Part shown: positions 1 through 64,000 of the stretch, piece by piece | Numbering within the stretch: position 1 is the first letter of the stretch | How the letters are laid out: each line of letters starts with the position of its first letter | Origin: Crassaminicella profunda | GTDB lineage: Bacteria > Bacillota > Clostridia > Peptostreptococcales > Thermotaleaceae | Assembly (NCBI RefSeq): GCF_019884785.1 | Contig: NZ_CP082326.1 | Location: 2,225,355 to 2,289,354 of the forward strand | Direction of reading: 5' to 3' | DNA length: 64,000 bases | Position numbers and translations under genes: made by a program | The notes under the pieces: generated by a model | The model's input: the letters and a program-made list of their open reading frames with translations, nothing else | Told to the model about the DNA's origin: nothing | Database searches by the model: none

Positions 1-148
1 TTACTGGTTGTAAAAGGGTATAAGGTGTACATAATACTACCTCTACATCTGTTCCTGCAACACGGTCTTTAATATTTTCTACAAATTCAACTGCTTCTTT
101 AATCGTTTTATTCATTTTCCAGTTTCCTGCAATAATAGGCATTCTCAT
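1..148 (-). CDS. tpiA: Triosephosphate isomerase, N-terminal part (cut by window edge)
   Basis: Only the first 49 codons are inside the window. They begin [15 protein letters not shown], the diagnostic start of TpiA with the substrate-binding Asn and Lys of the NWKMN motif. The enzyme interconverts dihydroxyacetone phosphate and glyceraldehyde 3-phosphate in the cytoplasm. The ATG at 148 has a GGGGG ribosome site just upstream and lies 18 bases after the pgk stop, so it is the next gene of the cggR-gap-pgk-tpi operon. The rest of the gene lies outside the window. Confidence 0.93.
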
Positions 149-166
149 GATTTTACCCCCTGTAAA

Positions 167-1357
167 TTACTTGTCATTAATCGCAACAATACCAGGTAGT
201 TCTTTTCCTTCTAGAAATTCTAGACTTGCTCCACCACCTGTTGATATATGCGTCATTTGATCAGCAAATCCAAGTTGCTCTGCTGCCGCAGCACTGTCTC
301 CACCACCAATAATCGTTGTACCTTCACATGCAGCCATAGCTTCTGCAACACCTTTTGTACCTAGTGCAAAAGCTGGCATTTCAAATACACCCATTGGCCC
401 ATTCCAAACAACTGTTTTTGCTTGTTTTATAGCTTTACTAAAGATTTCTATACTTTCTTTTCCTGTATCAAGTCCCATTACATCCGCAGAAATATTCTCA
501 ACCTTTACAGTTTTATGTTCTGCATCTGCCTTAAATTCCTTGGCTACAACTACATCTACAGGTAACAATAAATTTACGCCTTTATCTTGTGCTTTTTTCA
601 TTAATTCTTTTGCTAATTCAACTTTATCTTCTTCAAGTAAAGAAGTTCCTATTTCAAGTCCTTTTGCTTTTAAGAATGTATATGCCATTCCACCACCGAT
701 AATCAATGTATCCACTTTTTCTAACAAGTTGTTAATTACACCGATCTTATCAGATACCTTTGCTCCACCTAATATAGCAACAAATGGCTTTTCAGGACTT
801 GTTAAGGCTTTTCCTATCACATCGATTTCCTTTTGAATTAAATAGCCTGATACGCATGGTAGATAATCTGCAACTCCTGCTGTTGAAGCATGAGCTCTAT
901 GAGCTGTACCAAAAGCATCATTTACAAAAACTTCTCCTAAACTTGCTAATTCCTTTGCAAAATCAGGATTATTTTTTGTTTCTTCTTTTCTAAATCTAAC
1001 ATTTTGAAGTAGTACAACTTCTCCATCTTTCATTTCTGAGACAGCTTTTTTTGCACTTTCACCAACTACTGCATCATCTGCTGCAAAAATTACTTCTTTT
1101 CCTAATAATTCTGCAAGTCTTTTTGCTACTGGCTCAAGACTAAATTTTTGATTAGGTTCTCCTTTAGGTCTCCCTAAATGAGACATCAAAACTACTTTTG
1201 CTTCGTTCTCAACAAGATACTTTATTGTTGGAAGCGCTGCTCGGATACGAATATCATCTGTTATATTCTTATTTTCATCCATAGGTACATTAAAGTCACA
1301 ACGCGCGAGTACCTTCTTACCTTTTACTTGAATATCTTCGATATTTTTCTTATTCAA
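167..1357 (-). CDS. pgk: Phosphoglycerate kinase
   Basis: This 396-residue protein has the normal length of bacterial phosphoglycerate kinase. It makes ATP from 1,3-bisphosphoglycerate and ADP in lower glycolysis. Visible family marks are the N-terminal substrate segment [10 protein letters not shown], the SHLGRPKG loop, the [12 protein letters not shown] segment, the hinge [13 protein letters not shown] and the C-terminal nucleotide loop GGGDSAAA, so both Rossmann-like lobes are intact. It follows gap after a hairpin-containing spacer and precedes tpiA by 18 bases, consistent with one CggR-controlled unit. Confidence 0.97.
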
Positions 1358-1454
1358 TACCCTTTCACCTCTACTCTTTAGATTATACTACTCTATATAT
1401 GTAACATACTATTTGCTATTCGTCAATGATTTATGTTATGTTATCTTGAATAGA

Positions 1455-1482
1455 GGGTTCAATCTTGTATCAGATTGAACCC
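1455..1482 (-). other. Stable hairpin in the gap-pgk spacer
   Basis: An 11-bp perfect inverted repeat (GGGTTCAATCT with AGATTGAACCC, 6-base loop) lies 14 bases after the gap stop codon. In the direction of transcription it is followed by CTCTATTCAAG rather than a T-run, so a complete intrinsic terminator is not supported. A partial terminator or an mRNA processing/stability element separating abundant gap message from pgk-tpi is more likely. That role is an inference; the stem is seen directly. Confidence 0.55.
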
Positions 1483-1496
1483 AACATTCATAATTT

Positions 1497-2528
<1,032 letters not shown>

Positions 2529-2539
2529 TTATATGTATT

Positions 2540-3583
2540 TTATATTAAGATTTCTCTTGCTAACCCTTCATCAATCACCAATGTAAGATTCTCATTTAAT
2601 CTGCTTATGGCAATAATTGCTTCAGCTTTTTCAGTTCCTGCAGCTACACCAATAACATGTTGCATCTCTTTATAGTGATTTAAACTAACACCCACAGTAT
2701 TTACTTCTTGTATAATTTCTCCATCTTTATTAAAATAATATCCAAAAGCTTCTGCTACAGCGCCTTGCTCTTTTAAACTATTAATTTTCTCTTGGCGCAA
2801 GCCTCTTCTTATAGCCATTTTATCAGCTCTACCTATTCCAAAAACAAGGACTCCTATTTTTTGAATATAATCTACTACTTCCTTTATATTTGGATCTTCT
2901 GATAAACTTTTTAAAAGCTCTTTTGATATGTTATCAGGCATATGAAGGAGATTATAAGATGCATTAAGCTTCTTTGCAACCTTTGCTGCAATAGTATTAG
3001 CTTGATTTTCTACATTCTTTCCTAGTCCTCCACGAGCTGGAATAACAGCTATGTCAGATTGCTTTATTTCCTCTTCACCCATTTCCTGGGCAATCATAGC
3101 CATTGTTTGCCCTCCTGTAATACCTATAACAGTCTGGCTTTCCAATACAGATTTAAGATAAACTGACGCAACCCGACCAATTTCTCTTAAAACAAGTTCG
3201 TCTTCATCATAGAAACCAGGAACAATTAATACTTTCTTTATTTTTAGTTTTTCTACAACCTCTTCTTCAATGCCATTAAGGCCTTTAAACCTATGTATAT
3301 ATCTTCTTAATACTTCTAAACTAGTGTAACCAAATTTTGTGATATTCATTCCTTCAGCTTTAATATCTATGAATCCCTGTTCCTTTAAAACATTCACTTC
3401 TTTACGTACAATTCTTTCTCCCATTCCCAATTCACTTGCCAAATTTCTTCTTCCAATGGGTTGATAATAATGGATGAGTCTAAGCATTTTATATCGATTG
3501 ATTAAAGTTTCTACAAATTCTGGTACAATTCTTTTTTGAATCTCAATCCATTGATCAATTTCAGCATTTTCTTTTCTTTGCAT
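2540..3583 (-). CDS. cggR: CggR, central glycolytic genes regulator (SorC/DeoR family)
   Basis: The protein has an N-terminal winged helix (about residues 30-75, with IGRRNLASELGMGERIVRKEV as the recognition region) and a C-terminal SorC-type sugar-phosphate-binding domain (GITGGQTMAMIA, VIPARGG and VFGIGRADKMA loops). In B. subtilis the homologue represses gapA-pgk-tpi and is released by fructose 1,6-bisphosphate. The open frame runs 34 codons further upstream, but that stretch overlaps the operator, so the ATG at 3583 (MQRKENAEIDQW, 347 residues, close to the 340 of B. subtilis CggR) is chosen. Gene order and operator make the identification firm. Confidence 0.92.
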   Translation of the reverse strand: MQRKENAEIDQWIEIQKRIVPEFVETLINRYKMLRLIHYYQPIGRRNLASELGMGERIVRKEVNVLKEQGFIDIKAEGMNITKFGYTSLEVLRRYIHRFKGLNGIEEEVVEKLKIKKVLIVPGFYDEDELVLREIGRVASVYLKSVLESQTVIGITGGQTMAMIAQEMGEEEIKQSDIAVIPARGGLGKNVENQANTIAAKVAKKLNASYNLLHMPDNISKELLKSLSEDPNIKEVVDYIQKIGVLVFGIGRADKMAIRRGLRQEKINSLKEQGAVAEAFGYYFNKDGEIIQEVNTVGVSLNHYKEMQHVIGVAAGTEKAEAIIAISRLNENLTLVIDEGLAREILI

Positions 3584-3626
3584 AACGCATATGCCCCTTT
3601 TAGAATTTCCCATGTTTTTACTCATT

Positions 3627-3663
3627 GGGACTTTTTTAGTCCCTATAGACATTTTTTGTCCCG
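3627..3663 (-). promoter_or_regulatory. CggR operator, two direct repeats
   Basis: Read on the minus strand there are two adjacent repeats, CGGGACAAAAAATGTC and GGGACTAAAAAAGTCC, separated by TATA. This matches the known B. subtilis arrangement of two CGGGAC-N6-TGTC type repeats bound by CggR dimers. The site lies about 20-55 bases downstream of the predicted transcription start, so bound CggR would act as a roadblock or block promoter clearance and so regulate its own operon. Confidence 0.87.
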
Positions 3664-3689
3664 TATGGGTTAAAAAAATATTCAACTAT

Positions 3690-3718
3690 AGAATAGCATA
3701 ATTTTGTATAAATATCAA
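3690..3718 (-). promoter_or_regulatory. Sigma-A promoter of the cggR-gap-pgk-tpi operon
   Basis: On the minus strand TTGATA (3713-3718) and TATTCT (3690-3695) are separated by exactly 17 bases. The predicted start is near 3683, immediately upstream of the two-repeat CggR operator. It lies between the rpoN terminator and cggR. Confidence 0.75.
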
Positions 3719-3748
3719 TAAAAAAAGACGTGAAATTTCACGTCTTTT
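3718..3748 (-). terminator. Intrinsic terminator after rpoN
   Basis: The 13-bp palindrome AAAAGACGTGAAA/TTTCACGTCTTTT overlaps the rpoN stop codon and runs into a T-rich tract on the minus strand. It separates rpoN from the glycolytic promoter. Confidence 0.88.
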
Positions 3749-5135
3749 AAAATCTTTTTCGTTTTGAAGAAGATAATATCTTCATCTCATCTCGATATTT
3801 TGCAACCGTTCTTCTTGAAATCTCAATCCCTTTTTCCTTTAATTTATCTGATATAGCTTGGTCACTAAGAGGTTTTCTAATATTTTCATGATCAATCATA
3901 TCCTTAATCATGCTCTTAATACTTTCTGAAGCAATTCCTTCTCCCATTCTATTCGATACACCACTCGTAAAAAAGAATTTCATTTCAAAAACCCCTCGTG
4001 GGCTTTGCATATATTTACCATTAACTGCTCTACTTACTGTTGATTCATGGATTCCCACTTCATCAGCAATCTGCTTTAAAGTTAAAGGTTTTAAGCATTT
4101 TCTTCCTTTTTCAAAAAAGTCCATCTGGTAATCTAAAATAGCTTTCACAACATTATAAATGGTTTGTCTTCTTTGCTCTATACTTTTAATCAACCACATG
4201 GCTGAATTTAATTTTCCCGTGAGAAATTTTGATGTATTTGAATCTTTATTTTCATGTACTAACATTTTTCTATAATATGAACTAATAGACAATCTTGGCG
4301 CCGTACTATCATTCACCAGGATAACGTATTCCCCATCAATCTTTTCTACAGTCACATCAGGCGTAATATACTTGATTTCTTCTCCTGAACTGAAAGCTCT
4401 GCCTGGCTTAGGTTCTAGGGTTTTAATAAAATCTGTAATCTGTTGAACTTTCTTTGTAGATATATTTAAATTTTTAGAAATATTCATCAATCTATTCTCT
4501 GCCACATCATCTAAATGCTCTGATATGACTTTTAAAATTTTAGAATCCTCAATTCCTTTTTGCTTAACCTGAATCAATAAACATTCTTCTAGGCTTCTAG
4601 CAGCAATACCAGGTGGATCAAAGGTTTGAATAACTGATAATATTTTTTCTACTGTTTCTTCATTTACATGAAAATAAGAAGCTATTTCAGAAATGTTTAT
4701 ATTTAAATATCCCTTTACATCTAGACTTTCTATAATATACTTTCCTATGCTTGTAAATTGTTCTTTTAAAATAGCAAATTGTAATTGAAATAATAAATGC
4801 TCTGTTAATGTAATATCTGCAGACACAAATTGTTCAAAGGATACTTCTTCTTTATCTTTATGGTAATTGGGCTGTTTATAGCTTATATCATCATATTCTT
4901 TAAAATACTCTTTCCAATCCACTTCCTGCTTTTCCGTTTTTTCTTCTTGTTTTTTTCTTAGTTCGCCTTCTCGAGAGGCGCCTAAATCGAGAAGAGGGTT
5001 GATTAGTACTTGCTCGTCAATAAATTGATTTAATTCTTGATGATTGTATTGTAGTATCTGAATAGCTTGTTTTAACTCAGGGGTCATTACTAATTTTTGC
5101 ACTTGTTCTATATTCAAATTAAACCCTAATCTCAT
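3747..5135 (-). CDS. rpoN: RNA polymerase sigma-54 factor
   Basis: A 462-residue sigma-54 factor. The activator-interaction region I is at the N-terminus (VMTPELKQAIQILQYN and the INPLL segment), followed by an acidic Lys/Glu-rich linker (about 55-90), the core-binding domain, the HTH region (IADEVGIHESTVSRAVNGKYM) and the C-terminal RpoN box SRRTVAKYRDEM that reads the -24 element. It directs transcription from -24/-12 promoters and needs AAA+ activators. One such promoter and activator lie about 26 kb away in this window. The gene has its own terminator and appears monocistronic. Confidence 0.96.
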   Translation of the reverse strand: MRLGFNLNIEQVQKLVMTPELKQAIQILQYNHQELNQFIDEQVLINPLLDLGASREGELRKKQEEKTEKQEVDWKEYFKEYDDISYKQPNYHKDKEEVSFEQFVSADITLTEHLLFQLQFAILKEQFTSIGKYIIESLDVKGYLNINISEIASYFHVNEETVEKILSVIQTFDPPGIAARSLEECLLIQVKQKGIEDSKILKVISEHLDDVAENRLMNISKNLNISTKKVQQITDFIKTLEPKPGRAFSSGEEIKYITPDVTVEKIDGEYVILVNDSTAPRLSISSYYRKMLVHENKDSNTSKFLTGKLNSAMWLIKSIEQRRQTIYNVVKAILDYQMDFFEKGRKCLKPLTLKQIADEVGIHESTVSRAVNGKYMQSPRGVFEMKFFFTSGVSNRMGEGIASESIKSMIKDMIDHENIRKPLSDQAISDKLKEKGIEISRRTVAKYRDEMKILSSSKRKRF

Positions 5136-5260
5136 CTCAAACCTTCACCCGCTCCCTTATATAAGTATTTATTAAATCATGATTTATTAGATTTATAACT
5201 TCTTTTTATCTCATTATATCATTAAATTTCATGGAAATAAAGTTACATAAATTCAATTTC

Positions 5261-5291
5261 AAGGAAAAAGACAAGGATTTCCCCTTGTCTT
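5261..5291 (-). terminator. Terminator of the nucleoside transporter operon
   Basis: A 9-bp stem (AAGACAAGG / CCTTGTCTT, 6-base loop) directly follows the last stop codon of the operon and is followed on the minus strand by TTTCC. Confidence 0.85.
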
Positions 5292-5293
5292 AT

Positions 5294-6226
5294 CTATCTT
5301 TCTCCTTTTTCGTATGGAACTCCACTTGCTGCAGGACCAGCTGATTTTCCAACAAATCCTACTAATATGACAAGTGTTATTATATATGGTAGCATAGCTA
5401 AAATCTGTGATGATATTTCAACAGCTGTACCACCTAAAAAGACTACTAATCCTTGAGCAGCACCAAATAGTAAGCAAGCCCACATAGCACCTTGAGGTTT
5501 CCATTTACCAAAAATCATAGCTGCAAGAGCAATAAAACCTTGTCCAGATATCAATGTAGGACGGAAATTAGAGACTACAGCAAGACTCATTGAAGCTCCT
5601 CCAAAGCCAGCAAATATTCCTGATAAAATGACACTTAAATATCTAATTTTATAAATATTAATCCCTAATGTATCTGCTGCTTTTGGATGTTCCCCTACAG
5701 CTCTAATTCTAAGACCCAGTTTTGTCTTATAAAGCATATACCATATAATAAACACTAAAATAAATGCAATATATACAGTAGCGTACTGATTGAGTACCAA
5801 GTCAAAGAATGAATTCTGTGCAAATATACCATCTAAAGGTCTAGGCATTTTACTGTCTAAGTCTATAGATTTTGTCATTGTAGCTCCTTCAAAGAAGATA
5901 CGACTTAAAAACAATGCAATTCCAGGTCCTAAAAAGTTAATGGCGATCCCTGATACTACTTGATCAGCTTCAAAGGTAACGGATGCAATGGCATGAAGCA
6001 CTGCTAAAAATCCACCTGCAAGCCCTGCACACATAAGCCCTAACCATGGATTTCCTGTAAAATAACCTACCGTTGCCCCCATAAGTGCTCCTAAAGTCAT
6101 CATTCCTTCAAGACCAATGTTAACAACTCCTGAGTTTTCAGAAATAACGCCTCCTAAAGCTGCAAAAATAAGTGGTGTTGCATACATTAATGTTGTACCA
6201 AGAATAAAACCTATATTATCAATCAT
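5294..6226 (-). CDS. nupQ: ABC transporter permease, NupQ/YufQ type (nucleoside uptake)
   Basis: A 310-residue polytopic membrane protein of the branched-chain/ribose permease family (BPD_transp_2). It starts with a hydrophobic segment followed by ALGGVISENSGVVNIGLEGMM, the signature loop of simple-sugar and nucleoside permeases. About eight to ten membrane spans are visible. It starts one base after the preceding permease ends and is the last gene of bmpA-nupO-nupP-nupQ. With NupP it should form the heterodimeric channel for nucleosides; the precise substrate cannot be read from sequence. Confidence 0.88.
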   Translation of the reverse strand: MIDNIGFILGTTLMYATPLIFAALGGVISENSGVVNIGLEGMMTLGALMGATVGYFTGNPWLGLMCAGLAGGFLAVLHAIASVTFEADQVVSGIAINFLGPGIALFLSRIFFEGATMTKSIDLDSKMPRPLDGIFAQNSFFDLVLNQYATVYIAFILVFIIWYMLYKTKLGLRIRAVGEHPKAADTLGINIYKIRYLSVILSGIFAGFGGASMSLAVVSNFRPTLISGQGFIALAAMIFGKWKPQGAMWACLLFGAAQGLVVFLGGTAVEISSQILAMLPYIITLVILVGFVGKSAGPAASGVPYEKGER

Positions 6227-7354
6227 TTATTTCACCTCTTTTCTTTTTCCTACAGTTAAAATCATTTTGATAAATTTCGGCATAGCTATGAAGAATACAA
6301 TCGTTCCCATTACAATGCTTACAACTTCAGAAGGTGCTCCCATAGCAGACTGAATCTTAGGTCCTCCATATTTGAGTGCCCCAAAAAGTATTCCTGCAAA
6401 AACACATCCAAAGGCTCCATTACTTCCAATCAAAGAAACTGCAATTCCATCAAATCCATATCCTTCCATAGCTGCTAAAATAGCAACTTGTTTAGATACA
6501 CCCATCACTTGTAATGCACCTGCAGCACCTGCTAATGCACCTGCAATAGTCATTGAAATAATCATACTTTTATTTACATTGATCCCACCATATTCAGCTG
6601 CATGTTTGTTAGAACCCACAGCTCTTAATTCATATCCTAATGTAGTTTTATTTAATATAAACCAAACCACAACGGCCAACAAAATAGCGCAGATAATTCC
6701 TAAATTTACAGGAGTTTTAAAAATGCTCTGTAGTACAGGATGTGCTTTAAACCACATTCTTCCTGGATCTGTATAACGCCACTTCTCTAAAATACCAATT
6801 GTTGCTGTATCCCATATTTTATAGGATGCTTCACTATTAGGTCTTTTAAACCCTTCTAGCATAATTACGTAATTGCTTAAATACAAAGCAATCCAGTTTA
6901 ACATAATCGTCGCGATAACTTCATGTACACCAAACTTGGCTTTTAAATATCCTGCAATACCTCCCCATAAGCCTGCTGCTGTAATGGCTGCAACAAATAC
7001 TACGATTGCATGAAGTCCAATAGGTAGTTTTACAAAATATCCTACTACCGTTGCCACTAAAGCACCAATAATAAACTGTCCTTCTGCACCAATGTTAAAA
7101 AGTCCTGTCTTAAAAGCAAAAGCAACAGAAAGACCCGTCATAATAAGAGGTGTAGCATAAATAATCGTATATGCCATATATTTAGGTTTTCCAAATATTC
7201 CTTTTAGCATAACCGTGTATGCTTCTATAGGGCTATATCCTGCTATCTTTAAAACAATAGCCCCTACAATAATTCCTAATAAAATAGACACTACTGTAAT
7301 CATCAAATTTCCACTAAGCAGCATTTCTTTCAATGAATTTTTTTTACTTTTCAT
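6227..7354 (-). CDS. nupP: ABC transporter permease, NupP/YufP type (nucleoside uptake)
   Basis: A 375-residue permease paired with the following one. It has a single N-terminal span (about 15-35), a periplasmic-side segment, then the permease core with the FKTGLFNIGAEGQFIIGAL loop typical of this family. The extra loop after the GGIAGYLKAKFGVHEVIATIMLNW region (about 190-230) is usual for the longer subunit. It overlaps the ATPase gene by 11 bases and abuts the next permease, indicating translational coupling. Confidence 0.88.
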   Translation of the reverse strand: MKSKKNSLKEMLLSGNLMITVVSILLGIIVGAIVLKIAGYSPIEAYTVMLKGIFGKPKYMAYTIIYATPLIMTGLSVAFAFKTGLFNIGAEGQFIIGALVATVVGYFVKLPIGLHAIVVFVAAITAAGLWGGIAGYLKAKFGVHEVIATIMLNWIALYLSNYVIMLEGFKRPNSEASYKIWDTATIGILEKWRYTDPGRMWFKAHPVLQSIFKTPVNLGIICAILLAVVVWFILNKTTLGYELRAVGSNKHAAEYGGINVNKSMIISMTIAGALAGAAGALQVMGVSKQVAILAAMEGYGFDGIAVSLIGSNGAFGCVFAGILFGALKYGGPKIQSAMGAPSEVVSIVMGTIVFFIAMPKFIKMILTVGKRKEVK

Positions 7355-8885
7355 TGCCTGTACCTCCTCCTGCCATCATGAGACCAAGGGTACTTTCATT
7401 GGTTTCCTTAGATTCTACAATGCCTACAATTTTCCCCTCATAAATTACTGCTATTCTATCAGCTACATTCATTACCTCATCTAATTCTAGTGATACAAGC
7501 AGTACAGCTTTATTATGATCCCTTTGTTCTACAAGAGATTTATGCACATATTCAATGGCTCCTACATCTAATCCCCTAGTAGGTTGAGCAGCAATCAACA
7601 ATTCTGGATTGTTTGTTACTTCCCTTGCAATAATTACCTTTTGCTGATTTCCACCTGATAAAGCTCGTGCCTTTAATGTCTCATCTACTGGACGAACATC
7701 AAACTTTTTTATTAATTCTTTTGCAAAGTTTTTGATTTTATCCTTTTGTAATATTCCTTTCTTTGCAAAAGGTGCTTTATGATAATTTTCTAATATCATA
7801 TTTTGTTCAACACTAAAATCTAACACTAATCCTCTTTTTTGTCTGTCTTCTGGGATAGTTGAAATTTTGTGCTCTAAAATATTTTTTGGTGTCCTTCCTG
7901 TAATATCTTCTCCCTGCATAAGAATTTTTCCTGATTCTACTTTTCGAAGTCCCGTAATCCCTTCAATTAATTCACTTTGTCCATTTCCATCAACACCTGC
8001 TATGCCCAAAATTTCCCCAGCGTGTACCTTTAATGATAGTCCATCCACTGCATTGATCCCACGGTTATCTTTTACTACTAACTTCTCTATTTCTAATACA
8101 ACTTCTCCCTTTTCTTTTTCTTTCTTTTCTACAACAAAGTTAACTTCTCTTCCAACCATCTTATTGGCTAGTTCTTCTTCAGTAGTTTCACTCACATCCA
8201 CTGTATCAATATGCTTTCCTCTACGAATAATTGTACAATAATCAGCAATCTCTTTTATTTCTTTTAATTTATGAGTGATAATGATAATACATTTCCCTTG
8301 CTCCGTAAGATTTCTAATAATCCCTATTAAGTCCTGAATCTCCTGAGGTGTCAACACGGCTGTAGGTTCATCTAAAATTAAAATTTCAGCTCCCCTATAT
8401 AATGCCTTTAAAATCTCTACTCTTTGTTGCATCCCTACAGTAATATCTTCTATTTTCGCATAAGGATCTACATGAAGCCCATATTTTTTAGATAATTCTT
8501 CCACATGTGAAACCGCTTCCTTAATATCCAACTTTCCGAAACTAGTAGTTGTTTCCTTCCCTAATATAATATTTTCTGCTACAGTAAAAGGCTCTACCAG
8601 CATAAAATGTTGGTGTACCATACCTATTCCATGTTGAATAGCTATATTAGGGTCTGTCATTGTTACCGTTTTCCCATTAATCGTTATTTCACCAAATGTA
8701 GGTTGATATAGACCATACAAAATGTTCATAAGGGTAGTCTTTCCCGCTCCGTTTTCGCCTAGTAAAGCGTGTACTTCTCCTTTATGAACAGTCAAATTGA
8801 TACTATCGTTTGCAGTAAAATTACCGAAAACTTTTGTAATATTTTTCATTTCTACAGCTTTTTCATCAAACTTGATGTGGTTCAA
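7344..8885 (-). CDS. nupO: ABC transporter ATP-binding protein, NupO/YufO type
   Basis: A 513-residue protein with two ABC ATPase domains in tandem, as in sugar and nucleoside importers. Domain 1 has Walker A GENGAGKTT and Walker B LILDEPTAVLTPQE. Domain 2 has the degenerate nucleotide loop GVDGNGQSELIE and signature LSGGNQQKVIIARE, so the second site is probably asymmetric, as is usual for this family. It powers import of the substrate delivered by the BmpA lipoprotein and lies between that gene and the permeases. Confidence 0.92.
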   Translation of the reverse strand: MNHIKFDEKAVEMKNITKVFGNFTANDSINLTVHKGEVHALLGENGAGKTTLMNILYGLYQPTFGEITINGKTVTMTDPNIAIQHGIGMVHQHFMLVEPFTVAENIILGKETTTSFGKLDIKEAVSHVEELSKKYGLHVDPYAKIEDITVGMQQRVEILKALYRGAEILILDEPTAVLTPQEIQDLIGIIRNLTEQGKCIIIITHKLKEIKEIADYCTIIRRGKHIDTVDVSETTEEELANKMVGREVNFVVEKKEKEKGEVVLEIEKLVVKDNRGINAVDGLSLKVHAGEILGIAGVDGNGQSELIEGITGLRKVESGKILMQGEDITGRTPKNILEHKISTIPEDRQKRGLVLDFSVEQNMILENYHKAPFAKKGILQKDKIKNFAKELIKKFDVRPVDETLKARALSGGNQQKVIIAREVTNNPELLIAAQPTRGLDVGAIEYVHKSLVEQRDHNKAVLLVSLELDEVMNVADRIAVIYEGKIVGIVESKETNESTLGLMMAGGGTGNEK

Positions 8886-8914
8886 TAGAATAACCTCCTA
8901 ATCACTTAATACCG

Positions 8915-8945
8915 AAGCAGCCCAGACTGTTTGCCTGAGCTGCTT
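8915..8945 (-). other. Intergenic hairpin between bmpA and nupO
   Basis: AAGCAGC pairs with GCTGCTT, extended by CAG/CTG after one mismatch. No T-run follows, so it is more likely to stabilise the upstream bmpA message or partly attenuate the downstream genes than to terminate fully. Such elements are common after binding-protein genes that must be made in excess of the transporter. Confidence 0.5.
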
Positions 8946-8972
8946 AGTGTTCATTCTATTATATCACTTTTT

Positions 8973-10016
8973 TTATTGAAATTCATTAAAAGTTTTTTCA
9001 TTATAAGGAACTACAATTTTTTCATCTATAATTTGTTGTTTTAACTCTTCTACTTCTTTTAAGATTTCAGCTGGTACATGTTTGTCAGAAGTTGGAGCAA
9101 TATCTACACCGCCTTCTTTAAGTCCATAAACAACTGTTGTTCCACCTGGGAATTTTCCGTCCTTTAATCCTTCTGCCATATTAAATACTGCATTGTCAAC
9201 ACGCTTCATTGCTGAAGTAATTACATTTTCTGGTGCTAGTGCATTTTGATCTCTATCTACACCAATTGCTTTTTTATTTTGTTCCTTAGCAGCTTCAATT
9301 ACACCGTCACCAACGCCACCTGCAGCATGGAATACAATATCTGCACCATCTTTGTACATTTGGTTTGCAATAGCTTTCCCTTTAGCAGCATCTGTGAAAG
9401 AATCCGCATATTGAACTAAAACTTTTACATCTTTATTAGCAGCCTTTACACCAGCCATATATCCATATTGAAAACCATCAATAACATTCCCTTTAATACC
9501 ACCAACAAATCCAACTTTTCCTGTTTCTGTCATTTTTCCTGCTATGTATCCAACAAGGAATGATGGTTGCTCTTGTTTAAATACTACACCTACTGCATTT
9601 TCTGGTGTTTCTTCATAAGCAAAATCGATAATCGCATATTTTTGCTCAGGATTCTTTACCGCTTCTTCTTTTACTAAATCTCCCATTTTAAATCCAATAC
9701 CCCAAATCAAGTCATTTTCATCGTCTAAGAGCGTTTCCATATTTGGGCCATAATCAGCATCTTGCTTAGATTCTTTATAAGAAGCTTTAATTCCTAATTC
9801 TTCTTCAGCTCTTTGTAAACCTTCCCAAGCTGATTGGTTAAATGATTGGTCGTTTACTCCACCTACATCTGTTACCATAGCAATTTTCATAGTTACTTCT
9901 TCAGCTGGCTTTTCTGCTGGCTCTTTTGGTTGTTCTGGTGCTTTTTCCCCACAACCTGCTAATAATCCAGCAGCCAGTATTCCTGTCAATAAAATTGTCA
10001 ATCCCTTTTTAAACAT
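8973..10016 (-). CDS. bmpA: BmpA-family nucleoside-binding lipoprotein
   Basis: A 347-residue solute-binding lipoprotein. It begins with a signal peptide ending in the lipobox LLAGC (Cys at about residue 22), then a Pro/Glu/Lys-rich linker, then a Bmp/PnrA fold with conserved MVTDVGGVNDQSFNQSAWEG, DLIWGIGF and GVDRDQNALAP. Family members bind purine nucleosides at the outer membrane face and deliver them to the NupOPQ channel. It heads the operon. A TATAAT at 10175-10180 on the minus strand could be its -10 box, but no well-placed -35 was found, so the promoter is unassigned. Confidence 0.9.
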   Translation of the reverse strand: MFKKGLTILLTGILAAGLLAGCGEKAPEQPKEPAEKPAEEVTMKIAMVTDVGGVNDQSFNQSAWEGLQRAEEELGIKASYKESKQDADYGPNMETLLDDENDLIWGIGFKMGDLVKEEAVKNPEQKYAIIDFAYEETPENAVGVVFKQEQPSFLVGYIAGKMTETGKVGFVGGIKGNVIDGFQYGYMAGVKAANKDVKVLVQYADSFTDAAKGKAIANQMYKDGADIVFHAAGGVGDGVIEAAKEQNKKAIGVDRDQNALAPENVITSAMKRVDNAVFNMAEGLKDGKFPGGTTVVYGLKEGGVDIAPTSDKHVPAEILKEVEELKQQIIDEKIVVPYNEKTFNEFQ

Positions 10017-10204
10017 GTAGAATTCCTCCTCTATTTTAATTTCCTATAAAAAGGACAATACTATATATTCGACATTAGATGTGAAAACCCTTTATAATTT
10101 CTTTAATTTTTTAATAATCGCTCTAATAGATATATATACTATCTTCATATTTATTTTTTCATTTTATTCACAACATTATACTTAAAGTTCTAATAAAAAT
10201 TAGT

Positions 10205-10236
10205 CAAATAAAAACTTCGGCATAGCCGAAGTTTTT
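10205..10236 (-). terminator. Terminator of the glycine reductase operon
   Basis: A 12-bp stem AAAAACTTCGGC/GCCGAAGTTTTT with a 3-base loop overlaps the grdD stop codon and is followed by TTTTTATTTG on the minus strand. Confidence 0.92.
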
Positions 10237-11422
10237 AACAAATATCTCCTTCATTTGCAACAAAACCTGCTTTTGCTAAGATATTTGTTCCTTGATCTAG
10301 CTTTTCTTCATTTACAAGAACAATTGGACCTGTACATCCCATTCCACTTTCTGCATAGACTCCATTTTTCCATAATACCTTTACAGCATCTTCTAAATCC
10401 ATTATATCGATTCCAGATATAGCTCCTGTTACTACTTCTTTTGGTGGTGCAATCACTTCTTCATCACTTTCTGATGATTTTTTATTGTCTTTCGTTAATC
10501 CTTCTAATATTTCTTCTAGCTTTGCCTTCTTGGCTTTTTCGTATTCTTCCTTTGCTACTTTTGTAATTTTTCCTTTTGCTACCTTTGCTGCATAGCTTAA
10601 TGCATTGGCAACTACTGGAGACCCTGAAGCTCTTGATAGGATAAGAATAATTCTGTCATAATCTTCTCCTACCCCTGGACCATATCCATAGCCTACTCCT
10701 TCGTAACTTCCTCCTGTTGTAAAGGATGAAAATACTTTCATCATAATATTTCCTGTAAGAGTATCGTTTACCATTACATCAGCTGTTCCACCTAGAAGAT
10801 CATTTCCTCTCATTACGGCTCCGCCGTCTGCTCTCATGGATTCAGCAAAGTTAATTTTGTATCCATTACTACTTAATTCCTTTAATGCTCTTTCTACTTG
10901 TCTTGCTCCATCTAAATTTAAAATCCCTACTGTTGGATCTTCTATCCCCATAGCTTTTGCTGTGATAATTCCATACAATGCATTTTTCACCATAGCTTCT
11001 GTTCTATGAGCTGAGGAGGTTCCTGTTGTTGTTGCTAAGAACATTTCTTTCCCAAATCCTGGTGTAACTACTCTTCCTACTGTTGATACTCCTATTGGGA
11101 AATTATAGTGCATTGTTACACATGCGTCTATATATCCACTGTCTAATAATTCTTCCATTTTTTTATGCATTTCTTCTTCTGATGCTACTTCTGCAACTTC
11201 TAAATCCGTTTCAACCTTCGGTCCAATAAGGACAATATCAAAACCTTTTCCTCTTTTGGCTGCTATTTCTGCACCCTTTACTAAATTTTCTACACCATGC
11301 TCACTACCTAATATAGTCAAACCTACCTTTATCTTTTCTCCAAATTCACCTGTTTTTAAAGCATCAGCAATTTCCATAAAGGTGTTTCCTATTATTTGTT
11401 TTACTGCTCTTTTTTGTCCCAT
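10235..11422 (-). CDS. grdD: Glycine reductase complex component C, subunit beta/GrdD
   Basis: A 395-residue protein resembling phosphate acetyltransferase/PlsX-like folds. With GrdC it forms protein C, which accepts the carboxymethyl-selenoether from GrdA and releases acetyl phosphate. The C-terminal GMGCTGPIVLVNE contains the cysteine thought to hold the acetyl thioester. A Lys/Glu-rich linker (about 280-320) separates the catalytic domain from this C-terminal part. It is the last gene of the operon, 11 bases after grdC, and is followed by a strong terminator. Confidence 0.93.
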   Translation of the reverse strand: MGQKRAVKQIIGNTFMEIADALKTGEFGEKIKVGLTILGSEHGVENLVKGAEIAAKRGKGFDIVLIGPKVETDLEVAEVASEEEMHKKMEELLDSGYIDACVTMHYNFPIGVSTVGRVVTPGFGKEMFLATTTGTSSAHRTEAMVKNALYGIITAKAMGIEDPTVGILNLDGARQVERALKELSSNGYKINFAESMRADGGAVMRGNDLLGGTADVMVNDTLTGNIMMKVFSSFTTGGSYEGVGYGYGPGVGEDYDRIILILSRASGSPVVANALSYAAKVAKGKITKVAKEEYEKAKKAKLEEILEGLTKDNKKSSESDEEVIAPPKEVVTGAISGIDIMDLEDAVKVLWKNGVYAESGMGCTGPIVLVNEEKLDQGTNILAKAGFVANEGDIC

Positions 11423-11433
11423 GATAATCCCCC

Positions 11434-12966
11434 CTATTCCTTTAGTAGATGGGATGCGAAATCTTTCATAGCCTCCGCTATCATATTTTTTATTTCTTCT
11501 TTTGATACACCTACAGACTCTTCTTCTCCTGGATTCCTTTCAAGAACTACAGATACACCATCAAATAGATTTGTCATTCTTCCTAAGAATAAACTTCCCT
11601 TTCCTACAACCATGGCTCTATTTAATTCCCCATTTGTTAAATCTTCTCTTGCAAATCCTAAATAAGGTACTCCTGATGGAATATGTCCTTGAGTTGGTGC
11701 CCATCCTGGCATACCATGTTTTTCTACAAAACCTTTTAATTCTTTTCTTTCTAATTCTTTTCTCTTAACTCCTAAAGCACCAATCATTTTATAGTTAGCT
11801 TCTGGTACATCTCCTGCTCCTGCTGGTTTTGTGATATCTGGGTTTTGCATTTCAACAGAATATTTATCAATATCTGTAATCTTTAGTCCACCCTTATCAA
11901 GAGGTGCAGTAACTAGTGATGTTATAACTGCTTGAGGAGATGATCCTGTTCCTACTGTATGTCTTCCTACTAAGTCTGTTCTAATGATTGGGTTTACCCC
12001 ATCATTTTTACTGATAAGGATTGCAAATGCACCTACTACATCTTCTAATACAGGCAATTCTTTTTTTACATGGTCTTTTCCGTTCATTCCAAGTTTTGCT
12101 GTAGCTCCACCTGCTACGATAACAACATTCTCATAAGTTCCTGCCTTTACAAGAGATGCTGCTTGAATAAGAGCATGAGTTGGTGCTGCACAGAATCCTC
12201 TTGTATCTGAACCTGTTGCATTAGAAGCTTTCGAACACTCTGCTATAGCTTTTGCAAAGTTTCCGCCACCTCTTTGGTTCATATCTCCACAAGCTTCTTC
12301 TGAACACTCTATGACATAATCAATATCCGCCACATTTAAATTATTTTTGTCTACAAGATGTTTAAAGGCAAGAACTCCTGAAGCTTTTACTACTAGGTTT
12401 TCAAAAAGGATATGTGCAGTTAAGTTTACATCTACATCATGAGCTCTTTTTACACAACCTACTAATTTTCCTTCATGGTAAAGAGCTTCTGCATGCTGCT
12501 CATTGATAAATTTCTCAATCTCAGCTAACTCTTCTCCTTCTTTTAACTTCTCTACTTCTTCTTTAAATAATGGATGACTTCCTATTTTCTCTTTTAATGT
12601 TTGTGTAAATCCTTTTTCGATTTTCACAAGATCAAATGCATCTACAATTTTAATAAGCGCAATGAATTCATCTTGTGGCATAATTTCTCCAAATCTTCCA
12701 AAACGATCCTTGCACTTCGCATCTTGACTACACCAAGGTAAATCATATTCTCTTAAATCCTCTGGATTCATATTTCCTATGTATACTTGGTTTGGCGCAT
12801 AATTTAAAACCTCTTCATAACTTCTAATGTGCTCTGGTAGCTTTTTAAGATATTCTGAATCAGGGTTGGTAATTCTTTCTGTAGTTTGGGTTGTTCCATT
12901 ATGGATAATCATATCCGGTGTATATACTAATGCATATCCTGCACCTTTTATTACTGGATAACTCAT
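11434..12966 (-). CDS. grdC: Glycine reductase complex component C, subunit GrdC
   Basis: A 510-residue partner of GrdD with a FabH/thiolase-like core. Visible segments include CSEEACGDMNQRGGGNFAKA, TRGFCAAPTHALI and the C-terminal GHIPSGVPYLGFAREDL. Protein C turns the GrdA-bound carboxymethyl group into acetyl phosphate for ATP synthesis. The gene has an AGGTGG site before its ATG. It follows grdB after 268 bases of spacer with several hairpins, the longest gap in the operon. Confidence 0.93.
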   Translation of the reverse strand: MSYPVIKGAGYALVYTPDMIIHNGTTQTTERITNPDSEYLKKLPEHIRSYEEVLNYAPNQVYIGNMNPEDLREYDLPWCSQDAKCKDRFGRFGEIMPQDEFIALIKIVDAFDLVKIEKGFTQTLKEKIGSHPLFKEEVEKLKEGEELAEIEKFINEQHAEALYHEGKLVGCVKRAHDVDVNLTAHILFENLVVKASGVLAFKHLVDKNNLNVADIDYVIECSEEACGDMNQRGGGNFAKAIAECSKASNATGSDTRGFCAAPTHALIQAASLVKAGTYENVVIVAGGATAKLGMNGKDHVKKELPVLEDVVGAFAILISKNDGVNPIIRTDLVGRHTVGTGSSPQAVITSLVTAPLDKGGLKITDIDKYSVEMQNPDITKPAGAGDVPEANYKMIGALGVKRKELERKELKGFVEKHGMPGWAPTQGHIPSGVPYLGFAREDLTNGELNRAMVVGKGSLFLGRMTNLFDGVSVVLERNPGEEESVGVSKEEIKNMIAEAMKDFASHLLKE

Positions 12967-12996
12967 TTTTCCACCTCCGTATAATTTAAAGAGTTT

Positions 12997-13228
12997 GCCG
13001 CAAGTCTCATGCAGCTCGCAGCTACAGACTATTCAATCATCTATCTTAGTATATTACAAATATAAATCTCTTGCATAAATATAGAAAATATTTATGATGA
13101 TTGTTTTTTTATTAAAAGTTTTAATAAACATACATAAATCTATAAAACCATTATATAATTTTAATAAATGGGTGATTTTCACCACCCATTCATAGCCAAG
13201 CAGCTGCCAGCTGCCTAAAACAGCTGGC
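12997..13228 (-). other. Hairpin-rich spacer between grdB and grdC
   Basis: Three stems are visible on the transcribed strand: GCCAGCTG/CAGCTGGC (13206-13228), AATGGGTG/CACCCATT (13167-13190, followed by TATTAAAATT) and GCTGCGAG with CTTGCGGC using G-U pairs (12997-13022). The second could be a weak terminator that lowers grdC-grdD expression relative to grdE-A-B. A 63-codon open frame in the spacer has no ribosome site and starts inside grdB, so the spacer is read as non-coding. Confidence 0.55.
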
Positions 13229-13234
13229 AAAGAC

Positions 13235-14545
13235 TTAATCTTCAAAAACAGTTTGATCTTCTACTTCAGTTTCTAATGCACTTAATGCTTTTTCAACTAA
13301 TTTTCTTCTTAATTTTTTCTCTTCCTCTGGATCCAATGATGGATTTCCTAGTGGATGAGGAATAGCAATTGTAGGTACGATTCTGTTCGCTCCAACTGTC
13401 AATGAAATTGGAACAACCGTACACATATGGACAACCGGAATTCCAGTTCTTTCGATTTCTTTTACCATCGTTGCACCGCAACGTGTACAAGTACCTCAGG
13501 TAGATGTTAGAATAACTGCATCTACACCATCTGCCACTAATTCTTTTGCATACTCAGCTGCAAACTTTTTAGAATTACCAACAGACGTTCCATTACCTGT
13601 CGTAGTATAGAAATATCTGTGAAGTTCTCCAATTTTTCCTTCTTTTTCCAAATCTCTTAAAACATCAACAGGTAATACTCTGTCTGAATCTTCATTCGCA
13701 TAAACAGGGTCGTATCCACCATGTGCTGTTTCATGAGTTTCAGCTGTTAAATCACTAAATTCAGATATATCATATTTACCATATTTTGATGCACTTGATG
13801 ACTCAATATGATCTGGATTTCCTTTCGGTACAATACCACCAGAAGTAACAATTGCTACCTTTGCTTTTGATATATCTTTTATAGCTTTACCAGGGGTCAC
13901 ATTATCAAAGTCTGGCATTGGATATTCTGTAATATATTCCTCTCCACTTAACTTCTTAATCAACATATCAACAGCTCTTTTTGAGCCTCTTTCTTCTCTA
14001 AAAATATTCTTTCTTACACCCCTTGGAATATATCCTTCAACACTAGGAGCTTGAATTTCTTCGCCTTTTCCAAATTTTAAAGCAAATTTTGCTAATGCTG
14101 GAATAGCTTTTCTCATTGTAGCCGCTGAGTTTCCTGTCTCAATAATATAAAGATCTTTTTTAAACATATCTGATCCGGGATTTTCGGGGTACATAGCTGT
14201 TACAACAGGAATATTAAACGCTTCTTTTACAGCTTTACTAATAGCTCCACAAGCTACGCCATATCTACCTGCATTAAAAGCTGGACCTGCAATGAACAAG
14301 TCTGGATTATACTTTTTCACCATATCAATAATCACAGATTTTGCTTCTTCAATATTTTCATTAAAATAGGAATCACCACAAATTACCGTAGCAACAATTT
14401 CAGCTTCATCTTTAAAAGCTCCTTTTAAGGCCATTCCTGGTCCTACTACACCTTCTCTTACTTCCGGTTTTACATCTGCTTTTTCTTCTCCACCAATACC
14501 TGCAAAGAATTGGTTTATATAATGAACAACTCTAATCTTGCTCAT
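13235..14545 (-). CDS. grdB: Glycine reductase component B, selenoprotein GrdB (TGA = Sec at codon 350)
   Basis: This is one 436-residue gene interrupted by an in-frame TGA at 13496-13498. The sequence around it, TSTUGTCTRCGATMVKEIER, is the active-site region of the GrdB family, in which the position is selenocysteine. The N-terminal part (MSKIRVVHYINQFFAGIGGEEKAD) and the C-terminal part (PVVHMCTVVPISLTVGANRIVPT) both match GrdB, and the total length fits. Protein B binds glycine as a Schiff base on the pyruvoyl group of GrdE and transfers the carboxymethyl group towards GrdA. A start-to-stop reading would call two fragments of 349 and 77 residues; that split is an artefact. Confidence 0.95.
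13469..13483 (-). promoter_or_regulatory. Candidate SECIS hairpin in grdB
   Basis: Twelve bases downstream of the TGA the message can form CGTTGC-GGT-GCAACG, a perfect 6-bp stem with a 3-base GGT loop. Bacterial SECIS elements are short stem-loops directly after the UGA with a G in the apical loop, so position and loop fit recognition by SelB. The assignment rests on position and stem only. Confidence 0.65.
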
Positions 14546-14581
14546 GTTTTCCCCCCTCTCGTATTTTTAACGGGAAATTTT

Positions 14582-15052
14582 TTAATATTTACAGAATTGT
14601 TCTCTCATGGAACTCATTTCTTCAATAATCTCATCAACTTCTAATACCATTTCCATCATACCAATTTGCTCTTCATAAACTTCTTCATCTACAGCCTCTT
14701 TAAATTCTGGTTCTACAACGTGATATACTCTAAGTCCTAACTGGACTCCTGCTAACGAACCTGCAAAAGTAGGGTCTCCATTTGTTACAGTTTCTGCAGC
14801 TAAGCCTGCAGCTTCTGCTTCTGCTGCTCCAAAAAGTACGATGATATTTTCAGCACCATGCTTCTCAGTTAAATTCTTCACCCTATTTTGATTTTCTAGG
14901 TCCATTGCTCCTGCAGCCGTTCAGACAAAGCACTCTGTAGCTGAAAAAACAACTTCACAGCCTGTGCCTTTTAAGCATTCTTCAATAGCAGGACCTGGTA
15001 TACCATCTCTATCACCAATGATGATGACTTTTTTTCCTTCAAATAATCCCAT
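14582..15052 (-). CDS. grdA: Glycine reductase component A, selenoprotein GrdA (TGA = Sec at codon 44)
   Basis: A 156-residue gene with an in-frame TGA at 14921-14923. It starts at the ATG at 15052 ([20 protein letters not shown]), which has an AAGGATGG ribosome site. The TGA lies in the motif [20 protein letters not shown], the CxxU redox site of GrdA, and codon 44 is the known Sec position in the family. The small acidic protein carries the carboxymethyl group as a selenoether and is re-reduced by thioredoxin. Reading from the first ATG after the TGA would lose the whole active site. No convincing SECIS stem could be drawn by eye downstream of this TGA. Confidence 0.95.
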
Positions 15053-15100
15053 GGTTACCATCCTTTCTGTCATTTATTTTTTATTTTAAATTTCTTACTA

Positions 15101-16396
15101 TTAAAATCCTGTAGCAGACATTTTATTGAAGCCTAATTCATTTGTAGCACCTGTAATTACTTGGATTTCAGCTTCAATGCTTCCATCAGGTCTTAAACTA
15201 CCATCAAATCCTCCTGCAATTCTATCCACATAATCAAGCATTCCGATTATTTTTTTCATTGGAGGAAGTACAATAACTTCATTTGCATTCCCACCAGTTA
15301 CCACAGCATCTGCTTTTGAGTCTGCATCTGCAAGAGATTGGGATGCACCATCACGACCTGCATACTCGTCAGTAACAATAACAGTTTTTACACCTTCATT
15401 TTCAATTTTCTTACAGTTCATAATAAGATCTGTATCTGGATTTCCAAAACCTTCTTGAGATACAAGTGCACCATCAAGTCCTAAGAACTTACAAAACTTT
15501 GCAGTCCAATTTGAAGATCTTTCCTTATCTGCAAGATATACGTTTTCATTTGTAATGATTACGCCTACAAAGTTAATATCTTTTCCATGTCTTTCATATA
15601 AATCATGAATGATTGGATTATTTAAATGGTGATAACTTGTATTTTTATCACAAGCTGATACACAGTTACCACTAAGAATTGCTCCATCCATCACTTCCGT
15701 TGGATAAAGAATTGTAGGTACTATTTTTTTTGCATCTACCCCATATACATAAGTATCATGTAATAACCCTTGTGTTTGAAGCATATAAACATAGCCAACC
15801 TTTGGTAGGTCTGGATACTCAGCAACACTCTCAAATAATGGCTTTGTCTCATAAACTTCTACTTCATCAGGAGTAATTTCTTTTCCTGCTTGACCAATGA
15901 AAGTAGCTACTTTTAATCCTGCCATTCTTACAGCAGCTTCATATTCATGTTGTTTCAAATCGTCTATTGGTTCAATCACCAAACAAACATTATTTAGCTT
16001 TGAAAACGGAGTATATTCAGCTCCAGGACCACTCATATCGATAATACCTTCCTGGAAACCTACGATTTTACCACAAGTAACCACTGCAGCTCCCTTTAAT
16101 ACATGTGTGCGACCTGAACCTACAGTAGTAACTTTACTGATTACTCCAGGAAATATACCACCTTGTCCATCAACTTTGACTCTTGGTTCAATAACATCCT
16201 TCACAGGAGTTATTCTGGTTTCTTCCCCTGGTTTCGCAAGTTCTACCTGCACGCTCTTAATGTGATCATCTTCCTTTATAATACTTATGATCTCTTCTTT
16301 GTTTACATATAATATTCCATTTTCCACTTTAGTTATATCACTAAACTGAACATCTGTAATATTAATTTTTCCTAATTCTAAGCGCACATGATTCAC
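15101..16396 (-). CDS. grdE: Glycine reductase component B proprotein GrdE (alpha/beta subunits)
   Basis: A 431-residue proprotein. Cleavage between Asn244 and Cys245 in the motif LSGNCVSACDK is expected to give the two small subunits of protein B, with the new N-terminal cysteine becoming the pyruvoyl group that binds glycine. Cleavage at this motif is established for the glycine reductase of Eubacterium acidaminophilum; here it is inferred from the conserved motif. The gene follows trxA by about 60 bases and precedes grdA. Confidence 0.95.
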   Translation of the reverse strand: MNHVRLELGKINITDVQFSDITKVENGILYVNKEEIISIIKEDDHIKSVQVELAKPGEETRITPVKDVIEPRVKVDGQGGIFPGVISKVTTVGSGRTHVLKGAAVVTCGKIVGFQEGIIDMSGPGAEYTPFSKLNNVCLVIEPIDDLKQHEYEAAVRMAGLKVATFIGQAGKEITPDEVEVYETKPLFESVAEYPDLPKVGYVYMLQTQGLLHDTYVYGVDAKKIVPTILYPTEVMDGAILSGNCVSACDKNTSYHHLNNPIIHDLYERHGKDINFVGVIITNENVYLADKERSSNWTAKFCKFLGLDGALVSQEGFGNPDTDLIMNCKKIENEGVKTVIVTDEYAGRDGASQSLADADSKADAVVTGGNANEVIVLPPMKKIIGMLDYVDRIAGGFDGSLRPDGSIEAEIQVITGATNELGFNKMSATGF

Positions 16397-16456
16397 CTCC
16401 CTTTATATTTTAACCCACATCTAGTAGACTATATGCCTACTAGTGTGAATCATAGA

Positions 16457-16777
16457 CTATCCTACATGTTTTTGAAGCATGGCAAGTATATTTCCTTTTG
16501 TTGCATCATCCTTTGTTACTTCATCAATTTTTTCACCATCTTTGTATAGTAGAATTGTTGGAAGACCTAATACCCTTTGTGATATAGCAAGTCTTCTAGC
16601 TTTTGTTGTATTTAATTTTGCAAATTTCACTTTTCCTTCATATTGAGCTGCAAGTTCTTCCACATCTGGCATTAAAGCCTTACATGGTTCACAACCATCA
16701 CTCCAAAAATCTACAAGAACAAATCCAGCTGCTTCTAAAACTTCTTCTTGAAAAGTTTTTTTATCAAGTGCTAACAT
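16457..16777 (-). CDS. trxA: Thioredoxin of the glycine reductase system
   Basis: A 106-residue thioredoxin. The ATG at 16777 ([13 protein letters not shown]) has a GGGAGG site; the frame runs 24 codons further up, but there it overlaps the end of trxB and has no such site. The redox motif is DGCEPCK instead of the general WCGPC, a variant typical of thioredoxins in amino-acid-reducing clostridia. The cis-proline loop is [10 protein letters not shown]. It passes electrons from TrxB to the selenol/thiol pair of GrdA. Confidence 0.93.
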
Positions 16778-16796
16778 ATGATTTCCTCCCTCATTT

Positions 16797-17738
16797 TTAA
16801 AAATTATTTTCGATATATTTTTCTGCTGCAACAGCTGCAATTGCACCATCAGCTGTAGCAGTTACTACCTGTCTTAAAGATTTTACTCTAATATCTCCAG
16901 CAGCAAATACACCTTCTACATCTGTTTTCATATCAGCATCTGTAATTACATAACCGCCTTCATTTAGTTCTATTTTGTCTTTGAATACATCACTTTGAGG
17001 CTTATATCCTACAAATGGGAATATTCCAAAGGTTCCATCTTCTTCATCTGCATGATATTCAGTAGTTTCTTCTGTTTTCTTGTTTTTAAATACAACAGAT
17101 TCTACAATGCCATCTCCTTTTATTTCTTCAACTACACTGTCCCACATAAAATTTATTTTCTCATTTTTAAATGCTTTATCTTGAATAGATTTTGCAGCTC
17201 TTAATTCATCCCTTCTATGTACGATAGTAACTTTTCTTGCAAACTTTGTTAAATACATAGCTTCTTCTACTGCTGAATCTCCTCCTCCTATTACAAACAC
17301 TTCTAAATCTGTAAAAAAGTCTGCATCACAAGTTGCACAATAAGATACTCCTTTTCCTGTTAATTTCTTTTCTCCAGGGCAACCAATAGGTCTTGGTGTC
17401 GCACCACTTGCAATGATTACTGCCTTTGCTTTATACTCTTCTTTTTCTCCCTTTATGACTTTTATTTTTTCTGTAAAGTCAACATCCATTACAGTATCTT
17501 TTTTTCTCTCTGCCCCAAATTCTTCTGTTTGTTCTACCATTCTTGCAATAAGACTTGGTCCTGTAGCCTCTTGAATAGATCCAGGATAATTTGCTACCTC
17601 ATTAGTCGTAACAATTTGTCCTCCTGTTTTGTCCTTTTCTAATATCAATGTTTTCATTTTAGCTCTTGCTGCATATAGTCCTGCTGCTAGACCTCCAGGT
17701 CCTGCTCCTATAATGACTATGTCATATACATTTTCCAT
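16797..17738 (-). CDS. trxB: Thioredoxin reductase (NADPH)
   Basis: A 313-residue flavoprotein with the FAD-binding start [18 protein letters not shown], the redox-active disulfide SYCATCD, the NADPH loop [10 protein letters not shown] and the C-terminal FAD motif VFAAGDIR. It supplies reducing equivalents to TrxA. It lies between grdX and trxA in the first part of the operon, so it is dedicated to glycine reduction although it could serve general redox balance as well. Confidence 0.95.
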
Positions 17739-17769
17739 TTTATTTCCTCCCTCTCCATTATTAAAATAA

Positions 17770-18159
17770 TTAGCAAAACTGATCCATACTTTCTATTGCA
17801 CTCTTTATCAAACAATAATCAATAACTTTAAAATCTTCTAATATTTTTTCTGCCCAAAGGGGTGTCTTCTTCCCTCTAATAAATTTCTCCGCCGTTTTAA
17901 TACTTCCTTCAATAATTTCAAGAAATTCCATATTAAGGTTACTTTTTTCTTTTGTAATAATCGTTGACTTAAAAGGCGTCTCATTAGGCTTAACGCTTCC
18001 CGATAGGGGATGTGTCATCAGTCCATGCCCCTCATGAATCTTGTCCCTAGTAATGGTAAGAACATCAAGATACGAATATTCTTTCGAATAAATTATATCC
18101 ATTTTTTCCTTATTTTCTTCATAAACTTTCGAATTATTTGTAATTAATATTTTTTTCAT
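17770..18159 (-). CDS. grdX: GrdX family protein
   Basis: A 129-residue protein of unknown biochemical role, found at the head of glycine, sarcosine and betaine reductase operons. The start is placed at the ATG at 18159 (MKKILITNNSKVYEE), preceded by GGGGTGAT; the frame extends 34 codons upstream into the riboswitch expression platform and is not believed. Conserved-looking segments are GHGLMTHPLSGSVKPNETPFKS and TPLWAEKILEDFKVIDYCLIKSA. It is the first gene after the glycine riboswitch terminator. Confidence 0.9.
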   Translation of the reverse strand: MKKILITNNSKVYEENKEKMDIIYSKEYSYLDVLTITRDKIHEGHGLMTHPLSGSVKPNETPFKSTIITKEKSNLNMEFLEIIEGSIKTAEKFIRGKKTPLWAEKILEDFKVIDYCLIKSAIESMDQFC

Positions 18160-18204
18160 CCCATAATCACCCCAGTTTCTTTTAGGAAAACGTTTCCCTG
18201 ATTT

Positions 18205-18253
18205 TTTATAAAAATAGAGGCGCATGACAAACCCATGTTTGCCATACGCCTCT
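18205..18253 (-). terminator. Riboswitch expression platform: intrinsic terminator
   Basis: The strand reads AGAGGCGTATGGCAAAC then a CATGG loop then a near-complementary arm ending GCGCCTCT, followed by ATTTTTATAAAAAA. This long terminator sits between the second glycine aptamer and grdX. Glycine binding is expected to favour read-through, so the operon is switched on when its substrate is present. Confidence 0.85.
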
Positions 18254-18257
18254 GTCT

Positions 18258-18426
18258 TCAACCTGAGAGTTTCTTCTAATCAATAGAATTGCTCCTTCGG
18301 TGCTTTTTAAAAGCTTTCCAGAGTTCCGTCCAAATACGGTCCTTTTGCCTGAGAATTTCACAAAAAGATAGGCAATACCCTCTTGCTTGTCCCTTCGGCG
18401 ATCCAATTCGGATTCTCTTCCGCATT
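18258..18426 (-). promoter_or_regulatory. Tandem glycine riboswitch
   Basis: Two consecutive aptamers are visible. The first runs from GCGGAAGAGAATCC through GCCGAAGGGACAAGC to AATTCTCAGGCAAAAGGACC. The second runs from GGACGGAACTCTGGAAAGC through GCACCGAAGGAGCAA to AAACTCTCAGG. The paired GCCGAAGG/ACCGAAGG and CTCAGG blocks are the conserved cores of glycine aptamers. A terminator follows and then grdX-trxB-trxA-grd, so the RNA senses the substrate of the encoded enzyme. A 66-codon open frame across it is spurious. Confidence 0.93.
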
Positions 18427-18490
18427 TTTCAACCAGAATATTTATATCTTCTATGTATTTTTAATAATCATTAGAATTATCTTTACATTT

Positions 18491-18519
18491 ATTATATTAT
18501 AAAAAATACATCTTTACAA
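18491..18519 (-). promoter_or_regulatory. Sigma-A promoter of the glycine reductase operon
   Basis: On the minus strand TTGTAA (18514-18519) and a perfect TATAAT (18491-18496) are 17 bases apart, about 65 bases upstream of the first glycine aptamer. It lies between degV and the riboswitch. Confidence 0.75.
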
Positions 18520-18557
18520 TCATTTTTTGTTATTTTTTGTTATTTATTTTATATAAA

Positions 18558-19406
18558 TTATACATCTCTCATATATAAAATTGCCAATAGCCCTGGTCCT
18601 GTGTATGTTCCTATGGTACAACCTATTTCCGTAATGACTATTTTCTTTGGCTCAAAGACATTCATCATTTCTTCCTTCAGTTTTTCTAGCCCTTCTATAT
18701 TCCCACCATGTGCTATACACACATATTCTGTTCCATGCTTTAAGCCTCTTTCTTTTGCAATTTGAATCATTTTAGGTATAATTTTCTTATTTCCCCTTAC
18801 TTTATCAAAAAGCTCTACTTTACCATTCTTTATAATCAAAATAGGTTTCACATTTAATATTTTTCCGATTGTAGCTTTAGTAGCACTAAGTCTTCCGCCT
18901 TTTTTGAGGTAATCAAGAGTTTGTACAGAAAAAATGTGGTCTGCTTTCCCTTTCATTTCTTCTATTCTATCTATAATTTCTTCTTTGCTTTTACCTTCCT
19001 TTGCCATTTTAGCTGCTTCTACCACAATCATTCCACAAGTATACGAAAGTGCTAAAGTATCAATTACTGTTATATCTTCTGATTCTAATTCTTTCTTTGC
19101 CATTAAGGCTGATTGATGGGTACCACTTACCCCTGAAGATCCATTAATGATCATTACTTGATATCCATTTTCTAAAACATTTTTTATTTCACTCATGAAT
19201 ATGCCTGGCGTAATTTGAGATGTACTAGGCAGTTCATCAGACTCTCGTAATTTACTAAAGAATTCTTCTGCACTCAAATCCTCACGATCTTTAAATTCTT
19301 CATCTCCAAACCTTATGGTTAACGGCAAAACAGTAATATCATATTCTTCTATAAGTTCCTTTGGAATATCCGATAAACTGGTTGTCATAATTTTTATGGG
19401 CTTCAA
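18558..19406 (-). CDS. DegV family fatty-acid-binding protein
   Basis: A 282-residue protein of the DegV (FakB-like) family. It shows the N-terminal TTSLSDIPKELIEEYDITVLPL, the GSSGVSGTHQSALMA ligand loop and the C-terminal YLKKGGRLSATKATIGKILNVKP signature. Family members bind a fatty acid and some act as FakB partners of fatty-acid kinase; which role applies here cannot be read from sequence. It appears monocistronic, upstream of the grd promoter. Confidence 0.9.
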   Translation of the reverse strand: MKPIKIMTTSLSDIPKELIEEYDITVLPLTIRFGDEEFKDREDLSAEEFFSKLRESDELPSTSQITPGIFMSEIKNVLENGYQVMIINGSSGVSGTHQSALMAKKELESEDITVIDTLALSYTCGMIVVEAAKMAKEGKSKEEIIDRIEEMKGKADHIFSVQTLDYLKKGGRLSATKATIGKILNVKPILIIKNGKVELFDKVRGNKKIIPKMIQIAKERGLKHGTEYVCIAHGGNIEGLEKLKEEMMNVFEPKKIVITEIGCTIGTYTGPGLLAILYMRDV

Positions 19407-19538
19407 TTATATTCCCTCCTATCACCATAAATCTATCTTATCTATATTATTTTATTATCTATATATTATTTTTACAACTGTATTTTCTATCTTAACTTTT
19501 GATTTTTCATTTTCATCCTTATAGGGTACTTCTAAAAA

Positions 19539-19586
19539 ATATAACAAACAGACTTCTTCCTATTCGAAGAAGTCTGTTTGTTATAT
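19539..19586 (-). terminator. Terminator after the Na/Pi cotransporter gene
   Basis: A 20-bp-class stem (ATAACAAACAGACTTCTTC with its exact complement, 6-base loop) is followed by ATTTTTTAG on the minus strand. Confidence 0.92.
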
Positions 19587-19595
19587 ATCTTTATT

Positions 19596-21227
19596 TTAAA
19601 ATTTACCTGATGAATCCATTACTGAAAAAGCAATCTTTGTAGCATGATCTCCTATTCTTTCAAGATTGCTGATAACATCTAAAAATATTATCCCTGAGCC
19701 CGCTGAACATTCCTGTTTATTTAGTCTTGAAATATGACTAGTTCTAAGAGATTTTTCCATGTGATCAATTTCCCCTTCTCTCTCTACAACCCGCCTTGCT
19801 ATATTCATATCTCCTGTTTTCAATGCTAGTATTGCTTGATTATAAGATTTCATTGCCCGTTCATGCATCAATTTTAATTCTTTTATGGCTACTTCACTAA
19901 ATTCCAGTTTACGTTCCGAACAAAAAATAGCTAGTTCTGCTAAATTATCTGCATGATCTCCAACTCTCTCAATATCATTGATTGTATTAAAAAATCCATC
20001 AACAATTTCATGTTGCTTCCCTGATAAAGATGTATTTGATAATTTAACTAGGTATTCTGCAATCTCACGCTCCATAATATTGATGATTTTTTCCATTTGA
20101 AAGGTTTCATCTGCTAACTTCTCACTCTTTTCAAAGAATGCTTCCATTGATGTTCGATAACTATCTACAACTAACTCCCCCATATTAAGTATTTCCTTCA
20201 TTACCTGCCCAATAGCAATAGATGGTGTTTCTAACATTCTATCGTCAAGATATTTAACCCCTCTTCTCTCCCTTTTCTCCGATTCATTTACAGGAAGAAC
20301 TTTATTGGCAAGTCTTACTAATATTGGAGCAAAAGGTAGTAATATCAATGTATTCCCAATATTAAAGAGCGTGTGGGCATTGGCCAATTGTCTTGCCGCA
20401 CTATCAGGCGAAAAGTGTTTAACAATTTTAATTGTAATATCCTTAAAACATACAAGAAATAATAATGTTCCTACTACATTAAAAGTAAAATGAATAAACG
20501 CAGCTCTTTTTGCTGTTCTATTTGCTCCTATACTTGAAAGCATTGCCGTTACACAAGTTCCTATATTGGTTCCAAATATAATAGGTAAAGAAGCCTCTAT
20601 AGGTAACAATCCTTCACTAGCAAGAGCAATTAAAATACCTGTAGTAGCACTGCTGCTCTGAACTGCTGCAGTAATAAAAAAGCCTGTAAAAATTGCCATT
20701 AAAGAATCTGTAAAAGTTGGTTTTCCAAAACTAATCAACATTTCCCTAAACCCTTCATACTCACGAAGAGGTTTTACAGCTTCTTTCATAAAATCCATAC
20801 CAATAAATAAAATACCAAACCCTATAAAAATTTCTGCTACATTTTTGGTCTTTTTATTATTACTAAAAAGCCATACACCAACACCTAATCCTACCACAAC
20901 AGGAGCAATATGACTTATTTTTAATGATGCAATTTGAGCAGTTACGGTAGTTCCAATATTTGCTCCCATAATTACTCCCGTAGCTTGAGTTAAAGTCATA
21001 ATCCCTGCATTCACAAATCCTACAACCATAACTGTAGTAGCACTACTACTTTGTATAATCATTGTAACCAATGCTCCCACAGTTACTGCCATGATTCTAT
21101 GATTTGTAAGTACTTCAATAATTTTTTTCATTTTATCTCCAGCAGACTTTTCCAACCCATCTCCCATAATGGTCATTCCATAGAGAAATAATCCGAGTCC
21201 TCCAAGTAGTCCAAAGAAAATTTCCAT
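19596..21227 (-). CDS. Na/Pi cotransporter family protein with PhoU-like tail
   Basis: A 543-residue membrane protein (NptA/YjbB type). The two inverted repeats of the transporter core each contain the QSSSATT signature (about residues 60 and 190). Roughly eight to ten spans occupy residues 1-310. The C-terminal soluble half (about 340-540) is a PhoU-like helical domain with paired ERxGDHA motifs (DIERVGDHADNLAEL and NLERIGDHATKIAF). It moves phosphate across the membrane, by sodium coupling if it behaves like characterised members. Confidence 0.9.
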   Translation of the reverse strand: MEIFFGLLGGLGLFLYGMTIMGDGLEKSAGDKMKKIIEVLTNHRIMAVTVGALVTMIIQSSSATTVMVVGFVNAGIMTLTQATGVIMGANIGTTVTAQIASLKISHIAPVVVGLGVGVWLFSNNKKTKNVAEIFIGFGILFIGMDFMKEAVKPLREYEGFREMLISFGKPTFTDSLMAIFTGFFITAAVQSSSATTGILIALASEGLLPIEASLPIIFGTNIGTCVTAMLSSIGANRTAKRAAFIHFTFNVVGTLLFLVCFKDITIKIVKHFSPDSAARQLANAHTLFNIGNTLILLPFAPILVRLANKVLPVNESEKRERRGVKYLDDRMLETPSIAIGQVMKEILNMGELVVDSYRTSMEAFFEKSEKLADETFQMEKIINIMEREIAEYLVKLSNTSLSGKQHEIVDGFFNTINDIERVGDHADNLAELAIFCSERKLEFSEVAIKELKLMHERAMKSYNQAILALKTGDMNIARRVVEREGEIDHMEKSLRTSHISRLNKQECSAGSGIIFLDVISNLERIGDHATKIAFSVMDSSGKF

Positions 21228-21369
21228 TTGTGCCCCTCCTATAATTATGTAATAAGTCCATACCTTTTATATAATACACTATTTTTCATTATTTTTGTTA
21301 ATTCTTTTTTTATTTTATTAGAGTTTATCGAATCATGTTAAATTTATTTAAATTTTATCCCTATTTGTC

Positions 21370-21394
21370 AAAAAAAAGAAGAGCATACGCTCTC
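21370..21394 (-). terminator. Terminator of the cheX-trmL unit
   Basis: A short stem AGAGC-GTAT-GCTCT lies immediately after the trmL stop and is followed by TCTTTTTTTT on the minus strand. Confidence 0.75.
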
Positions 21395-21395
21395 T

Positions 21396-21866
21396 CTATA
21401 CTAAATTTCCAAATCCAACTTGTCTTAATGCTTCATATAATATGATATTCACAGAATTTGATAAATTTAAAGATCTTGCTCTCTCATTTTTAACCATAGG
21501 AATTCTTATACAAGTCTCTTGGTACTCTTTATGTATTTTCTTTGGTAAACCAGCTGTTTCTTTTCCAAATACAATAAAACATTCATCTTCGTATTTCATA
21601 TCTGTATAAAAATGCTTTCCTTTTGTTGTTCCAAAAAAGAACTTTCCATCTTTATACTTAGCAAATAATTCATCAATATTTTCATACAGATGCAAATCTA
21701 ACAAATCCCAATAATCTAATCCTGCTCTCTTTAAATGTTTGTCATCAATTGAAAATCCTAGAGGCTTTATTAAATGCAATCTACTACCTGTAGCTGCACA
21801 AGTCCTCGCAATATTTCCTGTATTTGGTGGTATTTCTGGTTCAAATAATACTATATTTATAGCCAT
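21396..21866 (-). CDS. trmL: tRNA (cytidine/uridine-34 2'-O)-methyltransferase TrmL
   Basis: A 156-residue SPOUT-family (trefoil-knot) methyltransferase. The start INIVLFEPEIPPNTGNIARTC and the knot loops IVFGKETAGLP and IRIPMVKNERARSLNLSNSV are diagnostic of TrmL/CspR. It methylates the wobble nucleotide of certain leucine tRNAs using SAM. It starts five bases after cheX stops, so the two are co-transcribed although unrelated in function. Confidence 0.93.
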   Translation of the reverse strand: MAINIVLFEPEIPPNTGNIARTCAATGSRLHLIKPLGFSIDDKHLKRAGLDYWDLLDLHLYENIDELFAKYKDGKFFFGTTKGKHFYTDMKYEDECFIVFGKETAGLPKKIHKEYQETCIRIPMVKNERARSLNLSNSVNIILYEALRQVGFGNLV

Positions 21867-21871
21867 ACAAT

Positions 21872-22333
21872 CTACTCCTTTATTGCAATATCTAATTCAA
21901 TTATACCATAATCTGTTTTTAATGGAACAGTAATTGTTTGCTTCGAACTAGTAGACACAGATAATTTTTCTCCAATCAAAAGAGTAGGCGGTGTAATATC
22001 TATTGTAATGCCCTTATTATAAAGTAGTGTAGCTGTATTCCCCAAAATCATATTCCCAAGTTCTGAAATAGCACTTTTTACAATATCATCCAAAGCATTA
22101 ACGGGCATACCGCCCATCATATTAGAAACAATCTTTCTTGCCATCTCTTCCTTCATTCCTAAAATTGCCTGTCCTTTCAATTGCCCAGTTAATCCTATAA
22201 AAATCATTACATCTGTACCATCAAATGATCCTTCTCTTGTAAATACCGTTCCCATCTCACATGGTATATTTGCCATTTGATGTAAAATCTCCTTACTGGC
22301 TTTTATAAAAGGATTGATCAGCTCTACATTCAT
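21872..22333 (-). CDS. cheX: CheX-like chemotaxis phosphatase
   Basis: A 153-residue protein of the CheX/CheC family. Visible features are the N-terminal helix NPFIKASKEILHQM and the phosphatase motif ExxN in SAISELGNMILGNTATLL (about residues 84-102), which inserts beside the CheY phospho-aspartate. It dephosphorylates CheY-P in motility or serves as a stand-alone response-regulator phosphatase. No other chemotaxis gene lies nearby. Confidence 0.85.
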   Translation of the reverse strand: MNVELINPFIKASKEILHQMANIPCEMGTVFTREGSFDGTDVMIFIGLTGQLKGQAILGMKEEMARKIVSNMMGGMPVNALDDIVKSAISELGNMILGNTATLLYNKGITIDITPPTLLIGEKLSVSTSSKQTITVPLKTDYGIIELDIAIKE

Positions 22334-22466
22334 TGTCTACACTCCTTTCCTAATGTTAGATGGTAATATTATTGTGACTATTATATCATACTTATATTGA
22401 TTTTATATTCATTTTTATACATTTTTCTCCCATTTCAGATAAATTCTCCTAAAATTCTCAATATTA

Positions 22467-23399
22467 CTATTGGTTTCCATGTATATTCTTTATCTTCTTA
22501 TTATCTAGTATAATTTCTTGCTGAAAAGCTGCTTTACTAAATATCTTTTCTGCCTCTTCAAGGCTGATTCCCCTTAAATCCATCTTTTCAGGCTCTGCAA
22601 TTCCTATCCCTTCTTTATAAAGCTTATAGATATAACTGATAGCCTGCGGTAAAAAGCCCAACAACCTTGCCCCTATTGTATCTGTAGCAACAGGGTCTGT
22701 TCCAGCAATAATAATCCCTGGTGTATCCACAGCCTTTCCATCAGAAGGTCCTGTTCCTATCATGGTTTTATCAACACTTATAACAGTAAGATCTATAGGT
22801 ATTTTTTTTGTCATAGCTACAATAAATCCATGCAAATCCTCATGAATTCCTAATTTCTTTTTTGGAAAACCATGAATTTCTGCAGGTGGAAATCCTAAAG
22901 CAATATTTTTAATACCAGCACTCATGGTTGCTTCTTCATGTTGCTTCAATTGGGTAAAAGAAATAAGCACATCTATTTCATTAACTAATTCATTTATTTT
23001 CGTACTTTTAGGTTGATCATGTTCTAATTCAAGTTCTATATAGGGACCATAATTCAAATCTACAAATTCTACATTTTCTTCCTGGATGACCTTATCATAC
23101 CCTACAGAAGTTAATACTTTTGGAGTAGGGTCTCCACCAGATCCTGTAGCAATAACTATTTTTTTAGGCTTATACTTTTTGATATATTGTATAAGCCGCT
23201 TTAATGTATTGGGACCTACAACAGTCCCTGTATAGGGAGGTTTTGCCTTCACCCAATTAGGTGTAATCACAACAATATCACCATCTTTTACGATTTCACT
23301 TATAGGTAATAAATCTAATGCTTTTACCATTGAATCTTCTTCTTTATTATCCTTCATAATGCTAACAATGGTTTTTTTTACTTTTCTATCTTTTCTCAC
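22467..23399 (-). CDS. DUF362 domain-containing protein
   Basis: A 310-residue protein. A GTG start at 23399 (VRKDRKVKKTIV) is chosen because GAGGTGAT lies just before it; the open frame extends 26 codons further without a ribosome site. It has the DUF362 fold with VVITPNWVKAKPP, VVGPNTLKRLI, the IATGSGGDPTP loop and the GTDPVATDTIGARLLGF signature. No ferredoxin-type cysteine cluster is present, unlike many DUF362 proteins. The function is unknown. It lies after the terminator of the antiporter gene, so it is probably a separate unit from the GcvP-like operon. Confidence 0.78.
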   Translation of the reverse strand: MRKDRKVKKTIVSIMKDNKEEDSMVKALDLLPISEIVKDGDIVVITPNWVKAKPPYTGTVVGPNTLKRLIQYIKKYKPKKIVIATGSGGDPTPKVLTSVGYDKVIQEENVEFVDLNYGPYIELELEHDQPKSTKINELVNEIDVLISFTQLKQHEEATMSAGIKNIALGFPPAEIHGFPKKKLGIHEDLHGFIVAMTKKIPIDLTVISVDKTMIGTGPSDGKAVDTPGIIIAGTDPVATDTIGARLLGFLPQAISYIYKLYKEGIGIAEPEKMDLRGISLEEAEKIFSKAAFQQEIILDNKKIKNIHGNQ

Positions 23400-23504
23400 C
23401 AGATCACCTCGTAAATCAAATTTGTCATTCATAGTATAAGAAAAGCATGTAATTTTTATACAATTTTGAGAAAACATAGTTCTTTCCTTTTCATCATTCT
23501 CCCT

Positions 23505-23540
23505 AAAAAAGAGAAAACCCTTCTAAGAAGGATTTTCTCT
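23505..23540 (-). terminator. Terminator after the NhaC-type antiporter gene
   Basis: The minus strand folds AGAGAAAATCCTTCT with AGAAGGGTTTTCTCT and runs into TTTTTTAGGG. It closes the sigma-54-controlled GcvP-like operon. Confidence 0.9.
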
Positions 23541-23575
23541 AGTATTAACTACTTTTTATACTCTATTAAAAGATA

Positions 23576-25042
23576 TTATATTTCTTTCACTGCACTCCCT
23601 TTTTTCTTTAATCTTACCTGAGGTTCTCTAGGAAGTCCAAATAGTGGTACAAATCGATCCCATCCTGTAATCGTAAGAATCAACATAGAGCCTACTGCAA
23701 TAAATGCCATAAAGTTCATTCTAATAATATCCGTTGGTACAAATGGATGAAGAGGATATACAGCCTTTGCAATAGCAACATAGAATAATACGAAACAATG
23801 CCAAGGTATTAATTGAGATCCATACACTCCAAATGCATCTGCAAAAGTTGCATTTCTAAGTCTTAGCTTATACATATCTTCTTCACTTGCTTCAACATTT
23901 TCATCTGTAATATTTTTAATAATCGGGCTAATGGTAACGATTTCCGCCGTCTCATCCCCAAAAGCTGCATTCCCAAATAAACAAAGTAGTCCATTAAAAG
24001 TCATTAACTGCCTTACATTTTTAGCCATACTTACAAATGCTTTAGATATCGGTTCAAAAGCATGCATACTATTCATAATTCCACCAAAAGAAGCCACCCA
24101 CATCATCATTACGATAGACCAACTACCTGCATCAGAAAAACCTGTGTAAATTTGATCATTTAAAAATGCATTAAGATTTGTAACTGTTCCTGCTCCAAAT
24201 CCTAGTATTAACGCAGAAAGAATGCCTGCTCCTAGACAAATCATGGTTTGGAAACCTTTAACAGCCATTCCAATAACAATAATTAGTGGAATAATCATAT
24301 ACATAGGTACACCACTTTTAACTTGTTCCAGTAAAGTTACAGCCGAAGCTCTCTCTTGAGCTAAAGCATCCCATGCTGCTTGTGGAATTGCATTAATAGC
24401 TTCAGTAGCATTTCCTATTGTACTTGGAAGCCCCATAGATACTCCCACAAAATAAATAACAATTGCTGTAGCTAAAGCACATAATGCTGACCAAACTCCT
24501 TGATGCCTAATTCTATGAATAATTTCAACTTTTTGTAATCCTGAACTAAGTACTGTAGTATCTGATATAAGACCAATATTATCTCCAAAGCATGCTCCAC
24601 CAGCAATAGAACAAACTGTTAATATGATATCCCCCCCAACAATATGATTTAACCATAAAAATACAGGTGCACATGCTGCGAAAGTCCCCCAAGATGTTCC
24701 TGTTGCAATAGATAATATACAAGTTACTAAAAATCCTACGACGGCAACACTCTTAGCTGTAACACCCATCTTTAATGCTGCAATAATAATAGAAGCTCCA
24801 ACACCAGTAGCCATAAAAGATTCTGCTAAACCATATGCAAACATTAATATAAAAAATACAATAACAATTTCTCTAACATTATCTAAAGCAAACTCCATAA
24901 TTTGTTTAAATGTATACTTTTCTGTAGCCATTGCAACAATTGCAGCGACAATCGTTGCAATAGGTGCTGCCAATAGTACATCAAGTCCCCCTATCATAAG
25001 CCCTGCCAGTACAAAAATCGGCGAAATTTTTATTAATCCCAT
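23576..25042 (-). CDS. Na+/H+ antiporter NhaC family protein
   Basis: A 488-residue polytopic membrane protein of the NhaC/ion transporter superfamily. Typical segments are IATGTSWGTFAACAPVFLWL, the re-entrant loop GGACFGDNIGLISDTTVLSS and the late IPWHCFVLFY. About 11-12 spans are visible. Family members exchange H+ for Na+, and some exchange organic acids or amino acids (for example malate/lactate), so it could export the end product or import the substrate of the adjacent GcvP-like pathway. It is the last gene of that operon, separated by 220 bases from the gene before it. Confidence 0.85.
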   Translation of the reverse strand: MGLIKISPIFVLAGLMIGGLDVLLAAPIATIVAAIVAMATEKYTFKQIMEFALDNVREIVIVFFILMFAYGLAESFMATGVGASIIIAALKMGVTAKSVAVVGFLVTCILSIATGTSWGTFAACAPVFLWLNHIVGGDIILTVCSIAGGACFGDNIGLISDTTVLSSGLQKVEIIHRIRHQGVWSALCALATAIVIYFVGVSMGLPSTIGNATEAINAIPQAAWDALAQERASAVTLLEQVKSGVPMYMIIPLIIVIGMAVKGFQTMICLGAGILSALILGFGAGTVTNLNAFLNDQIYTGFSDAGSWSIVMMMWVASFGGIMNSMHAFEPISKAFVSMAKNVRQLMTFNGLLCLFGNAAFGDETAEIVTISPIIKNITDENVEASEEDMYKLRLRNATFADAFGVYGSQLIPWHCFVLFYVAIAKAVYPLHPFVPTDIIRMNFMAFIAVGSMLILTITGWDRFVPLFGLPREPQVRLKKKGSAVKEI

Positions 25043-25262
25043 AAAATACCCTCCTCAGTTTTTAATAAACTTCATTACATTTTAAACAAAACCATTAAGC
25101 TTGAAGTAAATTTTTTCACCCCTCCTTTCTTGATAAATACCCTTTGCATTAACCATTCTATTTCATAATTAAAGCAACGCCTCCTCATACTTTCAATTTA
25201 CTTTTTATTCTTAATTTGTGTAATTATCTGAAAATTGTAGTCAAAAAAAATTATCTTCTCTC

Positions 25263-26372
25263 TTAAGCATTTACCTTATACATAACTAATTCTTTATACC
25301 CGGAAGTAACTCTTATATATCCTCTTAATTCTTCATCTAATCGTTCATCCCCTGTATCTACAAGAAAGGGTCTTCCTTCTAATGAAGAAAGTTTTTGCTT
25401 TGTAGCAACAACAATGATATTTTTCTTACCTACCTTCCTTATCACATCTGGACTGATTTGCTGATTTCCCCTTCCAAATATGTACCCCTGTCCTCCGATA
25501 GGTGTTACAACAAGTTTCACAGGTCTATTCTCTATCTCTCCTAATAACTCTTTTTCTGTAAGATCTTTTTTTACTAGCTTTTTATTGTACACCAAATCCA
25601 CACCTAAAAGAGTAAAGGGAATTTCTAAAATCTCCATAATAGGACGTGTTGTAGAACCTGGCCCAATAATATAATATACATTTTTTTCCATATTGTCAAC
25701 AATATCAAAGCCAATGGCTCTTTGTGCAGCTTGATCACTCATGACGCTTCCCGACTTTTTCCCCTGCAAGAATCTTTTCTCATAAGGAATTTTTAGATAT
25801 CCATATAATCTTGTTTTTACAATTCCATTTCTAAAAGCTTCTTCATCAATATCCATGACTTCTACTTCTTGTACTTTGGGAACATTATCTTGTAAATATA
25901 AAACTGCTAAATCTCCAGCCTTCTGAGGACTACTTGCATAAACTGCTGAATGAATTTTTACTCCCGCTGGAATGCCAACAACCGTCATTTTATCGCCTAC
26001 TGCCTCATAAATATCTCTAGCTGTCCCATCTCCTCCTGCAAATAGAAGTAAATCAACGTCTTCTTCTAATAACTTCTTCGCAGCAATAATTGTATCTTGC
26101 TGATTTGTATTTCTATTTTTTATCTCTAAAACAACCCTCGTCTTAAAACCACATTTTTTTGCTTCATTTTCTCCCATATCTCCTGAACAAGTAACAATTT
26201 CTATTTTCTCTTTTAAGTCACTTAAAACTTTAAGGCTCATCTCAGTACGATTAGGAGCTTGGGGAAGGGCCCCAAGCTTTATAGCCTGATCTACAACGCC
26301 ATCAGTGCCCTTTAGTCCCACTCTGCCTCCCATTCCAGCAATGGGATTAATAATTAGTCCTAATTTTTTCAA
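25263..26372 (-). CDS. ATP-NAD kinase family protein (AcoX-like)
   Basis: A 369-residue protein with an NAD-kinase-type fold. The phosphate-binding motif is FAGGDGTARDIYEAVG (about residues 105-120) and the start KLGLIINPIAGMGGRVGLKG is typical of the AcoX branch. AcoX proteins are encoded in acetoin-type catabolic operons, where their exact role is unproven; NAD phosphorylation is likely but not shown here. The start codon is TTG at 26372 with an AAGGATGG site. It lies 24 bases after the GcvPB-like gene and so belongs to the same operon. Confidence 0.85.
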   Translation of the reverse strand: MKKLGLIINPIAGMGGRVGLKGTDGVVDQAIKLGALPQAPNRTEMSLKVLSDLKEKIEIVTCSGDMGENEAKKCGFKTRVVLEIKNRNTNQQDTIIAAKKLLEEDVDLLLFAGGDGTARDIYEAVGDKMTVVGIPAGVKIHSAVYASSPQKAGDLAVLYLQDNVPKVQEVEVMDIDEEAFRNGIVKTRLYGYLKIPYEKRFLQGKKSGSVMSDQAAQRAIGFDIVDNMEKNVYYIIGPGSTTRPIMEILEIPFTLLGVDLVYNKKLVKKDLTEKELLGEIENRPVKLVVTPIGGQGYIFGRGNQQISPDVIRKVGKKNIIVVATKQKLSSLEGRPFLVDTGDERLDEELRGYIRVTSGYKELVMYKVNA

Positions 26373-26396
26373 GTTATCCCATCCTTTTTAATCAAT

Positions 26397-27971
26397 TTAT
26401 TCAGCAATAGATTTTTTTAGATAACTTCTCCAAGAAATGGCCCACTCATTTGGATCATCCATACCTGATTCATCTACTCTATGGCACGAACTACAATATG
26501 GAGCATTTTTGAATTTTTCAGGAGTTTCATAAGCCTCCTTAAAAATGTGCTCAAGGGTTGCAATATATTCATCTAAATCCTCTTTTGAAGGTGTCTCAGT
26601 AGGTTCTAATGTCATTGGTTCTGGAACATAGTATGGATGATGACTGCACCAATAATGCATACCAAAGTCCATCATTCTTCTTTGTATATCTTCTGTTTTG
26701 ATTCCTGTATCTTCTGTTAATTTTTCTAATGTATATCTTACTTGTTCTATACGTTGTTTTCCTTTAATATATGGTGCATCCACACAATCTAATGCCATCA
26801 ATTTTTTGAATAAATAGTTGTTATTTAATACTGCTATTTTAGCAGCTTCATATAAACCTTCTGCTCCTAAATTCATAATCCATGCATAAGTCTTCATGAC
26901 AACTGGTGCAACTCCATTAAAGGCTCTAACTTTTCCTATAGTATATGGATTATTTGTGATATCCTCATTTAAAAAGTATTTTTCTCCATCAAAATCAATA
27001 AGTGGTGCTGGCATAAATTTTTCTAATTGTTTTGTCACACCCATAGCTCCAGTTGCAGGTCCACCGCATCCATGAGGTGTTGAGAAGGTTTTATGTAAAT
27101 TGAAGTGACACATATCAAAGCCTGCTTCTCTTGCTCTTGTGACACCTAATAAACCATTTGCATTGGCTTGATCATAGCAGCAAAGACCACCCTTTTCATG
27201 TACCATGCGTGTAAATTCTTGTACCCTTTTATTGTATACTCCTGTATCTTCTGGATTTGCAACAATAAAAGCTGCTGTTCTTTCAGAAACTGCTTCTTTG
27301 AAAGCTTCAAAATCGGGATATCCATTTTCATCTGGATGGATATAGATAATTTTATATCCCATTAATGCTGGAGCTGCTGCATCTGATGGATGAGAATAAA
27401 TAGTTGTAATGATCTCATCCTTTTTATCAGCATTTCCATTTGCCTTATGATAAGCTCTTACTACAGCAGCCATTGTCATAATAGCTTGACTTCCACCACC
27501 TGGCTGGAATGTAAAACGATCCATTCCGGAAATTTCTCTCATGCAAAGTTCAGTTTTATACATAATCTCTAAAATACCCTGAACAGTACTTTCATGTTGA
27601 AGAGGATGTACTTCTGTCATTTCTGGCATTTTCCCTAATTGTTCATTTACTTTTGGGCTATACTTTACTGTACAAGTTCCTTGACCAATTTCCACATTCA
27701 CATCTGCACCTAGAGTCATTTGAGATAAACGCATGTAATGTCTTAATACTCTTGGTTGAGATATTTCTGGTAATTTAGGAAGTTCCTTTCTAAACATTCC
27801 TTGAGGAATCTTTGATACACCATCTCCAACTAAAGCTACAATTTTTTCTTCTGCTTGAGGCACCAAAACTCCTCGTTCTCCCTTTTTACTTAATTCAAAT
27901 ATAATAGGCTCATCCCATTTTGCTTGATGAAAGTTTCTTACTTTGTAATTTCTATTTATTCTCTTCATCAT
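26397..27971 (-). CDS. gcvPB: Divergent glycine dehydrogenase (decarboxylating) subunit 2-like PLP protein (GcvPB-like)
   Basis: A 524-residue PLP enzyme related to GcvPB, about 35 residues longer than usual. The PLP lysine is K294 in HFNLHKTFSTPHGCGGP. Several near-invariant glycine decarboxylase blocks are changed: SAHGTNPASA is replaced by YSHPSDAAAPAL, LQPAAGAHGE by FQPGGGSQAI and YDGANLNA by YDQANANG. The C-terminus carries an extra CSSC pair (YCSSCHRVDE). It lies 31 bases after the GcvPA-like gene. Normal GcvPA/GcvPB decarboxylate glycine onto lipoyl H-protein; no gcvH, gcvT or lpd is in this window. The family is certain; the substrate is not. Confidence 0.85.
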   Translation of the reverse strand: MMKRINRNYKVRNFHQAKWDEPIIFELSKKGERGVLVPQAEEKIVALVGDGVSKIPQGMFRKELPKLPEISQPRVLRHYMRLSQMTLGADVNVEIGQGTCTVKYSPKVNEQLGKMPEMTEVHPLQHESTVQGILEIMYKTELCMREISGMDRFTFQPGGGSQAIMTMAAVVRAYHKANGNADKKDEIITTIYSHPSDAAAPALMGYKIIYIHPDENGYPDFEAFKEAVSERTAAFIVANPEDTGVYNKRVQEFTRMVHEKGGLCCYDQANANGLLGVTRAREAGFDMCHFNLHKTFSTPHGCGGPATGAMGVTKQLEKFMPAPLIDFDGEKYFLNEDITNNPYTIGKVRAFNGVAPVVMKTYAWIMNLGAEGLYEAAKIAVLNNNYLFKKLMALDCVDAPYIKGKQRIEQVRYTLEKLTEDTGIKTEDIQRRMMDFGMHYWCSHHPYYVPEPMTLEPTETPSKEDLDEYIATLEHIFKEAYETPEKFKNAPYCSSCHRVDESGMDDPNEWAISWRSYLKKSIAE

Positions 27972-28002
27972 GATCCTTCCTTTCTATTCCTAAAATCCGA
28001 TC

Positions 28003-29406
28003 TTATGCCTTCACACATTCTTCAATAGCTACTATTAATTTATCAATATCCTCTTTCATATGCACTTCTGTTACACAATACAAAGCACTTTCTCCTAGCT
28101 CTGGAAAATCTTTAGTCAAATCCTTTCCACCAAATATATTTCTTTCTCTTAACATTCTATTGATTTCTTTTACTGTTTTCTTGGTTCCATCAAAATTCAC
28201 TATAAACTCTTTAAAGTTTACAGCATCAAATAAAGAACCTTTTACTCCTTTTATTTCATTTAATCGCTTTATGGCATACTGAGATTTTTGCATAATAGTT
28301 TGGCCTAATTCAAACATACCAGCAGGTCCCATAGTTGCTAGATACACGCCTGCCGTAATCCCCCAAAGAGCTGTCTGTGTCCCTACATATTCTTTTCCTT
28401 CATGTCTGTGATGACCAAAAGAAGTTCTGTCATAGGCTACATCTCCAAAACCATACTCCCCTTCAGCACTAGTCGGTGCTATCCCAAATAGACGAGATGG
28501 AAATTCCATGACAAATTTTTCTTCATCACGAGTAGCCATAAAGCCTGATTGTCCTCCGCCATAATTCATATGCATCCCTAATGGCTGTAAATCTCCACTA
28601 ATAATATCTGCACCATATCCACTTGGAGGTGTCAATACCCCTAAAGAACTTGGATCTACCCCTACTACACTAAGAGCACCAACGTCATGTGCAATATCAG
28701 AAATTTCTTGTCCATGTTCTTCAATAAATCCTAGGAAAGAAGGATTTTCGAAAAATACTGCTGCTGTTTTTTCAGAAATCTTTTTCTTTAAATCTTCAAG
28801 ATCTAATTGCCCTGTTTTCATATCATAATCTACTTTGATAAGCGTTAAATCTGGTTCACAATAATTTTTTATAATCAAATGTTTCTCTTCATCCATTGCT
28901 TTTGGCACTAATATTTCATTTCTTCCTGTTATTCTTCCTGCCATTCTAATAGCTGTAGCTGCTGCTTGTGCTCCATCCATTGTTGGAACATTTACTACAT
29001 CCATATCTACAAGTTCTGCAACTAAGCTTTGATATTCAAACAATGATTGAAATCTTCCAAAGTCATTATATGGCTCTCCACCATACGCAGTTAAAAACTC
29101 TCCTCTTGAATTAATTTCATCGCATATAGCTGGTACATAATGTTGCCAACAACCAGCCCCTAAGAAGCTAATATTATCGTTACAAGTTTTGTTTTTCTTA
29201 AGTAGCCCTTCTACATGTCTCTTTAAAGCATATTCAGATTTGAAAGGCTTTGGAAAATTCATATTTTCCTTCAATTTAATTTCTTCTGGTACTTCTGCAT
29301 GAAGTTCTTCAAGACTATTGAGTCCTATTTCCTTTAACATCTCCTGTTGTACTTCTAAAACTGAATTTGGAATATATGGGTGTGATTTGAATCCTTGTAT
29401 ACTCAT
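28003..29406 (-). CDS. gcvPA: Divergent glycine dehydrogenase (decarboxylating) subunit 1-like protein (GcvPA-like)
   Basis: A 467-residue protein related to GcvPA, with FLGAGCWQHYVPAICDEINSR and VPTMDGAQAAATAIRMA recognisable. In normal GcvPA the segment TAYTPYQAEISQGTLQ follows; here it is TAYGGEPYNDFGRFQ. The normal GGPHAGF loop is GGGQSGF, and the REQHIRREKATSN(I/V)C block is replaced by DRTSFGHHRHEGKEYVGTQT. These positions line the active site of the P-protein, so a changed substrate is likely (inference). It has a GGAGGG site and follows the SDR gene by 80 bases. Confidence 0.85.
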   Translation of the reverse strand: MSIQGFKSHPYIPNSVLEVQQEMLKEIGLNSLEELHAEVPEEIKLKENMNFPKPFKSEYALKRHVEGLLKKNKTCNDNISFLGAGCWQHYVPAICDEINSRGEFLTAYGGEPYNDFGRFQSLFEYQSLVAELVDMDVVNVPTMDGAQAAATAIRMAGRITGRNEILVPKAMDEEKHLIIKNYCEPDLTLIKVDYDMKTGQLDLEDLKKKISEKTAAVFFENPSFLGFIEEHGQEISDIAHDVGALSVVGVDPSSLGVLTPPSGYGADIISGDLQPLGMHMNYGGGQSGFMATRDEEKFVMEFPSRLFGIAPTSAEGEYGFGDVAYDRTSFGHHRHEGKEYVGTQTALWGITAGVYLATMGPAGMFELGQTIMQKSQYAIKRLNEIKGVKGSLFDAVNFKEFIVNFDGTKKTVKEINRMLRERNIFGGKDLTKDFPELGESALYCVTEVHMKEDIDKLIVAIEECVKA

Positions 29407-29486
29407 TTATTTTCCCTCCTACGTGGTTCTTTATTTTTACGATTTTGCTAAAATTAAAATATTTCCATAACTACATTGAAAATTAA

Positions 29487-30281
29487 TTATGCAATGCCCC
29501 CACCATCAACTACAACTGCACTACCTGTAATCCAACTTGAAAGATCACTTGCTAAGAATAACACTGCTTTTGCAATATCTTCTGTAGTTCCAAGCCTTCC
29601 AAGGGGTCTATCTTTACCACAATCAACAAGGTATTCCTCCTGTGACTTTTCATCTACTACTAACCCTGTTTGACGGCCTTCATCTCTAAGCATTGCTGTA
29701 TCAGTGTCTCCAGGATTAACACTATTCACACGAATATTTTCTTTCCCATGATCAATTGCCATAGCACGAGTTAAATTAACAATTCCACCTTTTACTGCAC
29801 AATAAGCTGCCGCATCATCTCCACCTTTTAGTCCCCATCCAGAACCTGTATTGATAATACTACCACCGCCACCTGCTGCCATAATTGGAATCACATGCTT
29901 TGATAATAAATATGTACCTTTTAATCCTACATCCAATACAAAATCCCATTCTTTTTCTTCTAACCCCACAACTGTTTTTCTCACTGTAACCCCTGCATTA
30001 TTAAATAAAATATCAATATGTCCAAACTTTTCTTTAATGGTTTCAACAACTGTTTTCACATTTTCAATAGATGTAACATCACATTTTAAAAATTCTGCTA
30101 CTCTTCCTTCTTTTCTAATACGTTCAGCTTCTTCTTCTCCCTTTGGATTTACATCAAGCATTGCTACTTTTGCACCATACGCTGATAAAATCTGTGCTGT
30201 TGCCAATCCAATTCCCCCAGCTGATCCTGAAATAACCGCTACCTTACCTTCTAATGATAAAAAATCTTTTTTCTGTAACAT
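29487..30281 (-). CDS. SDR family NAD-dependent oxidoreductase
   Basis: A 264-residue short-chain dehydrogenase. The dinucleotide motif is SGSAGGIG (residues 18-25), Asp43 after the second strand favours NAD over NADP, the NNAG motif is at 94-97, and the catalytic triad is Ser147, Tyr160 and Lys164 (YCAVK). It ends in DGGG, the usual SDR tail. It should oxidise an alcohol or reduce a ketone. As the first gene after the sigma-54 promoter it probably acts on the substrate or product of the GcvP-like pair. The specific substrate is unknown. Confidence 0.88.
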   Translation of the reverse strand: MLQKKDFLSLEGKVAVISGSAGGIGLATAQILSAYGAKVAMLDVNPKGEEEAERIRKEGRVAEFLKCDVTSIENVKTVVETIKEKFGHIDILFNNAGVTVRKTVVGLEEKEWDFVLDVGLKGTYLLSKHVIPIMAAGGGGSIINTGSGWGLKGGDDAAAYCAVKGGIVNLTRAMAIDHGKENIRVNSVNPGDTDTAMLRDEGRQTGLVVDEKSQEEYLVDCGKDRPLGRLGTTEDIAKAVLFLASDLSSWITGSAVVVDGGGIA

Positions 30282-30357
30282 GTAAACCCCTCCTAATATC
30301 TTTTTTCAGTTTGGACTTTTTAATTTTCCCTTATATATTTCTACATAATGTAACATA

Positions 30358-30373
30358 TGCACAGACCATGCCA
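30358..30373 (-). promoter_or_regulatory. Sigma-54 (-24/-12) promoter of the SDR-GcvP-like operon
   Basis: The minus strand reads TTGGCATGGTCTGTGCAT. The GG and GC pairs have the exact sigma-54 spacing (consensus TGGCAC-N5-TTGCA; here TGGCAT-GGTCT-GTGCA). The predicted start is near 30347, about 66 bases before the SDR start codon. A sigma-54 activator is encoded divergently next door and rpoN is present at 3.7-5.1 kb. Confidence 0.82.
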
Positions 30374-30465
30374 AAAGATGATATTTTGTGAATGATTTTT
30401 ATTTTCTTGATATTTTTCCTGAATTTCCTTTGTTTTCAGTATTTAATTCGTTTAATTATTATTTA

Positions 30466-30550
30466 ATTCCAAGTTTACTAAAAATATCCTAGTTGGAATT
30501 CACTAAATTTTCTTTCTATTCTTATTGTTTTTTGCCAATTTTGTCAAAAT
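30466..30550. promoter_or_regulatory. Possible activator binding sites between the divergent genes
   Basis: The 347-base spacer between the SDR gene and the activator gene contains two symmetric motifs at enhancer distance from the -24/-12 promoter: ATTCCAA...TTGGAAT (30466-30472 and 30493-30499, 20 bases apart) and the near-palindrome ATTTTGTCAAAAT (30538-30550), which ends just before the -35 box of the activator promoter. Either could bind the adjacent regulator. This is inference from symmetry and position. Confidence 0.4.
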
Positions 30551-30552
30551 AA

Positions 30553-30581
30553 TTGTCACACATTTCAAATTGTTTTATAAT
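30553..30581 (+). promoter_or_regulatory. Sigma-A promoter of the sigma-54 activator gene
   Basis: TTGTCA (30553-30558) and a perfect TATAAT (30576-30581) are separated by 17 bases, about 40 bases before the ribosome site of the activator gene. Confidence 0.78.
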
Positions 30582-30628
30582 AAGAGTATACATATTTTAC
30601 CACAAATTATTATAAAGAGGTGTTCCTT

Positions 30629-32377
30629 ATGATCTCACTTGTAGCAGTTCGTCCTAGTCTTCAAAAAATCATCACTAGTATATCTAGTACTTTTGACATT
30701 GAAGTTGCTATTTTTGACAGTCAATATCATTTAGTTACCTGTACCCCAAACTACTTAGAACAAAAAGGAAAAAGTGTACATACCCCTTCTTTAGAAGAAG
30801 TTCTTTCTTGTGGAAATGTCTTAGTAAACAAGCCTGGTCATATGAAATCCTGTATTGGATGTCGTTTCAAAGATCACTGCCCTGCAACAATAGAAATATT
30901 AAATTGCATCAAGTTCCAAAACGAATCCATCGGTGTCATCGCTTTAACTTCTTTTACAAAAGAAGGTCATGATAGACTTACAGAAAATGAAAATGCCTAT
31001 CTAAACATTTTAACGGAAATTTCAGATTTAGTAGCCATGATTGCTCTACAAAAGCATAAAAAAGATGCATTGATTCATTTAGATAAAATCCTTCAGTTAG
31101 TTATGGATTCATCAAAGTCTAGCTTATTTGTCATAGACAAAGACGGCTTTGTTACACACTGCAATCATTCTGCTCTTAAATTATTTTCTTTTTGTAATCT
31201 TCACACAAACTCTCTCTATAATATCCTTCCTGAAGCAATTATAGAGGAAATTTTAGAAGGAGATATGATTTCAAAAAAATATGTTAAAAACGAAAAATTT
31301 GATATTTTCATCTCTTCATCACCCATAAAAACAAATCATGATTTTGTTGGATCTGTAGTACGCATAGAAGAAAATAAAAATTTAAAGGAAAATAAAAAAA
31401 ACATAAGAGGAACAGATCATCAATTTTCCCTAGATAATATGAAAGGAAATAGTAACACAATCCAAACCCTAAAAATCAAAGTACAAAAAATAGCAAAAAG
31501 TACTTCATCTGTTTTAATAACTGGTGAAACTGGCACAGGAAAAGAATTATTAGCAAAAGCCATCCATTATAATAGCAATCGTTCAGACTTTCCTCTTATT
31601 TCTATCAACTGTGCTAGCATTCCTGAAAGTCTTTTTGAAAGTGAATTATTTGGGTATGAAGAAGGCGCTTTTACAGGAGCTAAAAAAGGTGGAAAACCAG
31701 GGCGTATTGAATTAGCTCAAGGGGGTACCCTATTTTTAGATGAAATTGGAGAAATGCCTTTATTTATGCAATCTAAGCTTTTAAGAGTTCTCCAAGAACG
31801 TACTATTGAAAGAGTAGGGGGTATCCGTTCTATTCCTATTGATATAAGAATTATAGCTGCTACAAATCAAAATTTAGAAGAACTGGTATCAAAAAAAGAA
31901 TTTCGAGCAGATCTTTATTACCGATTAAATGTTATTCCTTTAAAGTTACCTCCTCTTCGAGAAAGAAAAGAGGATATTGAAATTTTAGCCATGCACTTTT
32001 TAAAAAAATATAACTTAAAATTAGACAAACGATTAATCTATTTTTCTTCTGATGCCTTATCTTCACTGAAAACTTATCATTGGCCTGGTAATGTACGTGA
32101 ACTAGAAAACGCAGTAGAATATGCTGTAAATATGGAGGAAGAAAATATTATCTCCCGTAATAACCTTCCCGAAAAAATTTTGAAATCTAATTGTATAAAC
32201 AAAAATGAATTAGTTATAAGAAAAAAGATCAAAAATATAGAAATAGAAGCCATTCAAGGAGCTTTAGATAAATATGGATGGGATGTAAAAGGAAAAACTG
32301 AGGCTGCAAAGGAACTAGGAATAGGACTCAGAACCTTATACAGAAAACTAAAAGCTTTCGAAGGTACCCATGAATAG
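30629..32377 (+). CDS. Sigma-54-dependent Fis-family transcriptional activator
   Basis: A 582-residue enhancer-binding protein. The ATG at 30629 is chosen because AGAGGTG lies six bases before it. The N-terminal sensor (1-150) is GAF-like with a cysteine group (Cys61, SCIGCRFKDHC at 74-84, Cys93). A PAS-like segment covers about 150-250. The AAA+ domain has Walker A GETGTGKE (299-306), the sigma-54 contact loop GAFTGA (346-351) and Walker B GGTLFLDEIGE (366-376). A Fis-type helix-turn-helix ends the protein (TEAAKELGIGLRTLYRKLKAF). There is no response-regulator receiver domain, so it should respond to a small molecule. It is divergent from, and probably controls, the SDR-GcvP-like operon. 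Confidence 0.92.
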   Translation: MISLVAVRPSLQKIITSISSTFDIEVAIFDSQYHLVTCTPNYLEQKGKSVHTPSLEEVLSCGNVLVNKPGHMKSCIGCRFKDHCPATIEILNCIKFQNESIGVIALTSFTKEGHDRLTENENAYLNILTEISDLVAMIALQKHKKDALIHLDKILQLVMDSSKSSLFVIDKDGFVTHCNHSALKLFSFCNLHTNSLYNILPEAIIEEILEGDMISKKYVKNEKFDIFISSSPIKTNHDFVGSVVRIEENKNLKENKKNIRGTDHQFSLDNMKGNSNTIQTLKIKVQKIAKSTSSVLITGETGTGKELLAKAIHYNSNRSDFPLISINCASIPESLFESELFGYEEGAFTGAKKGGKPGRIELAQGGTLFLDEIGEMPLFMQSKLLRVLQERTIERVGGIRSIPIDIRIIAATNQNLEELVSKKEFRADLYYRLNVIPLKLPPLRERKEDIEILAMHFLKKYNLKLDKRLIYFSSDALSSLKTYHWPGNVRELENAVEYAVNMEEENIISRNNLPEKILKSNCINKNELVIRKKIKNIEIEAIQGALDKYGWDVKGKTEAAKELGIGLRTLYRKLKAFEGTHE

Positions 32378-32573
32378 ATTTAAATTTTCTTGATACCATA
32401 ATCCAAAGATTATTTTTGAATATTCAAGCATTTAAATTTGAAGGAGATTTTTCATAAAACATATTGTATACATGGTAGAAGTGTGGTAATATTATGCCAT
32501 AGTCTTTTATCGAAACACAATTGTACTCGTATAACGTACAGTCAAATCATAAAAATAGTAGGAGGAATTGCAA

Positions 32574-33857
32574 GTGAAACATATAAAAATAGGATTATTA
32601 GGTCTAGGAAATATTGGTAAGGGTGTATGGAACATTGTAGAAAATAATAAAGATAAAGTAGAAAACTATCTTGGAAACAGTTTAGAAATTAAGAAAATTT
32701 TAGTTAGAAATATACACAAAAATAGAGATATTAACGTACCAGAAGAAATATTAACCACTAACCCTAAAGAAATCATTCAAGATCCTGAAATTGATATCAT
32801 CGTTGAGGTAATAGGCGGAATAGATACTGCTTTTGAATATATTAAGGAATCCTTCCAAAATGGAAAGCATGTTGTTACAGCTAACAAAGCAGTTATTGCA
32901 ACCCATGGTGATATTCTCCATAAATTAGCAAAAGCGTCAGGCGTATCATTAAGATATGAAGCAAGTGTAGGTGGAGGAATCCCTATTATTAATACTTTAA
33001 CACAAAGTCTTTCTGCAAATAAATTTGATGAAATTGTAGGAATTATAAATGGAACAACAAACTATATCCTTACACAAATGAGTGACTTTGGGATGGATTT
33101 TAATGAAGCTTTAAAATTAGCTCAAGAAAAAGGTTATGCAGAAGCAGATCCAACATCTGATATTGAAGGAGAAGATGCAGCTTTCAAGTTATCTATTTTA
33201 ATTTCTGAAGCCTTTGGCATAAGAATTTCTCCTAAAGATATCCCGAGAGAAGGAATCACTAAAATTTCTAAAAAAGATATTGAATATGCCTCTCAATTAG
33301 GCTATAAAATTAAATTATTTGCTACTGCAAAAAAAGATGAAAATAATTTTAAGTTCTATGTACACCCTACATTAATACCAATAAACCATCCATTAGCTTC
33401 TGTAAGTAATGAATTCAATGCACTATTTATTCGTGGAAATGCAGTAGGAGAATTGATGCTTTATGGTAAAGGAGCAGGTTCTATGCCTACTGGAAGTGCT
33501 GTAGTAGGAGATATTTTAGAAATTGGTAAACTCATTGAAACCGACTACAAAGCTCAATCTACTGATTCTTTTAAGGAAACAGATTTAAATATTATTGGTG
33601 AAGGCATTGGTCAATATTATATTCATACAGAAGTAATAGACGAACCCGGAGTACTTGGAAAAATTGCATCTACATTCTCAAGGTATGATATCAGCTTAAA
33701 ATCTGTAGTACAAAGAGCAAGGGGTAACCACTTTGTTCCTCTCATCTTCATCACTCATGAAGTAGATCGTTCTCAATTAGATAAAGCATTAGAAGAAATA
33801 AAGTCCAATGGATTAGTAAATGAAATTGCAAGTATATTAAGAGTAGAAAATCTATAA
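32574..33857 (+). CDS. hom: Homoserine dehydrogenase
   Basis: A 427-residue enzyme that reduces aspartate semialdehyde to homoserine for threonine and methionine synthesis. It has the N-terminal GLLGLGNIGKGVW nucleotide loop, the EVIGGIDTAFEYI segment, TANKAVIATHG, the catalytic region VGGGIPIINTL with NGTTNYILTQM, and a C-terminal ACT domain (about 350-427) for feedback control. A GTG start at 32574 fits the AGGAGG site (8-base spacing) better than the TTG two codons earlier. It stands alone. No T-box or other riboswitch was recognised in the 196 bases upstream. Confidence 0.94.
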   Translation: MKHIKIGLLGLGNIGKGVWNIVENNKDKVENYLGNSLEIKKILVRNIHKNRDINVPEEILTTNPKEIIQDPEIDIIVEVIGGIDTAFEYIKESFQNGKHVVTANKAVIATHGDILHKLAKASGVSLRYEASVGGGIPIINTLTQSLSANKFDEIVGIINGTTNYILTQMSDFGMDFNEALKLAQEKGYAEADPTSDIEGEDAAFKLSILISEAFGIRISPKDIPREGITKISKKDIEYASQLGYKIKLFATAKKDENNFKFYVHPTLIPINHPLASVSNEFNALFIRGNAVGELMLYGKGAGSMPTGSAVVGDILEIGKLIETDYKAQSTDSFKETDLNIIGEGIGQYYIHTEVIDEPGVLGKIASTFSRYDISLKSVVQRARGNHFVPLIFITHEVDRSQLDKALEEIKSNGLVNEIASILRVENL

Positions 33858-33858
33858 T

Positions 33859-33898
33859 AAAAAGTCAACAGGATTAATATCCTGTTGACTTTTTATTT
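33859..33898. terminator. Bidirectional terminator between hom and rarA
   Basis: A 16-bp stem AAAAAGTCAACAGGAT/ATCCTGTTGACTTTTT with a 4-base loop is flanked by A and T tracts on both sides, so it serves both converging genes. Confidence 0.92.
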
Positions 33899-35224
33899 TC
33901 CTTTTAAATAATCCATTCTATGACGAATCTTTTTTTCGTATCCATTTTCTGTAGGAGCATAATATTTTGTCCCTATTAAAGAATCTGGTAAATACTGCTG
34001 TTTTACATAACCATTTGGATAATTATGTGGATATAAATATATGTTATCGTTTGTTACTTTACTATGGTTATTTTCCATCCTTCTAGCCGTCATATCCCTT
34101 ATATGTGTGGGTACCCCACCAATATCTTTATTTTTAATATCTTGTAAAGCTTTATTAATTCCTACGTAGCTTGCATTACTCTTCGGAGCTGTTGCTACAT
34201 AAACAGCTGCTTGAGCAAGAAGTATTCTTCCTTCAGGCATGCCAATAAATTGAACTGCTTGGGCAGCACTATTTGCAACAGCTAATGCATTTGGATCTGC
34301 ATTGCCTACATCTTCTGAAGCTGCAATAACAATTCTTCTAGCAATAAATACAGGGTCTTCTCCTCCATAAAGCATTCTAGCAAGGTAATGTAGCGCTGCA
34401 TCAGGATCTGATCCTCTCATACTTTTAATAAAAGCTGAAATCACATCATAATGAGCATCACGATTTTTATCATAATGAATATGCTTTTTTTGTAAACATT
34501 GTTCTACAACCTCAAGACTTATATAAACTTTTCCGTGTTCATTTTTTTCTGTAGTAAGTACTGCTAATTCTAACGCATTTAATGCTTTTCTTGCATCTCC
34601 ATTGGCAGCACTACATAGAAAACTCACAGCTTCCTCTTCTAAATGAACTTGAAACATGCCTAGTCCATTTTCAACATCTGTTACAGCTCTATGTATTACT
34701 TTTTTCATTGCAATTTCATCTAATAGTTTTAATTGAAACAACATAGATCTAGAAATTAATGCATTATTTACTTCAAAAAAAGGATTTTCCGTTGTAGCAC
34801 CGATCAATACGAGTGTACCATTTTCAACATATGGTAATAATCCATCTTGCTGCGCCTTATTAAATCGATGAATTTCATCTAAAAATAATATAGTTTTTTT
34901 ATTATACATGCCAAGAACATTCTCTGCTTCTTTTACTACTTCCTTTAAATCCTTTATTCCTGATGTAACTGCATTTAATTGAACAAAATTTGATTTTGTT
35001 GAATTTGCAATAATTCTCGCTAAGCTAGTTTTTCCGGTTCCTGGAGGTCCGTAAAGAATCAATGACGTAATTCGATCTGCCTTTATTGCCCTCCATAAGA
35101 GTTTTCCCTTTCCTAAAATATGCTCCTGCCCCACAAAGTCCTCTAATTTTTGTGGTTTTAATCTTTCTGCTAAAGGAGCATCTTTTTTTATATTTTGTTC
35201 TCTCACCATATCAAACAAGTCCAT
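33893..35224 (-). CDS. rarA: Replication-associated recombination protein A (RarA/MgsA, AAA+ ATPase)
   Basis: A 443-residue AAA+ clamp-loader-like ATPase. It has an N-terminal DLFD motif that resembles SSB/clamp-contact peptides, Walker [10 protein letters not shown], Walker [17 protein letters not shown], sensor GATTENP and the C-terminal tetramerisation domain with the motif [16 protein letters not shown]. It acts at stalled replication forks. The start at 35224 ([11 protein letters not shown]) is preferred, because AAAGGTG lies six bases before it and a GTG three codons upstream falls inside that site. Confidence 0.93.
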
Positions 35225-35259
35225 ATTTCTCACCTTTTCTTTTGGAAATAAAAATTCAA

Positions 35260-35676
35260 TTACAGTGTATCATAGATCCTAATCATTCCAAAATATTTAA
35301 ATAGAAAACATTCCATGAAAACTCCTATGCTCACGCCAATAGTATAACAAACTAAATCACTCCACAAAAATCCAAAACCTAATACAAGTCCTCCTAGAAT
35401 CGTTTGTCGAATCCCATCAATCCAAGGAGCATGATACAATTGGGTAATTTCTATAAAATAAGAAAATAATACTGCAAAACTTCCTACAAATAACGTGGTT
35501 GCATTTTTGAATAATAATCCTATCAGTAGAAAAATCATTAACGCCCACAGTGTATCTCCTGCATAATCCCCTATCCATCTAGGTAAGTATGAAGCTAAAG
35601 TTCTTGAACTTAACCCTAGCAGAACAACAAAAATAATTAAAATGCTGTATATCCATCTATTTCTTTCTTTTATCAT
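35260..35676 (-). CDS. DUF2809 family membrane protein
   Basis: A 138-residue protein with four or five hydrophobic segments, including ILIIFVVLLGLSSR, DTLWALMIFLLIGLLF and LFVGSFAVLFSYFIEITQLYHAPWID. The motif GDYAGDTLWA and the conserved ExxQLYxAPWID fit the DUF2809 (YjgA-like VanZ-related) family. Its function is not known. The gene lies downstream of a structured RNA-like element and upstream of rarA on the same strand. Confidence 0.82.
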   Translation of the reverse strand: MIKERNRWIYSILIIFVVLLGLSSRTLASYLPRWIGDYAGDTLWALMIFLLIGLLFKNATTLFVGSFAVLFSYFIEITQLYHAPWIDGIRQTILGGLVLGFGFLWSDLVCYTIGVSIGVFMECFLFKYFGMIRIYDTL

Positions 35677-35710
35677 AATTTCATCACCTTTTCTATTCTC
35701 TATTATACAT

Positions 35711-35832
35711 AAAAAACACCTACAGGGTAGACTTTTTTAATTAAAACTTTCTCCTTCAGGTGAAGTAAAGTCTCCATCTGAAGTTTTCATGTTTTGCTCT
35801 AGCAAAACAAGTTCACTTGTCTACTCTGTAGG
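35711..35832 (-). repeat. 114-bp element with terminal inverted repeats and internal hairpins
   Basis: CCTACAGGGTAGAC (35719-35732) pairs with GTCTACTCTGTAGG (35819-35832), 13 of 14 positions. Inside are two hairpins: TGTTTTGC/GCAAAACA (35790-35809) and CTTCAG...CTGAAG (35754-35783) with an inner five-pair stem. As minus-strand RNA it forms a three-way junction followed by six U residues, so it could end the MATE transcript. Alternatively it is a small dispersed mobile or repeat element. It includes a 17-codon frame (35737-35790, MKTSDGDFTSPEGESFN) of unknown meaning. Confidence 0.55.
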
Positions 35833-35862
35833 ATACATTTTAAAATTTTTCAAGTACTTATC

Positions 35863-37233
35863 TTATTTAATAATCTGCGTAACATCCGTTTTATTCAAAT
35901 CATTTATTTTCTTGCTTATGTTTAAAGCAAATACAGCTGTCATTATTGTTGTAAGTAAATCTGCAATTAGTTGCGTATAAATAACACCATCCAATCCAAT
36001 CATCTTAGGTAAAATCAATATTATAGGAATAAAAAAGATCCCTTGTCTTGCCATATTGAGTACACCACCTACCTTTGCCTTTCCAATAGCTAAAAATAAC
36101 GTTGAATAAACAAATTGAAATCCAAAGGAAATGAACATAATGGTATTTGCTTTCAAAGCATGATCTGCAATACAAATAACTGTTATATTATCACTAAACA
36201 TGGAAACAATAAATTTTGAAAAAATGAATATAAGTATTGTCCAAATAATACAAAAGCCTGTAGTCCATTTAAGAGAAACATTTATTGCTTCCCTTAGCCT
36301 TTTATAATTCTTGGCTCCATAATTATATCCTGCAACAGGTTGAAAACCTTTCATGTAACCAAATACAACATAAAATCCTAAGGAAACGATTCTAGTAACA
36401 ATTCCCATAGCCGCTACTGCAGCATCTCCATAGTTACTAGCTGTCATATTTATAAGTCCCATAGCCATGCTTGTAAGTAACTGCAAAATAAGCATTGAAA
36501 TTCCTATCTTAAATATCTGTGCATATATTTCCTTATCTAAACTAAAATATCTAAAGGATACTTTCACATAACTCTTATCTCCAAAAATGTACCTTATATA
36601 AATGAACATAGTCACACTTTGTGCTACTAGAGTAGCAATAGCTGATCCTTTTATTCCTAAATCTAATGTATATATGAATAATGGATCTAAAATTATATTT
36701 AAAATGGTACCTGTAAGCATTGCAGTAAGTGAAATGCTAGCAGCTCCTTGTGATACGGCTAAATTTCCCATTGCTACATTAAATGTACTTACAATTGATG
36801 CAATAATAAATATAATGGCATAAGCTTTCGCATAAGGTAATATGGTTTTAGTGGCTCCCATAAAAACCAAAACTTGATCAATAAAACTCAATAAAAATAT
36901 TGCCAAGATAATCCCGATGCATACACTACTAAATAATGCAATTGACGCAACTCTATTAGCTTTCTTTCCATCTCCTGATCCTAAAAGTCTTGAAATATAA
37001 GACCCGCCTCCACTTCCAAAAGTAAGGCCTACTCCTGAAAAAATAAGTTGTATAGGAAATGCTACGAATACTGCAGCCATAGCACTTGTTCCAAGTCCTC
37101 CTACAAAGTAGGCATCCACAACATTATAAAATGCAGTTACAAGCATAGCTACAATCATAGGTATTCCAAACTTTAATAAGACTTTTGAAATATTTCCTTC
37201 ACTCATTAATTTGATTCTACTCTTTCCGTTCAT
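35863..37233 (-). CDS. MATE family efflux transporter
   Basis: A 456-residue membrane protein with twelve predicted spans in two similar halves. The N-half begins FGIPMIVAMLVTAFYNVVDAYFVGGLGTSAMAA, the typical MATE signature, and the C-half has GFQPVAGYNYGAKNYKR. It exports cationic drugs or metabolites by Na+ or H+ exchange. Divergent to it is an AraC-type regulator gene with an operator-like direct repeat in the shared spacer. The substrate cannot be inferred. Confidence 0.93.
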   Translation of the reverse strand: MNGKSRIKLMSEGNISKVLLKFGIPMIVAMLVTAFYNVVDAYFVGGLGTSAMAAVFVAFPIQLIFSGVGLTFGSGGGSYISRLLGSGDGKKANRVASIALFSSVCIGIILAIFLLSFIDQVLVFMGATKTILPYAKAYAIIFIIASIVSTFNVAMGNLAVSQGAASISLTAMLTGTILNIILDPLFIYTLDLGIKGSAIATLVAQSVTMFIYIRYIFGDKSYVKVSFRYFSLDKEIYAQIFKIGISMLILQLLTSMAMGLINMTASNYGDAAVAAMGIVTRIVSLGFYVVFGYMKGFQPVAGYNYGAKNYKRLREAINVSLKWTTGFCIIWTILIFIFSKFIVSMFSDNITVICIADHALKANTIMFISFGFQFVYSTLFLAIGKAKVGGVLNMARQGIFFIPIILILPKMIGLDGVIYTQLIADLLTTIMTAVFALNISKKINDLNKTDVTQIIK

Positions 37234-37428
37234 AATAAATTCTCCTTTCTAATTAACTATTGATATTGATTGTTTTTTTCACTTGAAAATTGTTTTCTGT
37301 ATGTATTTTATGACATAATGCCTATCAAATCAATATGCTAATACACACTCAATATTCAAATCAACAAAGCCCTTACATCCCTTATAAATACTGAATTTAC
37401 ATTATATTATTTAAAAGATTATTTGTAA

Positions 37429-37486
37429 TATGATGATATTATCTTGTTATATGGTGATATCTTTTTTGGTAAAGTAAGGATATAAT
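37429..37486 (+). promoter_or_regulatory. Direct repeat and -10 box upstream of the AraC-type gene
   Basis: TATGATGATAT (37429-37439) and TATGGTGATAT (37450-37460) are direct repeats spaced 21 bp, two turns of the helix, as expected for AraC-family operators. A TATAAT follows at 37481-37486, so the second repeat would touch the -35 region. The rest of the 361-base MATE-AraC spacer (37234-37594) shows no other clear signal. Confidence 0.5.
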
Positions 37487-37594
37487 TAGAAATATGAAAA
37501 TAAAAGAAATCATTTTTATATAGACAATTACTATACACGAATAATATATTTCAACATTGAAAGAATACTAACAAAAAACTAGGAGGAAACTGTT

Positions 37595-38572
37595 TTGATC
37601 AAATCTCTTGGAAACTATTATGCAAGTGCATTTACTCAACTCAACTTTATATATATCCCTCAATTGTCCCACCCTCGCGATCATATGTATAAAATGTCAC
37701 CAACTCATGGAGAAGGAACCATTCGTCAAATTAATTGTAATGACCTATTTTTTGTATTAATTGCAGATTTTACACCAAGAGAGAATTTCGTACGCATCTC
37801 TCAAATCCGTGAGGATTATTTAGAAATAAGTCAATTTGAAACAGATTCTAGTTCTTTTAAAGTAGGCGGAAAAAAACTAAATCATGTTGAGAAAGGTATC
37901 TGCTGTTATATCAATACTAGCAAAACTGTGTATACTCATTGTGAAGAAAAAAAACCTACCCGCTTTACTAAAATATTGATCACACAAGATTATTACGATA
38001 GCTTTTTAAAAAAACGTTTTGGAGATGGGTATACAAATCCTAAAGATGCTGTTCATTTTTTATCACAAAACCCAAATTTACCAGAGTTAAATTATATTTT
38101 TCAGCAAATTAGGGATTGTAAAGCACAGGGAAATTCCCAGCAATTATATTTTGAAAGTAAAGTGTTAGAGATTTTATCCCTTGTTACAGATAATTTAGAA
38201 CAAAGCAAAAAGAGAATCCATCTAAGTGTAAGACTTGATAAAAAAGATTTGCGAGGATTAAAAAAAGTAGTTCACTTTATAAAAAAAGACTTATCGGCTT
38301 ACCCTTCTATCATCCAATTAAGTAAAATCGCCAATATGAGTACCACAAGATTTCAAATGGCTTTTAAGCAAACTTACGGAACAACCGTTTATAATTTCTT
38401 AAAAGAAATACGTATGAACTATGCTCTTTTACTACTAAAAGATTCAGATTACAGTATCAAAGATATTGCAGCAAAAGTTGGTTATGCCAACGCTGGACAC
38501 TTTGCAGGAATTTTCAAAAAAACCTATGCCATAAAACCAAAAGAGTACCGAACCCTCCATCAGATAAAATAA
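37595..38572 (+). CDS. AraC family transcriptional regulator
   Basis: A 325-residue regulator. The start is TTG at 37595, eight bases after AGGAGG. Residues 1-215 form an effector or dimerisation part without close resemblance to a known sensor (two close cysteines in KGICCYINTS). The C-terminal double helix-turn-helix (about 225-322) is clear: SIIQLSKIANMSTTRFQMAFKQ and the AraC signature KDIAAKVGYANAGHFAGIFKKTY. It probably controls the divergent MATE gene or itself. Confidence 0.9.
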   Translation: MIKSLGNYYASAFTQLNFIYIPQLSHPRDHMYKMSPTHGEGTIRQINCNDLFFVLIADFTPRENFVRISQIREDYLEISQFETDSSSFKVGGKKLNHVEKGICCYINTSKTVYTHCEEKKPTRFTKILITQDYYDSFLKKRFGDGYTNPKDAVHFLSQNPNLPELNYIFQQIRDCKAQGNSQQLYFESKVLEILSLVTDNLEQSKKRIHLSVRLDKKDLRGLKKVVHFIKKDLSAYPSIIQLSKIANMSTTRFQMAFKQTYGTTVYNFLKEIRMNYALLLLKDSDYSIKDIAAKVGYANAGHFAGIFKKTYAIKPKEYRTLHQIK

Positions 38573-38609
38573 TCTATATCTATTATGAAATTTTGAGATA
38601 CTTTTGCTT

Positions 38610-38642
38610 ATTTTTTGATCATTTTTTGATTATTTTTTGTTA
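38610..38642. repeat. Three tandem 11-bp repeats
   Basis: ATTTTTTGATC, ATTTTTTGATT and ATTTTTTGTTA follow one another without spacer. The 11-bp period puts the T-tracts on one helix face, which could bend DNA upstream of the aminotransferase promoter or bind a regulator. Function not known. Confidence 0.5.
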
Positions 38643-38660
38643 AATAACCCTATTAACTAC

Positions 38661-38689
38661 TTGACGATTTATCCTTTGTCTGCTAACAT
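38661..38689 (+). promoter_or_regulatory. Putative promoter of the aminotransferase gene
   Basis: TTGACG (38661-38666) and TAACAT (38684-38689) are 17 bases apart, about 90 bases before the start codon. The -10 box is a weak match. A TTGACA at about 38705 has no -10 at a good distance. Confidence 0.4.
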
Positions 38690-38777
38690 AGTATTATTAC
38701 AATTTTGACACAATTCGCCATAATATGAACATAGCCCTATTAAATTAGGAATTTTATGGTGCAAACTAGGAGGACCT

Positions 38778-39974
38778 ATGGAAAATTTTTCTAAAAGAAT
38801 TACATCTATGCAAGCATCACCCATTCGAAAATTAGCCCCTTATGCTGATCAAGCAAAAGCAGATGGGAAAAAAATATATCATCTGAATATTGGGCAACCT
38901 GATATTGAAACACCCCAAAATTTCATGGAAGCCATAAAGAATTTTGATGAAAAAGTATTAGCCTATACTTCATCACAAGGAATTCCTGAATTAATTAAAG
39001 CAGTGATTAAATACTACAAAAAATATGATATGCATTTTGAAAATGATGAAATCCTCATCACAAACGGAGGAAGTGAAGCTCTTCTTTTTACACTATTAGC
39101 TATTGCAGATTATGGAGATGAGGTAATTATCCCTGAACCCTTCTATACAAACTATGCTGGATTCAATGCTATAGCAGGTATAAAAACTGTTCCACTTATA
39201 ACAGAAGCTTCTTCGGGTTTTCATTTACCAAAAAAAGAAGAAATTGAAAAATTAATCACCCATAAAACAAAAGCCATACTCATAACGAATCCTGGAAATC
39301 CAACAGGTGCTGTTTTTACAAAAGAAGAAGTAAACTTACTAGCTGATATTGCAAAAGAACATAATTTATTTATTATCTCTGATGAAGTCTATAGAGAATT
39401 TGTATATAATGGTCTAAAATTTAAAAGCTTCGGTTGTATTCCTCATATAAAAGATCAAGTAATATTGATTGATAGTGTATCCAAAAGATTTAGTGCTTGT
39501 GGTGCAAGAATCGGTGCTATTTTAAGTAAAAACAAAAAATTAATGGCTCAGATTTTAAAAATCTGTCAAGGACGACTATGCTGTCCTACCCTTGAACAAA
39601 TTGGTGCAACAGCCCTTTATGATGTTCCTGAAGACTACTTTAAAAACGTACATGCTGAATATCAAAAAAGAAGAGATATTCTTTATCGTAAGCTACAAGA
39701 AATTCCAGGTGTCATTTGTCAAAATCCAGAGGGAGCTTTTTATGTAATTGCAAAGCTACCTGTTGAAAATGCTGAAGAATTTGTAATATGGTTATTAAAG
39801 GATTTTGACTTGAACGGTGAAACCGTTATGTTTGCACCTGCTCAAGGATTCTACACCACGCCAAATGCTGGAAAGAACGAAGTAAGAATCGCATACATTT
39901 TGAATGAAAAGGATCTAAAAAGAGCCATGGATATCTTAAAAATCGCTCTTGAGAAATATCCTAAAAAGAAATAA
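38778..39974 (+). CDS. Pyridoxal phosphate-dependent aminotransferase (class I/II, AspC/AraT-like)
   Basis: A 398-residue fold-type I aminotransferase. Visible marks are LNIGQPDIETP, the ITNGGSEALL cofactor loop, ITNPGNPTGAVFT, ISDEVYREFVYNG, the PLP lysine in LIDSVSKRFSACGARIG and the C-terminal substrate arginine in NEVRIAYIL. It moves amino groups between an amino acid and 2-oxoglutarate or pyruvate; the specific donor is not clear from sequence. AGGAGG lies six bases before the ATG. It stands alone between an AraC gene and a converging SEC-C gene. Confidence 0.9.
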   Translation: MENFSKRITSMQASPIRKLAPYADQAKADGKKIYHLNIGQPDIETPQNFMEAIKNFDEKVLAYTSSQGIPELIKAVIKYYKKYDMHFENDEILITNGGSEALLFTLLAIADYGDEVIIPEPFYTNYAGFNAIAGIKTVPLITEASSGFHLPKKEEIEKLITHKTKAILITNPGNPTGAVFTKEEVNLLADIAKEHNLFIISDEVYREFVYNGLKFKSFGCIPHIKDQVILIDSVSKRFSACGARIGAILSKNKKLMAQILKICQGRLCCPTLEQIGATALYDVPEDYFKNVHAEYQKRRDILYRKLQEIPGVICQNPEGAFYVIAKLPVENAEEFVIWLLKDFDLNGETVMFAPAQGFYTTPNAGKNEVRIAYILNEKDLKRAMDILKIALEKYPKKK

Positions 39975-40014
39975 AAAAAAACACATTCCTTTACTAGGGA
40001 ATGTGTTTTTTTTA
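39973..40014. terminator. Bidirectional terminator between the aminotransferase and SEC-C genes
   Basis: AAAAACACATTCC and GGGAATGTGTTTTT form a long stem with a 7-base loop, with A and T tracts on either side. It serves both converging genes. Confidence 0.9.
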
Positions 40015-40512
40015 TTATTTTCCACAACATTTTTTATATTTTTTACCGCTTCCACAAGGACAGGGGTCATTTCTTCCTACCTTATTCTCTTTTACAACGG
40101 TTTTAGCTGTTCTTTGTACTTTTGTTATTTCTTTTCTTTTTTGTTCATCTAATATTTCATCCCATTGTGGAAGAGTATATAAATAATCTGCTTTTGCTTC
40201 TAGCATATTATAGTAAAGCTTTTCAAAATCAATATCTAACTTTACAGCACTATCCTCTGTAATCTCTTCTAAATCTAATTTTTCCTTCAAACTTTCATTG
40301 ATTCCATCTAAAAAACCCATAATATATTCATTAGAAGTCTCATATTCCCCCGTTAATTCCTTTACTACCCCTTCAAAGGCTTGACCATGATTTTCTAAAA
40401 CATTTTCATAGATTTTTTTCTCTGTCTTTGCATATTCATTCCAAAATTTATCAAAACTTTGTTGTGTTTCATGTTCATATGCTATTGTTCTCCAATTTTC
40501 AACTAAACTCAT
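40015..40512 (-). CDS. SEC-C metal-binding domain protein
   Basis: A 165-residue protein. The last 20 residues contain the zinc-binding SEC-C motif [18 protein letters not shown], as at the C-terminus of SecA. Residues 1-135 are helical and acidic and resemble no function I can name. Members of this group may bind SecB-type or ribosomal partners, but a role is not established. The gene is single, with a terminator after it. Confidence 0.85.
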
Positions 40513-40586
40513 ACATCCTTCTCCTTTTTATTAAAAGTTTTATCCATAGAATTTTACCACATAATACATCCTATGTCACCTTAAAC

Positions 40587-41876
40587 TTAAACAATTCTTT
40601 TCAACGCATTGAAACTAGCTACTATAGTCTTTTCTATATCTTCTTCGCTGTGAGCCGCTGAAATAAAAGAAGCTTCAAACTGTGATGGTGCTAAATAAAT
40701 GCCTTGCTTTAGCATCTCCTCAAAGTAAACACTAAACTTGTTGGTGTCACTGCTCATGGCTGTTTTAAAGTCAACAACTTCTTTTTCTGTAAAGAAAATA
40801 GACTGCATAGCTCCTACACGATTAAAGGCTGCCTTTACTCCAAGTTTTTGTGCATTTTCTTTTAATCCATCCGCTAAAATTTTAGATTTTTTTTCTAATT
40901 GGTCATAAATCTCTGGATGATCTCTTAATATCTTAAGTGTTACATATCCTGCAGTCATAGCTAGTGGATTTCCAGATAAAGTTCCTGCTTGATAAACAGG
41001 TCCTATAGGAGATATTTTTTCCATAATCTCTCTTTTTCCTCCATAAGCACCTACAGGAAGACCTCCTCCAATAATTTTTCCAAAGGTCGTAATATCGGGT
41101 TTCACATTATATAGACTTTGAGCACAATGGAAAGACACTCTAAATCCTGTCATTACCTCATCTATAATCAACAACGCCCCATATTCTTCCGTTATTTTTC
41201 TTAAAGCATTCATAAAGGATTGTGTAGCTGGTACAACCCCCATATTTCCAGCTATAGGCTCAACAATTACTCCAGCTATATCTTCCCCATACTCTTTAAA
41301 AATTTCTTTTAATGTCTCTATATCATTATATTGTGCTGTAATAGTATTTTTTGCAATATCCTCTGGAACCCCTGGACTATTTGGTACCCCAAATGTTAGA
41401 GCCCCTGATCCTGCTTTAATGAGTAGACTATCTGAATGTCCATGATAGTTTCCTTCAAACTTTACAATCATTTTTCTTCCAGTATATCCTCTTGCAAGTC
41501 TTAATGCACTCATAGTTGCCTCAGTTCCAGAATTAACCATTCTGATTAATTCCACAGAAGGTACTGCCTCACAAACTAATTTTGAAAGCTTTGTTTCAAT
41601 CTCTGTAGGCGCACCATAGCTTGTTCCTAAATCTATAACTTTTTTAAGGGCTTCTGTCACTTCCTCATGAGCATGTCCTAAAATCAAAGGACCCCATGAT
41701 CCTACATAATCAATATATTCATTGCCATCTACATCATAAATCTTACTTCCCTTTCCCTTCGTGATAAATGGAGGGTCCATAGAAACAGATGAAAATGCCC
41801 TTACAGGACTGTTTACACCACCAGGAATAACTTCTTTTGCTTCTTCAAACAATATTTTTGACTTTTGAAAGTTCAT
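40587..41876 (-). CDS. hemL: Glutamate-1-semialdehyde 2,1-aminomutase
   Basis: A 429-residue PLP enzyme that makes 5-aminolevulinate in the C5 tetrapyrrole route. It shows the N-terminal [40 protein letters not shown] and the PLP lysine in [16 protein letters not shown]. It starts three bases after the hemB stop codon and is the last gene of the long corrin-heme cluster. With hemA in the same cluster, 5-aminolevulinate comes from glutamyl-tRNA rather than from glycine. Confidence 0.97.
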
Positions 41877-41879
41877 CTT

Positions 41880-42854
41880 TTATTCCTCCCTTAACCATTT
41901 AGCAGCATCTTTGGCATGATATGTAATGATAATATCTGCTCCTGCTCTTTTCATAGATAATAATTTTTCTAAAACAATTCTTTTTTCATCAATTAAACCT
42001 TGTTCTGCTGCCGCCTTGATCATTGCATATTCACCACTTACATTATAGGCTGCTAAAGGCATATTGAAATTATCTTTTACTCTTCTAATCACATCTAAAT
42101 AAGAAAGGGCCGGTTTGACCATAACAATATCTGCACCTTCTTCTATATCTAGTTCAACTTCTCTTAATGCTTCATCACTATTAGCAGGATCCATTTGATA
42201 GCTTTTTCTGTCTCCACATTCTGGTGCTGAATTGGCAGCCGCTCTAAATGGTCCGTAAAAAGCAGAAGCATATTTTGCACTATAAGCCATCACAGAAACT
42301 TCACTAAATCCATTTCTATCTAAAGCACTTCGAATAGCACCTACTCTTCCATCCATCATATCTGAAGGAGCTACCATATCCGCACCTGCTTTTGCATGAG
42401 ATAGAGCAATTTTTGATAGATATTCTAAAGTTTCATCATTGTCTACATAACCATCTCTTAAAATACCACAATGTCCATGATCAGTATATTGGCACATACA
42501 TATATCTGTAATAACTAATAAGTCCTTATTGATTCTTTTTATTTCTCTTATTGCTCTTTGAACAATTCCATCATCACTGTATGCTTCACTTCCAAAGCTA
42601 TCTTTTTTATTAGGTAATCCAAATAAAATTACTGCTTTTATTCCTAAATTTATAATTTCATCTATTTCATTTTTTAACATATCAATAGAAAAGTGATAAT
42701 TATTTGAAAGACTTTCTATCTCTTGTTTTATCCCTTCCCCTTCTACTACAAATAATGGATAGATAAAATCATTTACATTTAGTACTGTTTCTTGTATCAA
42801 TCCTCTTATAGCAGCGTTTCTTCTTAATCTTCTTGGTCTATTTAGTAAATTCAT
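41880..42854 (-). CDS. hemB: Porphobilinogen synthase (5-aminolevulinate dehydratase)
   Basis: A 324-residue enzyme that joins two 5-aminolevulinates to porphobilinogen. The zinc-site cysteines are present in DICMCQYTDHGHCGIL, and both Schiff-base lysines are visible in SAKYASAFYGPFR and VMVKPALSYLDVI. It has a Zn-type, not Mg-type, active site. It lies between cobA-hemD and hemL on the same strand with very short spacers. Confidence 0.97.
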   Translation of the reverse strand: MNLLNRPRRLRRNAAIRGLIQETVLNVNDFIYPLFVVEGEGIKQEIESLSNNYHFSIDMLKNEIDEIINLGIKAVILFGLPNKKDSFGSEAYSDDGIVQRAIREIKRINKDLLVITDICMCQYTDHGHCGILRDGYVDNDETLEYLSKIALSHAKAGADMVAPSDMMDGRVGAIRSALDRNGFSEVSVMAYSAKYASAFYGPFRAAANSAPECGDRKSYQMDPANSDEALREVELDIEEGADIVMVKPALSYLDVIRRVKDNFNMPLAAYNVSGEYAMIKAAAEQGLIDEKRIVLEKLLSMKRAGADIIITYHAKDAAKWLREE

Positions 42855-42870
42855 CTTAAGTCCCCCCTAT

Positions 42871-44397
42871 TTACTGATTATACTCATTATTGATAGCTGT
42901 AACAAGACCATCAATTGTAAAAGCTTTTGCCTTTATATCTATATTTAGTCCCAGTTTTTTTGCAGTTTCTTCAGTAATAGGACCAATAGAAGCCATTTTC
43001 TTCCCTTCTAATAATTCTTTGTTATTCTCTCCTAAAATTTCAATGAAATTTCTAACTGTAGAAGAACTTGTAAATGTAATGACATCTACATTTTTATCTT
43101 TAAGGATAGCAATAAGCTTTTCTTGATCCTGTTTTGGAATCACTGTACGATAAATGTGAATATCATCTACAACAGCCCCTAGATTTTTCAATTCTTTAAC
43201 TAAAATTTCTCTAGCAATATCTGCTCTTGGTAAAAGAATATGCTCCCCTTCTTTAATTTTATCTTTTAAACCATGAATAATGGCTTCTGCTCTATATTCT
43301 TCAGGTACATATTCAATCATGAGCCCTTTATCTTCTAAAACTTTCGCAGTGGCAGGTCCTATAGCTACAAGTTTTGCATTTAAAAGACTTCTTATATCCA
43401 TATTTAGTTTTTTCATTCGATTAAAAAATGCAGCTACACCATTCACACTAGTAAATATAATCCATTTGTATTTTTCTATTTGTCCTAATGCTTGATCTAT
43501 TATATCAAAGCTTTCAGGCTTTTCAATTTTTATCGTTGGAAATTCTACTGCTTCAGCCCCTAAATCTTCAAGCTTTTTAGATAAATGGCTTGCTTGTTGT
43601 CTTGTTCTTGTTACCAAAACCTTTTTCCCAAATAAAGGTTTATTTTCATGCCATCTTAAACTTTCAGATAAATTTACTACTTCTCCCACAATAATAATAG
43701 ATGGATTTTTTAGTCCTTTTTCCATGACCTTTTGATGAATATTATTAAGAGTTCCTTCAACCTTTTTTTGTTCCGTAGTCGTTCCCCTCATAATCACCGC
43801 TACTGGCCTTTCTGGGCTTTGTCCATATTTTATAAGGCTTTGACAAATTTTATCTAAGTTTTTTATACCCATTAAAAATATAAGGGTTCCTTCTAATTTT
43901 GCTAAAGCTTCATAATCTACAGAGCTTTCTTCTTTTGTTGGATCTTCATTCCCTGTAATCACATGAAATGATGAGCTTACATTTCTATGGGTTACAGGTA
44001 TTCCTGCATATGCTGGTACAGATATAGCTGAAGTAATACCAGGAACGATTTCAAAGCTAATCCCATTTGCTCTTAATTCTTTTCCTTCTTCTCCACCTCT
44101 ACCAAACACAAATGGATCTCCACCCTTTAGTCTAGCAACAACTTTTCCTTCTAATCCTTTTTTCACAAGGAGCTGGTTAATTTCTTCTTGGGTATACGCA
44201 TGATTATTTGGAGCTTTTCCAACATAAATCAGTTCAGCATCTTCCCTTGCAAATTTTAATAATTTAGGACTTGCCAATCGATCATATAATACCACATCAG
44301 CCTTTTGAATACATTCTATACCCTTAAGGGTAATGAGTTTATAATCTCCAGGGCCTGCTCCTATCAGAAATACTTTTCCTACCCCCACACTAATCAC
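42871..44397 (-). CDS. cobA: Uroporphyrinogen-III C-methyltransferase fused to uroporphyrinogen-III synthase (CobA-HemD)
   Basis: A 508-residue fusion. Residues 1-245 are a SUMT domain with VFLIGAGPGDYKLITLKG, the LKGGDPFVFGRGGEE loop and the PGITSAISVPAYAGIPVTHR motif; it methylates uroporphyrinogen III to precorrin-2. Residues 255-500 are a HemD domain that closes and inverts the tetrapyrrole. Such fusions are known in clostridia. The frame overlaps hemC by eight bases; the exact start (GTG at 44397 or a GTG three codons later) is uncertain. Confidence 0.94.
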   Translation of the reverse strand: MISVGVGKVFLIGAGPGDYKLITLKGIECIQKADVVLYDRLASPKLLKFAREDAELIYVGKAPNNHAYTQEEINQLLVKKGLEGKVVARLKGGDPFVFGRGGEEGKELRANGISFEIVPGITSAISVPAYAGIPVTHRNVSSSFHVITGNEDPTKEESSVDYEALAKLEGTLIFLMGIKNLDKICQSLIKYGQSPERPVAVIMRGTTTEQKKVEGTLNNIHQKVMEKGLKNPSIIIVGEVVNLSESLRWHENKPLFGKKVLVTRTRQQASHLSKKLEDLGAEAVEFPTIKIEKPESFDIIDQALGQIEKYKWIIFTSVNGVAAFFNRMKKLNMDIRSLLNAKLVAIGPATAKVLEDKGLMIEYVPEEYRAEAIIHGLKDKIKEGEHILLPRADIAREILVKELKNLGAVVDDIHIYRTVIPKQDQEKLIAILKDKNVDVITFTSSSTVRNFIEILGENNKELLEGKKMASIGPITEETAKKLGLNIDIKAKAFTIDGLVTAINNEYNQ

Positions 44398-45322
44398 CTA
44401 CCTCAATATTTTTTAAAATCTCTTCTCCGCCCTTTTCTAGGCTCAACTTAGCCATTTTTATTCCTAATGCTTCACATTGATTTTTCTCACAGCAGTCCTC
44501 AAGTTTTATTAGTTTTTTCCCATCTGGTGCGGCTATTACTGTAGTCATAAAAATTTTATCTTCTTTTAACGTCGTATATGCACCAATAGGTACATGACAC
44601 CCTCCATTAAGTGTTCTCATAAAGCTTCTTTCAGCTTTTACTGCCAATTCAACATTCGGATTATTTAATGTCTTTACAACAGATTCTACAAATAGATCAT
44701 TTTTTCTAATCTGAATCCCTAATGCTCCTTGTCCAACGGCTGGTACACACACCTCTTCTGAGATAAATTCTGATATCTCACTTTTCCATCCCATTCTCAT
44801 AATCCCTGCAGCAGCAAGAATTACACCATCTAAATTCATGGTTTCTATTTTTTCCATTCTTGTCTTTATATTTCCACGAATAGGCTCTATCACAAAATCA
44901 GGTCTATAATATAATAATTGGGCAGCTCTTCTTAAACTACTTGTACCAATTCTTGCTCCTGTTGGTAATTTATCAAGACTCAAACCATTTTTACTGATTA
45001 AAATATCTCTCGTATCTTCTCTATCTGTAATGGCTCCAATGATTAAATCATCTACCATTTCTGTTGGTACATCCTTCATACTGTGTACTGCTAGATCAAT
45101 ATGACCATTTAAAAGGGCTGCTTCAATTTCCTTTACAAACAACCCCTTCCCACCTATTTTGTCTAATGTCTTATCTAAAATTTTATCTCCAATAGTCTTA
45201 ATTTTTACAACCTCATATTCATATTGAGGAAATTTCTCTTTTAATCGATCAATCACCCAATAGGTTTGTTTTAGCGCAAGTTCACTCGCCCTCGAACCCA
45301 GAATAATTTTCTTTTTTGTCAT
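44390..45322 (-). CDS. hemC: Hydroxymethylbilane synthase
   Basis: A 310-residue porphobilinogen deaminase. The start KKIILGSRASELALKQT, the SMKDVPTEM loop and the C-terminal dipyrromethane cofactor cysteine in LNGGCHVPIGAY are all present. The ATG at 45322 fits the AAAAGGTGA site, whereas the GTG three codons upstream lies inside that site. It makes the linear tetrapyrrole that the HemD domain of the next gene cyclises. Confidence 0.96.
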   Translation of the reverse strand: MTKKKIILGSRASELALKQTYWVIDRLKEKFPQYEYEVVKIKTIGDKILDKTLDKIGGKGLFVKEIEAALLNGHIDLAVHSMKDVPTEMVDDLIIGAITDREDTRDILISKNGLSLDKLPTGARIGTSSLRRAAQLLYYRPDFVIEPIRGNIKTRMEKIETMNLDGVILAAAGIMRMGWKSEISEFISEEVCVPAVGQGALGIQIRKNDLFVESVVKTLNNPNVELAVKAERSFMRTLNGGCHVPIGAYTTLKEDKIFMTTVIAAPDGKKLIKLEDCCEKNQCEALGIKMAKLSLEKGGEEILKNIEVGD

Positions 45323-45413
45323 TCTTTTCACCTTTTCATCTATAATTTTGACTATAGCTGTTCGCCTTTTTCATTTTTATAAGAACTACATTTGTAAATA
45401 AAACTCATGATTA

Positions 45414-46070
45414 CTAGAGAATATCTATATCCTTTATCATATTTTGATATAACTTCATAACGGATTTTTGTATATCTTTGATTTCTCCATCTTTATATCT
45501 TTTAAGTAAATCACTATATACAATTCTTTTAAAAATATTTCTTCTTATATGAATGTCATCAATCTCTTTTAAAGCAATCTTTCTTAAATCCCCTAAAGCA
45601 CTGATAAACTCCGTATACTCTTCTCCAAAAATTTCTTCTAACTCTTCTCTTATTTTTTTAGATAACATAGGACTTTTTCCATTAGTTGAAATAGTTACCT
45701 GTAAATCTCCTCTTCTTATAACGCTAGGCACAACAAAATCACATTCACAAGGATTGTCAATCACATTCACAAGAACACCCTCATTTCTTGCCTCTTCTAT
45801 ACAAATTTCATTTACTTTCCCTTGGTTCGTTGCAATAAATGCTAAGAAGTTTCCTTTTATATCTCCAACAGTATAAGATCTTTCTATCAGCTCTATTTTT
45901 TTCTCTAGCTGTAATTCCTTCAATCTATTTGTATGCTTAAGACTTATAACTTTAACTTTTGCACCACACGTTAAGAGAGAAATCACTTTTCTTTCTGCTA
46001 CCTTTCCCCCACCAATAACAATACATTTTTTTTCACATACATCTAGCATAATAGGGTAGTATTTATCCAT
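45414..46070 (-). CDS. Precorrin-2 dehydrogenase / sirohydrochlorin synthase (SirC/Met8-like)
   Basis: A 218-residue NAD-dependent protein with the CysG N-terminal fold: YYPIMLDVCEKKCIVIGGGKVAERK, AFIATNQGKVNEI and the VPSVIRRGDLQVTISTNGKSPMLSKKIREELE signature. It oxidises precorrin-2 to sirohydrochlorin. The ATG at 46070 overlaps the cobK stop (ATGGATAA), which suggests coupled translation. Whether it also inserts cobalt or iron, as Met8 can, is not clear from sequence; no separate chelatase is in the window. Confidence 0.85.
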   Translation of the reverse strand: MDKYYPIMLDVCEKKCIVIGGGKVAERKVISLLTCGAKVKVISLKHTNRLKELQLEKKIELIERSYTVGDIKGNFLAFIATNQGKVNEICIEEARNEGVLVNVIDNPCECDFVVPSVIRRGDLQVTISTNGKSPMLSKKIREELEEIFGEEYTEFISALGDLRKIALKEIDDIHIRRNIFKRIVYSDLLKRYKDGEIKDIQKSVMKLYQNMIKDIDIL

Positions 46071-46827
46071 ACAGTTCACTCACTTTTTGGGTTAAAAGTT
46101 TCGTATCCTCAAATACATTCTTATAGTTTATTTTAGGTCTTTCAATTAAAAGCACTGGCAGTTTCATTCTTCGAGCCGCCTCTAATTTTTGAATCGTACC
46201 TCCAACATCTCCACTTTCTTTAGATACCAATATATTTATTTGATATTTTTTAATCATTTCCATATTCATTTCTATAGAAAAGGGTCCCTGCATGGCTATA
46301 ATATTTGAAGGCTTAATCCCTAAGATTTCACACTTTTGTATTACTTTACTTACGGGCAATATTCTAGGAAATAATTTTTCTTTTTCTAAATTTTTTGCAA
46401 AAACATCTAAGGTTTTGCTACCTGTTGTGAGTAGTATGTTTCCATCTATTCTCTTTAAGCTTTCTACTGCTTCTTCATAAGTGGAAGCATATTGGATCAA
46501 TCCTTCATATGAATCTAAGTCTACCTTTTCTCTTTGATATCTTAAATAAGTAATTTTTGTATTTTCACAAGCATCCATAGCATTTTGTGAAACTTCTACC
46601 GCATACGGATGGGTTGCATCAATGAGTACTTTTACTTTTTTTTCTATAATTAAATTTTCCATTTCTCCTCTTTTTAACTTTTTAGGAATAATGGTACACA
46701 AATCATTTTTTTCAATAAGAGTTCCACCATAGACGCTTGCTGTTGTTACTATCAATGGGTACTCTTGATTTAAAAGATGGCTTACAAGTTCCCTTCCATC
46801 TTTTGTACCGCTTAAAATCATGATCAT
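46063..46827 (-). CDS. cobK: Precorrin-6A reductase (CobK/CbiJ)
   Basis: A 254-residue reductase of the corrin pathway. It starts MILSGTKDGRELVSHLL and has the VYGGTLIEK, DATHPYAVEVSQNAMDACE and LLTTGSKTLDVF segments typical of CobK/CbiJ. It reduces the macrocycle with a nicotinamide cofactor. It overlaps cobJ by four bases. Confidence 0.92.
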   Translation of the reverse strand: MIMILSGTKDGRELVSHLLNQEYPLIVTTASVYGGTLIEKNDLCTIIPKKLKRGEMENLIIEKKVKVLIDATHPYAVEVSQNAMDACENTKITYLRYQREKVDLDSYEGLIQYASTYEEAVESLKRIDGNILLTTGSKTLDVFAKNLEKEKLFPRILPVSKVIQKCEILGIKPSNIIAMQGPFSIEMNMEMIKKYQINILVSKESGDVGGTIQKLEAARRMKLPVLLIERPKINYKNVFEDTKLLTQKVSELYG

Positions 46828-47564
46828 ATTTTATATCCTCTAGGGGTAATCATTTTTCCGTTCTTCACATAAGTTTTAGCATTTCCTATTATTACTACCG
46901 TCAGCATATCAATAGGATGATTTAGCATGTTTTCAAGATCTGTAATAACTACTTCTTCACCATCTCTTTTTGCATTTCTTACAATTCCTACAGGTGTCCC
47001 TTTATCCTTATGCTTCATCATAATTTCTCTTGCTTCTTCAATTTGATGAACACGTCCTTTACTTCTAGGATTATACAGCGCTATGATAAAATCTCCCATA
47101 GCAGCACATTCAATTCTTTTTTTGATCAATTCCCAATCTGTCAATAGATCACTTAAAGATATTACTGAAAAATCGTGCATCATTGGTGCCCCAAGAACAG
47201 ATGCTGCAGCACTAGCAGCAGTAATGCCAGGGACAAGTTCTATTTCTACATCTGCATTTCTTTCATATTTTACTTCAAGCATGATGCCAGCCATGCCATA
47301 TACCCCTGCATCTCCACTGCTGATAATACAGACTTTTTTTCCTTCTAATGCTTTATCAATAGTTAAATTACATCTTTCAACTTCTTTTCTCATTCCTGAA
47401 TCAATTACTTCTTTTCCATCTATTAAATCCTCTACTAAATGAATATATGTTTTATAACCTATAACAACTTCAGAATCTATTATAGCATCTAAAGCTCTTT
47501 TGCTCATATGTTCTCGATTTCCAGGTCCTAAACCTATTACATATATTTTTCCTTTATTATGCAT
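46824..47564 (-). CDS. cobJ: Precorrin-3B C17-methyltransferase (CobJ/CbiH)
   Basis: A 246-residue SAM-dependent methyltransferase that contracts the corrin ring at C17. It has the tetrapyrrole methylase start IYVIGLGPGNREHMSKRA, the SSGDAGVYGMAG loop, VPGITAASAAASVLGAP and the ALYNPRSKGR motif. The ATG at 47564 has a GGGAG site; the open frame extends ten codons further into the end of hemA without one. It overlaps hemA by eight bases. Confidence 0.93.
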   Translation of the reverse strand: MHNKGKIYVIGLGPGNREHMSKRALDAIIDSEVVIGYKTYIHLVEDLIDGKEVIDSGMRKEVERCNLTIDKALEGKKVCIISSGDAGVYGMAGIMLEVKYERNADVEIELVPGITAASAAASVLGAPMMHDFSVISLSDLLTDWELIKKRIECAAMGDFIIALYNPRSKGRVHQIEEAREIMMKHKDKGTPVGIVRNAKRDGEEVVITDLENMLNHPIDMLTVVIIGNAKTYVKNGKMITPRGYKI

Positions 47565-48855
47565 TCTGCTTTCTCCCTTTCTTTCTACAGCCATATATAT
47601 TCATTGCAAATAATTCACTAGCAATTTTTGCATATAGCTTGCCTTTTCGATCTTCTCCCGCTCTCTTTAGATTGAGAATAGGCCTTTTAATTAGTTTCTT
47701 AGCCATACTTTTCATAACAATTTCAATTAATTCCTTATCCTTGCTTGACGCTTGGTCAAGTCTTTTCATTAAACTCTCTATTTCCGATTCTAATATATCT
47801 AAGCTATGTTCTTGTATTTCCTCAATCACTGGAAATACAGGAAGACAATTGTACCAATTTTCAAATTGAACACATTCTTCAATAATCATCTCCATTGCAT
47901 CTTGTGCTGCTTTAAGTCTGACTTCCATATTTTCAAGAGATACCTTTTTTAGTTCATCTAATTCATATACGGATACACCCTCTAAATTTTTAATCTCAGG
48001 ATCTACATCTCTTGGAACTGCAATATCTACAATACAGAGTCTGTTTCCCTTATAAAAATTCTTTTCAATTTCTTCCTTTTTTAAGACATAGTGAGGAGCA
48101 CTTGTTGAAGTAATTACAATATCTACCTTTTGAATCATTTCGTATCTCTCTTGAAACTTAACCACACGGATTTCTTCATATCTTTCAGATAAATTAATAG
48201 CATGTCCTACAGTTCGATTCGTTACATATATTTCTTTTACCCCTTTATAGATTAAATTTTCTATAGCAATACGACTCATCTTCCCAACACCGATAACCAA
48301 AACCTTCTTATCTTCCAAATCATCAAAAATCTCTTCAATAAATTTTACAGCAATAGAACTAATGGATAATGAATTTTGTGATATAGCCGTCTCTCTTTTA
48401 ATTTTCTTTGCAATGGTTACAGCTTCTCGATACAATTTATTCAGTACTTTTCCTGTACATCCTCTTTCTAATGCATATTCATGAGCATTTCTTACTTGTC
48501 CTAATATTTGGTCTTCCCCTAATACTAAAGATTCTAGTCCTGCAGCTAATTGAAACACATGCTTTACTGCCTTATCCGATTTATTCATAAAAAAATGAAT
48601 ATCCAATAGATCTTTTTCTGTATGAAAAAAATCACAATAAAAATCTTTCAAATGTTGAATACCTTCATCTACCTCTGTAACAACTGCTGTTATTTCACTT
48701 CGATTACAAGTTGATAAAATGACAACTTCCTTCACATACTCACTTTTCTTAAACATTTCATATGCCTTTTCCAAATCACTTTTTGAAAAAGAAACTTTTT
48801 CTCTAATCTCTAGGGGAGAATTTTTATGATTAATCCCCACTACAACGATTTCCAT
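47557..48855 (-). CDS. hemA: Glutamyl-tRNA reductase
   Basis: A 432-residue enzyme that reduces glutamyl-tRNA to glutamate 1-semialdehyde. The N-terminal VVGINHKNSPLEIREKVSF, the catalytic cysteine in LSTCNRSEITAV, the GEDQILGQVRNAHEYA segment, the NADPH motif VIGVGKMSRIAIENL and the C-terminal helical domain are present. It lies amid corrin genes rather than next to hemL, which ties precursor supply to cobalamin demand. Confidence 0.97.
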   Translation of the reverse strand: MEIVVVGINHKNSPLEIREKVSFSKSDLEKAYEMFKKSEYVKEVVILSTCNRSEITAVVTEVDEGIQHLKDFYCDFFHTEKDLLDIHFFMNKSDKAVKHVFQLAAGLESLVLGEDQILGQVRNAHEYALERGCTGKVLNKLYREAVTIAKKIKRETAISQNSLSISSIAVKFIEEIFDDLEDKKVLVIGVGKMSRIAIENLIYKGVKEIYVTNRTVGHAINLSERYEEIRVVKFQERYEMIQKVDIVITSTSAPHYVLKKEEIEKNFYKGNRLCIVDIAVPRDVDPEIKNLEGVSVYELDELKKVSLENMEVRLKAAQDAMEMIIEECVQFENWYNCLPVFPVIEEIQEHSLDILESEIESLMKRLDQASSKDKELIEIVMKSMAKKLIKRPILNLKRAGEDRKGKLYAKIASELFAMNIYGCRKKGRKQNA

Positions 48856-48858
48856 TTT

Positions 48859-49896
48859 CTACTCACCTTCTCTGAATACTGCTATTGTTATACCGTCATA
48901 GCCTTTCTTTTTTTGAATCATTTTTCCATCTTTACTTGTTAAAAAGGCTACAGGTTCACATACTGATCCAACGCCTATTTGCTTTTTTACAAATTCTGAA
49001 TGTTCAAATTGAGCTTCTACTTTTTTTATATCTTCTCGCTCTACAATGAGCAATGGTACTTTTAGCGATTTTGCTGCCTTTATTAGTCCTTCTTCATTCT
49101 TCTTTATATCTACCGTTGCTATATGCTTGATGGACTTTTTTGAAATTTTCAAATCATTAATGGTCTCTTCTACAGCTTTTAATATTTCTTCTTCTGATTT
49201 TCCACGTCTACATCCAATCCCAAAAACAATGTTTTTCGGTCTAAGGACTACACAATCTATTCCTATAGGCTTTTTTATGCTTTTTTCCGATACGTAAATA
49301 AGTCCTTTAAATTCCTTATCTACATGCTCTTTATCAATCTTTGTTACGTTATTAGGAAGTTCTATATCAATAGCAATATCTGAAACAATTCCTACCTTTT
49401 CACCATTCACAATATGGGCTGTTACTTTGGTTGCATCAGAAAAATCTTCTATCTCATAATCTAATGCCATTGCTAATGTATCTATAGCCATAGATTCATT
49501 CACATCTGAAGCAGTAGTAATAACAGGATTTGCATCTAATATTTCTGCAATTTTTTTCGTATAATCATTTGCGCCTCCTATATGCCCAGATAAAAGACTA
49601 ATTACATTTTTTCCCTTTTCATCTAATACCAATACAGCAGGATCTGTTTTTTTATCTTTTATATAAGGAGCAATAGATCTTACTACAATTCCTGTAGACA
49701 TAATAAAAATCAAACATCTATATTGATGAAATATTTCACCTGTAAAATCAAACATCTTTCCATGGATTTTTTTTATATTTTCACCCTCTATATAAAATTT
49801 TGGATGTACATATAAAACAGCTTCATCTATAGCACTTAGTAACTTTACTCCAATCTTCATACCACCCTTTGTTAGTGTAATAATGGCTTTATCCAT
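48859..49896 (-). CDS. cbiG: Cobalt-precorrin 5A hydrolase
   Basis: A 345-residue CbiG that opens the lactone of cobalt-precorrin 5A. The N- and middle domains contain the SLLSGHIGGANDYTKKIAE motif, and the C-terminal CobE-like domain has VFGIGCRRGKSEEEI and IGVGSVCEPVAFLTS. It abuts cbiF (one-base contact), so translation is coupled. Confidence 0.95.
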   Translation of the reverse strand: MDKAIITLTKGGMKIGVKLLSAIDEAVLYVHPKFYIEGENIKKIHGKMFDFTGEIFHQYRCLIFIMSTGIVVRSIAPYIKDKKTDPAVLVLDEKGKNVISLLSGHIGGANDYTKKIAEILDANPVITTASDVNESMAIDTLAMALDYEIEDFSDATKVTAHIVNGEKVGIVSDIAIDIELPNNVTKIDKEHVDKEFKGLIYVSEKSIKKPIGIDCVVLRPKNIVFGIGCRRGKSEEEILKAVEETINDLKISKKSIKHIATVDIKKNEEGLIKAAKSLKVPLLIVEREDIKKVEAQFEHSEFVKKQIGVGSVCEPVAFLTSKDGKMIQKKKGYDGITIAVFREGE

Positions 49897-50645
49897 TATT
49901 TTGCAGTCCTAAACTCATGACTAAATGTCTTATCATAAAGCTTAGAGTACTCATAGTCATTTCCCAGGAAATCTCCCACCAAAATCTGAGCTGTTTTATT
50001 AATCCCAGATGTTTTTACTTTTTCTGCAATATTTTCTAATGTCCCTATTACAACTTTTTGATCCTCCCAAGTAGCCTTTTGGATCACTGCAATAGGTGTT
50101 TTTAAAGGATAATGAGTTGCAAGTCTTTTAGCTACATCTTCTATCATGTGTACAGATAGGAATATGCACATAGACGCTTGATGCTCAGCTAATTTTTCAA
50201 GACTCTCCTTTTCAGGAACAGGAGTTCTTCCTTCCATCCTTGTTAGAATAACTGTCTGTGTAACTCCAGGTAGTGTGAATTCCTTATTGATAGCCGCTGC
50301 GGCTCCAACAAAAGAACTTACTCCAGGAATAACCTTGTAGTCAATCTGTCTTTCTTCTAATATATCAATTTGTTCTCTTATAGCTCCATAAATACTTGGA
50401 TCTCCTGTGTGCACCCTAGCTACAAGTTGATTTTCTTTTACTGCTGCCTCCATTACTTCAATCACTTCTTCTAATGTCATTGAAGCACTATTATAAACAA
50501 CTGCTGCTTCTTTTCTACAACCAATGATTTCCTTATTTACAAGAGAACCTGCATAAATGATCACATCAGCCTCTTCAACGATTCTTTTTCCTTTTACCGT
50601 AATCAAATCAGGATCTCCTGGACCTGCTCCAATAAAATATACCAT
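49896..50645 (-). CDS. cbiF: Precorrin-4 C11-methyltransferase
   Basis: A 249-residue SAM-dependent methylase. It begins VYFIGAGPGDPDLITVKG and has HTGDPSIYGAIREQ and the C11-specific TRMEGRTPVPEKE segment that marks CbiF/CobM. It acts after ring contraction in the anaerobic route. Confidence 0.95.
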   Translation of the reverse strand: MVYFIGAGPGDPDLITVKGKRIVEEADVIIYAGSLVNKEIIGCRKEAAVVYNSASMTLEEVIEVMEAAVKENQLVARVHTGDPSIYGAIREQIDILEERQIDYKVIPGVSSFVGAAAAINKEFTLPGVTQTVILTRMEGRTPVPEKESLEKLAEHQASMCIFLSVHMIEDVAKRLATHYPLKTPIAVIQKATWEDQKVVIGTLENIAEKVKTSGINKTAQILVGDFLGNDYEYSKLYDKTFSHEFRTAK

Positions 50646-50661
50646 TCTTTGTTGCCTCCCT

Positions 50662-51246
50662 TTATTTTTTTATCCCTGCAATAATATATATTGGATTTAA
50701 CGCTTCCATTAATGTATATCTTCCCAAAGCTTTTCCTCTAGAAACATTTACAGATACAACATCTAAATCTTTAAATCCACTTTTCTTTAGATTCTCAATA
50801 GATTCATATAAGGTTTCTATGGTTATGCAATTAACAACACATCTTCCATCTTCGGATAGTTTCTCATAACACAACTTTATAATGTCTTCTAATTCGCCAC
50901 CACTACCACCGATCATAACTCTATCAAAAGCATCCATATCCTTTAATTTTTCTACTGCTTTCCCATGAATAATTTCTAAATCAACTTGAAATTTCTCACT
51001 ATTTCTTTTAATTAATTCTACACCTTCTACATTTCTTTCAATAGCAATAACTTTACCCTTTGTGCAAATATGTGCAGCTTCTATGGCAATAGACCCAGTC
51101 CCTGCTCCCACATCTACCATAGTAGAATTTTCTTCTAATCTAAGCTTTGATAAAGTAACTGCTCTTACTTCTTCCTTTGTCATAGGAACTTTTCCACGAA
51201 TAAATAATTCATCGGGTATTCCAGGTGTTTTATACATCCATTTCAT
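50662..51246 (-). CDS. cbiT: Precorrin-6Y (cobalt-precorrin-7) C15-methyltransferase, decarboxylating subunit CbiT
   Basis: A 194-residue class I SAM methyltransferase with the glycine-rich loop MVDVGAGTGSIAIEAA and the VMIGGSGGELEDI segment. It methylates C15 and removes the C12 acetate group. It overlaps cbiE by 17 bases; in other bacteria the two are fused as CobL. Confidence 0.94.
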   Translation of the reverse strand: MKWMYKTPGIPDELFIRGKVPMTKEEVRAVTLSKLRLEENSTMVDVGAGTGSIAIEAAHICTKGKVIAIERNVEGVELIKRNSEKFQVDLEIIHGKAVEKLKDMDAFDRVMIGGSGGELEDIIKLCYEKLSEDGRCVVNCITIETLYESIENLKKSGFKDLDVVSVNVSRGKALGRYTLMEALNPIYIIAGIKK

Positions 51247-51859
51247 CTTTTATCACCACCACTGACATACCAAAGTCTGGCATGTCCATAATTTCTTTAG
51301 GACTTCCTATAGTAATCTTTTCATGATCATAGGAAAGATTTTCTCCAACAACCATAATTTTTCCATTTATTTGCTGATCCACCATCAATCTTGCAATCTC
51401 TTTAGGAGAATATTTATGGTCCGTAAGCATGATTACTTTTTTATTGTTTTTTATGGTCTCTATAAAATCAAATGTTCTTCCATGCAAGCTTCCAATATAT
51501 GCATCATGCCAGGATTCTTTAAGTTTTGCTGCTAAATACTGATAGGAACTAATTCCTGGAACAACCTCTAATGCATGACTTTCAAAATGTTTTTTTAAGA
51601 AATTAAGCATACTGTAAAAGCCTGTATCTCCTGAAAGTAAATAAGCAATTTTTTTATCTTTCCTATTTTCTTTTGTATATACGATTAAATCATTCAAATT
51701 AGATCCAATATATAAAACTTCCTTTTCAAGATCTTCAAAATATTGCAAATTTCTTTTTCCACCTATTAAGACATCACAATTTTTGATAATTTTTGTTGTA
51801 ATAGGCAATATATATTCTTTGCTTCCAGGTCCCATCCCAAGGACATGTACCTTATGCAT
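51230..51859 (-). CDS. cbiE: Precorrin-6Y C5,15-methyltransferase subunit CbiE
   Basis: A 209-residue tetrapyrrole methylase. It has VLGMGPGSKEYILPI, the LSGDTGFYSMLNFL loop and VPGISSYQYLAAKL. It methylates C5 and works with CbiT, whose gene it overlaps. It also overlaps cbiD by eight bases. Confidence 0.94.
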   Translation of the reverse strand: MHKVHVLGMGPGSKEYILPITTKIIKNCDVLIGGKRNLQYFEDLEKEVLYIGSNLNDLIVYTKENRKDKKIAYLLSGDTGFYSMLNFLKKHFESHALEVVPGISSYQYLAAKLKESWHDAYIGSLHGRTFDFIETIKNNKKVIMLTDHKYSPKEIARLMVDQQINGKIMVVGENLSYDHEKITIGSPKEIMDMPDFGMSVVVIKDEMDV

Positions 51860-52973
51860 TTTTAAATTCCTCCAACAATTTTTTTGCTATCTCTCCTACC
51901 CCTAAAATCTTCTGATCCATAGAAAACATAACAATCCCAACTTCTAATTCATCATAAACTCTACTTTTACACCTTTTTTCCGCCTTTTGACATAAAACTT
52001 CAAATACCTTTTCATATCCATTTTTTTCTATGACCTCAATAGCAGCTTCTGTTGTAACACACTTAAATAATTCTTCAATGATTTTTGTAGGAGCACCTAA
52101 AAGGGCCATATTTGATGCAATAATCTCTATTCTCCCATCTGCTACCTTACTATGGGTATGAAAAATCCCTCCAGAAAGTTTAACGAATTTCCCAATATGC
52201 CCAATCATCAGGACTTCTTTTATGCCATTCGCTACACATTGTTCGAGCATAAAACCTACAAAATTACTGGTTTTCATTATATGCTCTTTATCAAATCCAT
52301 AATGAGATACTGCCAAATCTCTTCCATAATTCCCCGGAACTAAAATTAGTTTCTCTATTCCTTCTTGTACAGCCATCTTCACTTCAAGGGCTAATGACTC
52401 CTTAAAAGCTTCTTCTGACATAGGTACAACAATCCCTGATGTTCCAAGAATAGAAATTCCACCCATAATCCCTAGTTTAGGGTTAAATGTTCTTTTTGCA
52501 ACTTCTTCCCCCTTAGGAACAGATATTGTAATGACCGCTCCCTTATTTTTTGGTAAAACTTCTGAAACTTCTTTTTTGATCATACTTTGTGGGACAGGGT
52601 TAATAGCAGGACTTCCAGGAGTTATTGAAAGTCCTGGTTTTGTAACAACCCCGACCCCCCTTCCACCTTTAATCTCAATCTTTGGCTCATCAATAATTTC
52701 AACAGTAGAAGTTACTAAAATGCCATGGGTATTATCTGGATCATCTCCACCATCTTTTTCTACAGAACAGCTAGCACAATGGTCCCCAATATAATAATCT
52801 TTTACTTCAATATCAAGCTTCCATCCTTTTGGTGTATCAATCCTTATAAAATCCATCTTCTCTTTTGTCAATGCCATCATAGCAGCCGCCTTAGAGGCAG
52901 CTGCAGCACATGACCCTGTTGTATATCCATATCTCATTTTCTTTCCATCTTTTACAATGTATCGATCAATCAT
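51852..52973 (-). CDS. cbiD: Cobalt-precorrin-5B C1-methyltransferase
   Basis: A 373-residue CbiD. It has the N-terminal RYGYTTGSCAAAASKAAAMM, the GDDPDNTHG and GRGVGVVTKPGLSITPG motifs and the GHIGKFVKLSGGIFHTHSKVADGR signature. CbiD is exclusive to the anaerobic (early-cobalt) pathway, so its presence fixes the type of cobalamin synthesis here. Confidence 0.96.
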   Translation of the reverse strand: MIDRYIVKDGKKMRYGYTTGSCAAAASKAAAMMALTKEKMDFIRIDTPKGWKLDIEVKDYYIGDHCASCSVEKDGGDDPDNTHGILVTSTVEIIDEPKIEIKGGRGVGVVTKPGLSITPGSPAINPVPQSMIKKEVSEVLPKNKGAVITISVPKGEEVAKRTFNPKLGIMGGISILGTSGIVVPMSEEAFKESLALEVKMAVQEGIEKLILVPGNYGRDLAVSHYGFDKEHIMKTSNFVGFMLEQCVANGIKEVLMIGHIGKFVKLSGGIFHTHSKVADGRIEIIASNMALLGAPTKIIEELFKCVTTEAAIEVIEKNGYEKVFEVLCQKAEKRCKSRVYDELEVGIVMFSMDQKILGVGEIAKKLLEEFKNA

Positions 52974-53084
52974 CTTTTTCCCTCATTTTAAGTTTGTTTA
53001 TAAATCACACATTTTAATAAGTAAAATCACAGTTTGATTCATAAAAAAAGAATCTGCCTATTTACAATATGAATTCCATTCGTT

Positions 53085-53711
53085 TTAGTCCTCTATCATA
53101 TATAAAATTGCATTAACAATAGCCGCAGCTACAGTACTTCCTCCTTTACGTCCTCTTGTAACAATATATGGAACATTTAACTTTTCAAATTCTTCCTTAG
53201 ACTCAGCAGCTCCAACAAATCCTACAGGTACTCCTATTACTAAATCTGGTTTTATTTTCCCTTCTTCTATAAACTGTTTTAATTTAAATAGAGCAGTAGG
53301 AGCATTCCCGATAACAAACACTTTATTTTTTTCATCTTTTATAGCTTTGTCCATTGCTGCCATTGCTCTTGTTGTTCCCTTTTCTTTTGCTGTTTTTGCT
53401 ACATCCTCATCTGATATAAAGCAATGTACTTCTCCACCATGTTGTGAAAGTCTTTTTTTATTAATTCCTGACATAGCCATTTTTGTATCTGTAACAATAT
53501 GTGCTCCTGATTTAATAGCTTTTTTTGCAGAGTCAATAGCATCTTCTGAAATAATCGTAATATCTGCATATTGGAAATCTGCCGTAGTATGAATCACACG
53601 TTTTACTATTTTTCCTATATCTTCTGGAAAAGTTTTATCTCCTAATTCCTCTGTAATGATTTCAAAACTTCTCTTTTCAATTAAATGTGGCACCTTTATA
53701 TAATTGCTCAT
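53085..53711 (-). CDS. cbiC: Precorrin-8X / cobalt-precorrin-8 methylmutase
   Basis: A 208-residue methylmutase that moves the C11 methyl group to C12, giving cobyrinic acid. It has the active-site histidine in VIHTTADFQY, DTKMAMSGINKKRL, the APTALFKL segment and GVPVGFVGAAESKE. It is separated from cbiD by 111 AT-rich bases in which no clear signal was seen, and follows the kinase gene by 12 bases. Confidence 0.95.
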   Translation of the reverse strand: MSNYIKVPHLIEKRSFEIITEELGDKTFPEDIGKIVKRVIHTTADFQYADITIISEDAIDSAKKAIKSGAHIVTDTKMAMSGINKKRLSQHGGEVHCFISDEDVAKTAKEKGTTRAMAAMDKAIKDEKNKVFVIGNAPTALFKLKQFIEEGKIKPDLVIGVPVGFVGAAESKEEFEKLNVPYIVTRGRKGGSTVAAAIVNAILYMIED

Positions 53712-53723
53712 TTTTTTCTCCTC

Positions 53724-54608
53724 CTAGTCTTTTGTTATAATGCGAACCCCACCCTGCACCATCTTAGTAAAATAATGCTTATAATCATGTAGGTAAATTT
53801 CACTTTCCTTTAATTGATTTACTAGTTCTTTTCCATCTACTTTGCTTTTTTCAAAAATAATGCCAAATACTGTACCGCTATGGGCGACATTCACCCCAAA
53901 ACAACCAAGCTTTAAAGAAAGATCAATCAGTTCTTCAAGCTTTTCTTTATATAAAATATTTTGGTTTGCTAATGCACTAATGGTTGCTGCTTTACCTAAA
54001 AGTGAAAAATCTTTTTTTTCATAAGCTAACTCAAATATTTCATAAGCCTTTTCTACTTTAGATTGATTCATGTTTCTTAAAAACTTATGATCTTTTTTTC
54101 TAAACAGCTGTGTATTTAAGCTTTTAGGGGATTCTAAAACCAATACATCTAAATTTGGAGACCAATCAAAGCTTTTAATCCTTATTCCCTTTAAATGATC
54201 AAAGAGTGTTAATATATCAAATATTGTACTATCTGTTGGCTCAATTTGCGTACAAATCTTAGCCATTTCATCTACCCGTAAGGTTTTTCCTATTAATTTT
54301 GCTGTTGCCCTTACTGTTGCTGCTATATCTGCCGTACTACTTGCCATGCCCTTCTCAATAGGTATATCAGATTCTACTTGAAGGGATAAGGTATCTCCAA
54401 CACTTTTATCTAATCCAAAATAATCAATGGTTTTATACATAGCCTCTATGGCTTTTTTAGTTCTTTGATCTCTCATTGGATCTTTTCTTTCCTCTATAGT
54501 CACAGTTGAATAAATATTGATTGGATAAGATATTAATTTTTCTCCCTCTCCAATCACACCTTGCAAAAGTTCTCCACAAGAAGCTGGGCAAATAGCTTTA
54601 ACTTTCAT
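53724..54608 (-). CDS. GHMP kinase, probable L-threonine kinase (PduX-like)
   Basis: A 294-residue GHMP-family kinase. It begins VKAICPASCGELLQGVI and has the ATP loop PIEKGMASSTADIAATVRA and the late GVNVAHSGTVFGIIF motif, as in PduX. PduX makes L-threonine O-3-phosphate, the substrate of CobD. The gene overlaps cobD by 11 bases, which supports that role. The enzyme assignment is by family and context. Confidence 0.87.
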   Translation of the reverse strand: MKVKAICPASCGELLQGVIGEGEKLISYPINIYSTVTIEERKDPMRDQRTKKAIEAMYKTIDYFGLDKSVGDTLSLQVESDIPIEKGMASSTADIAATVRATAKLIGKTLRVDEMAKICTQIEPTDSTIFDILTLFDHLKGIRIKSFDWSPNLDVLVLESPKSLNTQLFRKKDHKFLRNMNQSKVEKAYEIFELAYEKKDFSLLGKAATISALANQNILYKEKLEELIDLSLKLGCFGVNVAHSGTVFGIIFEKSKVDGKELVNQLKESEIYLHDYKHYFTKMVQGGVRIITKD

Positions 54609-55680
54609 ATAGTACCTCTTTTAATGCTTTTGCAAATAATTTATTTAGCCCTTTATCTTTAATAGCAATTCTATAAAAGCTTTCATCTAAATTTTTATAA
54701 TTGCTACAACTTCTTATTAAAATTTTCTTTTTTAAAAGAACTTCCCTGAGGTCTTTCCTCTCCTCTAAAAGTTTAAATAATATATAATTCCCATTCGGCT
54801 TGTAAACTTTTATTTTATTTATTTTCTTTAGTTCATCAAAAAAATCTTTTCTTTCAGATGTAATCCATTCTCTACTTTTCTCTCTATATATTTTATCCTT
54901 AAAAACCATTCCAGCCATAGCTGCATAACTATTAATGGTCCAAGGTTCTTTATGATCATTAACCCTTTCTAGCAATCTAACGTTTGAGGTAATTCCATAG
55001 CCAATCCTTAGTCCTGGAAGAGCATAAAATTTTGTTAATGCTTTAACAATGATAAGGTTGTGATAATTCATTATATAGGGAAGCATGGTTTCTTTTGTAG
55101 GTTCATCTACAAAATCTATAAACGCTTCGTCCATCATAAGATGTACATGATTTTTTTCACAATGCTTTAAGATTTTTATAAGTCTTTTATTTTCAACCAT
55201 TTGGCTTGTTGGATTATTTGGATTACAAAGAATGACTAAATCAAAACTCTCATCAATGGTTTTTAAAATGTCATCATCTACCTGAAAATCATTTTCTTCC
55301 TTCAAATGGAAATATTCAACTTGACTTCCTGCCCTCATTAATGCCCGTTCATACTCTCCAAAGGTAGGCGCAAGGATCATGCTTTTCTTTGGTTTTAAGC
55401 TAGCAATCATTGAAAATATTACTTCTGTTGCACCATTTCCAACAGTTATATATTCTCTATTGATATGATGTTCCTTAGCTATTGCTTGGATTAACCCATT
55501 GTATTCAGGATCAGGATAATTTTCAATTCTATCAATATTTTCAATTAAAGCTTTTTTAAAATTAATCGGTACACCAAGGGGGTTTATATTTGCACTAAAA
55601 TCAATGATTTCTTCCTTTTGTATTCCTAGTTTTTCTGCAATTTCATATATATTTCCACCATGTTTTACTTTTTTCATCAT
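54598..55680 (-). CDS. cobD: Threonine-phosphate decarboxylase
   Basis: A 360-residue PLP enzyme of the HisC-like family. It shows HGGNIYEIAEKLGI, ENYPDPEYNGL, VGNGATEVIFSMI, the LCNPNNPTSQMV loop and the PLP lysine in VKALTKFYALPGLRIGYG. It produces (R)-1-aminopropan-2-yl phosphate for the nucleotide loop of cobalamin. A plain histidinol-phosphate aminotransferase is less likely because it is embedded between pduX-like and cbiB genes. Confidence 0.93.
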   Translation of the reverse strand: MMKKVKHGGNIYEIAEKLGIQKEEIIDFSANINPLGVPINFKKALIENIDRIENYPDPEYNGLIQAIAKEHHINREYITVGNGATEVIFSMIASLKPKKSMILAPTFGEYERALMRAGSQVEYFHLKEENDFQVDDDILKTIDESFDLVILCNPNNPTSQMVENKRLIKILKHCEKNHVHLMMDEAFIDFVDEPTKETMLPYIMNYHNLIIVKALTKFYALPGLRIGYGITSNVRLLERVNDHKEPWTINSYAAMAGMVFKDKIYREKSREWITSERKDFFDELKKINKIKVYKPNGNYILFKLLEERKDLREVLLKKKILIRSCSNYKNLDESFYRIAIKDKGLNKLFAKALKEVLYES

Positions 55681-55692
55681 ACCCTCTCCCTG

Positions 55693-56634
55693 TTATACAC
55701 CCATTTTTACGAGCATTAAAATAATAAAACTTACAGCTGATGTAGCATACATCATTTTTATACTTCTAGCTATATCTTCTTTTTCTAATGGTCTTAATGA
55801 ATCTCCTATAGTAGGTTTATAAACATTCTTCCCAAAATAAATATTCGTTCCCCCTAATTGTATTCTTAACGCTCCTGCTACAGCGGCTTCTGGATAAGCA
55901 CAATTCGGACTTTTATGATTTTTTCTATCCCTTTTAATCATTCCTATACAATTTTTCCAATCATATTTTAGTAAAAATGATGCTATGATCATAAAAAGTG
56001 CTGTCAATCTTGCAGGAATATAATTTAGCAAATCATCAAATTTTGCAGAAGCCCAACCAAAATATAAATACTTTTCATTTTTATATCCAACCATAGAGTC
56101 TAATGTATTAGCTGCCTTATAAGCCATTCCCAAAGGTGCACCCCCCATAAAAATATAAAACAGGGGTGCTATAATGCCATCTGTAGTATTTTCTGCAACC
56201 GTCTCCACAGTAGCTCTTACGATTTCACCCTCATTTAATTCGCTTGTTTCCCTTCCTACAATATAAGATAAAAACCGTCTAGCCTCTCCTATATGATTTT
56301 TATTTAACTGATTAAGAACCTTTCTACTTTCTACATCTAAGCTCTTTGAAGCAAGTATCTGAAAGATTAGGAAAGCTTCAACGAAATATCCTAAAAATGG
56401 ATGTATATACGAAAAAGCCTTTATGATTAAAAAGGTTATTAAGTATGCGCTACCTACGATAATAAATGTTAAAAGAACTCCTAATGCTTTTTGCCTCTCA
56501 GGATTGTCGTCCTGTCTTCTTAAAGCTTTTTCTGTATTTTTTATACCAGATCCTATAAATCTTATAGGATGTGGAATCCAGTAAGGGTCTCCCCATATTA
56601 AATCTGCTATATAACCAATTCCTATTGTTATCAT
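55693..56634 (-). CDS. cbiB: Adenosylcobinamide-phosphate synthase
   Basis: A 313-residue membrane protein with four or five hydrophobic segments. Typical sites are the IADLIWGDPYWIPHPIRFIG start, VGRETSELNEGEIVRATVE, the VAENTTDGIIAPLFY motif and NCAYPEAAVAGALRIQLGG. It couples aminopropanol phosphate to adenosylcobyric acid. It follows cbiP with a two-base spacer. Confidence 0.95.
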   Translation of the reverse strand: MITIGIGYIADLIWGDPYWIPHPIRFIGSGIKNTEKALRRQDDNPERQKALGVLLTFIIVGSAYLITFLIIKAFSYIHPFLGYFVEAFLIFQILASKSLDVESRKVLNQLNKNHIGEARRFLSYIVGRETSELNEGEIVRATVETVAENTTDGIIAPLFYIFMGGAPLGMAYKAANTLDSMVGYKNEKYLYFGWASAKFDDLLNYIPARLTALFMIIASFLLKYDWKNCIGMIKRDRKNHKSPNCAYPEAAVAGALRIQLGGTNIYFGKNVYKPTIGDSLRPLEKEDIARSIKMMYATSAVSFIILMLVKMGV

Positions 56635-56636
56635 CC

Positions 56637-58163
56637 TTATTCACCCTGAACAATTTTATAAATTTTATCTAAATTTACATTTTCACGAACAATTTTTGCA
56701 AGCTTATTGTATTCTTTTTCTTTGAATGCTTCAAAACTTTCTACATTACTTTCTTTTTCATCTAACCCTTTAGCTTTTCTTATATTATTAAGAATTTTTC
56801 TTGTAAACTCAATATTATCAAATATCCCATGAATATATGTTCCCATTATATTTCCTGAACTACTCACAGCTCCATCCTCAATACAAACTTCCTTATTTAG
56901 GCTATTCTTTATATGATTTAAAACAAAGCTTTCTTTTCCTAGTTGAGTTTGTCCCATATGAATTTCATAGCCCTTAATCATCATACCTTTTATTCCTTCA
57001 AAACTATTTTGAGGATCTGCTACAATTTCTGCCTCAACTTGTGTCGTTGTCTTTTCTAATTCAAAAACAGTTTCTGTATCTAATAATCCTAATCCATTAA
57101 TCTCTTTAATCTCACTTTCTGTTCCGTAAGGGTCACAAAGCTTTTTACCAAGCATCTGGTATCCACCACAAATCCCTATAATTAATTTGCCATCTCTATT
57201 AAGCCTAAAAATTTCTTCTGCTACACCCGTTTCTTTTAAATAGATTAAATCTTCAATAGTATTCTTAGAACCAGGTATAATCAATAAATCTGGATTTCCA
57301 ATAGACTCTCCTCTCATAACATATCTTAAATTTACATCTTCTTGTGTTTCAAATACATTAAAGTCTGTAAAATTAGATACATGGGGAAGATATAAAACAG
57401 CAACCTCTATTTGTCCTGTATCGTTTCTTTGATTTCTAAATCTTTCAGCTAAACTATCTTCATCTTCTATTTGTACATTATAGTATGGCACCACCCCTAG
57501 AACAGGAATCTTTATTAATTCTTCTAACATTTTAATGCCAGGCTTTAAGATTTCTACATCTCCTCTAAATTTGTTGATAATTACTCCCTTTACTCTTTTT
57601 CTTTCTTCTTCTGTAAGAAGCATAATCGTTCCATAGATAGATGCAAAAACCCCTCCACGATCTATATCCCCAATAAGGATCACTTCAGAATCTGCCATTT
57701 CTGCCATTCCCATGTTTACAATATCCTTATCTCTTAAATTAATCTCTGCAGGACTTCCTGCTCCTTCTAGTACTACAATGTCATGCTTTTTTTCTAATTC
57801 ATCAAAAGAAGCTTTTACCATTTTTCCTAAAGTTGGTTTAAATTCATGATACTCTACTGCAGACATATTACTATGTACTTTACCATTTAAAATAACCTGA
57901 CATTTTTTATCCGTTGTTGGTTTTAAAAGAACAGGATTCATAAGTACACTCGGTTCTATTTTAGCAGCTTCCGCTTGTACAACTTGAGCTCTACCCATCT
58001 CCATCCCTTTTTTTGTGATATATGAATTCAATGCCATATTTTGCGATTTAAATGGCGCTACCTTATAACCATCTTGATAAAAAATTCTACAAAATGCTGC
58101 TGTGAGTAAACTCTTTCCTACTGAAGAAGCTGTTCCTTGAAACATTAAACTTTTATTTTTCAT
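56637..58163 (-). CDS. cbiP: Cobyric acid synthase
   Basis: A 508-residue amidotransferase that amidates four side chains of adenosylcobyrinate a,c-diamide. The N-terminal ATP loop is [17 protein letters not shown]; the glutaminase domain has the nucleophile in [10 protein letters not shown] and the late histidine in YIHGIFDN. The ATG at 58163 lies within the last codons of cbiA (11-base overlap) behind an AGGAG site. The open frame extends 19 codons further, inside cbiA. Confidence 0.95.
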
Positions 58164-59556
58164 ATTCTTCACCACTCCTATCCTTAAAGTACAAACAATT
58201 TTTGACAAAATCATTTGCAATGCTTATATTACTATAAAAATGAATATGTGCATAAGCTCCTAAAGCATTGTATTTTTTCAGTCCACATTGCCAAGTCTTA
58301 ATGACCTTTCCATTTCTTATTTTATCTACCCCATATACATACTCACTTTCTTCATGATTCTCTACCATAGATCGATGAAATTCATGTCCCTTTGTAGATT
58401 TTTTTTCCTTAGCAATAGCACAAGGCTTTTCAATGTTCACATGGACATAACCAAATCTTTGAAGTCTTTTCGTCATTCTTGCTTCTGTATGGAATATATT
58501 TACCATACTATATTTTTTCCCCTCGAGTGTGGTAATAGCTTTTGATAAATACATAAGCCCTCCACATTCTGCATAAGTGGGTAAACCTTTTTCAATAGCT
58601 TCTTTAATACTATTTCTCATGGAAGTATTTTCTTCTAATTCCTTTGCAAATATTTCTGGAAATCCTCCCCCTATATATAATCCCTGTAGATTTTTAGGTA
58701 ATTCTCTATCCTTTAGAGGGCTAAAGTATACTAGATTTGCTCCTAGCTCCTTTAATAAATCTAAATTATCTTCATAATAGAAATTAAACGCATTATCTAA
58801 GGGAACTCCAATATTTACATGATCCACAACTCTTTTAATTTTTTCTGGTTGATCATCCATCTTTTCAGCATGATTCGCAATAGTTAATAATTCATCTAAA
58901 TCCATGGTTTCTTCTACCATCTGCGCAATTTCATCTATTTTTCTTTCTAAGTTTTTTACCTCTACACTAGGAATCAATCCTAAATGCCTACTTTTCAATT
59001 CAATATTTTCATTAGGCTTTAAATACCCAACACATTTTATCTTTGTATCTCTTTCAATGCTTTCTTTTAATAAATCATAATGGGCGTCTCCTGAAATATT
59101 ATTTATGATAACACCCTTTATATCTACACCTTCATCATATAGTTTATATCCTAATACTTGAGCAGCTGCACTTGATGACATCCCCTTCCCATTGATGATT
59201 AAAATAACAGGTGCTTTCATAATTTTTGAAACATGAGCAGTACTGCCCTCATCTTTTTTAACACCATATCCATCGTATAAACCCATAACCCCTTCAATAA
59301 CGGATATTTGCTTATTCATTGCATTCTTAACAAATAATTTTTTAACACATGCTTCATCTAACATCCAACTATCTAAATTTCTAGATTTATTTTCTGTTAC
59401 AAAGGTATGAAAAGCAGGATCAATATAATCAGGTCCAACCTTAAAGGGTTGCACATTCATTCCTCTCTTTTTAAGTGCCGCCATAATTCCAATAGAAATA
59501 GTAGTTTTTCCTACACCACTTTGAGTTCCTGCTAATACAAATCTAGGTAATTTCAT
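58153..59556 (-). CDS. cbiA: Cobyrinate a,c-diamide synthase
   Basis: A 467-residue enzyme that amidates the a and c side chains of cobyrinate. It has an N-terminal [16 protein letters not shown] loop and a C-terminal glutaminase domain with [13 protein letters not shown]. The ATG at 59556 follows AAGGGATG; an open frame runs 22 codons upstream but enters the riboswitch terminator, so it is not used. It is the first gene after the cobalamin riboswitch. Confidence 0.95.
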
Positions 59557-59570
59557 AGTTATCATCCCTT

Positions 59571-59606
59571 CATAAAAAATACCCTGACCATCACTGGACA
59601 GGGTAT
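59571..59606 (-). terminator. Terminator of the cobalamin riboswitch
   Basis: ATACCCTG and CAGGGTAT pair around a 12-base loop and are followed by TTTTTTATG. It lies between the aptamer and the ribosome site of cbiA, so cobalamin binding can end transcription early. Confidence 0.88.
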
Positions 59607-59654
59607 GAGTATTTAACTTCATCTTACCTTCCCGCCGAAGATACTTCTATAAAA

Positions 59655-59812
59655 AAACAGGCAAGTCTCCTGACTCGTGAATCACTTTACTCTCAACGTC
59701 TTCCCTAAATTTAGGTGACAGTTTGTTGATTTCATCCTCACTCACAGTAGCGGGGGCTGTGTCGGATTCTCACCGAACTTCCTTTTTAAGTCTCATAACA
59801 CCCATTTTTATT
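59655..59812 (-). promoter_or_regulatory. Cobalamin riboswitch
   Basis: On the minus strand the aptamer contains AAGTTCGGTGAGAATCCGAC, the core AGCCCCCGCTACTGTGA (near 59743-59758) and the B12-box GAGTCAGGAGACTTGCCTG. Together they identify the cobalamin riboswitch family. It lies upstream of cbiA and acts through the terminator that follows. It fills most of the 325-base gap between cbiA and cobC. Confidence 0.95.
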
Positions 59813-59826
59813 ATTCACTTTATTTC

Positions 59827-59855
59827 ATCCTATCAAAATGCGACATTTATTTCAA
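59827..59855 (-). promoter_or_regulatory. Sigma-A promoter of the cbiA operon
   Basis: On the minus strand TTGAAA (59850-59855) and TAGGAT (59827-59832) are separated by 17 bases, just upstream of the cobalamin aptamer and after the cobC stop codon. Confidence 0.62.
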
Positions 59856-59881
59856 TAGCTTTTATATTGTATCCTTGCATA

Positions 59882-60472
59882 CTATTGGTTTAACCCATTC
59901 AAAACTGGGAAATCGTCTACCATTTCAATTGTCGTAATCCCACAATTTTCTACTTTATATTTCCAATAATCATCTATCCCATTCCCAATCAAATAAGCTA
60001 AAATGGCTCGAATACATCCAGCATGAGATACAATCAGTATATTTTCATTCTTATATTGATGGATTATTTTGTCCATTACAGCTGTAACTCTTTCATACAT
60101 CTGTCTTACACTTTCTCCAGAAGGAAGAATATAATCGATCCAATCAGACTCCCATCCATTCAACTCTTTTACATACTTTTCTTTTATTTCTTTGTAACTT
60201 AAACCTTCCCATAAACCAAAATTCATTTCTCTTAGATTTTTCTCTAAAATAATATTTATATGATGATCTACATTAATGATCTCTGCTGTTTTAATGGTTC
60301 TATTTAAATCACTTGTAATGATCAAGTTTAAATTTTCTTCTTTTAACTTTTCGCACACTTTTTTTGCCTGCATCATTCCTTTTTCTGTAAGATCTAAATC
60401 ATTCCATCCACAATATAATCCTTTATGATTATGTATCGTTTCTCCATGTCTTACAAATATTAGTTTCAACAC
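59882..60472 (-). CDS. cobC: Histidine phosphatase family protein, probable alpha-ribazole phosphatase (CobC)
   Basis: A 196-residue member of the phosphoglycerate mutase-like phosphatases. The phospho-histidine motif is FVRHGETIHN, with EMNFGLWEGLSYKEI and the second histidine in VSHAGCIRA. It likely dephosphorylates the lower-ligand intermediate of cobalamin. The assignment over other histidine phosphatases rests on its position after cobU and cobS. Confidence 0.85.
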   Translation of the reverse strand: MLKLIFVRHGETIHNHKGLYCGWNDLDLTEKGMMQAKKVCEKLKEENLNLIITSDLNRTIKTAEIINVDHHINIILEKNLREMNFGLWEGLSYKEIKEKYVKELNGWESDWIDYILPSGESVRQMYERVTAVMDKIIHQYKNENILIVSHAGCIRAILAYLIGNGIDDYWKYKVENCGITTIEMVDDFPVLNGLNQ

Positions 60473-60484
60473 CCCACCAACTCT

Positions 60485-61210
60485 CTAGATAATTGCAAAA
60501 TAAAGTAAATATACTAACTCTGATAATTCACATAAAGCTCCTAATGTATCTCCTGTCATCCCATCAATTTTACTGCTTATATGTCTTACATACCAAAGGC
60601 TAAACAAAAAACCTATTAAAATAAAAGGAATTGACCAGATATTCATCAAAGCTATAATCAGTGTAGTCACTACAGCTACAGCCAAATGTTTATTATTTGT
60701 CTTTCCTATAAATAAATTTCCCATACCACTCTTTCTAGCATAAACAGAAAATCTTGCCCCATATACAATAGATAACCTTGAAAAAACAGGCATAATCAAC
60801 AATATCCCATAAACATTCGGTACAGAAAAGCTATTGATTAAGGCTATTTTTAAAAGGATATTAGAAAGTACCGCTAAAGCCGCATTTGTTCCTAATCTAC
60901 TATCCTTCATAATTTCTAATATGCGTTCTTTTGGACGATTGCTATAAATACCATCGAAGGTATCTCCTAAGCCATCTAAATGCAACCCTCCAGTAATAAA
61001 TACTTCCGCAACAACAGCCATAACAGAGGCCAAAAAAACTCCTCCTAAACGATAGCCTATATAATGAAAAGATACCAAAAACATACCAATCACTAATCCT
61101 ACCACTGGAAAATATACAATCCCATTTGAAAAATCATCTTCATCTACTTCTAAATGTATATTAATGGGAATACGTGTTAAAAATTGAAGCATTACAATAA
61201 ATTTTTTCAT
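60485..61210 (-). CDS. cobS: Adenosylcobinamide-GDP ribazoletransferase (cobalamin synthase)
   Basis: A 241-residue membrane enzyme with about six spans. It begins with FLTRIPI and has the metal-binding motif GGLHLDGLGDTFDGI and SRLGTNAALAV. It joins alpha-ribazole to adenosylcobinamide-GDP, the last ring-assembly step. It is flanked by cobU and cobC with 11- to 12-base spacers. Confidence 0.95.
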   Translation of the reverse strand: MKKFIVMLQFLTRIPINIHLEVDEDDFSNGIVYFPVVGLVIGMFLVSFHYIGYRLGGVFLASVMAVVAEVFITGGLHLDGLGDTFDGIYSNRPKERILEIMKDSRLGTNAALAVLSNILLKIALINSFSVPNVYGILLIMPVFSRLSIVYGARFSVYARKSGMGNLFIGKTNNKHLAVAVVTTLIIALMNIWSIPFILIGFLFSLWYVRHISSKIDGMTGDTLGALCELSELVYLLYFAII

Positions 61211-61221
61211 ACTCGCTCCTC

Positions 61222-61782
61222 CTATTTCAACTGCATAGGTATTCCAGAAACTGTAAAATACACTTCATCAGCTTCTTTTGCAATCATTTGATTCATTCTT
61301 CCTGCAATATCTCTAAATATACGAGATATTCTATTTTCAGGAACAATTCCCATTCCTAACTCATTAGTAACCATAATACACCAAATATTATATTCTCGGA
61401 TAGCTGTCAGAAGCTTTACAATTTGCTCCTTAATTTTTTCTTCAATTTGATCAATACCTTCATGCTCGATTTTATCCCAATTTACATCTTCTTCAAACAT
61501 TAAATTTGTTACCATAATGGTAATACAATCTAACAATACTACTTCATGCTCTTTTTTTATTTTAGGGATCATTTTATATAAATCTTTATATCCTTCATAA
61601 GTTATCCACGTTCCAGGCCTAGCTAGTTTATGTTTTTTAATTCTATCCTTCATCCCCTCATCAAAAGGAATAGCTGTAGCTAAGTATGCAACTTCTTTTT
61701 TTGAATCTTTTGCTAAACTTTCTGCATAATTACTTTTCCCACTTCTTGCACCACCTGTAACAAGTGTAATTCTTCCTCCCAT
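61222..61782 (-). CDS. cobU: Bifunctional adenosylcobinamide kinase / guanylyltransferase
   Basis: A 186-residue enzyme with the P-loop LVTGGARSGKSNYAE, the ATAIPFDEGMKDRIKKHK region, the VLLDCITIMVTNLM segment and VTNELGMGIVPENRISRIFRDIAGRMNQ. It phosphorylates adenosylcobinamide and transfers GMP to it. It heads the cobU-cobS-cobC unit, which lies upstream of the riboswitch and is preceded by a terminator. Confidence 0.95.
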   Translation of the reverse strand: MGGRITLVTGGARSGKSNYAESLAKDSKKEVAYLATAIPFDEGMKDRIKKHKLARPGTWITYEGYKDLYKMIPKIKKEHEVVLLDCITIMVTNLMFEEDVNWDKIEHEGIDQIEEKIKEQIVKLLTAIREYNIWCIMVTNELGMGIVPENRISRIFRDIAGRMNQMIAKEADEVYFTVSGIPMQLK

Positions 61783-61820
61783 ATGATCACCTCTTCTAAG
61801 CTTATTTCCTATACATCTTC

Positions 61821-61850
61821 AAAAAAATATGTCCCTGTTTTAGGGACTTA
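61821..61850 (-). terminator. Terminator between the DUF2225 gene and cobU
   Basis: GTCCCT and AGGGAC form a short stem with a 5-base loop, followed on the minus strand by ATATTTTTTT. It ends the DUF2225 transcript, so cobU must have its own promoter in the roughly 40 bases before its start or depend on read-through. Confidence 0.78.
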
Positions 61851-61901
61851 TTTACTAAAGATAACTATATCAGATTTTCTATATACATGCAATTTGTACA
61901 A

Positions 61902-62597
61902 TTATACAGACTCATTTTGATTCTTTTGTTTTTTATATTCTTCTTTTGCTAAACTCCACTGCTCTCTAGCCATAGCATCCAATTTTCTTTTTCTCTTAAT
62001 AGCTCGATTACTTACTGCTCTATTAAACCAATCAATTGCCTCATCATATTTTTTAAGCCTACGATTCAATTCCCCTAACAAATACACTAAAGAAACTTCA
62101 TCGAGATTTCCAATGGGTAAGGGCTCATATCGGAAAGCCTCTTCGAAACAATTTACAGCATGTTCAATAAAATCTATTTCTCGCTCTCCATCAATATATC
62201 TATATAGCCATGCCAATCTAAGACAAATAGTAGCTAATATTCCCTTTTTTTGATTGATCAATTGGCCACTCAACAATGCTAGTTTGTAAGCCTCAATAGC
62301 CTTATAAACGTTTCTTTCATTTCCAAAATCTCTTTGTATCCATTTAGGTGAAAGTTTTGTTGAAATATTTTTTTTCCCTAAAGGGCTTATTTCTTGAAAT
62401 ACACTTTCAAGGGAAGCATATCCACAATTAGGACAAACAAAGACTCCATAAAATATGGGGTTTTCTCCATTATAATATACACAAAAATCTGTATCTCTTC
62501 TTTCTACTCTAACAGCAGAACTTCTAACTTTCTTAGTATGAAAAATATTCTTACATACAGGACATTGTATCTCCTTGTCGTATAATGCTCCATTCAT
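61902..62597 (-). CDS. DUF2225 family protein
   Basis: A 231-residue protein of a clostridial family without known function. The N-terminus has two zinc-ribbon-like pairs, CPVCKN and CPNCGYA (residues 11-14 and about 55-58). The rest is helical with TPR-like repeats (YKAIEAYKLALLSGQ, NCFEEAFRYEP, YDEAIDWFNRAVSN). It is flanked by a VanW-type gene and cobU and appears unrelated to them. Confidence 0.85.
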   Translation of the reverse strand: MNGALYDKEIQCPVCKNIFHTKKVRSSAVRVERRDTDFCVYYNGENPIFYGVFVCPNCGYASLESVFQEISPLGKKNISTKLSPKWIQRDFGNERNVYKAIEAYKLALLSGQLINQKKGILATICLRLAWLYRYIDGEREIDFIEHAVNCFEEAFRYEPLPIGNLDEVSLVYLLGELNRRLKKYDEAIDWFNRAVSNRAIKRKRKLDAMAREQWSLAKEEYKKQKNQNESV

Positions 62598-62646
62598 TGC
62601 TTCACCTCTTTAAATCCTGTCTTCACTAGTATGTTCTATACTACAA

Positions 62647-64000
62647 TTAATCCACATTTTGGGGTGGAGAATCTATTTCTTCTGTATGTTCTATTTCTTC
62701 TGTAATATTTTGCTCTAACTCTTGGGGCATATGGTTCAACTCTTCCCCTATTTGTATTTCCTCTGTAGTATTTTCTTCTATATGATTCTCTTCTACATTA
62801 TTCATATTAGAAATAGGAAGTTTCTTCGTTCCTTTAACAACAATCTGTTTTTGAGGCTTATAGTAATCTTTTGAAATTTGCTGTTTTTCCAAAAGCTTTC
62901 CATTTTCATAAATTAATCTATAGGTAGTAACTTTATATCCATCTCTTCCCTTTTGATCTATTTTTTCTTTTCCTTCAAGCAAATTGGGATCATACCTAAT
63001 TTCTAAAGGTCTTTTTACTATTTCATTTTGCTTACATACAACTCTTACAGTTTTATTATCGGTCTTACGACCATATATTTTAACTGTCAATGAATTATTT
63101 TTCATATAACTTTCTATATAAATAGGTGTATTCAATATATTCTTAAATTTAAAATCTAACACCCCATAGGAAACTGTCGCATCTCTACCTTTTACTACAT
63201 AACTAGAAGGAAGAGTGTGGTTATATCTTTCAACTACTTCTAGATTACCCAGTAACATGGCATTATATAAAGTACTAGATACTTGGCACACGCCTCCTCC
63301 GAGTCCTGGTACTACTTCTCCTTTAAATATTATAGGTGCGTCCTTATAACCTCTTTCCTTACTTCTTGGTCCTACCACTTTATTGAATGAAAAAATTTCC
63401 ATAGGCATTAAAACAACACCATTAATTTCATTTGATGCTAATCTAAGATTTTGAGTTCTTCCTTTTCTACGAATATTGAATATTGTAGTATATTCCCCTA
63501 TCAAATCATGAATCGTACTCAAACTTTCTGAAGTAATCTGAGGGGAAATGGTTTCAACAGGAAGTTCTATTATCATTTCATTTTCAAATTTATTTTTTAC
63601 CAATTCCTCTTCTAAAAGAGACTTGGTTTTTTCTACATTTAGTTGTTGGCCAATGGCCTCATCCGTAATAATAAATTTTCCATTTTTTCTAAAAATCGTA
63701 GCATCTTTGAATGGTTGATTCATGTCATGCTGAATATTATATATTACACCATCTATTTTTTTATGATCATAAATAGGTGCTAAACTTATATTGTAAGGTG
63801 CAGTATATAAAGAAAGAATTTCTTGCAATCTTTCAAAATAATTTCCTTCTCTTCCTATTTTATAGGCCTCATTCACAACACTCGTATAATCAAAGCTATA
63901 TCCAATATCACTATTATTTGTATGCCAAACCTTATCTCCATATCTAAAATGAATTTGTCCATCTACTATTAAATCATCAAAATGATTTTGGACTTTTTTC
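62647..64000 (-). CDS. VanW family / peptidoglycan-binding-like protein, 5' end cut by window
   Basis: The frame is open to the window end; the visible part is about 450 residues. In order it has the end of a PG_binding_4-type domain (the IGYSFDYTSVVNEAYKIGREGN segment), a linker, the VanW domain (NRR-like NIRRKGRTQNLRLASNEINGVVL, SFNKVVGPRSKERGY, GGGVCQVSSTLYNAML, ERYNHTLPSSYV) and a G5-like region. The tail is Glu/Asn-rich with no fold I recognise. VanW proteins are membrane-anchored wall proteins of unclear role. The start lies outside the window. Confidence 0.88.
   Translation of the reverse strand, partial: KKVQNHFDDLIVDGQIHFRYGDKVWHTNNSDIGYSFDYTSVVNEAYKIGREGNYFERLQEILSLYTAPYNISLAPIYDHKKIDGVIYNIQHDMNQPFKDATIFRKNGKFIITDEAIGQQLNVEKTKSLLEEELVKNKFENEMIIELPVETISPQITSESLSTIHDLIGEYTTIFNIRRKGRTQNLRLASNEINGVVLMPMEIFSFNKVVGPRSKERGYKDAPIIFKGEVVPGLGGGVCQVSSTLYNAMLLGNLEVVERYNHTLPSSYVVKGRDATVSYGVLDFKFKNILNTPIYIESYMKNNSLTVKIYGRKTDNKTVRVVCKQNEIVKRPLEIRYDPNLLEGKEKIDQKGRDGYKVTTYRLIYENGKLLEKQQISKDYYKPQKQIVVKGTKKLPISNMNNVEENHIEENTTEEIQIGEELNHMPQELEQNITEEIEHTEEIDSPPQNVD

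Follow-up and report, generated by a model that had tools for sequence, protein, structure and literature searches.

A candidate family of GcvP-like PLP gene pairs lacking canonical active-site and predicted H-protein-docking residues

The gene pair and its neighborhood

Within the window, i.e., the 64,000-nucleotide stretch of Crassaminicella profunda contig NZ_CP082326.1 that we analyzed, we identified two adjacent genes, PA and PB, encoding proteins that resemble the two subunits of split glycine dehydrogenase (P-protein), and both open reading frames were intact on the minus strand (Table 1). A preliminary description, made from the sequence alone, had claimed full-length alignment with this enzyme, and our analysis confirms homology over the length of each subunit, PA with GcvPA and PB with GcvPB. 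The lysine that it had assigned to PLP (K294, in NLHKTFSTPHG) occupies the column of the lysine in solved P-proteins, and both K294 and D267, the aspartate of the Y-D-x-A-N motif, are kept in all 93 sequences of the PB family. The best solved relatives by sequence are split GcvPA/GcvPB P-proteins (Thermus, 1WYT), with which the pair has in common the two-subunit PLP fold type I and the PLP lysine and aspartate. Foldseek searches with the predicted folds likewise placed GcvP P-proteins, including the 9A73 model, as the best structural relatives, which confirms the fold and nothing beyond it; the AlphaFold model of PB is weak (pLDDT 75). Since PA scores 484.7 bits against an NCBIfam GcvPA equivalog cut-off of 364, and PB 562.5 bits against a GcvPB cut-off of 441, annotation pipelines would misname the pair, and a P-protein would be attributed to genomes that have no glycine cleavage system, distorting metabolic reconstructions of anaerobes and archaea.

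Table 1. Genes and sites of the locus (positions in the window)
Feature	Position	Strand	Remarks
Divergent sigma-54 activator	30620..32377	+	Best NCBIfam match PrdR, 414 bits, under the cut-off of 795
Sigma-54 (-24/-12) promoter-like site TGGCATGGTCTGTGCA	30358..30373	-	Ends ~77 bp upstream of the SDR start codon
Short-chain dehydrogenase (SDR)	29487..30281	-	264 aa; first operon gene
PA, GcvPA-like subunit	28003..29406	-	467 aa; sits in the paralogue clade
PB, GcvPB-like PLP-binding subunit	26397..27971	-	524 aa; K294, D267
ATP-NAD-kinase-fold protein	25263..26372	-	369 aa; PF01513/PF20143
NhaC-family antiporter/transporter	23576..25042	-	488 aa; within 3 kb in 8/69 loci
DUF362 protein	22467..23477	-	336 aa; optional last operon gene; within 3 kb in 4/69 loci
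Glycine reductase cluster grdX-trxB-trxA-grdE-grdA(Sec)-grdB(Sec)-grdC-grdD	10235..18261	-	

We counted neighboring genes over 69 paralogue loci, omitting L056, L058, and L116 (repeats of L037, L045, and L051), which were retained in the alignments and trees. A dehydrogenase lies near the pair at 51 of these loci, with none close at the other 18; at 42 of the 69 an SDR of at least 45% identity is present on the same strand within 3 kb. Four loci have a threonine-dehydrogenase-like MDR near the pair, and all four are missing the usual SDR, with another SDR found in two of them. In the SDR of the window, an Asp after the second strand presumably indicates the use of NAD. The divergent activator occurs within 3 kb of the pair at 22 of 69 loci and acetate/succinate-type CoA-transferases near it at 3 of 69, and the NhaC-family protein probably serves in uptake or exchange.

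The most frequent companion is the kinase-fold protein, present within 3 kb at 52 of 69 loci and tracking the pair in our phylum sample. It contains both NAD_kinase domains (N and C, 69.2 and 71.9 bits, above the Pfam gathering scores), as does the AcoX/ATP-NAD kinase family, and we take it to resemble AcoX of the acetoin type. It differs from that family in being tied to a GcvP-like pair, and neither a solved homologue (sequence search, E 0.01) nor an NCBIfam match was found for it. The protein is putatively an accessory to the pair and represents an unstudied kinase-fold family. An obligate subunit is ruled out, since a search of 15 pair-bearing genomes did not find it in 8 (G002, G077, G082, G089, G093, G100, G168, and G284).

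In the window alone, the sigma-54 motif occurs at chance level (11 matches, 9.9 expected). Across loci with a divergent activator, a site matching at least 9 of 11 positions was found at 19 of 23 and was absent in 4; this table includes the repeat loci L056 and L058, and with repeats removed the count is 17 of 21. A sigma-70 promoter scan was not above chance (45 matches, 42.3 expected), and no tRNA was found in the window.

The preliminary description overlooked a glycine reductase cluster, which lies 4.2 kb downstream of the last gene of the operon (its trxA, trxB, and grdA were named from sequence) and is possibly a consumer of glycine. Anaerobes of this kind commonly have glycine reductase. 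In five relatives from the same family grdX also follows, together with trxB-trxA-grdE in the three whose stretch reaches that far. A tblastn search over the loci found grd genes only in the window, L037, L038, L039, L040, and L043, ruling out grd as a general neighbor; as all of these are within one family they represent one inherited arrangement, and as most loci span at most 8 kb per side, grd genes located farther away would have escaped the search. Genes for the glycine cleavage system (gcvTHP) are near the pair at 3 of 69 loci, two of these from one family.

Residues lost from the paralogues and their placement in trees

We compared 40 canonical and 99 paralogue sequences in the PA alignment, and 39 and 93 in the PB alignment, by column counts, and classed a position as canonical-invariant at 97% conservation. 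Open reading frames of 400-600 aa (canonical PA), 390-600 aa (paralogue PA), and 430-620 aa (PB) entered the alignments and trees, and because of these length limits fused canonical P-proteins (e.g., L137-L139) are absent from both. The paralogue family has lost 24 canonical-invariant positions in PA and 30 in PB, and has gained near-invariant positions of its own, E-Q-x-R at 409-412 and S-H-H-P at 443-446.

The column counts over both alignments bear out the motif changes quoted in the preliminary description. For example, the change from GGP to GGG in PA is seen in 96 of 99 paralogues, and in PB, AHGTNP has become SHPSDA with the H retained in 93 of 93, and DGAN has become DQAN (Q in 92 of 93). 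The statement that REQHIRREKATSN is gone from PA was slightly overstated, in that two of its arginines persist (98/99 and 99/99). Within REQHIRR, E-Q-H-I is lost, its first three positions being occupied by T (98/99), S (97/99), and F/Y (97/99), and the S-N and C of ATSNIC are lost as well. The canonical T-P-Y-Q-P-E-x-S-Q of PA mostly reads (A/G)-G-gap-E-P-Y-x-D in paralogues, with its Tyr deleted in all 99. Chance or a misread motif is ruled out, as these losses are fixed or near-fixed in 99 PA and 93 PB paralogues.

Y164 and W897 (human numbering) are described as active-site residues, R373 and I372 as a predicted H-protein interface, and the docking of H-protein by REQHIRRxKATSN as a prediction (PMC7259800). 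By alignment columns, the paralogues have lost Y164, W897, R373, and I372: Tyr164 is the Tyr deleted in 99 of 99 PA, the Trp897 position is His in 88 of 93 PB, and the E, Q, H, I, S, and N of the docking motif, with the C that follows, are replaced in most or all paralogues. The Tyr161 position (human numbering) is retained in 99 of 99. Judged by these alignments, PA and PB are a predicted split GcvP-fold PLP pair that keeps the PLP lysine and aspartate and lacks canonical active-site residues and residues predicted to dock H-protein.

In two trees the pair falls outside canonical GcvPA/GcvPB and in its own clade (supports 0.986 and 0.961), the paralogues being monophyletic, with no canonical sequence inside and with stems of 0.75 and 1.03. 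Among the Pfam GDC-P matches of at least 158.7 bits listed for 199 genomes of the phylum, scores fall at either 158-215 or 345-554 bits with none between. G103 (locus L128), the top-scoring paralogue with 258 bits, was assigned by BLAST (520 versus 294 bits) and by tree, and G092 was scored as canonical from a 299-bit fragment. Of 571 confirmed relatives among GTDB loci we retained the 80 best; 79 were paralogues by BLAST, and with L065, which is split by a stop, all 80 are paralogues. These best 80 extend from Clostridia to Heimdall-type archaea, with Bacilli, Chloroflexi, and Proteobacteria also represented. The confirmed relatives beyond them may include canonical P-proteins or intermediates. 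Sequence comparison places the pair in a separate, widespread, and apparently undescribed family, which branched off early within the GcvP fold, and a search of an open-access literature library found no paper on this paralogue.

The canonical set and the requirement for H-protein

As the preliminary description had claimed, no gcvH, gcvT, or lpd was found among the open reading frames that we read (window positions 5,000-36,000); the genome has a single GCV_H match, which is located outside the window. This single GcvH is beside a second, canonical set, gcvT-H-PA-PB, located ~45 kb past the window end (gcvT, lipB, and lipA there were named from sequence). Pair and canonical set occur together in this genome and in 63 paralogue genomes examined, and two genomes, both from one family, carry a further gcvH a few kb from the pair.

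In 18 genomes we found the pair and no canonical P-protein, and 16 of these are missing a true GcvH (the exceptions are G068 and G082); in those 16 the pair therefore apparently works without H-protein, in contrast to split GcvPA/GcvPB, from which it also differs in its separate clade, its 24 and 30 lost residues, and its partner genes. Two genomes were excluded from the paralogue counts, namely G175, with one match whose position is not listed and with GcvH present, and G134, with two canonical-looking fragments; the Fisher test sample was 198 genomes, G175 being omitted. Both the position of the pair outside the canonical clade and the second canonical set favor the earlier proposal of a paralogue that has a different substrate or acceptor or that dispenses with H-protein. 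For the family as a whole, genome content supports independence of H-protein, and the pocket residues and gene neighbors suggest that the substrate may have changed. By raw count, GrdB is present in 13 of the 16 H-less genomes.

Possible reactions of the pair

Our best guess, with a probability of about 0.38, is that the pair splits a dehydrogenase-made 2-amino-3-oxo acid into glycine and an acyl product, and for this pathway we infer a substrate class, bond broken, acceptor, and product as follows. A threonine-type beta-hydroxy amino acid would be taken up and oxidized to the 2-amino-3-oxo acid by the SDR or, in some lineages, by the threonine-dehydrogenase-like MDR. PA/PB would then form an aldimine at K294 and cleave the Calpha-Cbeta bond, as in 2-amino-3-ketobutyrate lyases, with CoA, phosphate, or water entering via the former lipoyl-arm channel, and the glycine released with the acyl product would pass to glycine reductase (in the window) or to the glycine cleavage system (in other genomes). 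We counted in favor of this reading the separate clade, the two score groups, the H-less genomes and their GrdB, the loss of the active-site and predicted interface residues, the dehydrogenase, MDR, and CoA-transferase neighbors, and the nearby grd and gcvTHP genes. As the grd linkage is one arrangement, and two of the three loci with gcvTHP are from one family, few independent events indicate glycine. Counted against it are the 18 of 69 loci with no dehydrogenase close, the GcvH carried by this genome, the commonness of glycine reductase among such anaerobes, the absence of an identified CoA site in the pair, and decarboxylation as the chemistry native to the GcvP fold. If the splitting reading is true, an enzyme that splits amino acids without a carrier has arisen from the GcvP fold, and its partner genes make its substrate directly testable.

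The proposed pathway resembles that of threonine dehydrogenase (Tdh) and 2-amino-3-ketobutyrate CoA ligase (Kbl), in which a dehydrogenase and a PLP enzyme likewise give glycine and an acyl product. Kbl is of a different NCBIfam family, TIGR01822, which is absent from the NCBIfam matches of PA and PB at E 0.001. Among 31 pair-bearing genomes, Kbl scored above its cut-off in 6, only below it in 20, and had no match in 5. Since Kbl proper coexists with the pair in those 6, the substrate may be something other than threonine itself, and the pair as a simple replacement for Kbl is ruled out as a general statement. A more specific version of the splitting reaction, which we regard as a long shot, would have the pair act as a retro-Claisen enzyme on the GcvP fold, either phosphorolytic or CoA-dependent. 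The former lipoyl channel would admit phosphate or CoA, the beta-hydroxy amino acid would be cleaved to glycine plus an acyl product rich in energy, and the kinase-fold partner would save that energy in the form of ATP; anaerobic bacteria and archaea would then share a new route for gaining energy from amino acids.

Decarboxylation could have been preserved with the carrier lost. PA/PB might be an H-independent alpha-decarboxylase of a larger, perhaps beta-hydroxy, amino acid, in which the carbanion is protonated rather than attacking the lipoyl disulfide, and the SDR and kinase-fold protein process the resulting amine or amino alcohol. This keeps the ancestral GcvP chemistry, matches the H-less genomes and the loss of the predicted interface residues, and gives the dehydrogenase and kinase an amino alcohol to handle (e.g., 1-amino-2-propanol); at L119 the pair adjoins a set that, judged from N-terminal sequence alone, is methylmalonyl-CoA mutase-like. 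We nevertheless think it rather unlikely, as it leaves the threonine-dehydrogenase-like MDR and the proximity of glycine-consuming systems unexplained, and the kinase-fold protein was not found in those 8 of 15 genomes. That the pair is still a glycine decarboxylase, with relaxed residues and another carrier replacing H-protein as electron or aminomethyl acceptor, would fit the NCBIfam scores of both subunits, the few genomes in which it clusters with glycine cleavage genes, and the second gcvH in two genomes; the coexisting canonical set in this and 63 other genomes, the 16 genomes without GcvH, and the deleted Tyr and the His in place of the aromatic at W897, both at active-site positions according to PMC7259800, make this improbable.

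The pair could also run in the anabolic direction, PA/PB joining an acyl donor to glycine or to some other amino acid in the manner of an alpha-oxoamine synthase, the SDR reducing the product, and the protein of the NAD-kinase/DAGK clan phosphorylating it. Sphingolipid synthesis, including that of sphingoid bases, uses the same trio of classes, i.e., a PLP enzyme, an SDR, and a DAG-kinase-class protein, and the kinase-fold protein weakly matches the DAG-kinase catalytic domain (24.8 bits against a cut-off of 23.6). We consider this very improbable, since the neighbors look catabolic, comprising varied transporters, peptide and N-acyl hydrolases, CoA-transferases, and a PrdR-related sigma-54 activator. 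On the side of such a condensation, Foldseek places sphingosine-1-phosphate lyases directly after the P-proteins for PB and among the next relatives for PA.

A separate family of GcvP-fold pairs

In the window, the genes for the GcvPA-like (PA) and GcvPB-like (PB) subunits follow a short-chain dehydrogenase (SDR) gene, with gaps of 80 bp (SDR-PA) and 31 bp (PA-PB), and precede genes for an ATP-NAD-kinase-fold protein, an NhaC-family transporter and then a DUF362 protein; a sigma-54 activator gene is divergent from this operon. Both PA and PB exceed the NCBIfam equivalog cut-offs for GcvPA and GcvPB, and would therefore be annotated as glycine dehydrogenase. Among solved proteins, the two subunits of the Thermus P-protein come closest in sequence, at 282 and 215 bits, and fold searches using the predicted models agree.

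Features of the window (positions counted from its start)
Feature	Position	Strand	Remark
SDR gene	29487-30281	-	first gene, ahead of PA
PA	28003-29406	-	reading frame intact
PB	26397-27971	-	reading frame intact
Kinase-fold gene	25263-26372	-	downstream of PB
Glycine reductase cluster grdX-trxB-trxA-grdE-grdA-grdB-grdC-grdD	10235-18261	-	downstream of the operon, 4.2 kb past its last gene

The preliminary description took the pair for a paralogue of glycine decarboxylase, and our searches bear this out. The same genome (4.59 Mb, one contig) contains a canonical gcvT-gcvH-gcvPA-gcvPB run approximately 45 kb beyond the window end, with gcvT, and lipB and lipA behind the run, named from sequence. 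In FastTree trees of PA (99 paralogue and 40 canonical sequences) and PB (93 and 39), the paralogues form a single clade with 0 canonical members inside, with support of 0.986 (PA) and 0.961 (PB) and stems of 0.75 and 1.03. Full-length PB matches in 59 genomes (this one and relatives) fall into identity groups of 70-100%, 52-58% and 37-40%, the last being canonical; weaker matches were to PA and other PLP enzymes. Across 199 genomes evenly sampling the phylum, the Pfam GDC-P matches listed (at least 158.7 bits) score 345-554 bits for canonical proteins and 158-215 for paralogues, with the gap empty; the lower group also contains two fragments of genome G134, and paralogue scores reach 258 bits (G103) in a separate set of 48 genomes. 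A GTDB scan for PA gave at least 571 confirmed relatives, canonical ones possibly among them; BLAST places each of the best 80 of 571 with the paralogues, one of them interrupted by a stop, and these 80 represent Clostridia, Bacilli, Chloroflexi, Acidobacteria, Proteobacteria and Aminicenantes as well as Heimdall-, Loki- and Bathyarchaeota bins. The PA gene of one Clostridium MAG locus (L065; G066:C28:37252-38595) contains one in-frame TAG, which may mark a pseudogene, an error or amber reading. We found no description of the paralogue in the open-access papers searched; most subscription papers and all preprints lay outside this scope, so it may be described in other papers.

H-protein and active-site residues

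Using PF01597 in three genome sets, we observe that true GcvH is missing from 16 of 18 genomes with the pair where canonical P-protein was not found (paralogue-only), versus 0 of 63 with both, although single absences can be artefacts because some genomes are drafts. Set 1 covers 44 genomes, of which 18 contain the pair. Among these 18, the seven without canonical PB in the 59-genome search (G002, G003, G006, G011, G035, G037, G042) give no match or at most 23 bits, against 126-153 bits for true GcvH, and the other 11 of 11 contain it. The two matches in G037 (22.7 and 22.6 bits) barely pass the Pfam cut-off of 22.2, spanning about 45 of 122 positions. Four of these seven genomes are 97-98% complete, and the rest 91, 90 and 76%. 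In Set 2 (48 genomes, all with the pair; threshold E 1e-10), canonical PA is absent from nine, with GcvH not found in seven (G066, G067, G073, G080, G095, G097, G103) and present in two (G068 and G082, a Paenibacillus), as in all 39 remaining genomes; GcvH can be needed for lipoate transfer in Bacilli. In Set 3 (16 genomes, G175 placed in neither group), GcvH was not found in paralogue-only G128 (94% complete), a single 24-bit match occurs in paralogue-only G169 (99%), and 13 of 13 genomes with both P-proteins contain it.

The PLP lysine and aspartate are conserved in 93 of 93 paralogue PB, while 24 positions in PA and 30 in PB that are canonical-invariant (97% conservation) are lost. For the human P-protein, one study (PMC7259800) names Y161, Y164, T894 and W897 as active-site residues and Q366, I372, R373 and K376 as a predicted H-protein interface. 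Human numbering was converted to that of the PDB chain with a shift of 43, derived here from K754, Y161/Y164 and T894/W897. On this basis the Y161 equivalent is retained and the Y164 equivalent deleted in 99 of 99 paralogue PA; the W897 equivalent is His in 88 of 93 PB, and the T894 equivalent remains Thr in 55 of 93. We take I372 and R373 to lie in the REQHIRR motif; at the former, 80 of 99 PA have Gly or Ala, and the latter is variable, most often His (23 of 99). We consider it very likely (probability about 0.9) that PA/PB constitute a distinct family able to work without H-protein.

Partner genes and regulation

Our survey took in 69 loci where 2.5 kb or more flanks the pair on either side, counting features within 3 kb and, except for the activator, on the same strand. 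A kinase-fold gene is present in 52, any dehydrogenase in 51, an SDR of the window's family in 42, a divergent sigma-54 activator in 22, NhaC in eight and a CoA-transferase in three; glycine cleavage genes lie within 9 kb in three. Four loci contain a threonine-dehydrogenase-like MDR, with the usual SDR in 0 and another SDR in two; at three of the four, the MDRs score 226-270 bits against the tdh model (cut-off 458). Transport neighbours (TRAP, SBP_5, Liv-type and other ABC parts, DUF819) and hydrolases (M19 and M20 peptidases, Amidohydro_3) differ among loci. In L106 (by Pfam) and L175 (from sequence starts only, as for a corrinoid-protein-like gene alongside), a gene of the trimethylamine-methyltransferase (MttB) family is found within a few kb of the pair, which for some lineages hints at an amine or amino acid that is methylated. 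A histone-deacetylase-domain gene is close to the pair in a Polaromonas MAG (L126:13747-14772, +).

For the kinase-fold family, searches gave neither a sequence relative of known structure nor an NCBIfam match. Of the 16 paralogue genomes in the phylum sample, 14 carry the gene, as do two of the other genomes, one of these two copies being a fragment (Fisher p ~1e-17, 198 genomes). A further search did not find it in 8 of 15 paralogue genomes, and it is therefore accessory; nor was it found in the 5 of 5 pair-less genomes searched alongside. The operon of G002 (L039) is reduced, with SDR-PA-PB retained, activator and transporter not adjacent, and no kinase-fold gene found genome-wide.

The window's activator is PrdR-like, scoring below the NCBIfam PrdR cut-off. 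In the window, the DNA upstream of the SDR gene includes a TGGCA-N6-xTGC site, which taken alone is at chance level; with at least 9 of 11 consensus positions, such sites occur at 19 of 23 loci with a divergent activator (17 of 21 minus two repeats), and were not found at L057, L059, L064 and L071.

Candidate reaction and the link to glycine

The dehydrogenase may produce a 2-amino-3-oxo acid, which PA/PB would split into glycine and an acyl product; we propose this full pathway tentatively, rating it somewhat below even odds. Its main rival is that PA/PB act as a carrier-free alpha-decarboxylation enzyme.

For the cleavage pathway, the product is suggested by gene arrangement. The window's GrdA and GrdB each have one in-frame TGA, read through as selenocysteine. 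grdX is downstream of the operon in five genomes of the same family (G001, G002, G003, G009, G011), followed by trxB-trxA-grdE where the stretch extends far enough, and GrdB lies 8-11 kb away on the same contig in G002, G003 and G011, consistent with grd linkage. GrdB is present in 13 of 16 H-less paralogue genomes, a raw count without matched background. In G300, G276 and G191, the pair and kinase-fold gene adjoin gcvT-H-PA-PB and lipoate-type genes. These glycine-linked arrangements are perhaps three independent ones, and therefore suggest, rather than show, glycine as the product of PA/PB. Downstream of the pair in L176 and L177 (G300, G197) are a second gcvH (by BLAST) and, from sequence starts, serA-like, pdxS-like and DUF436-like genes.
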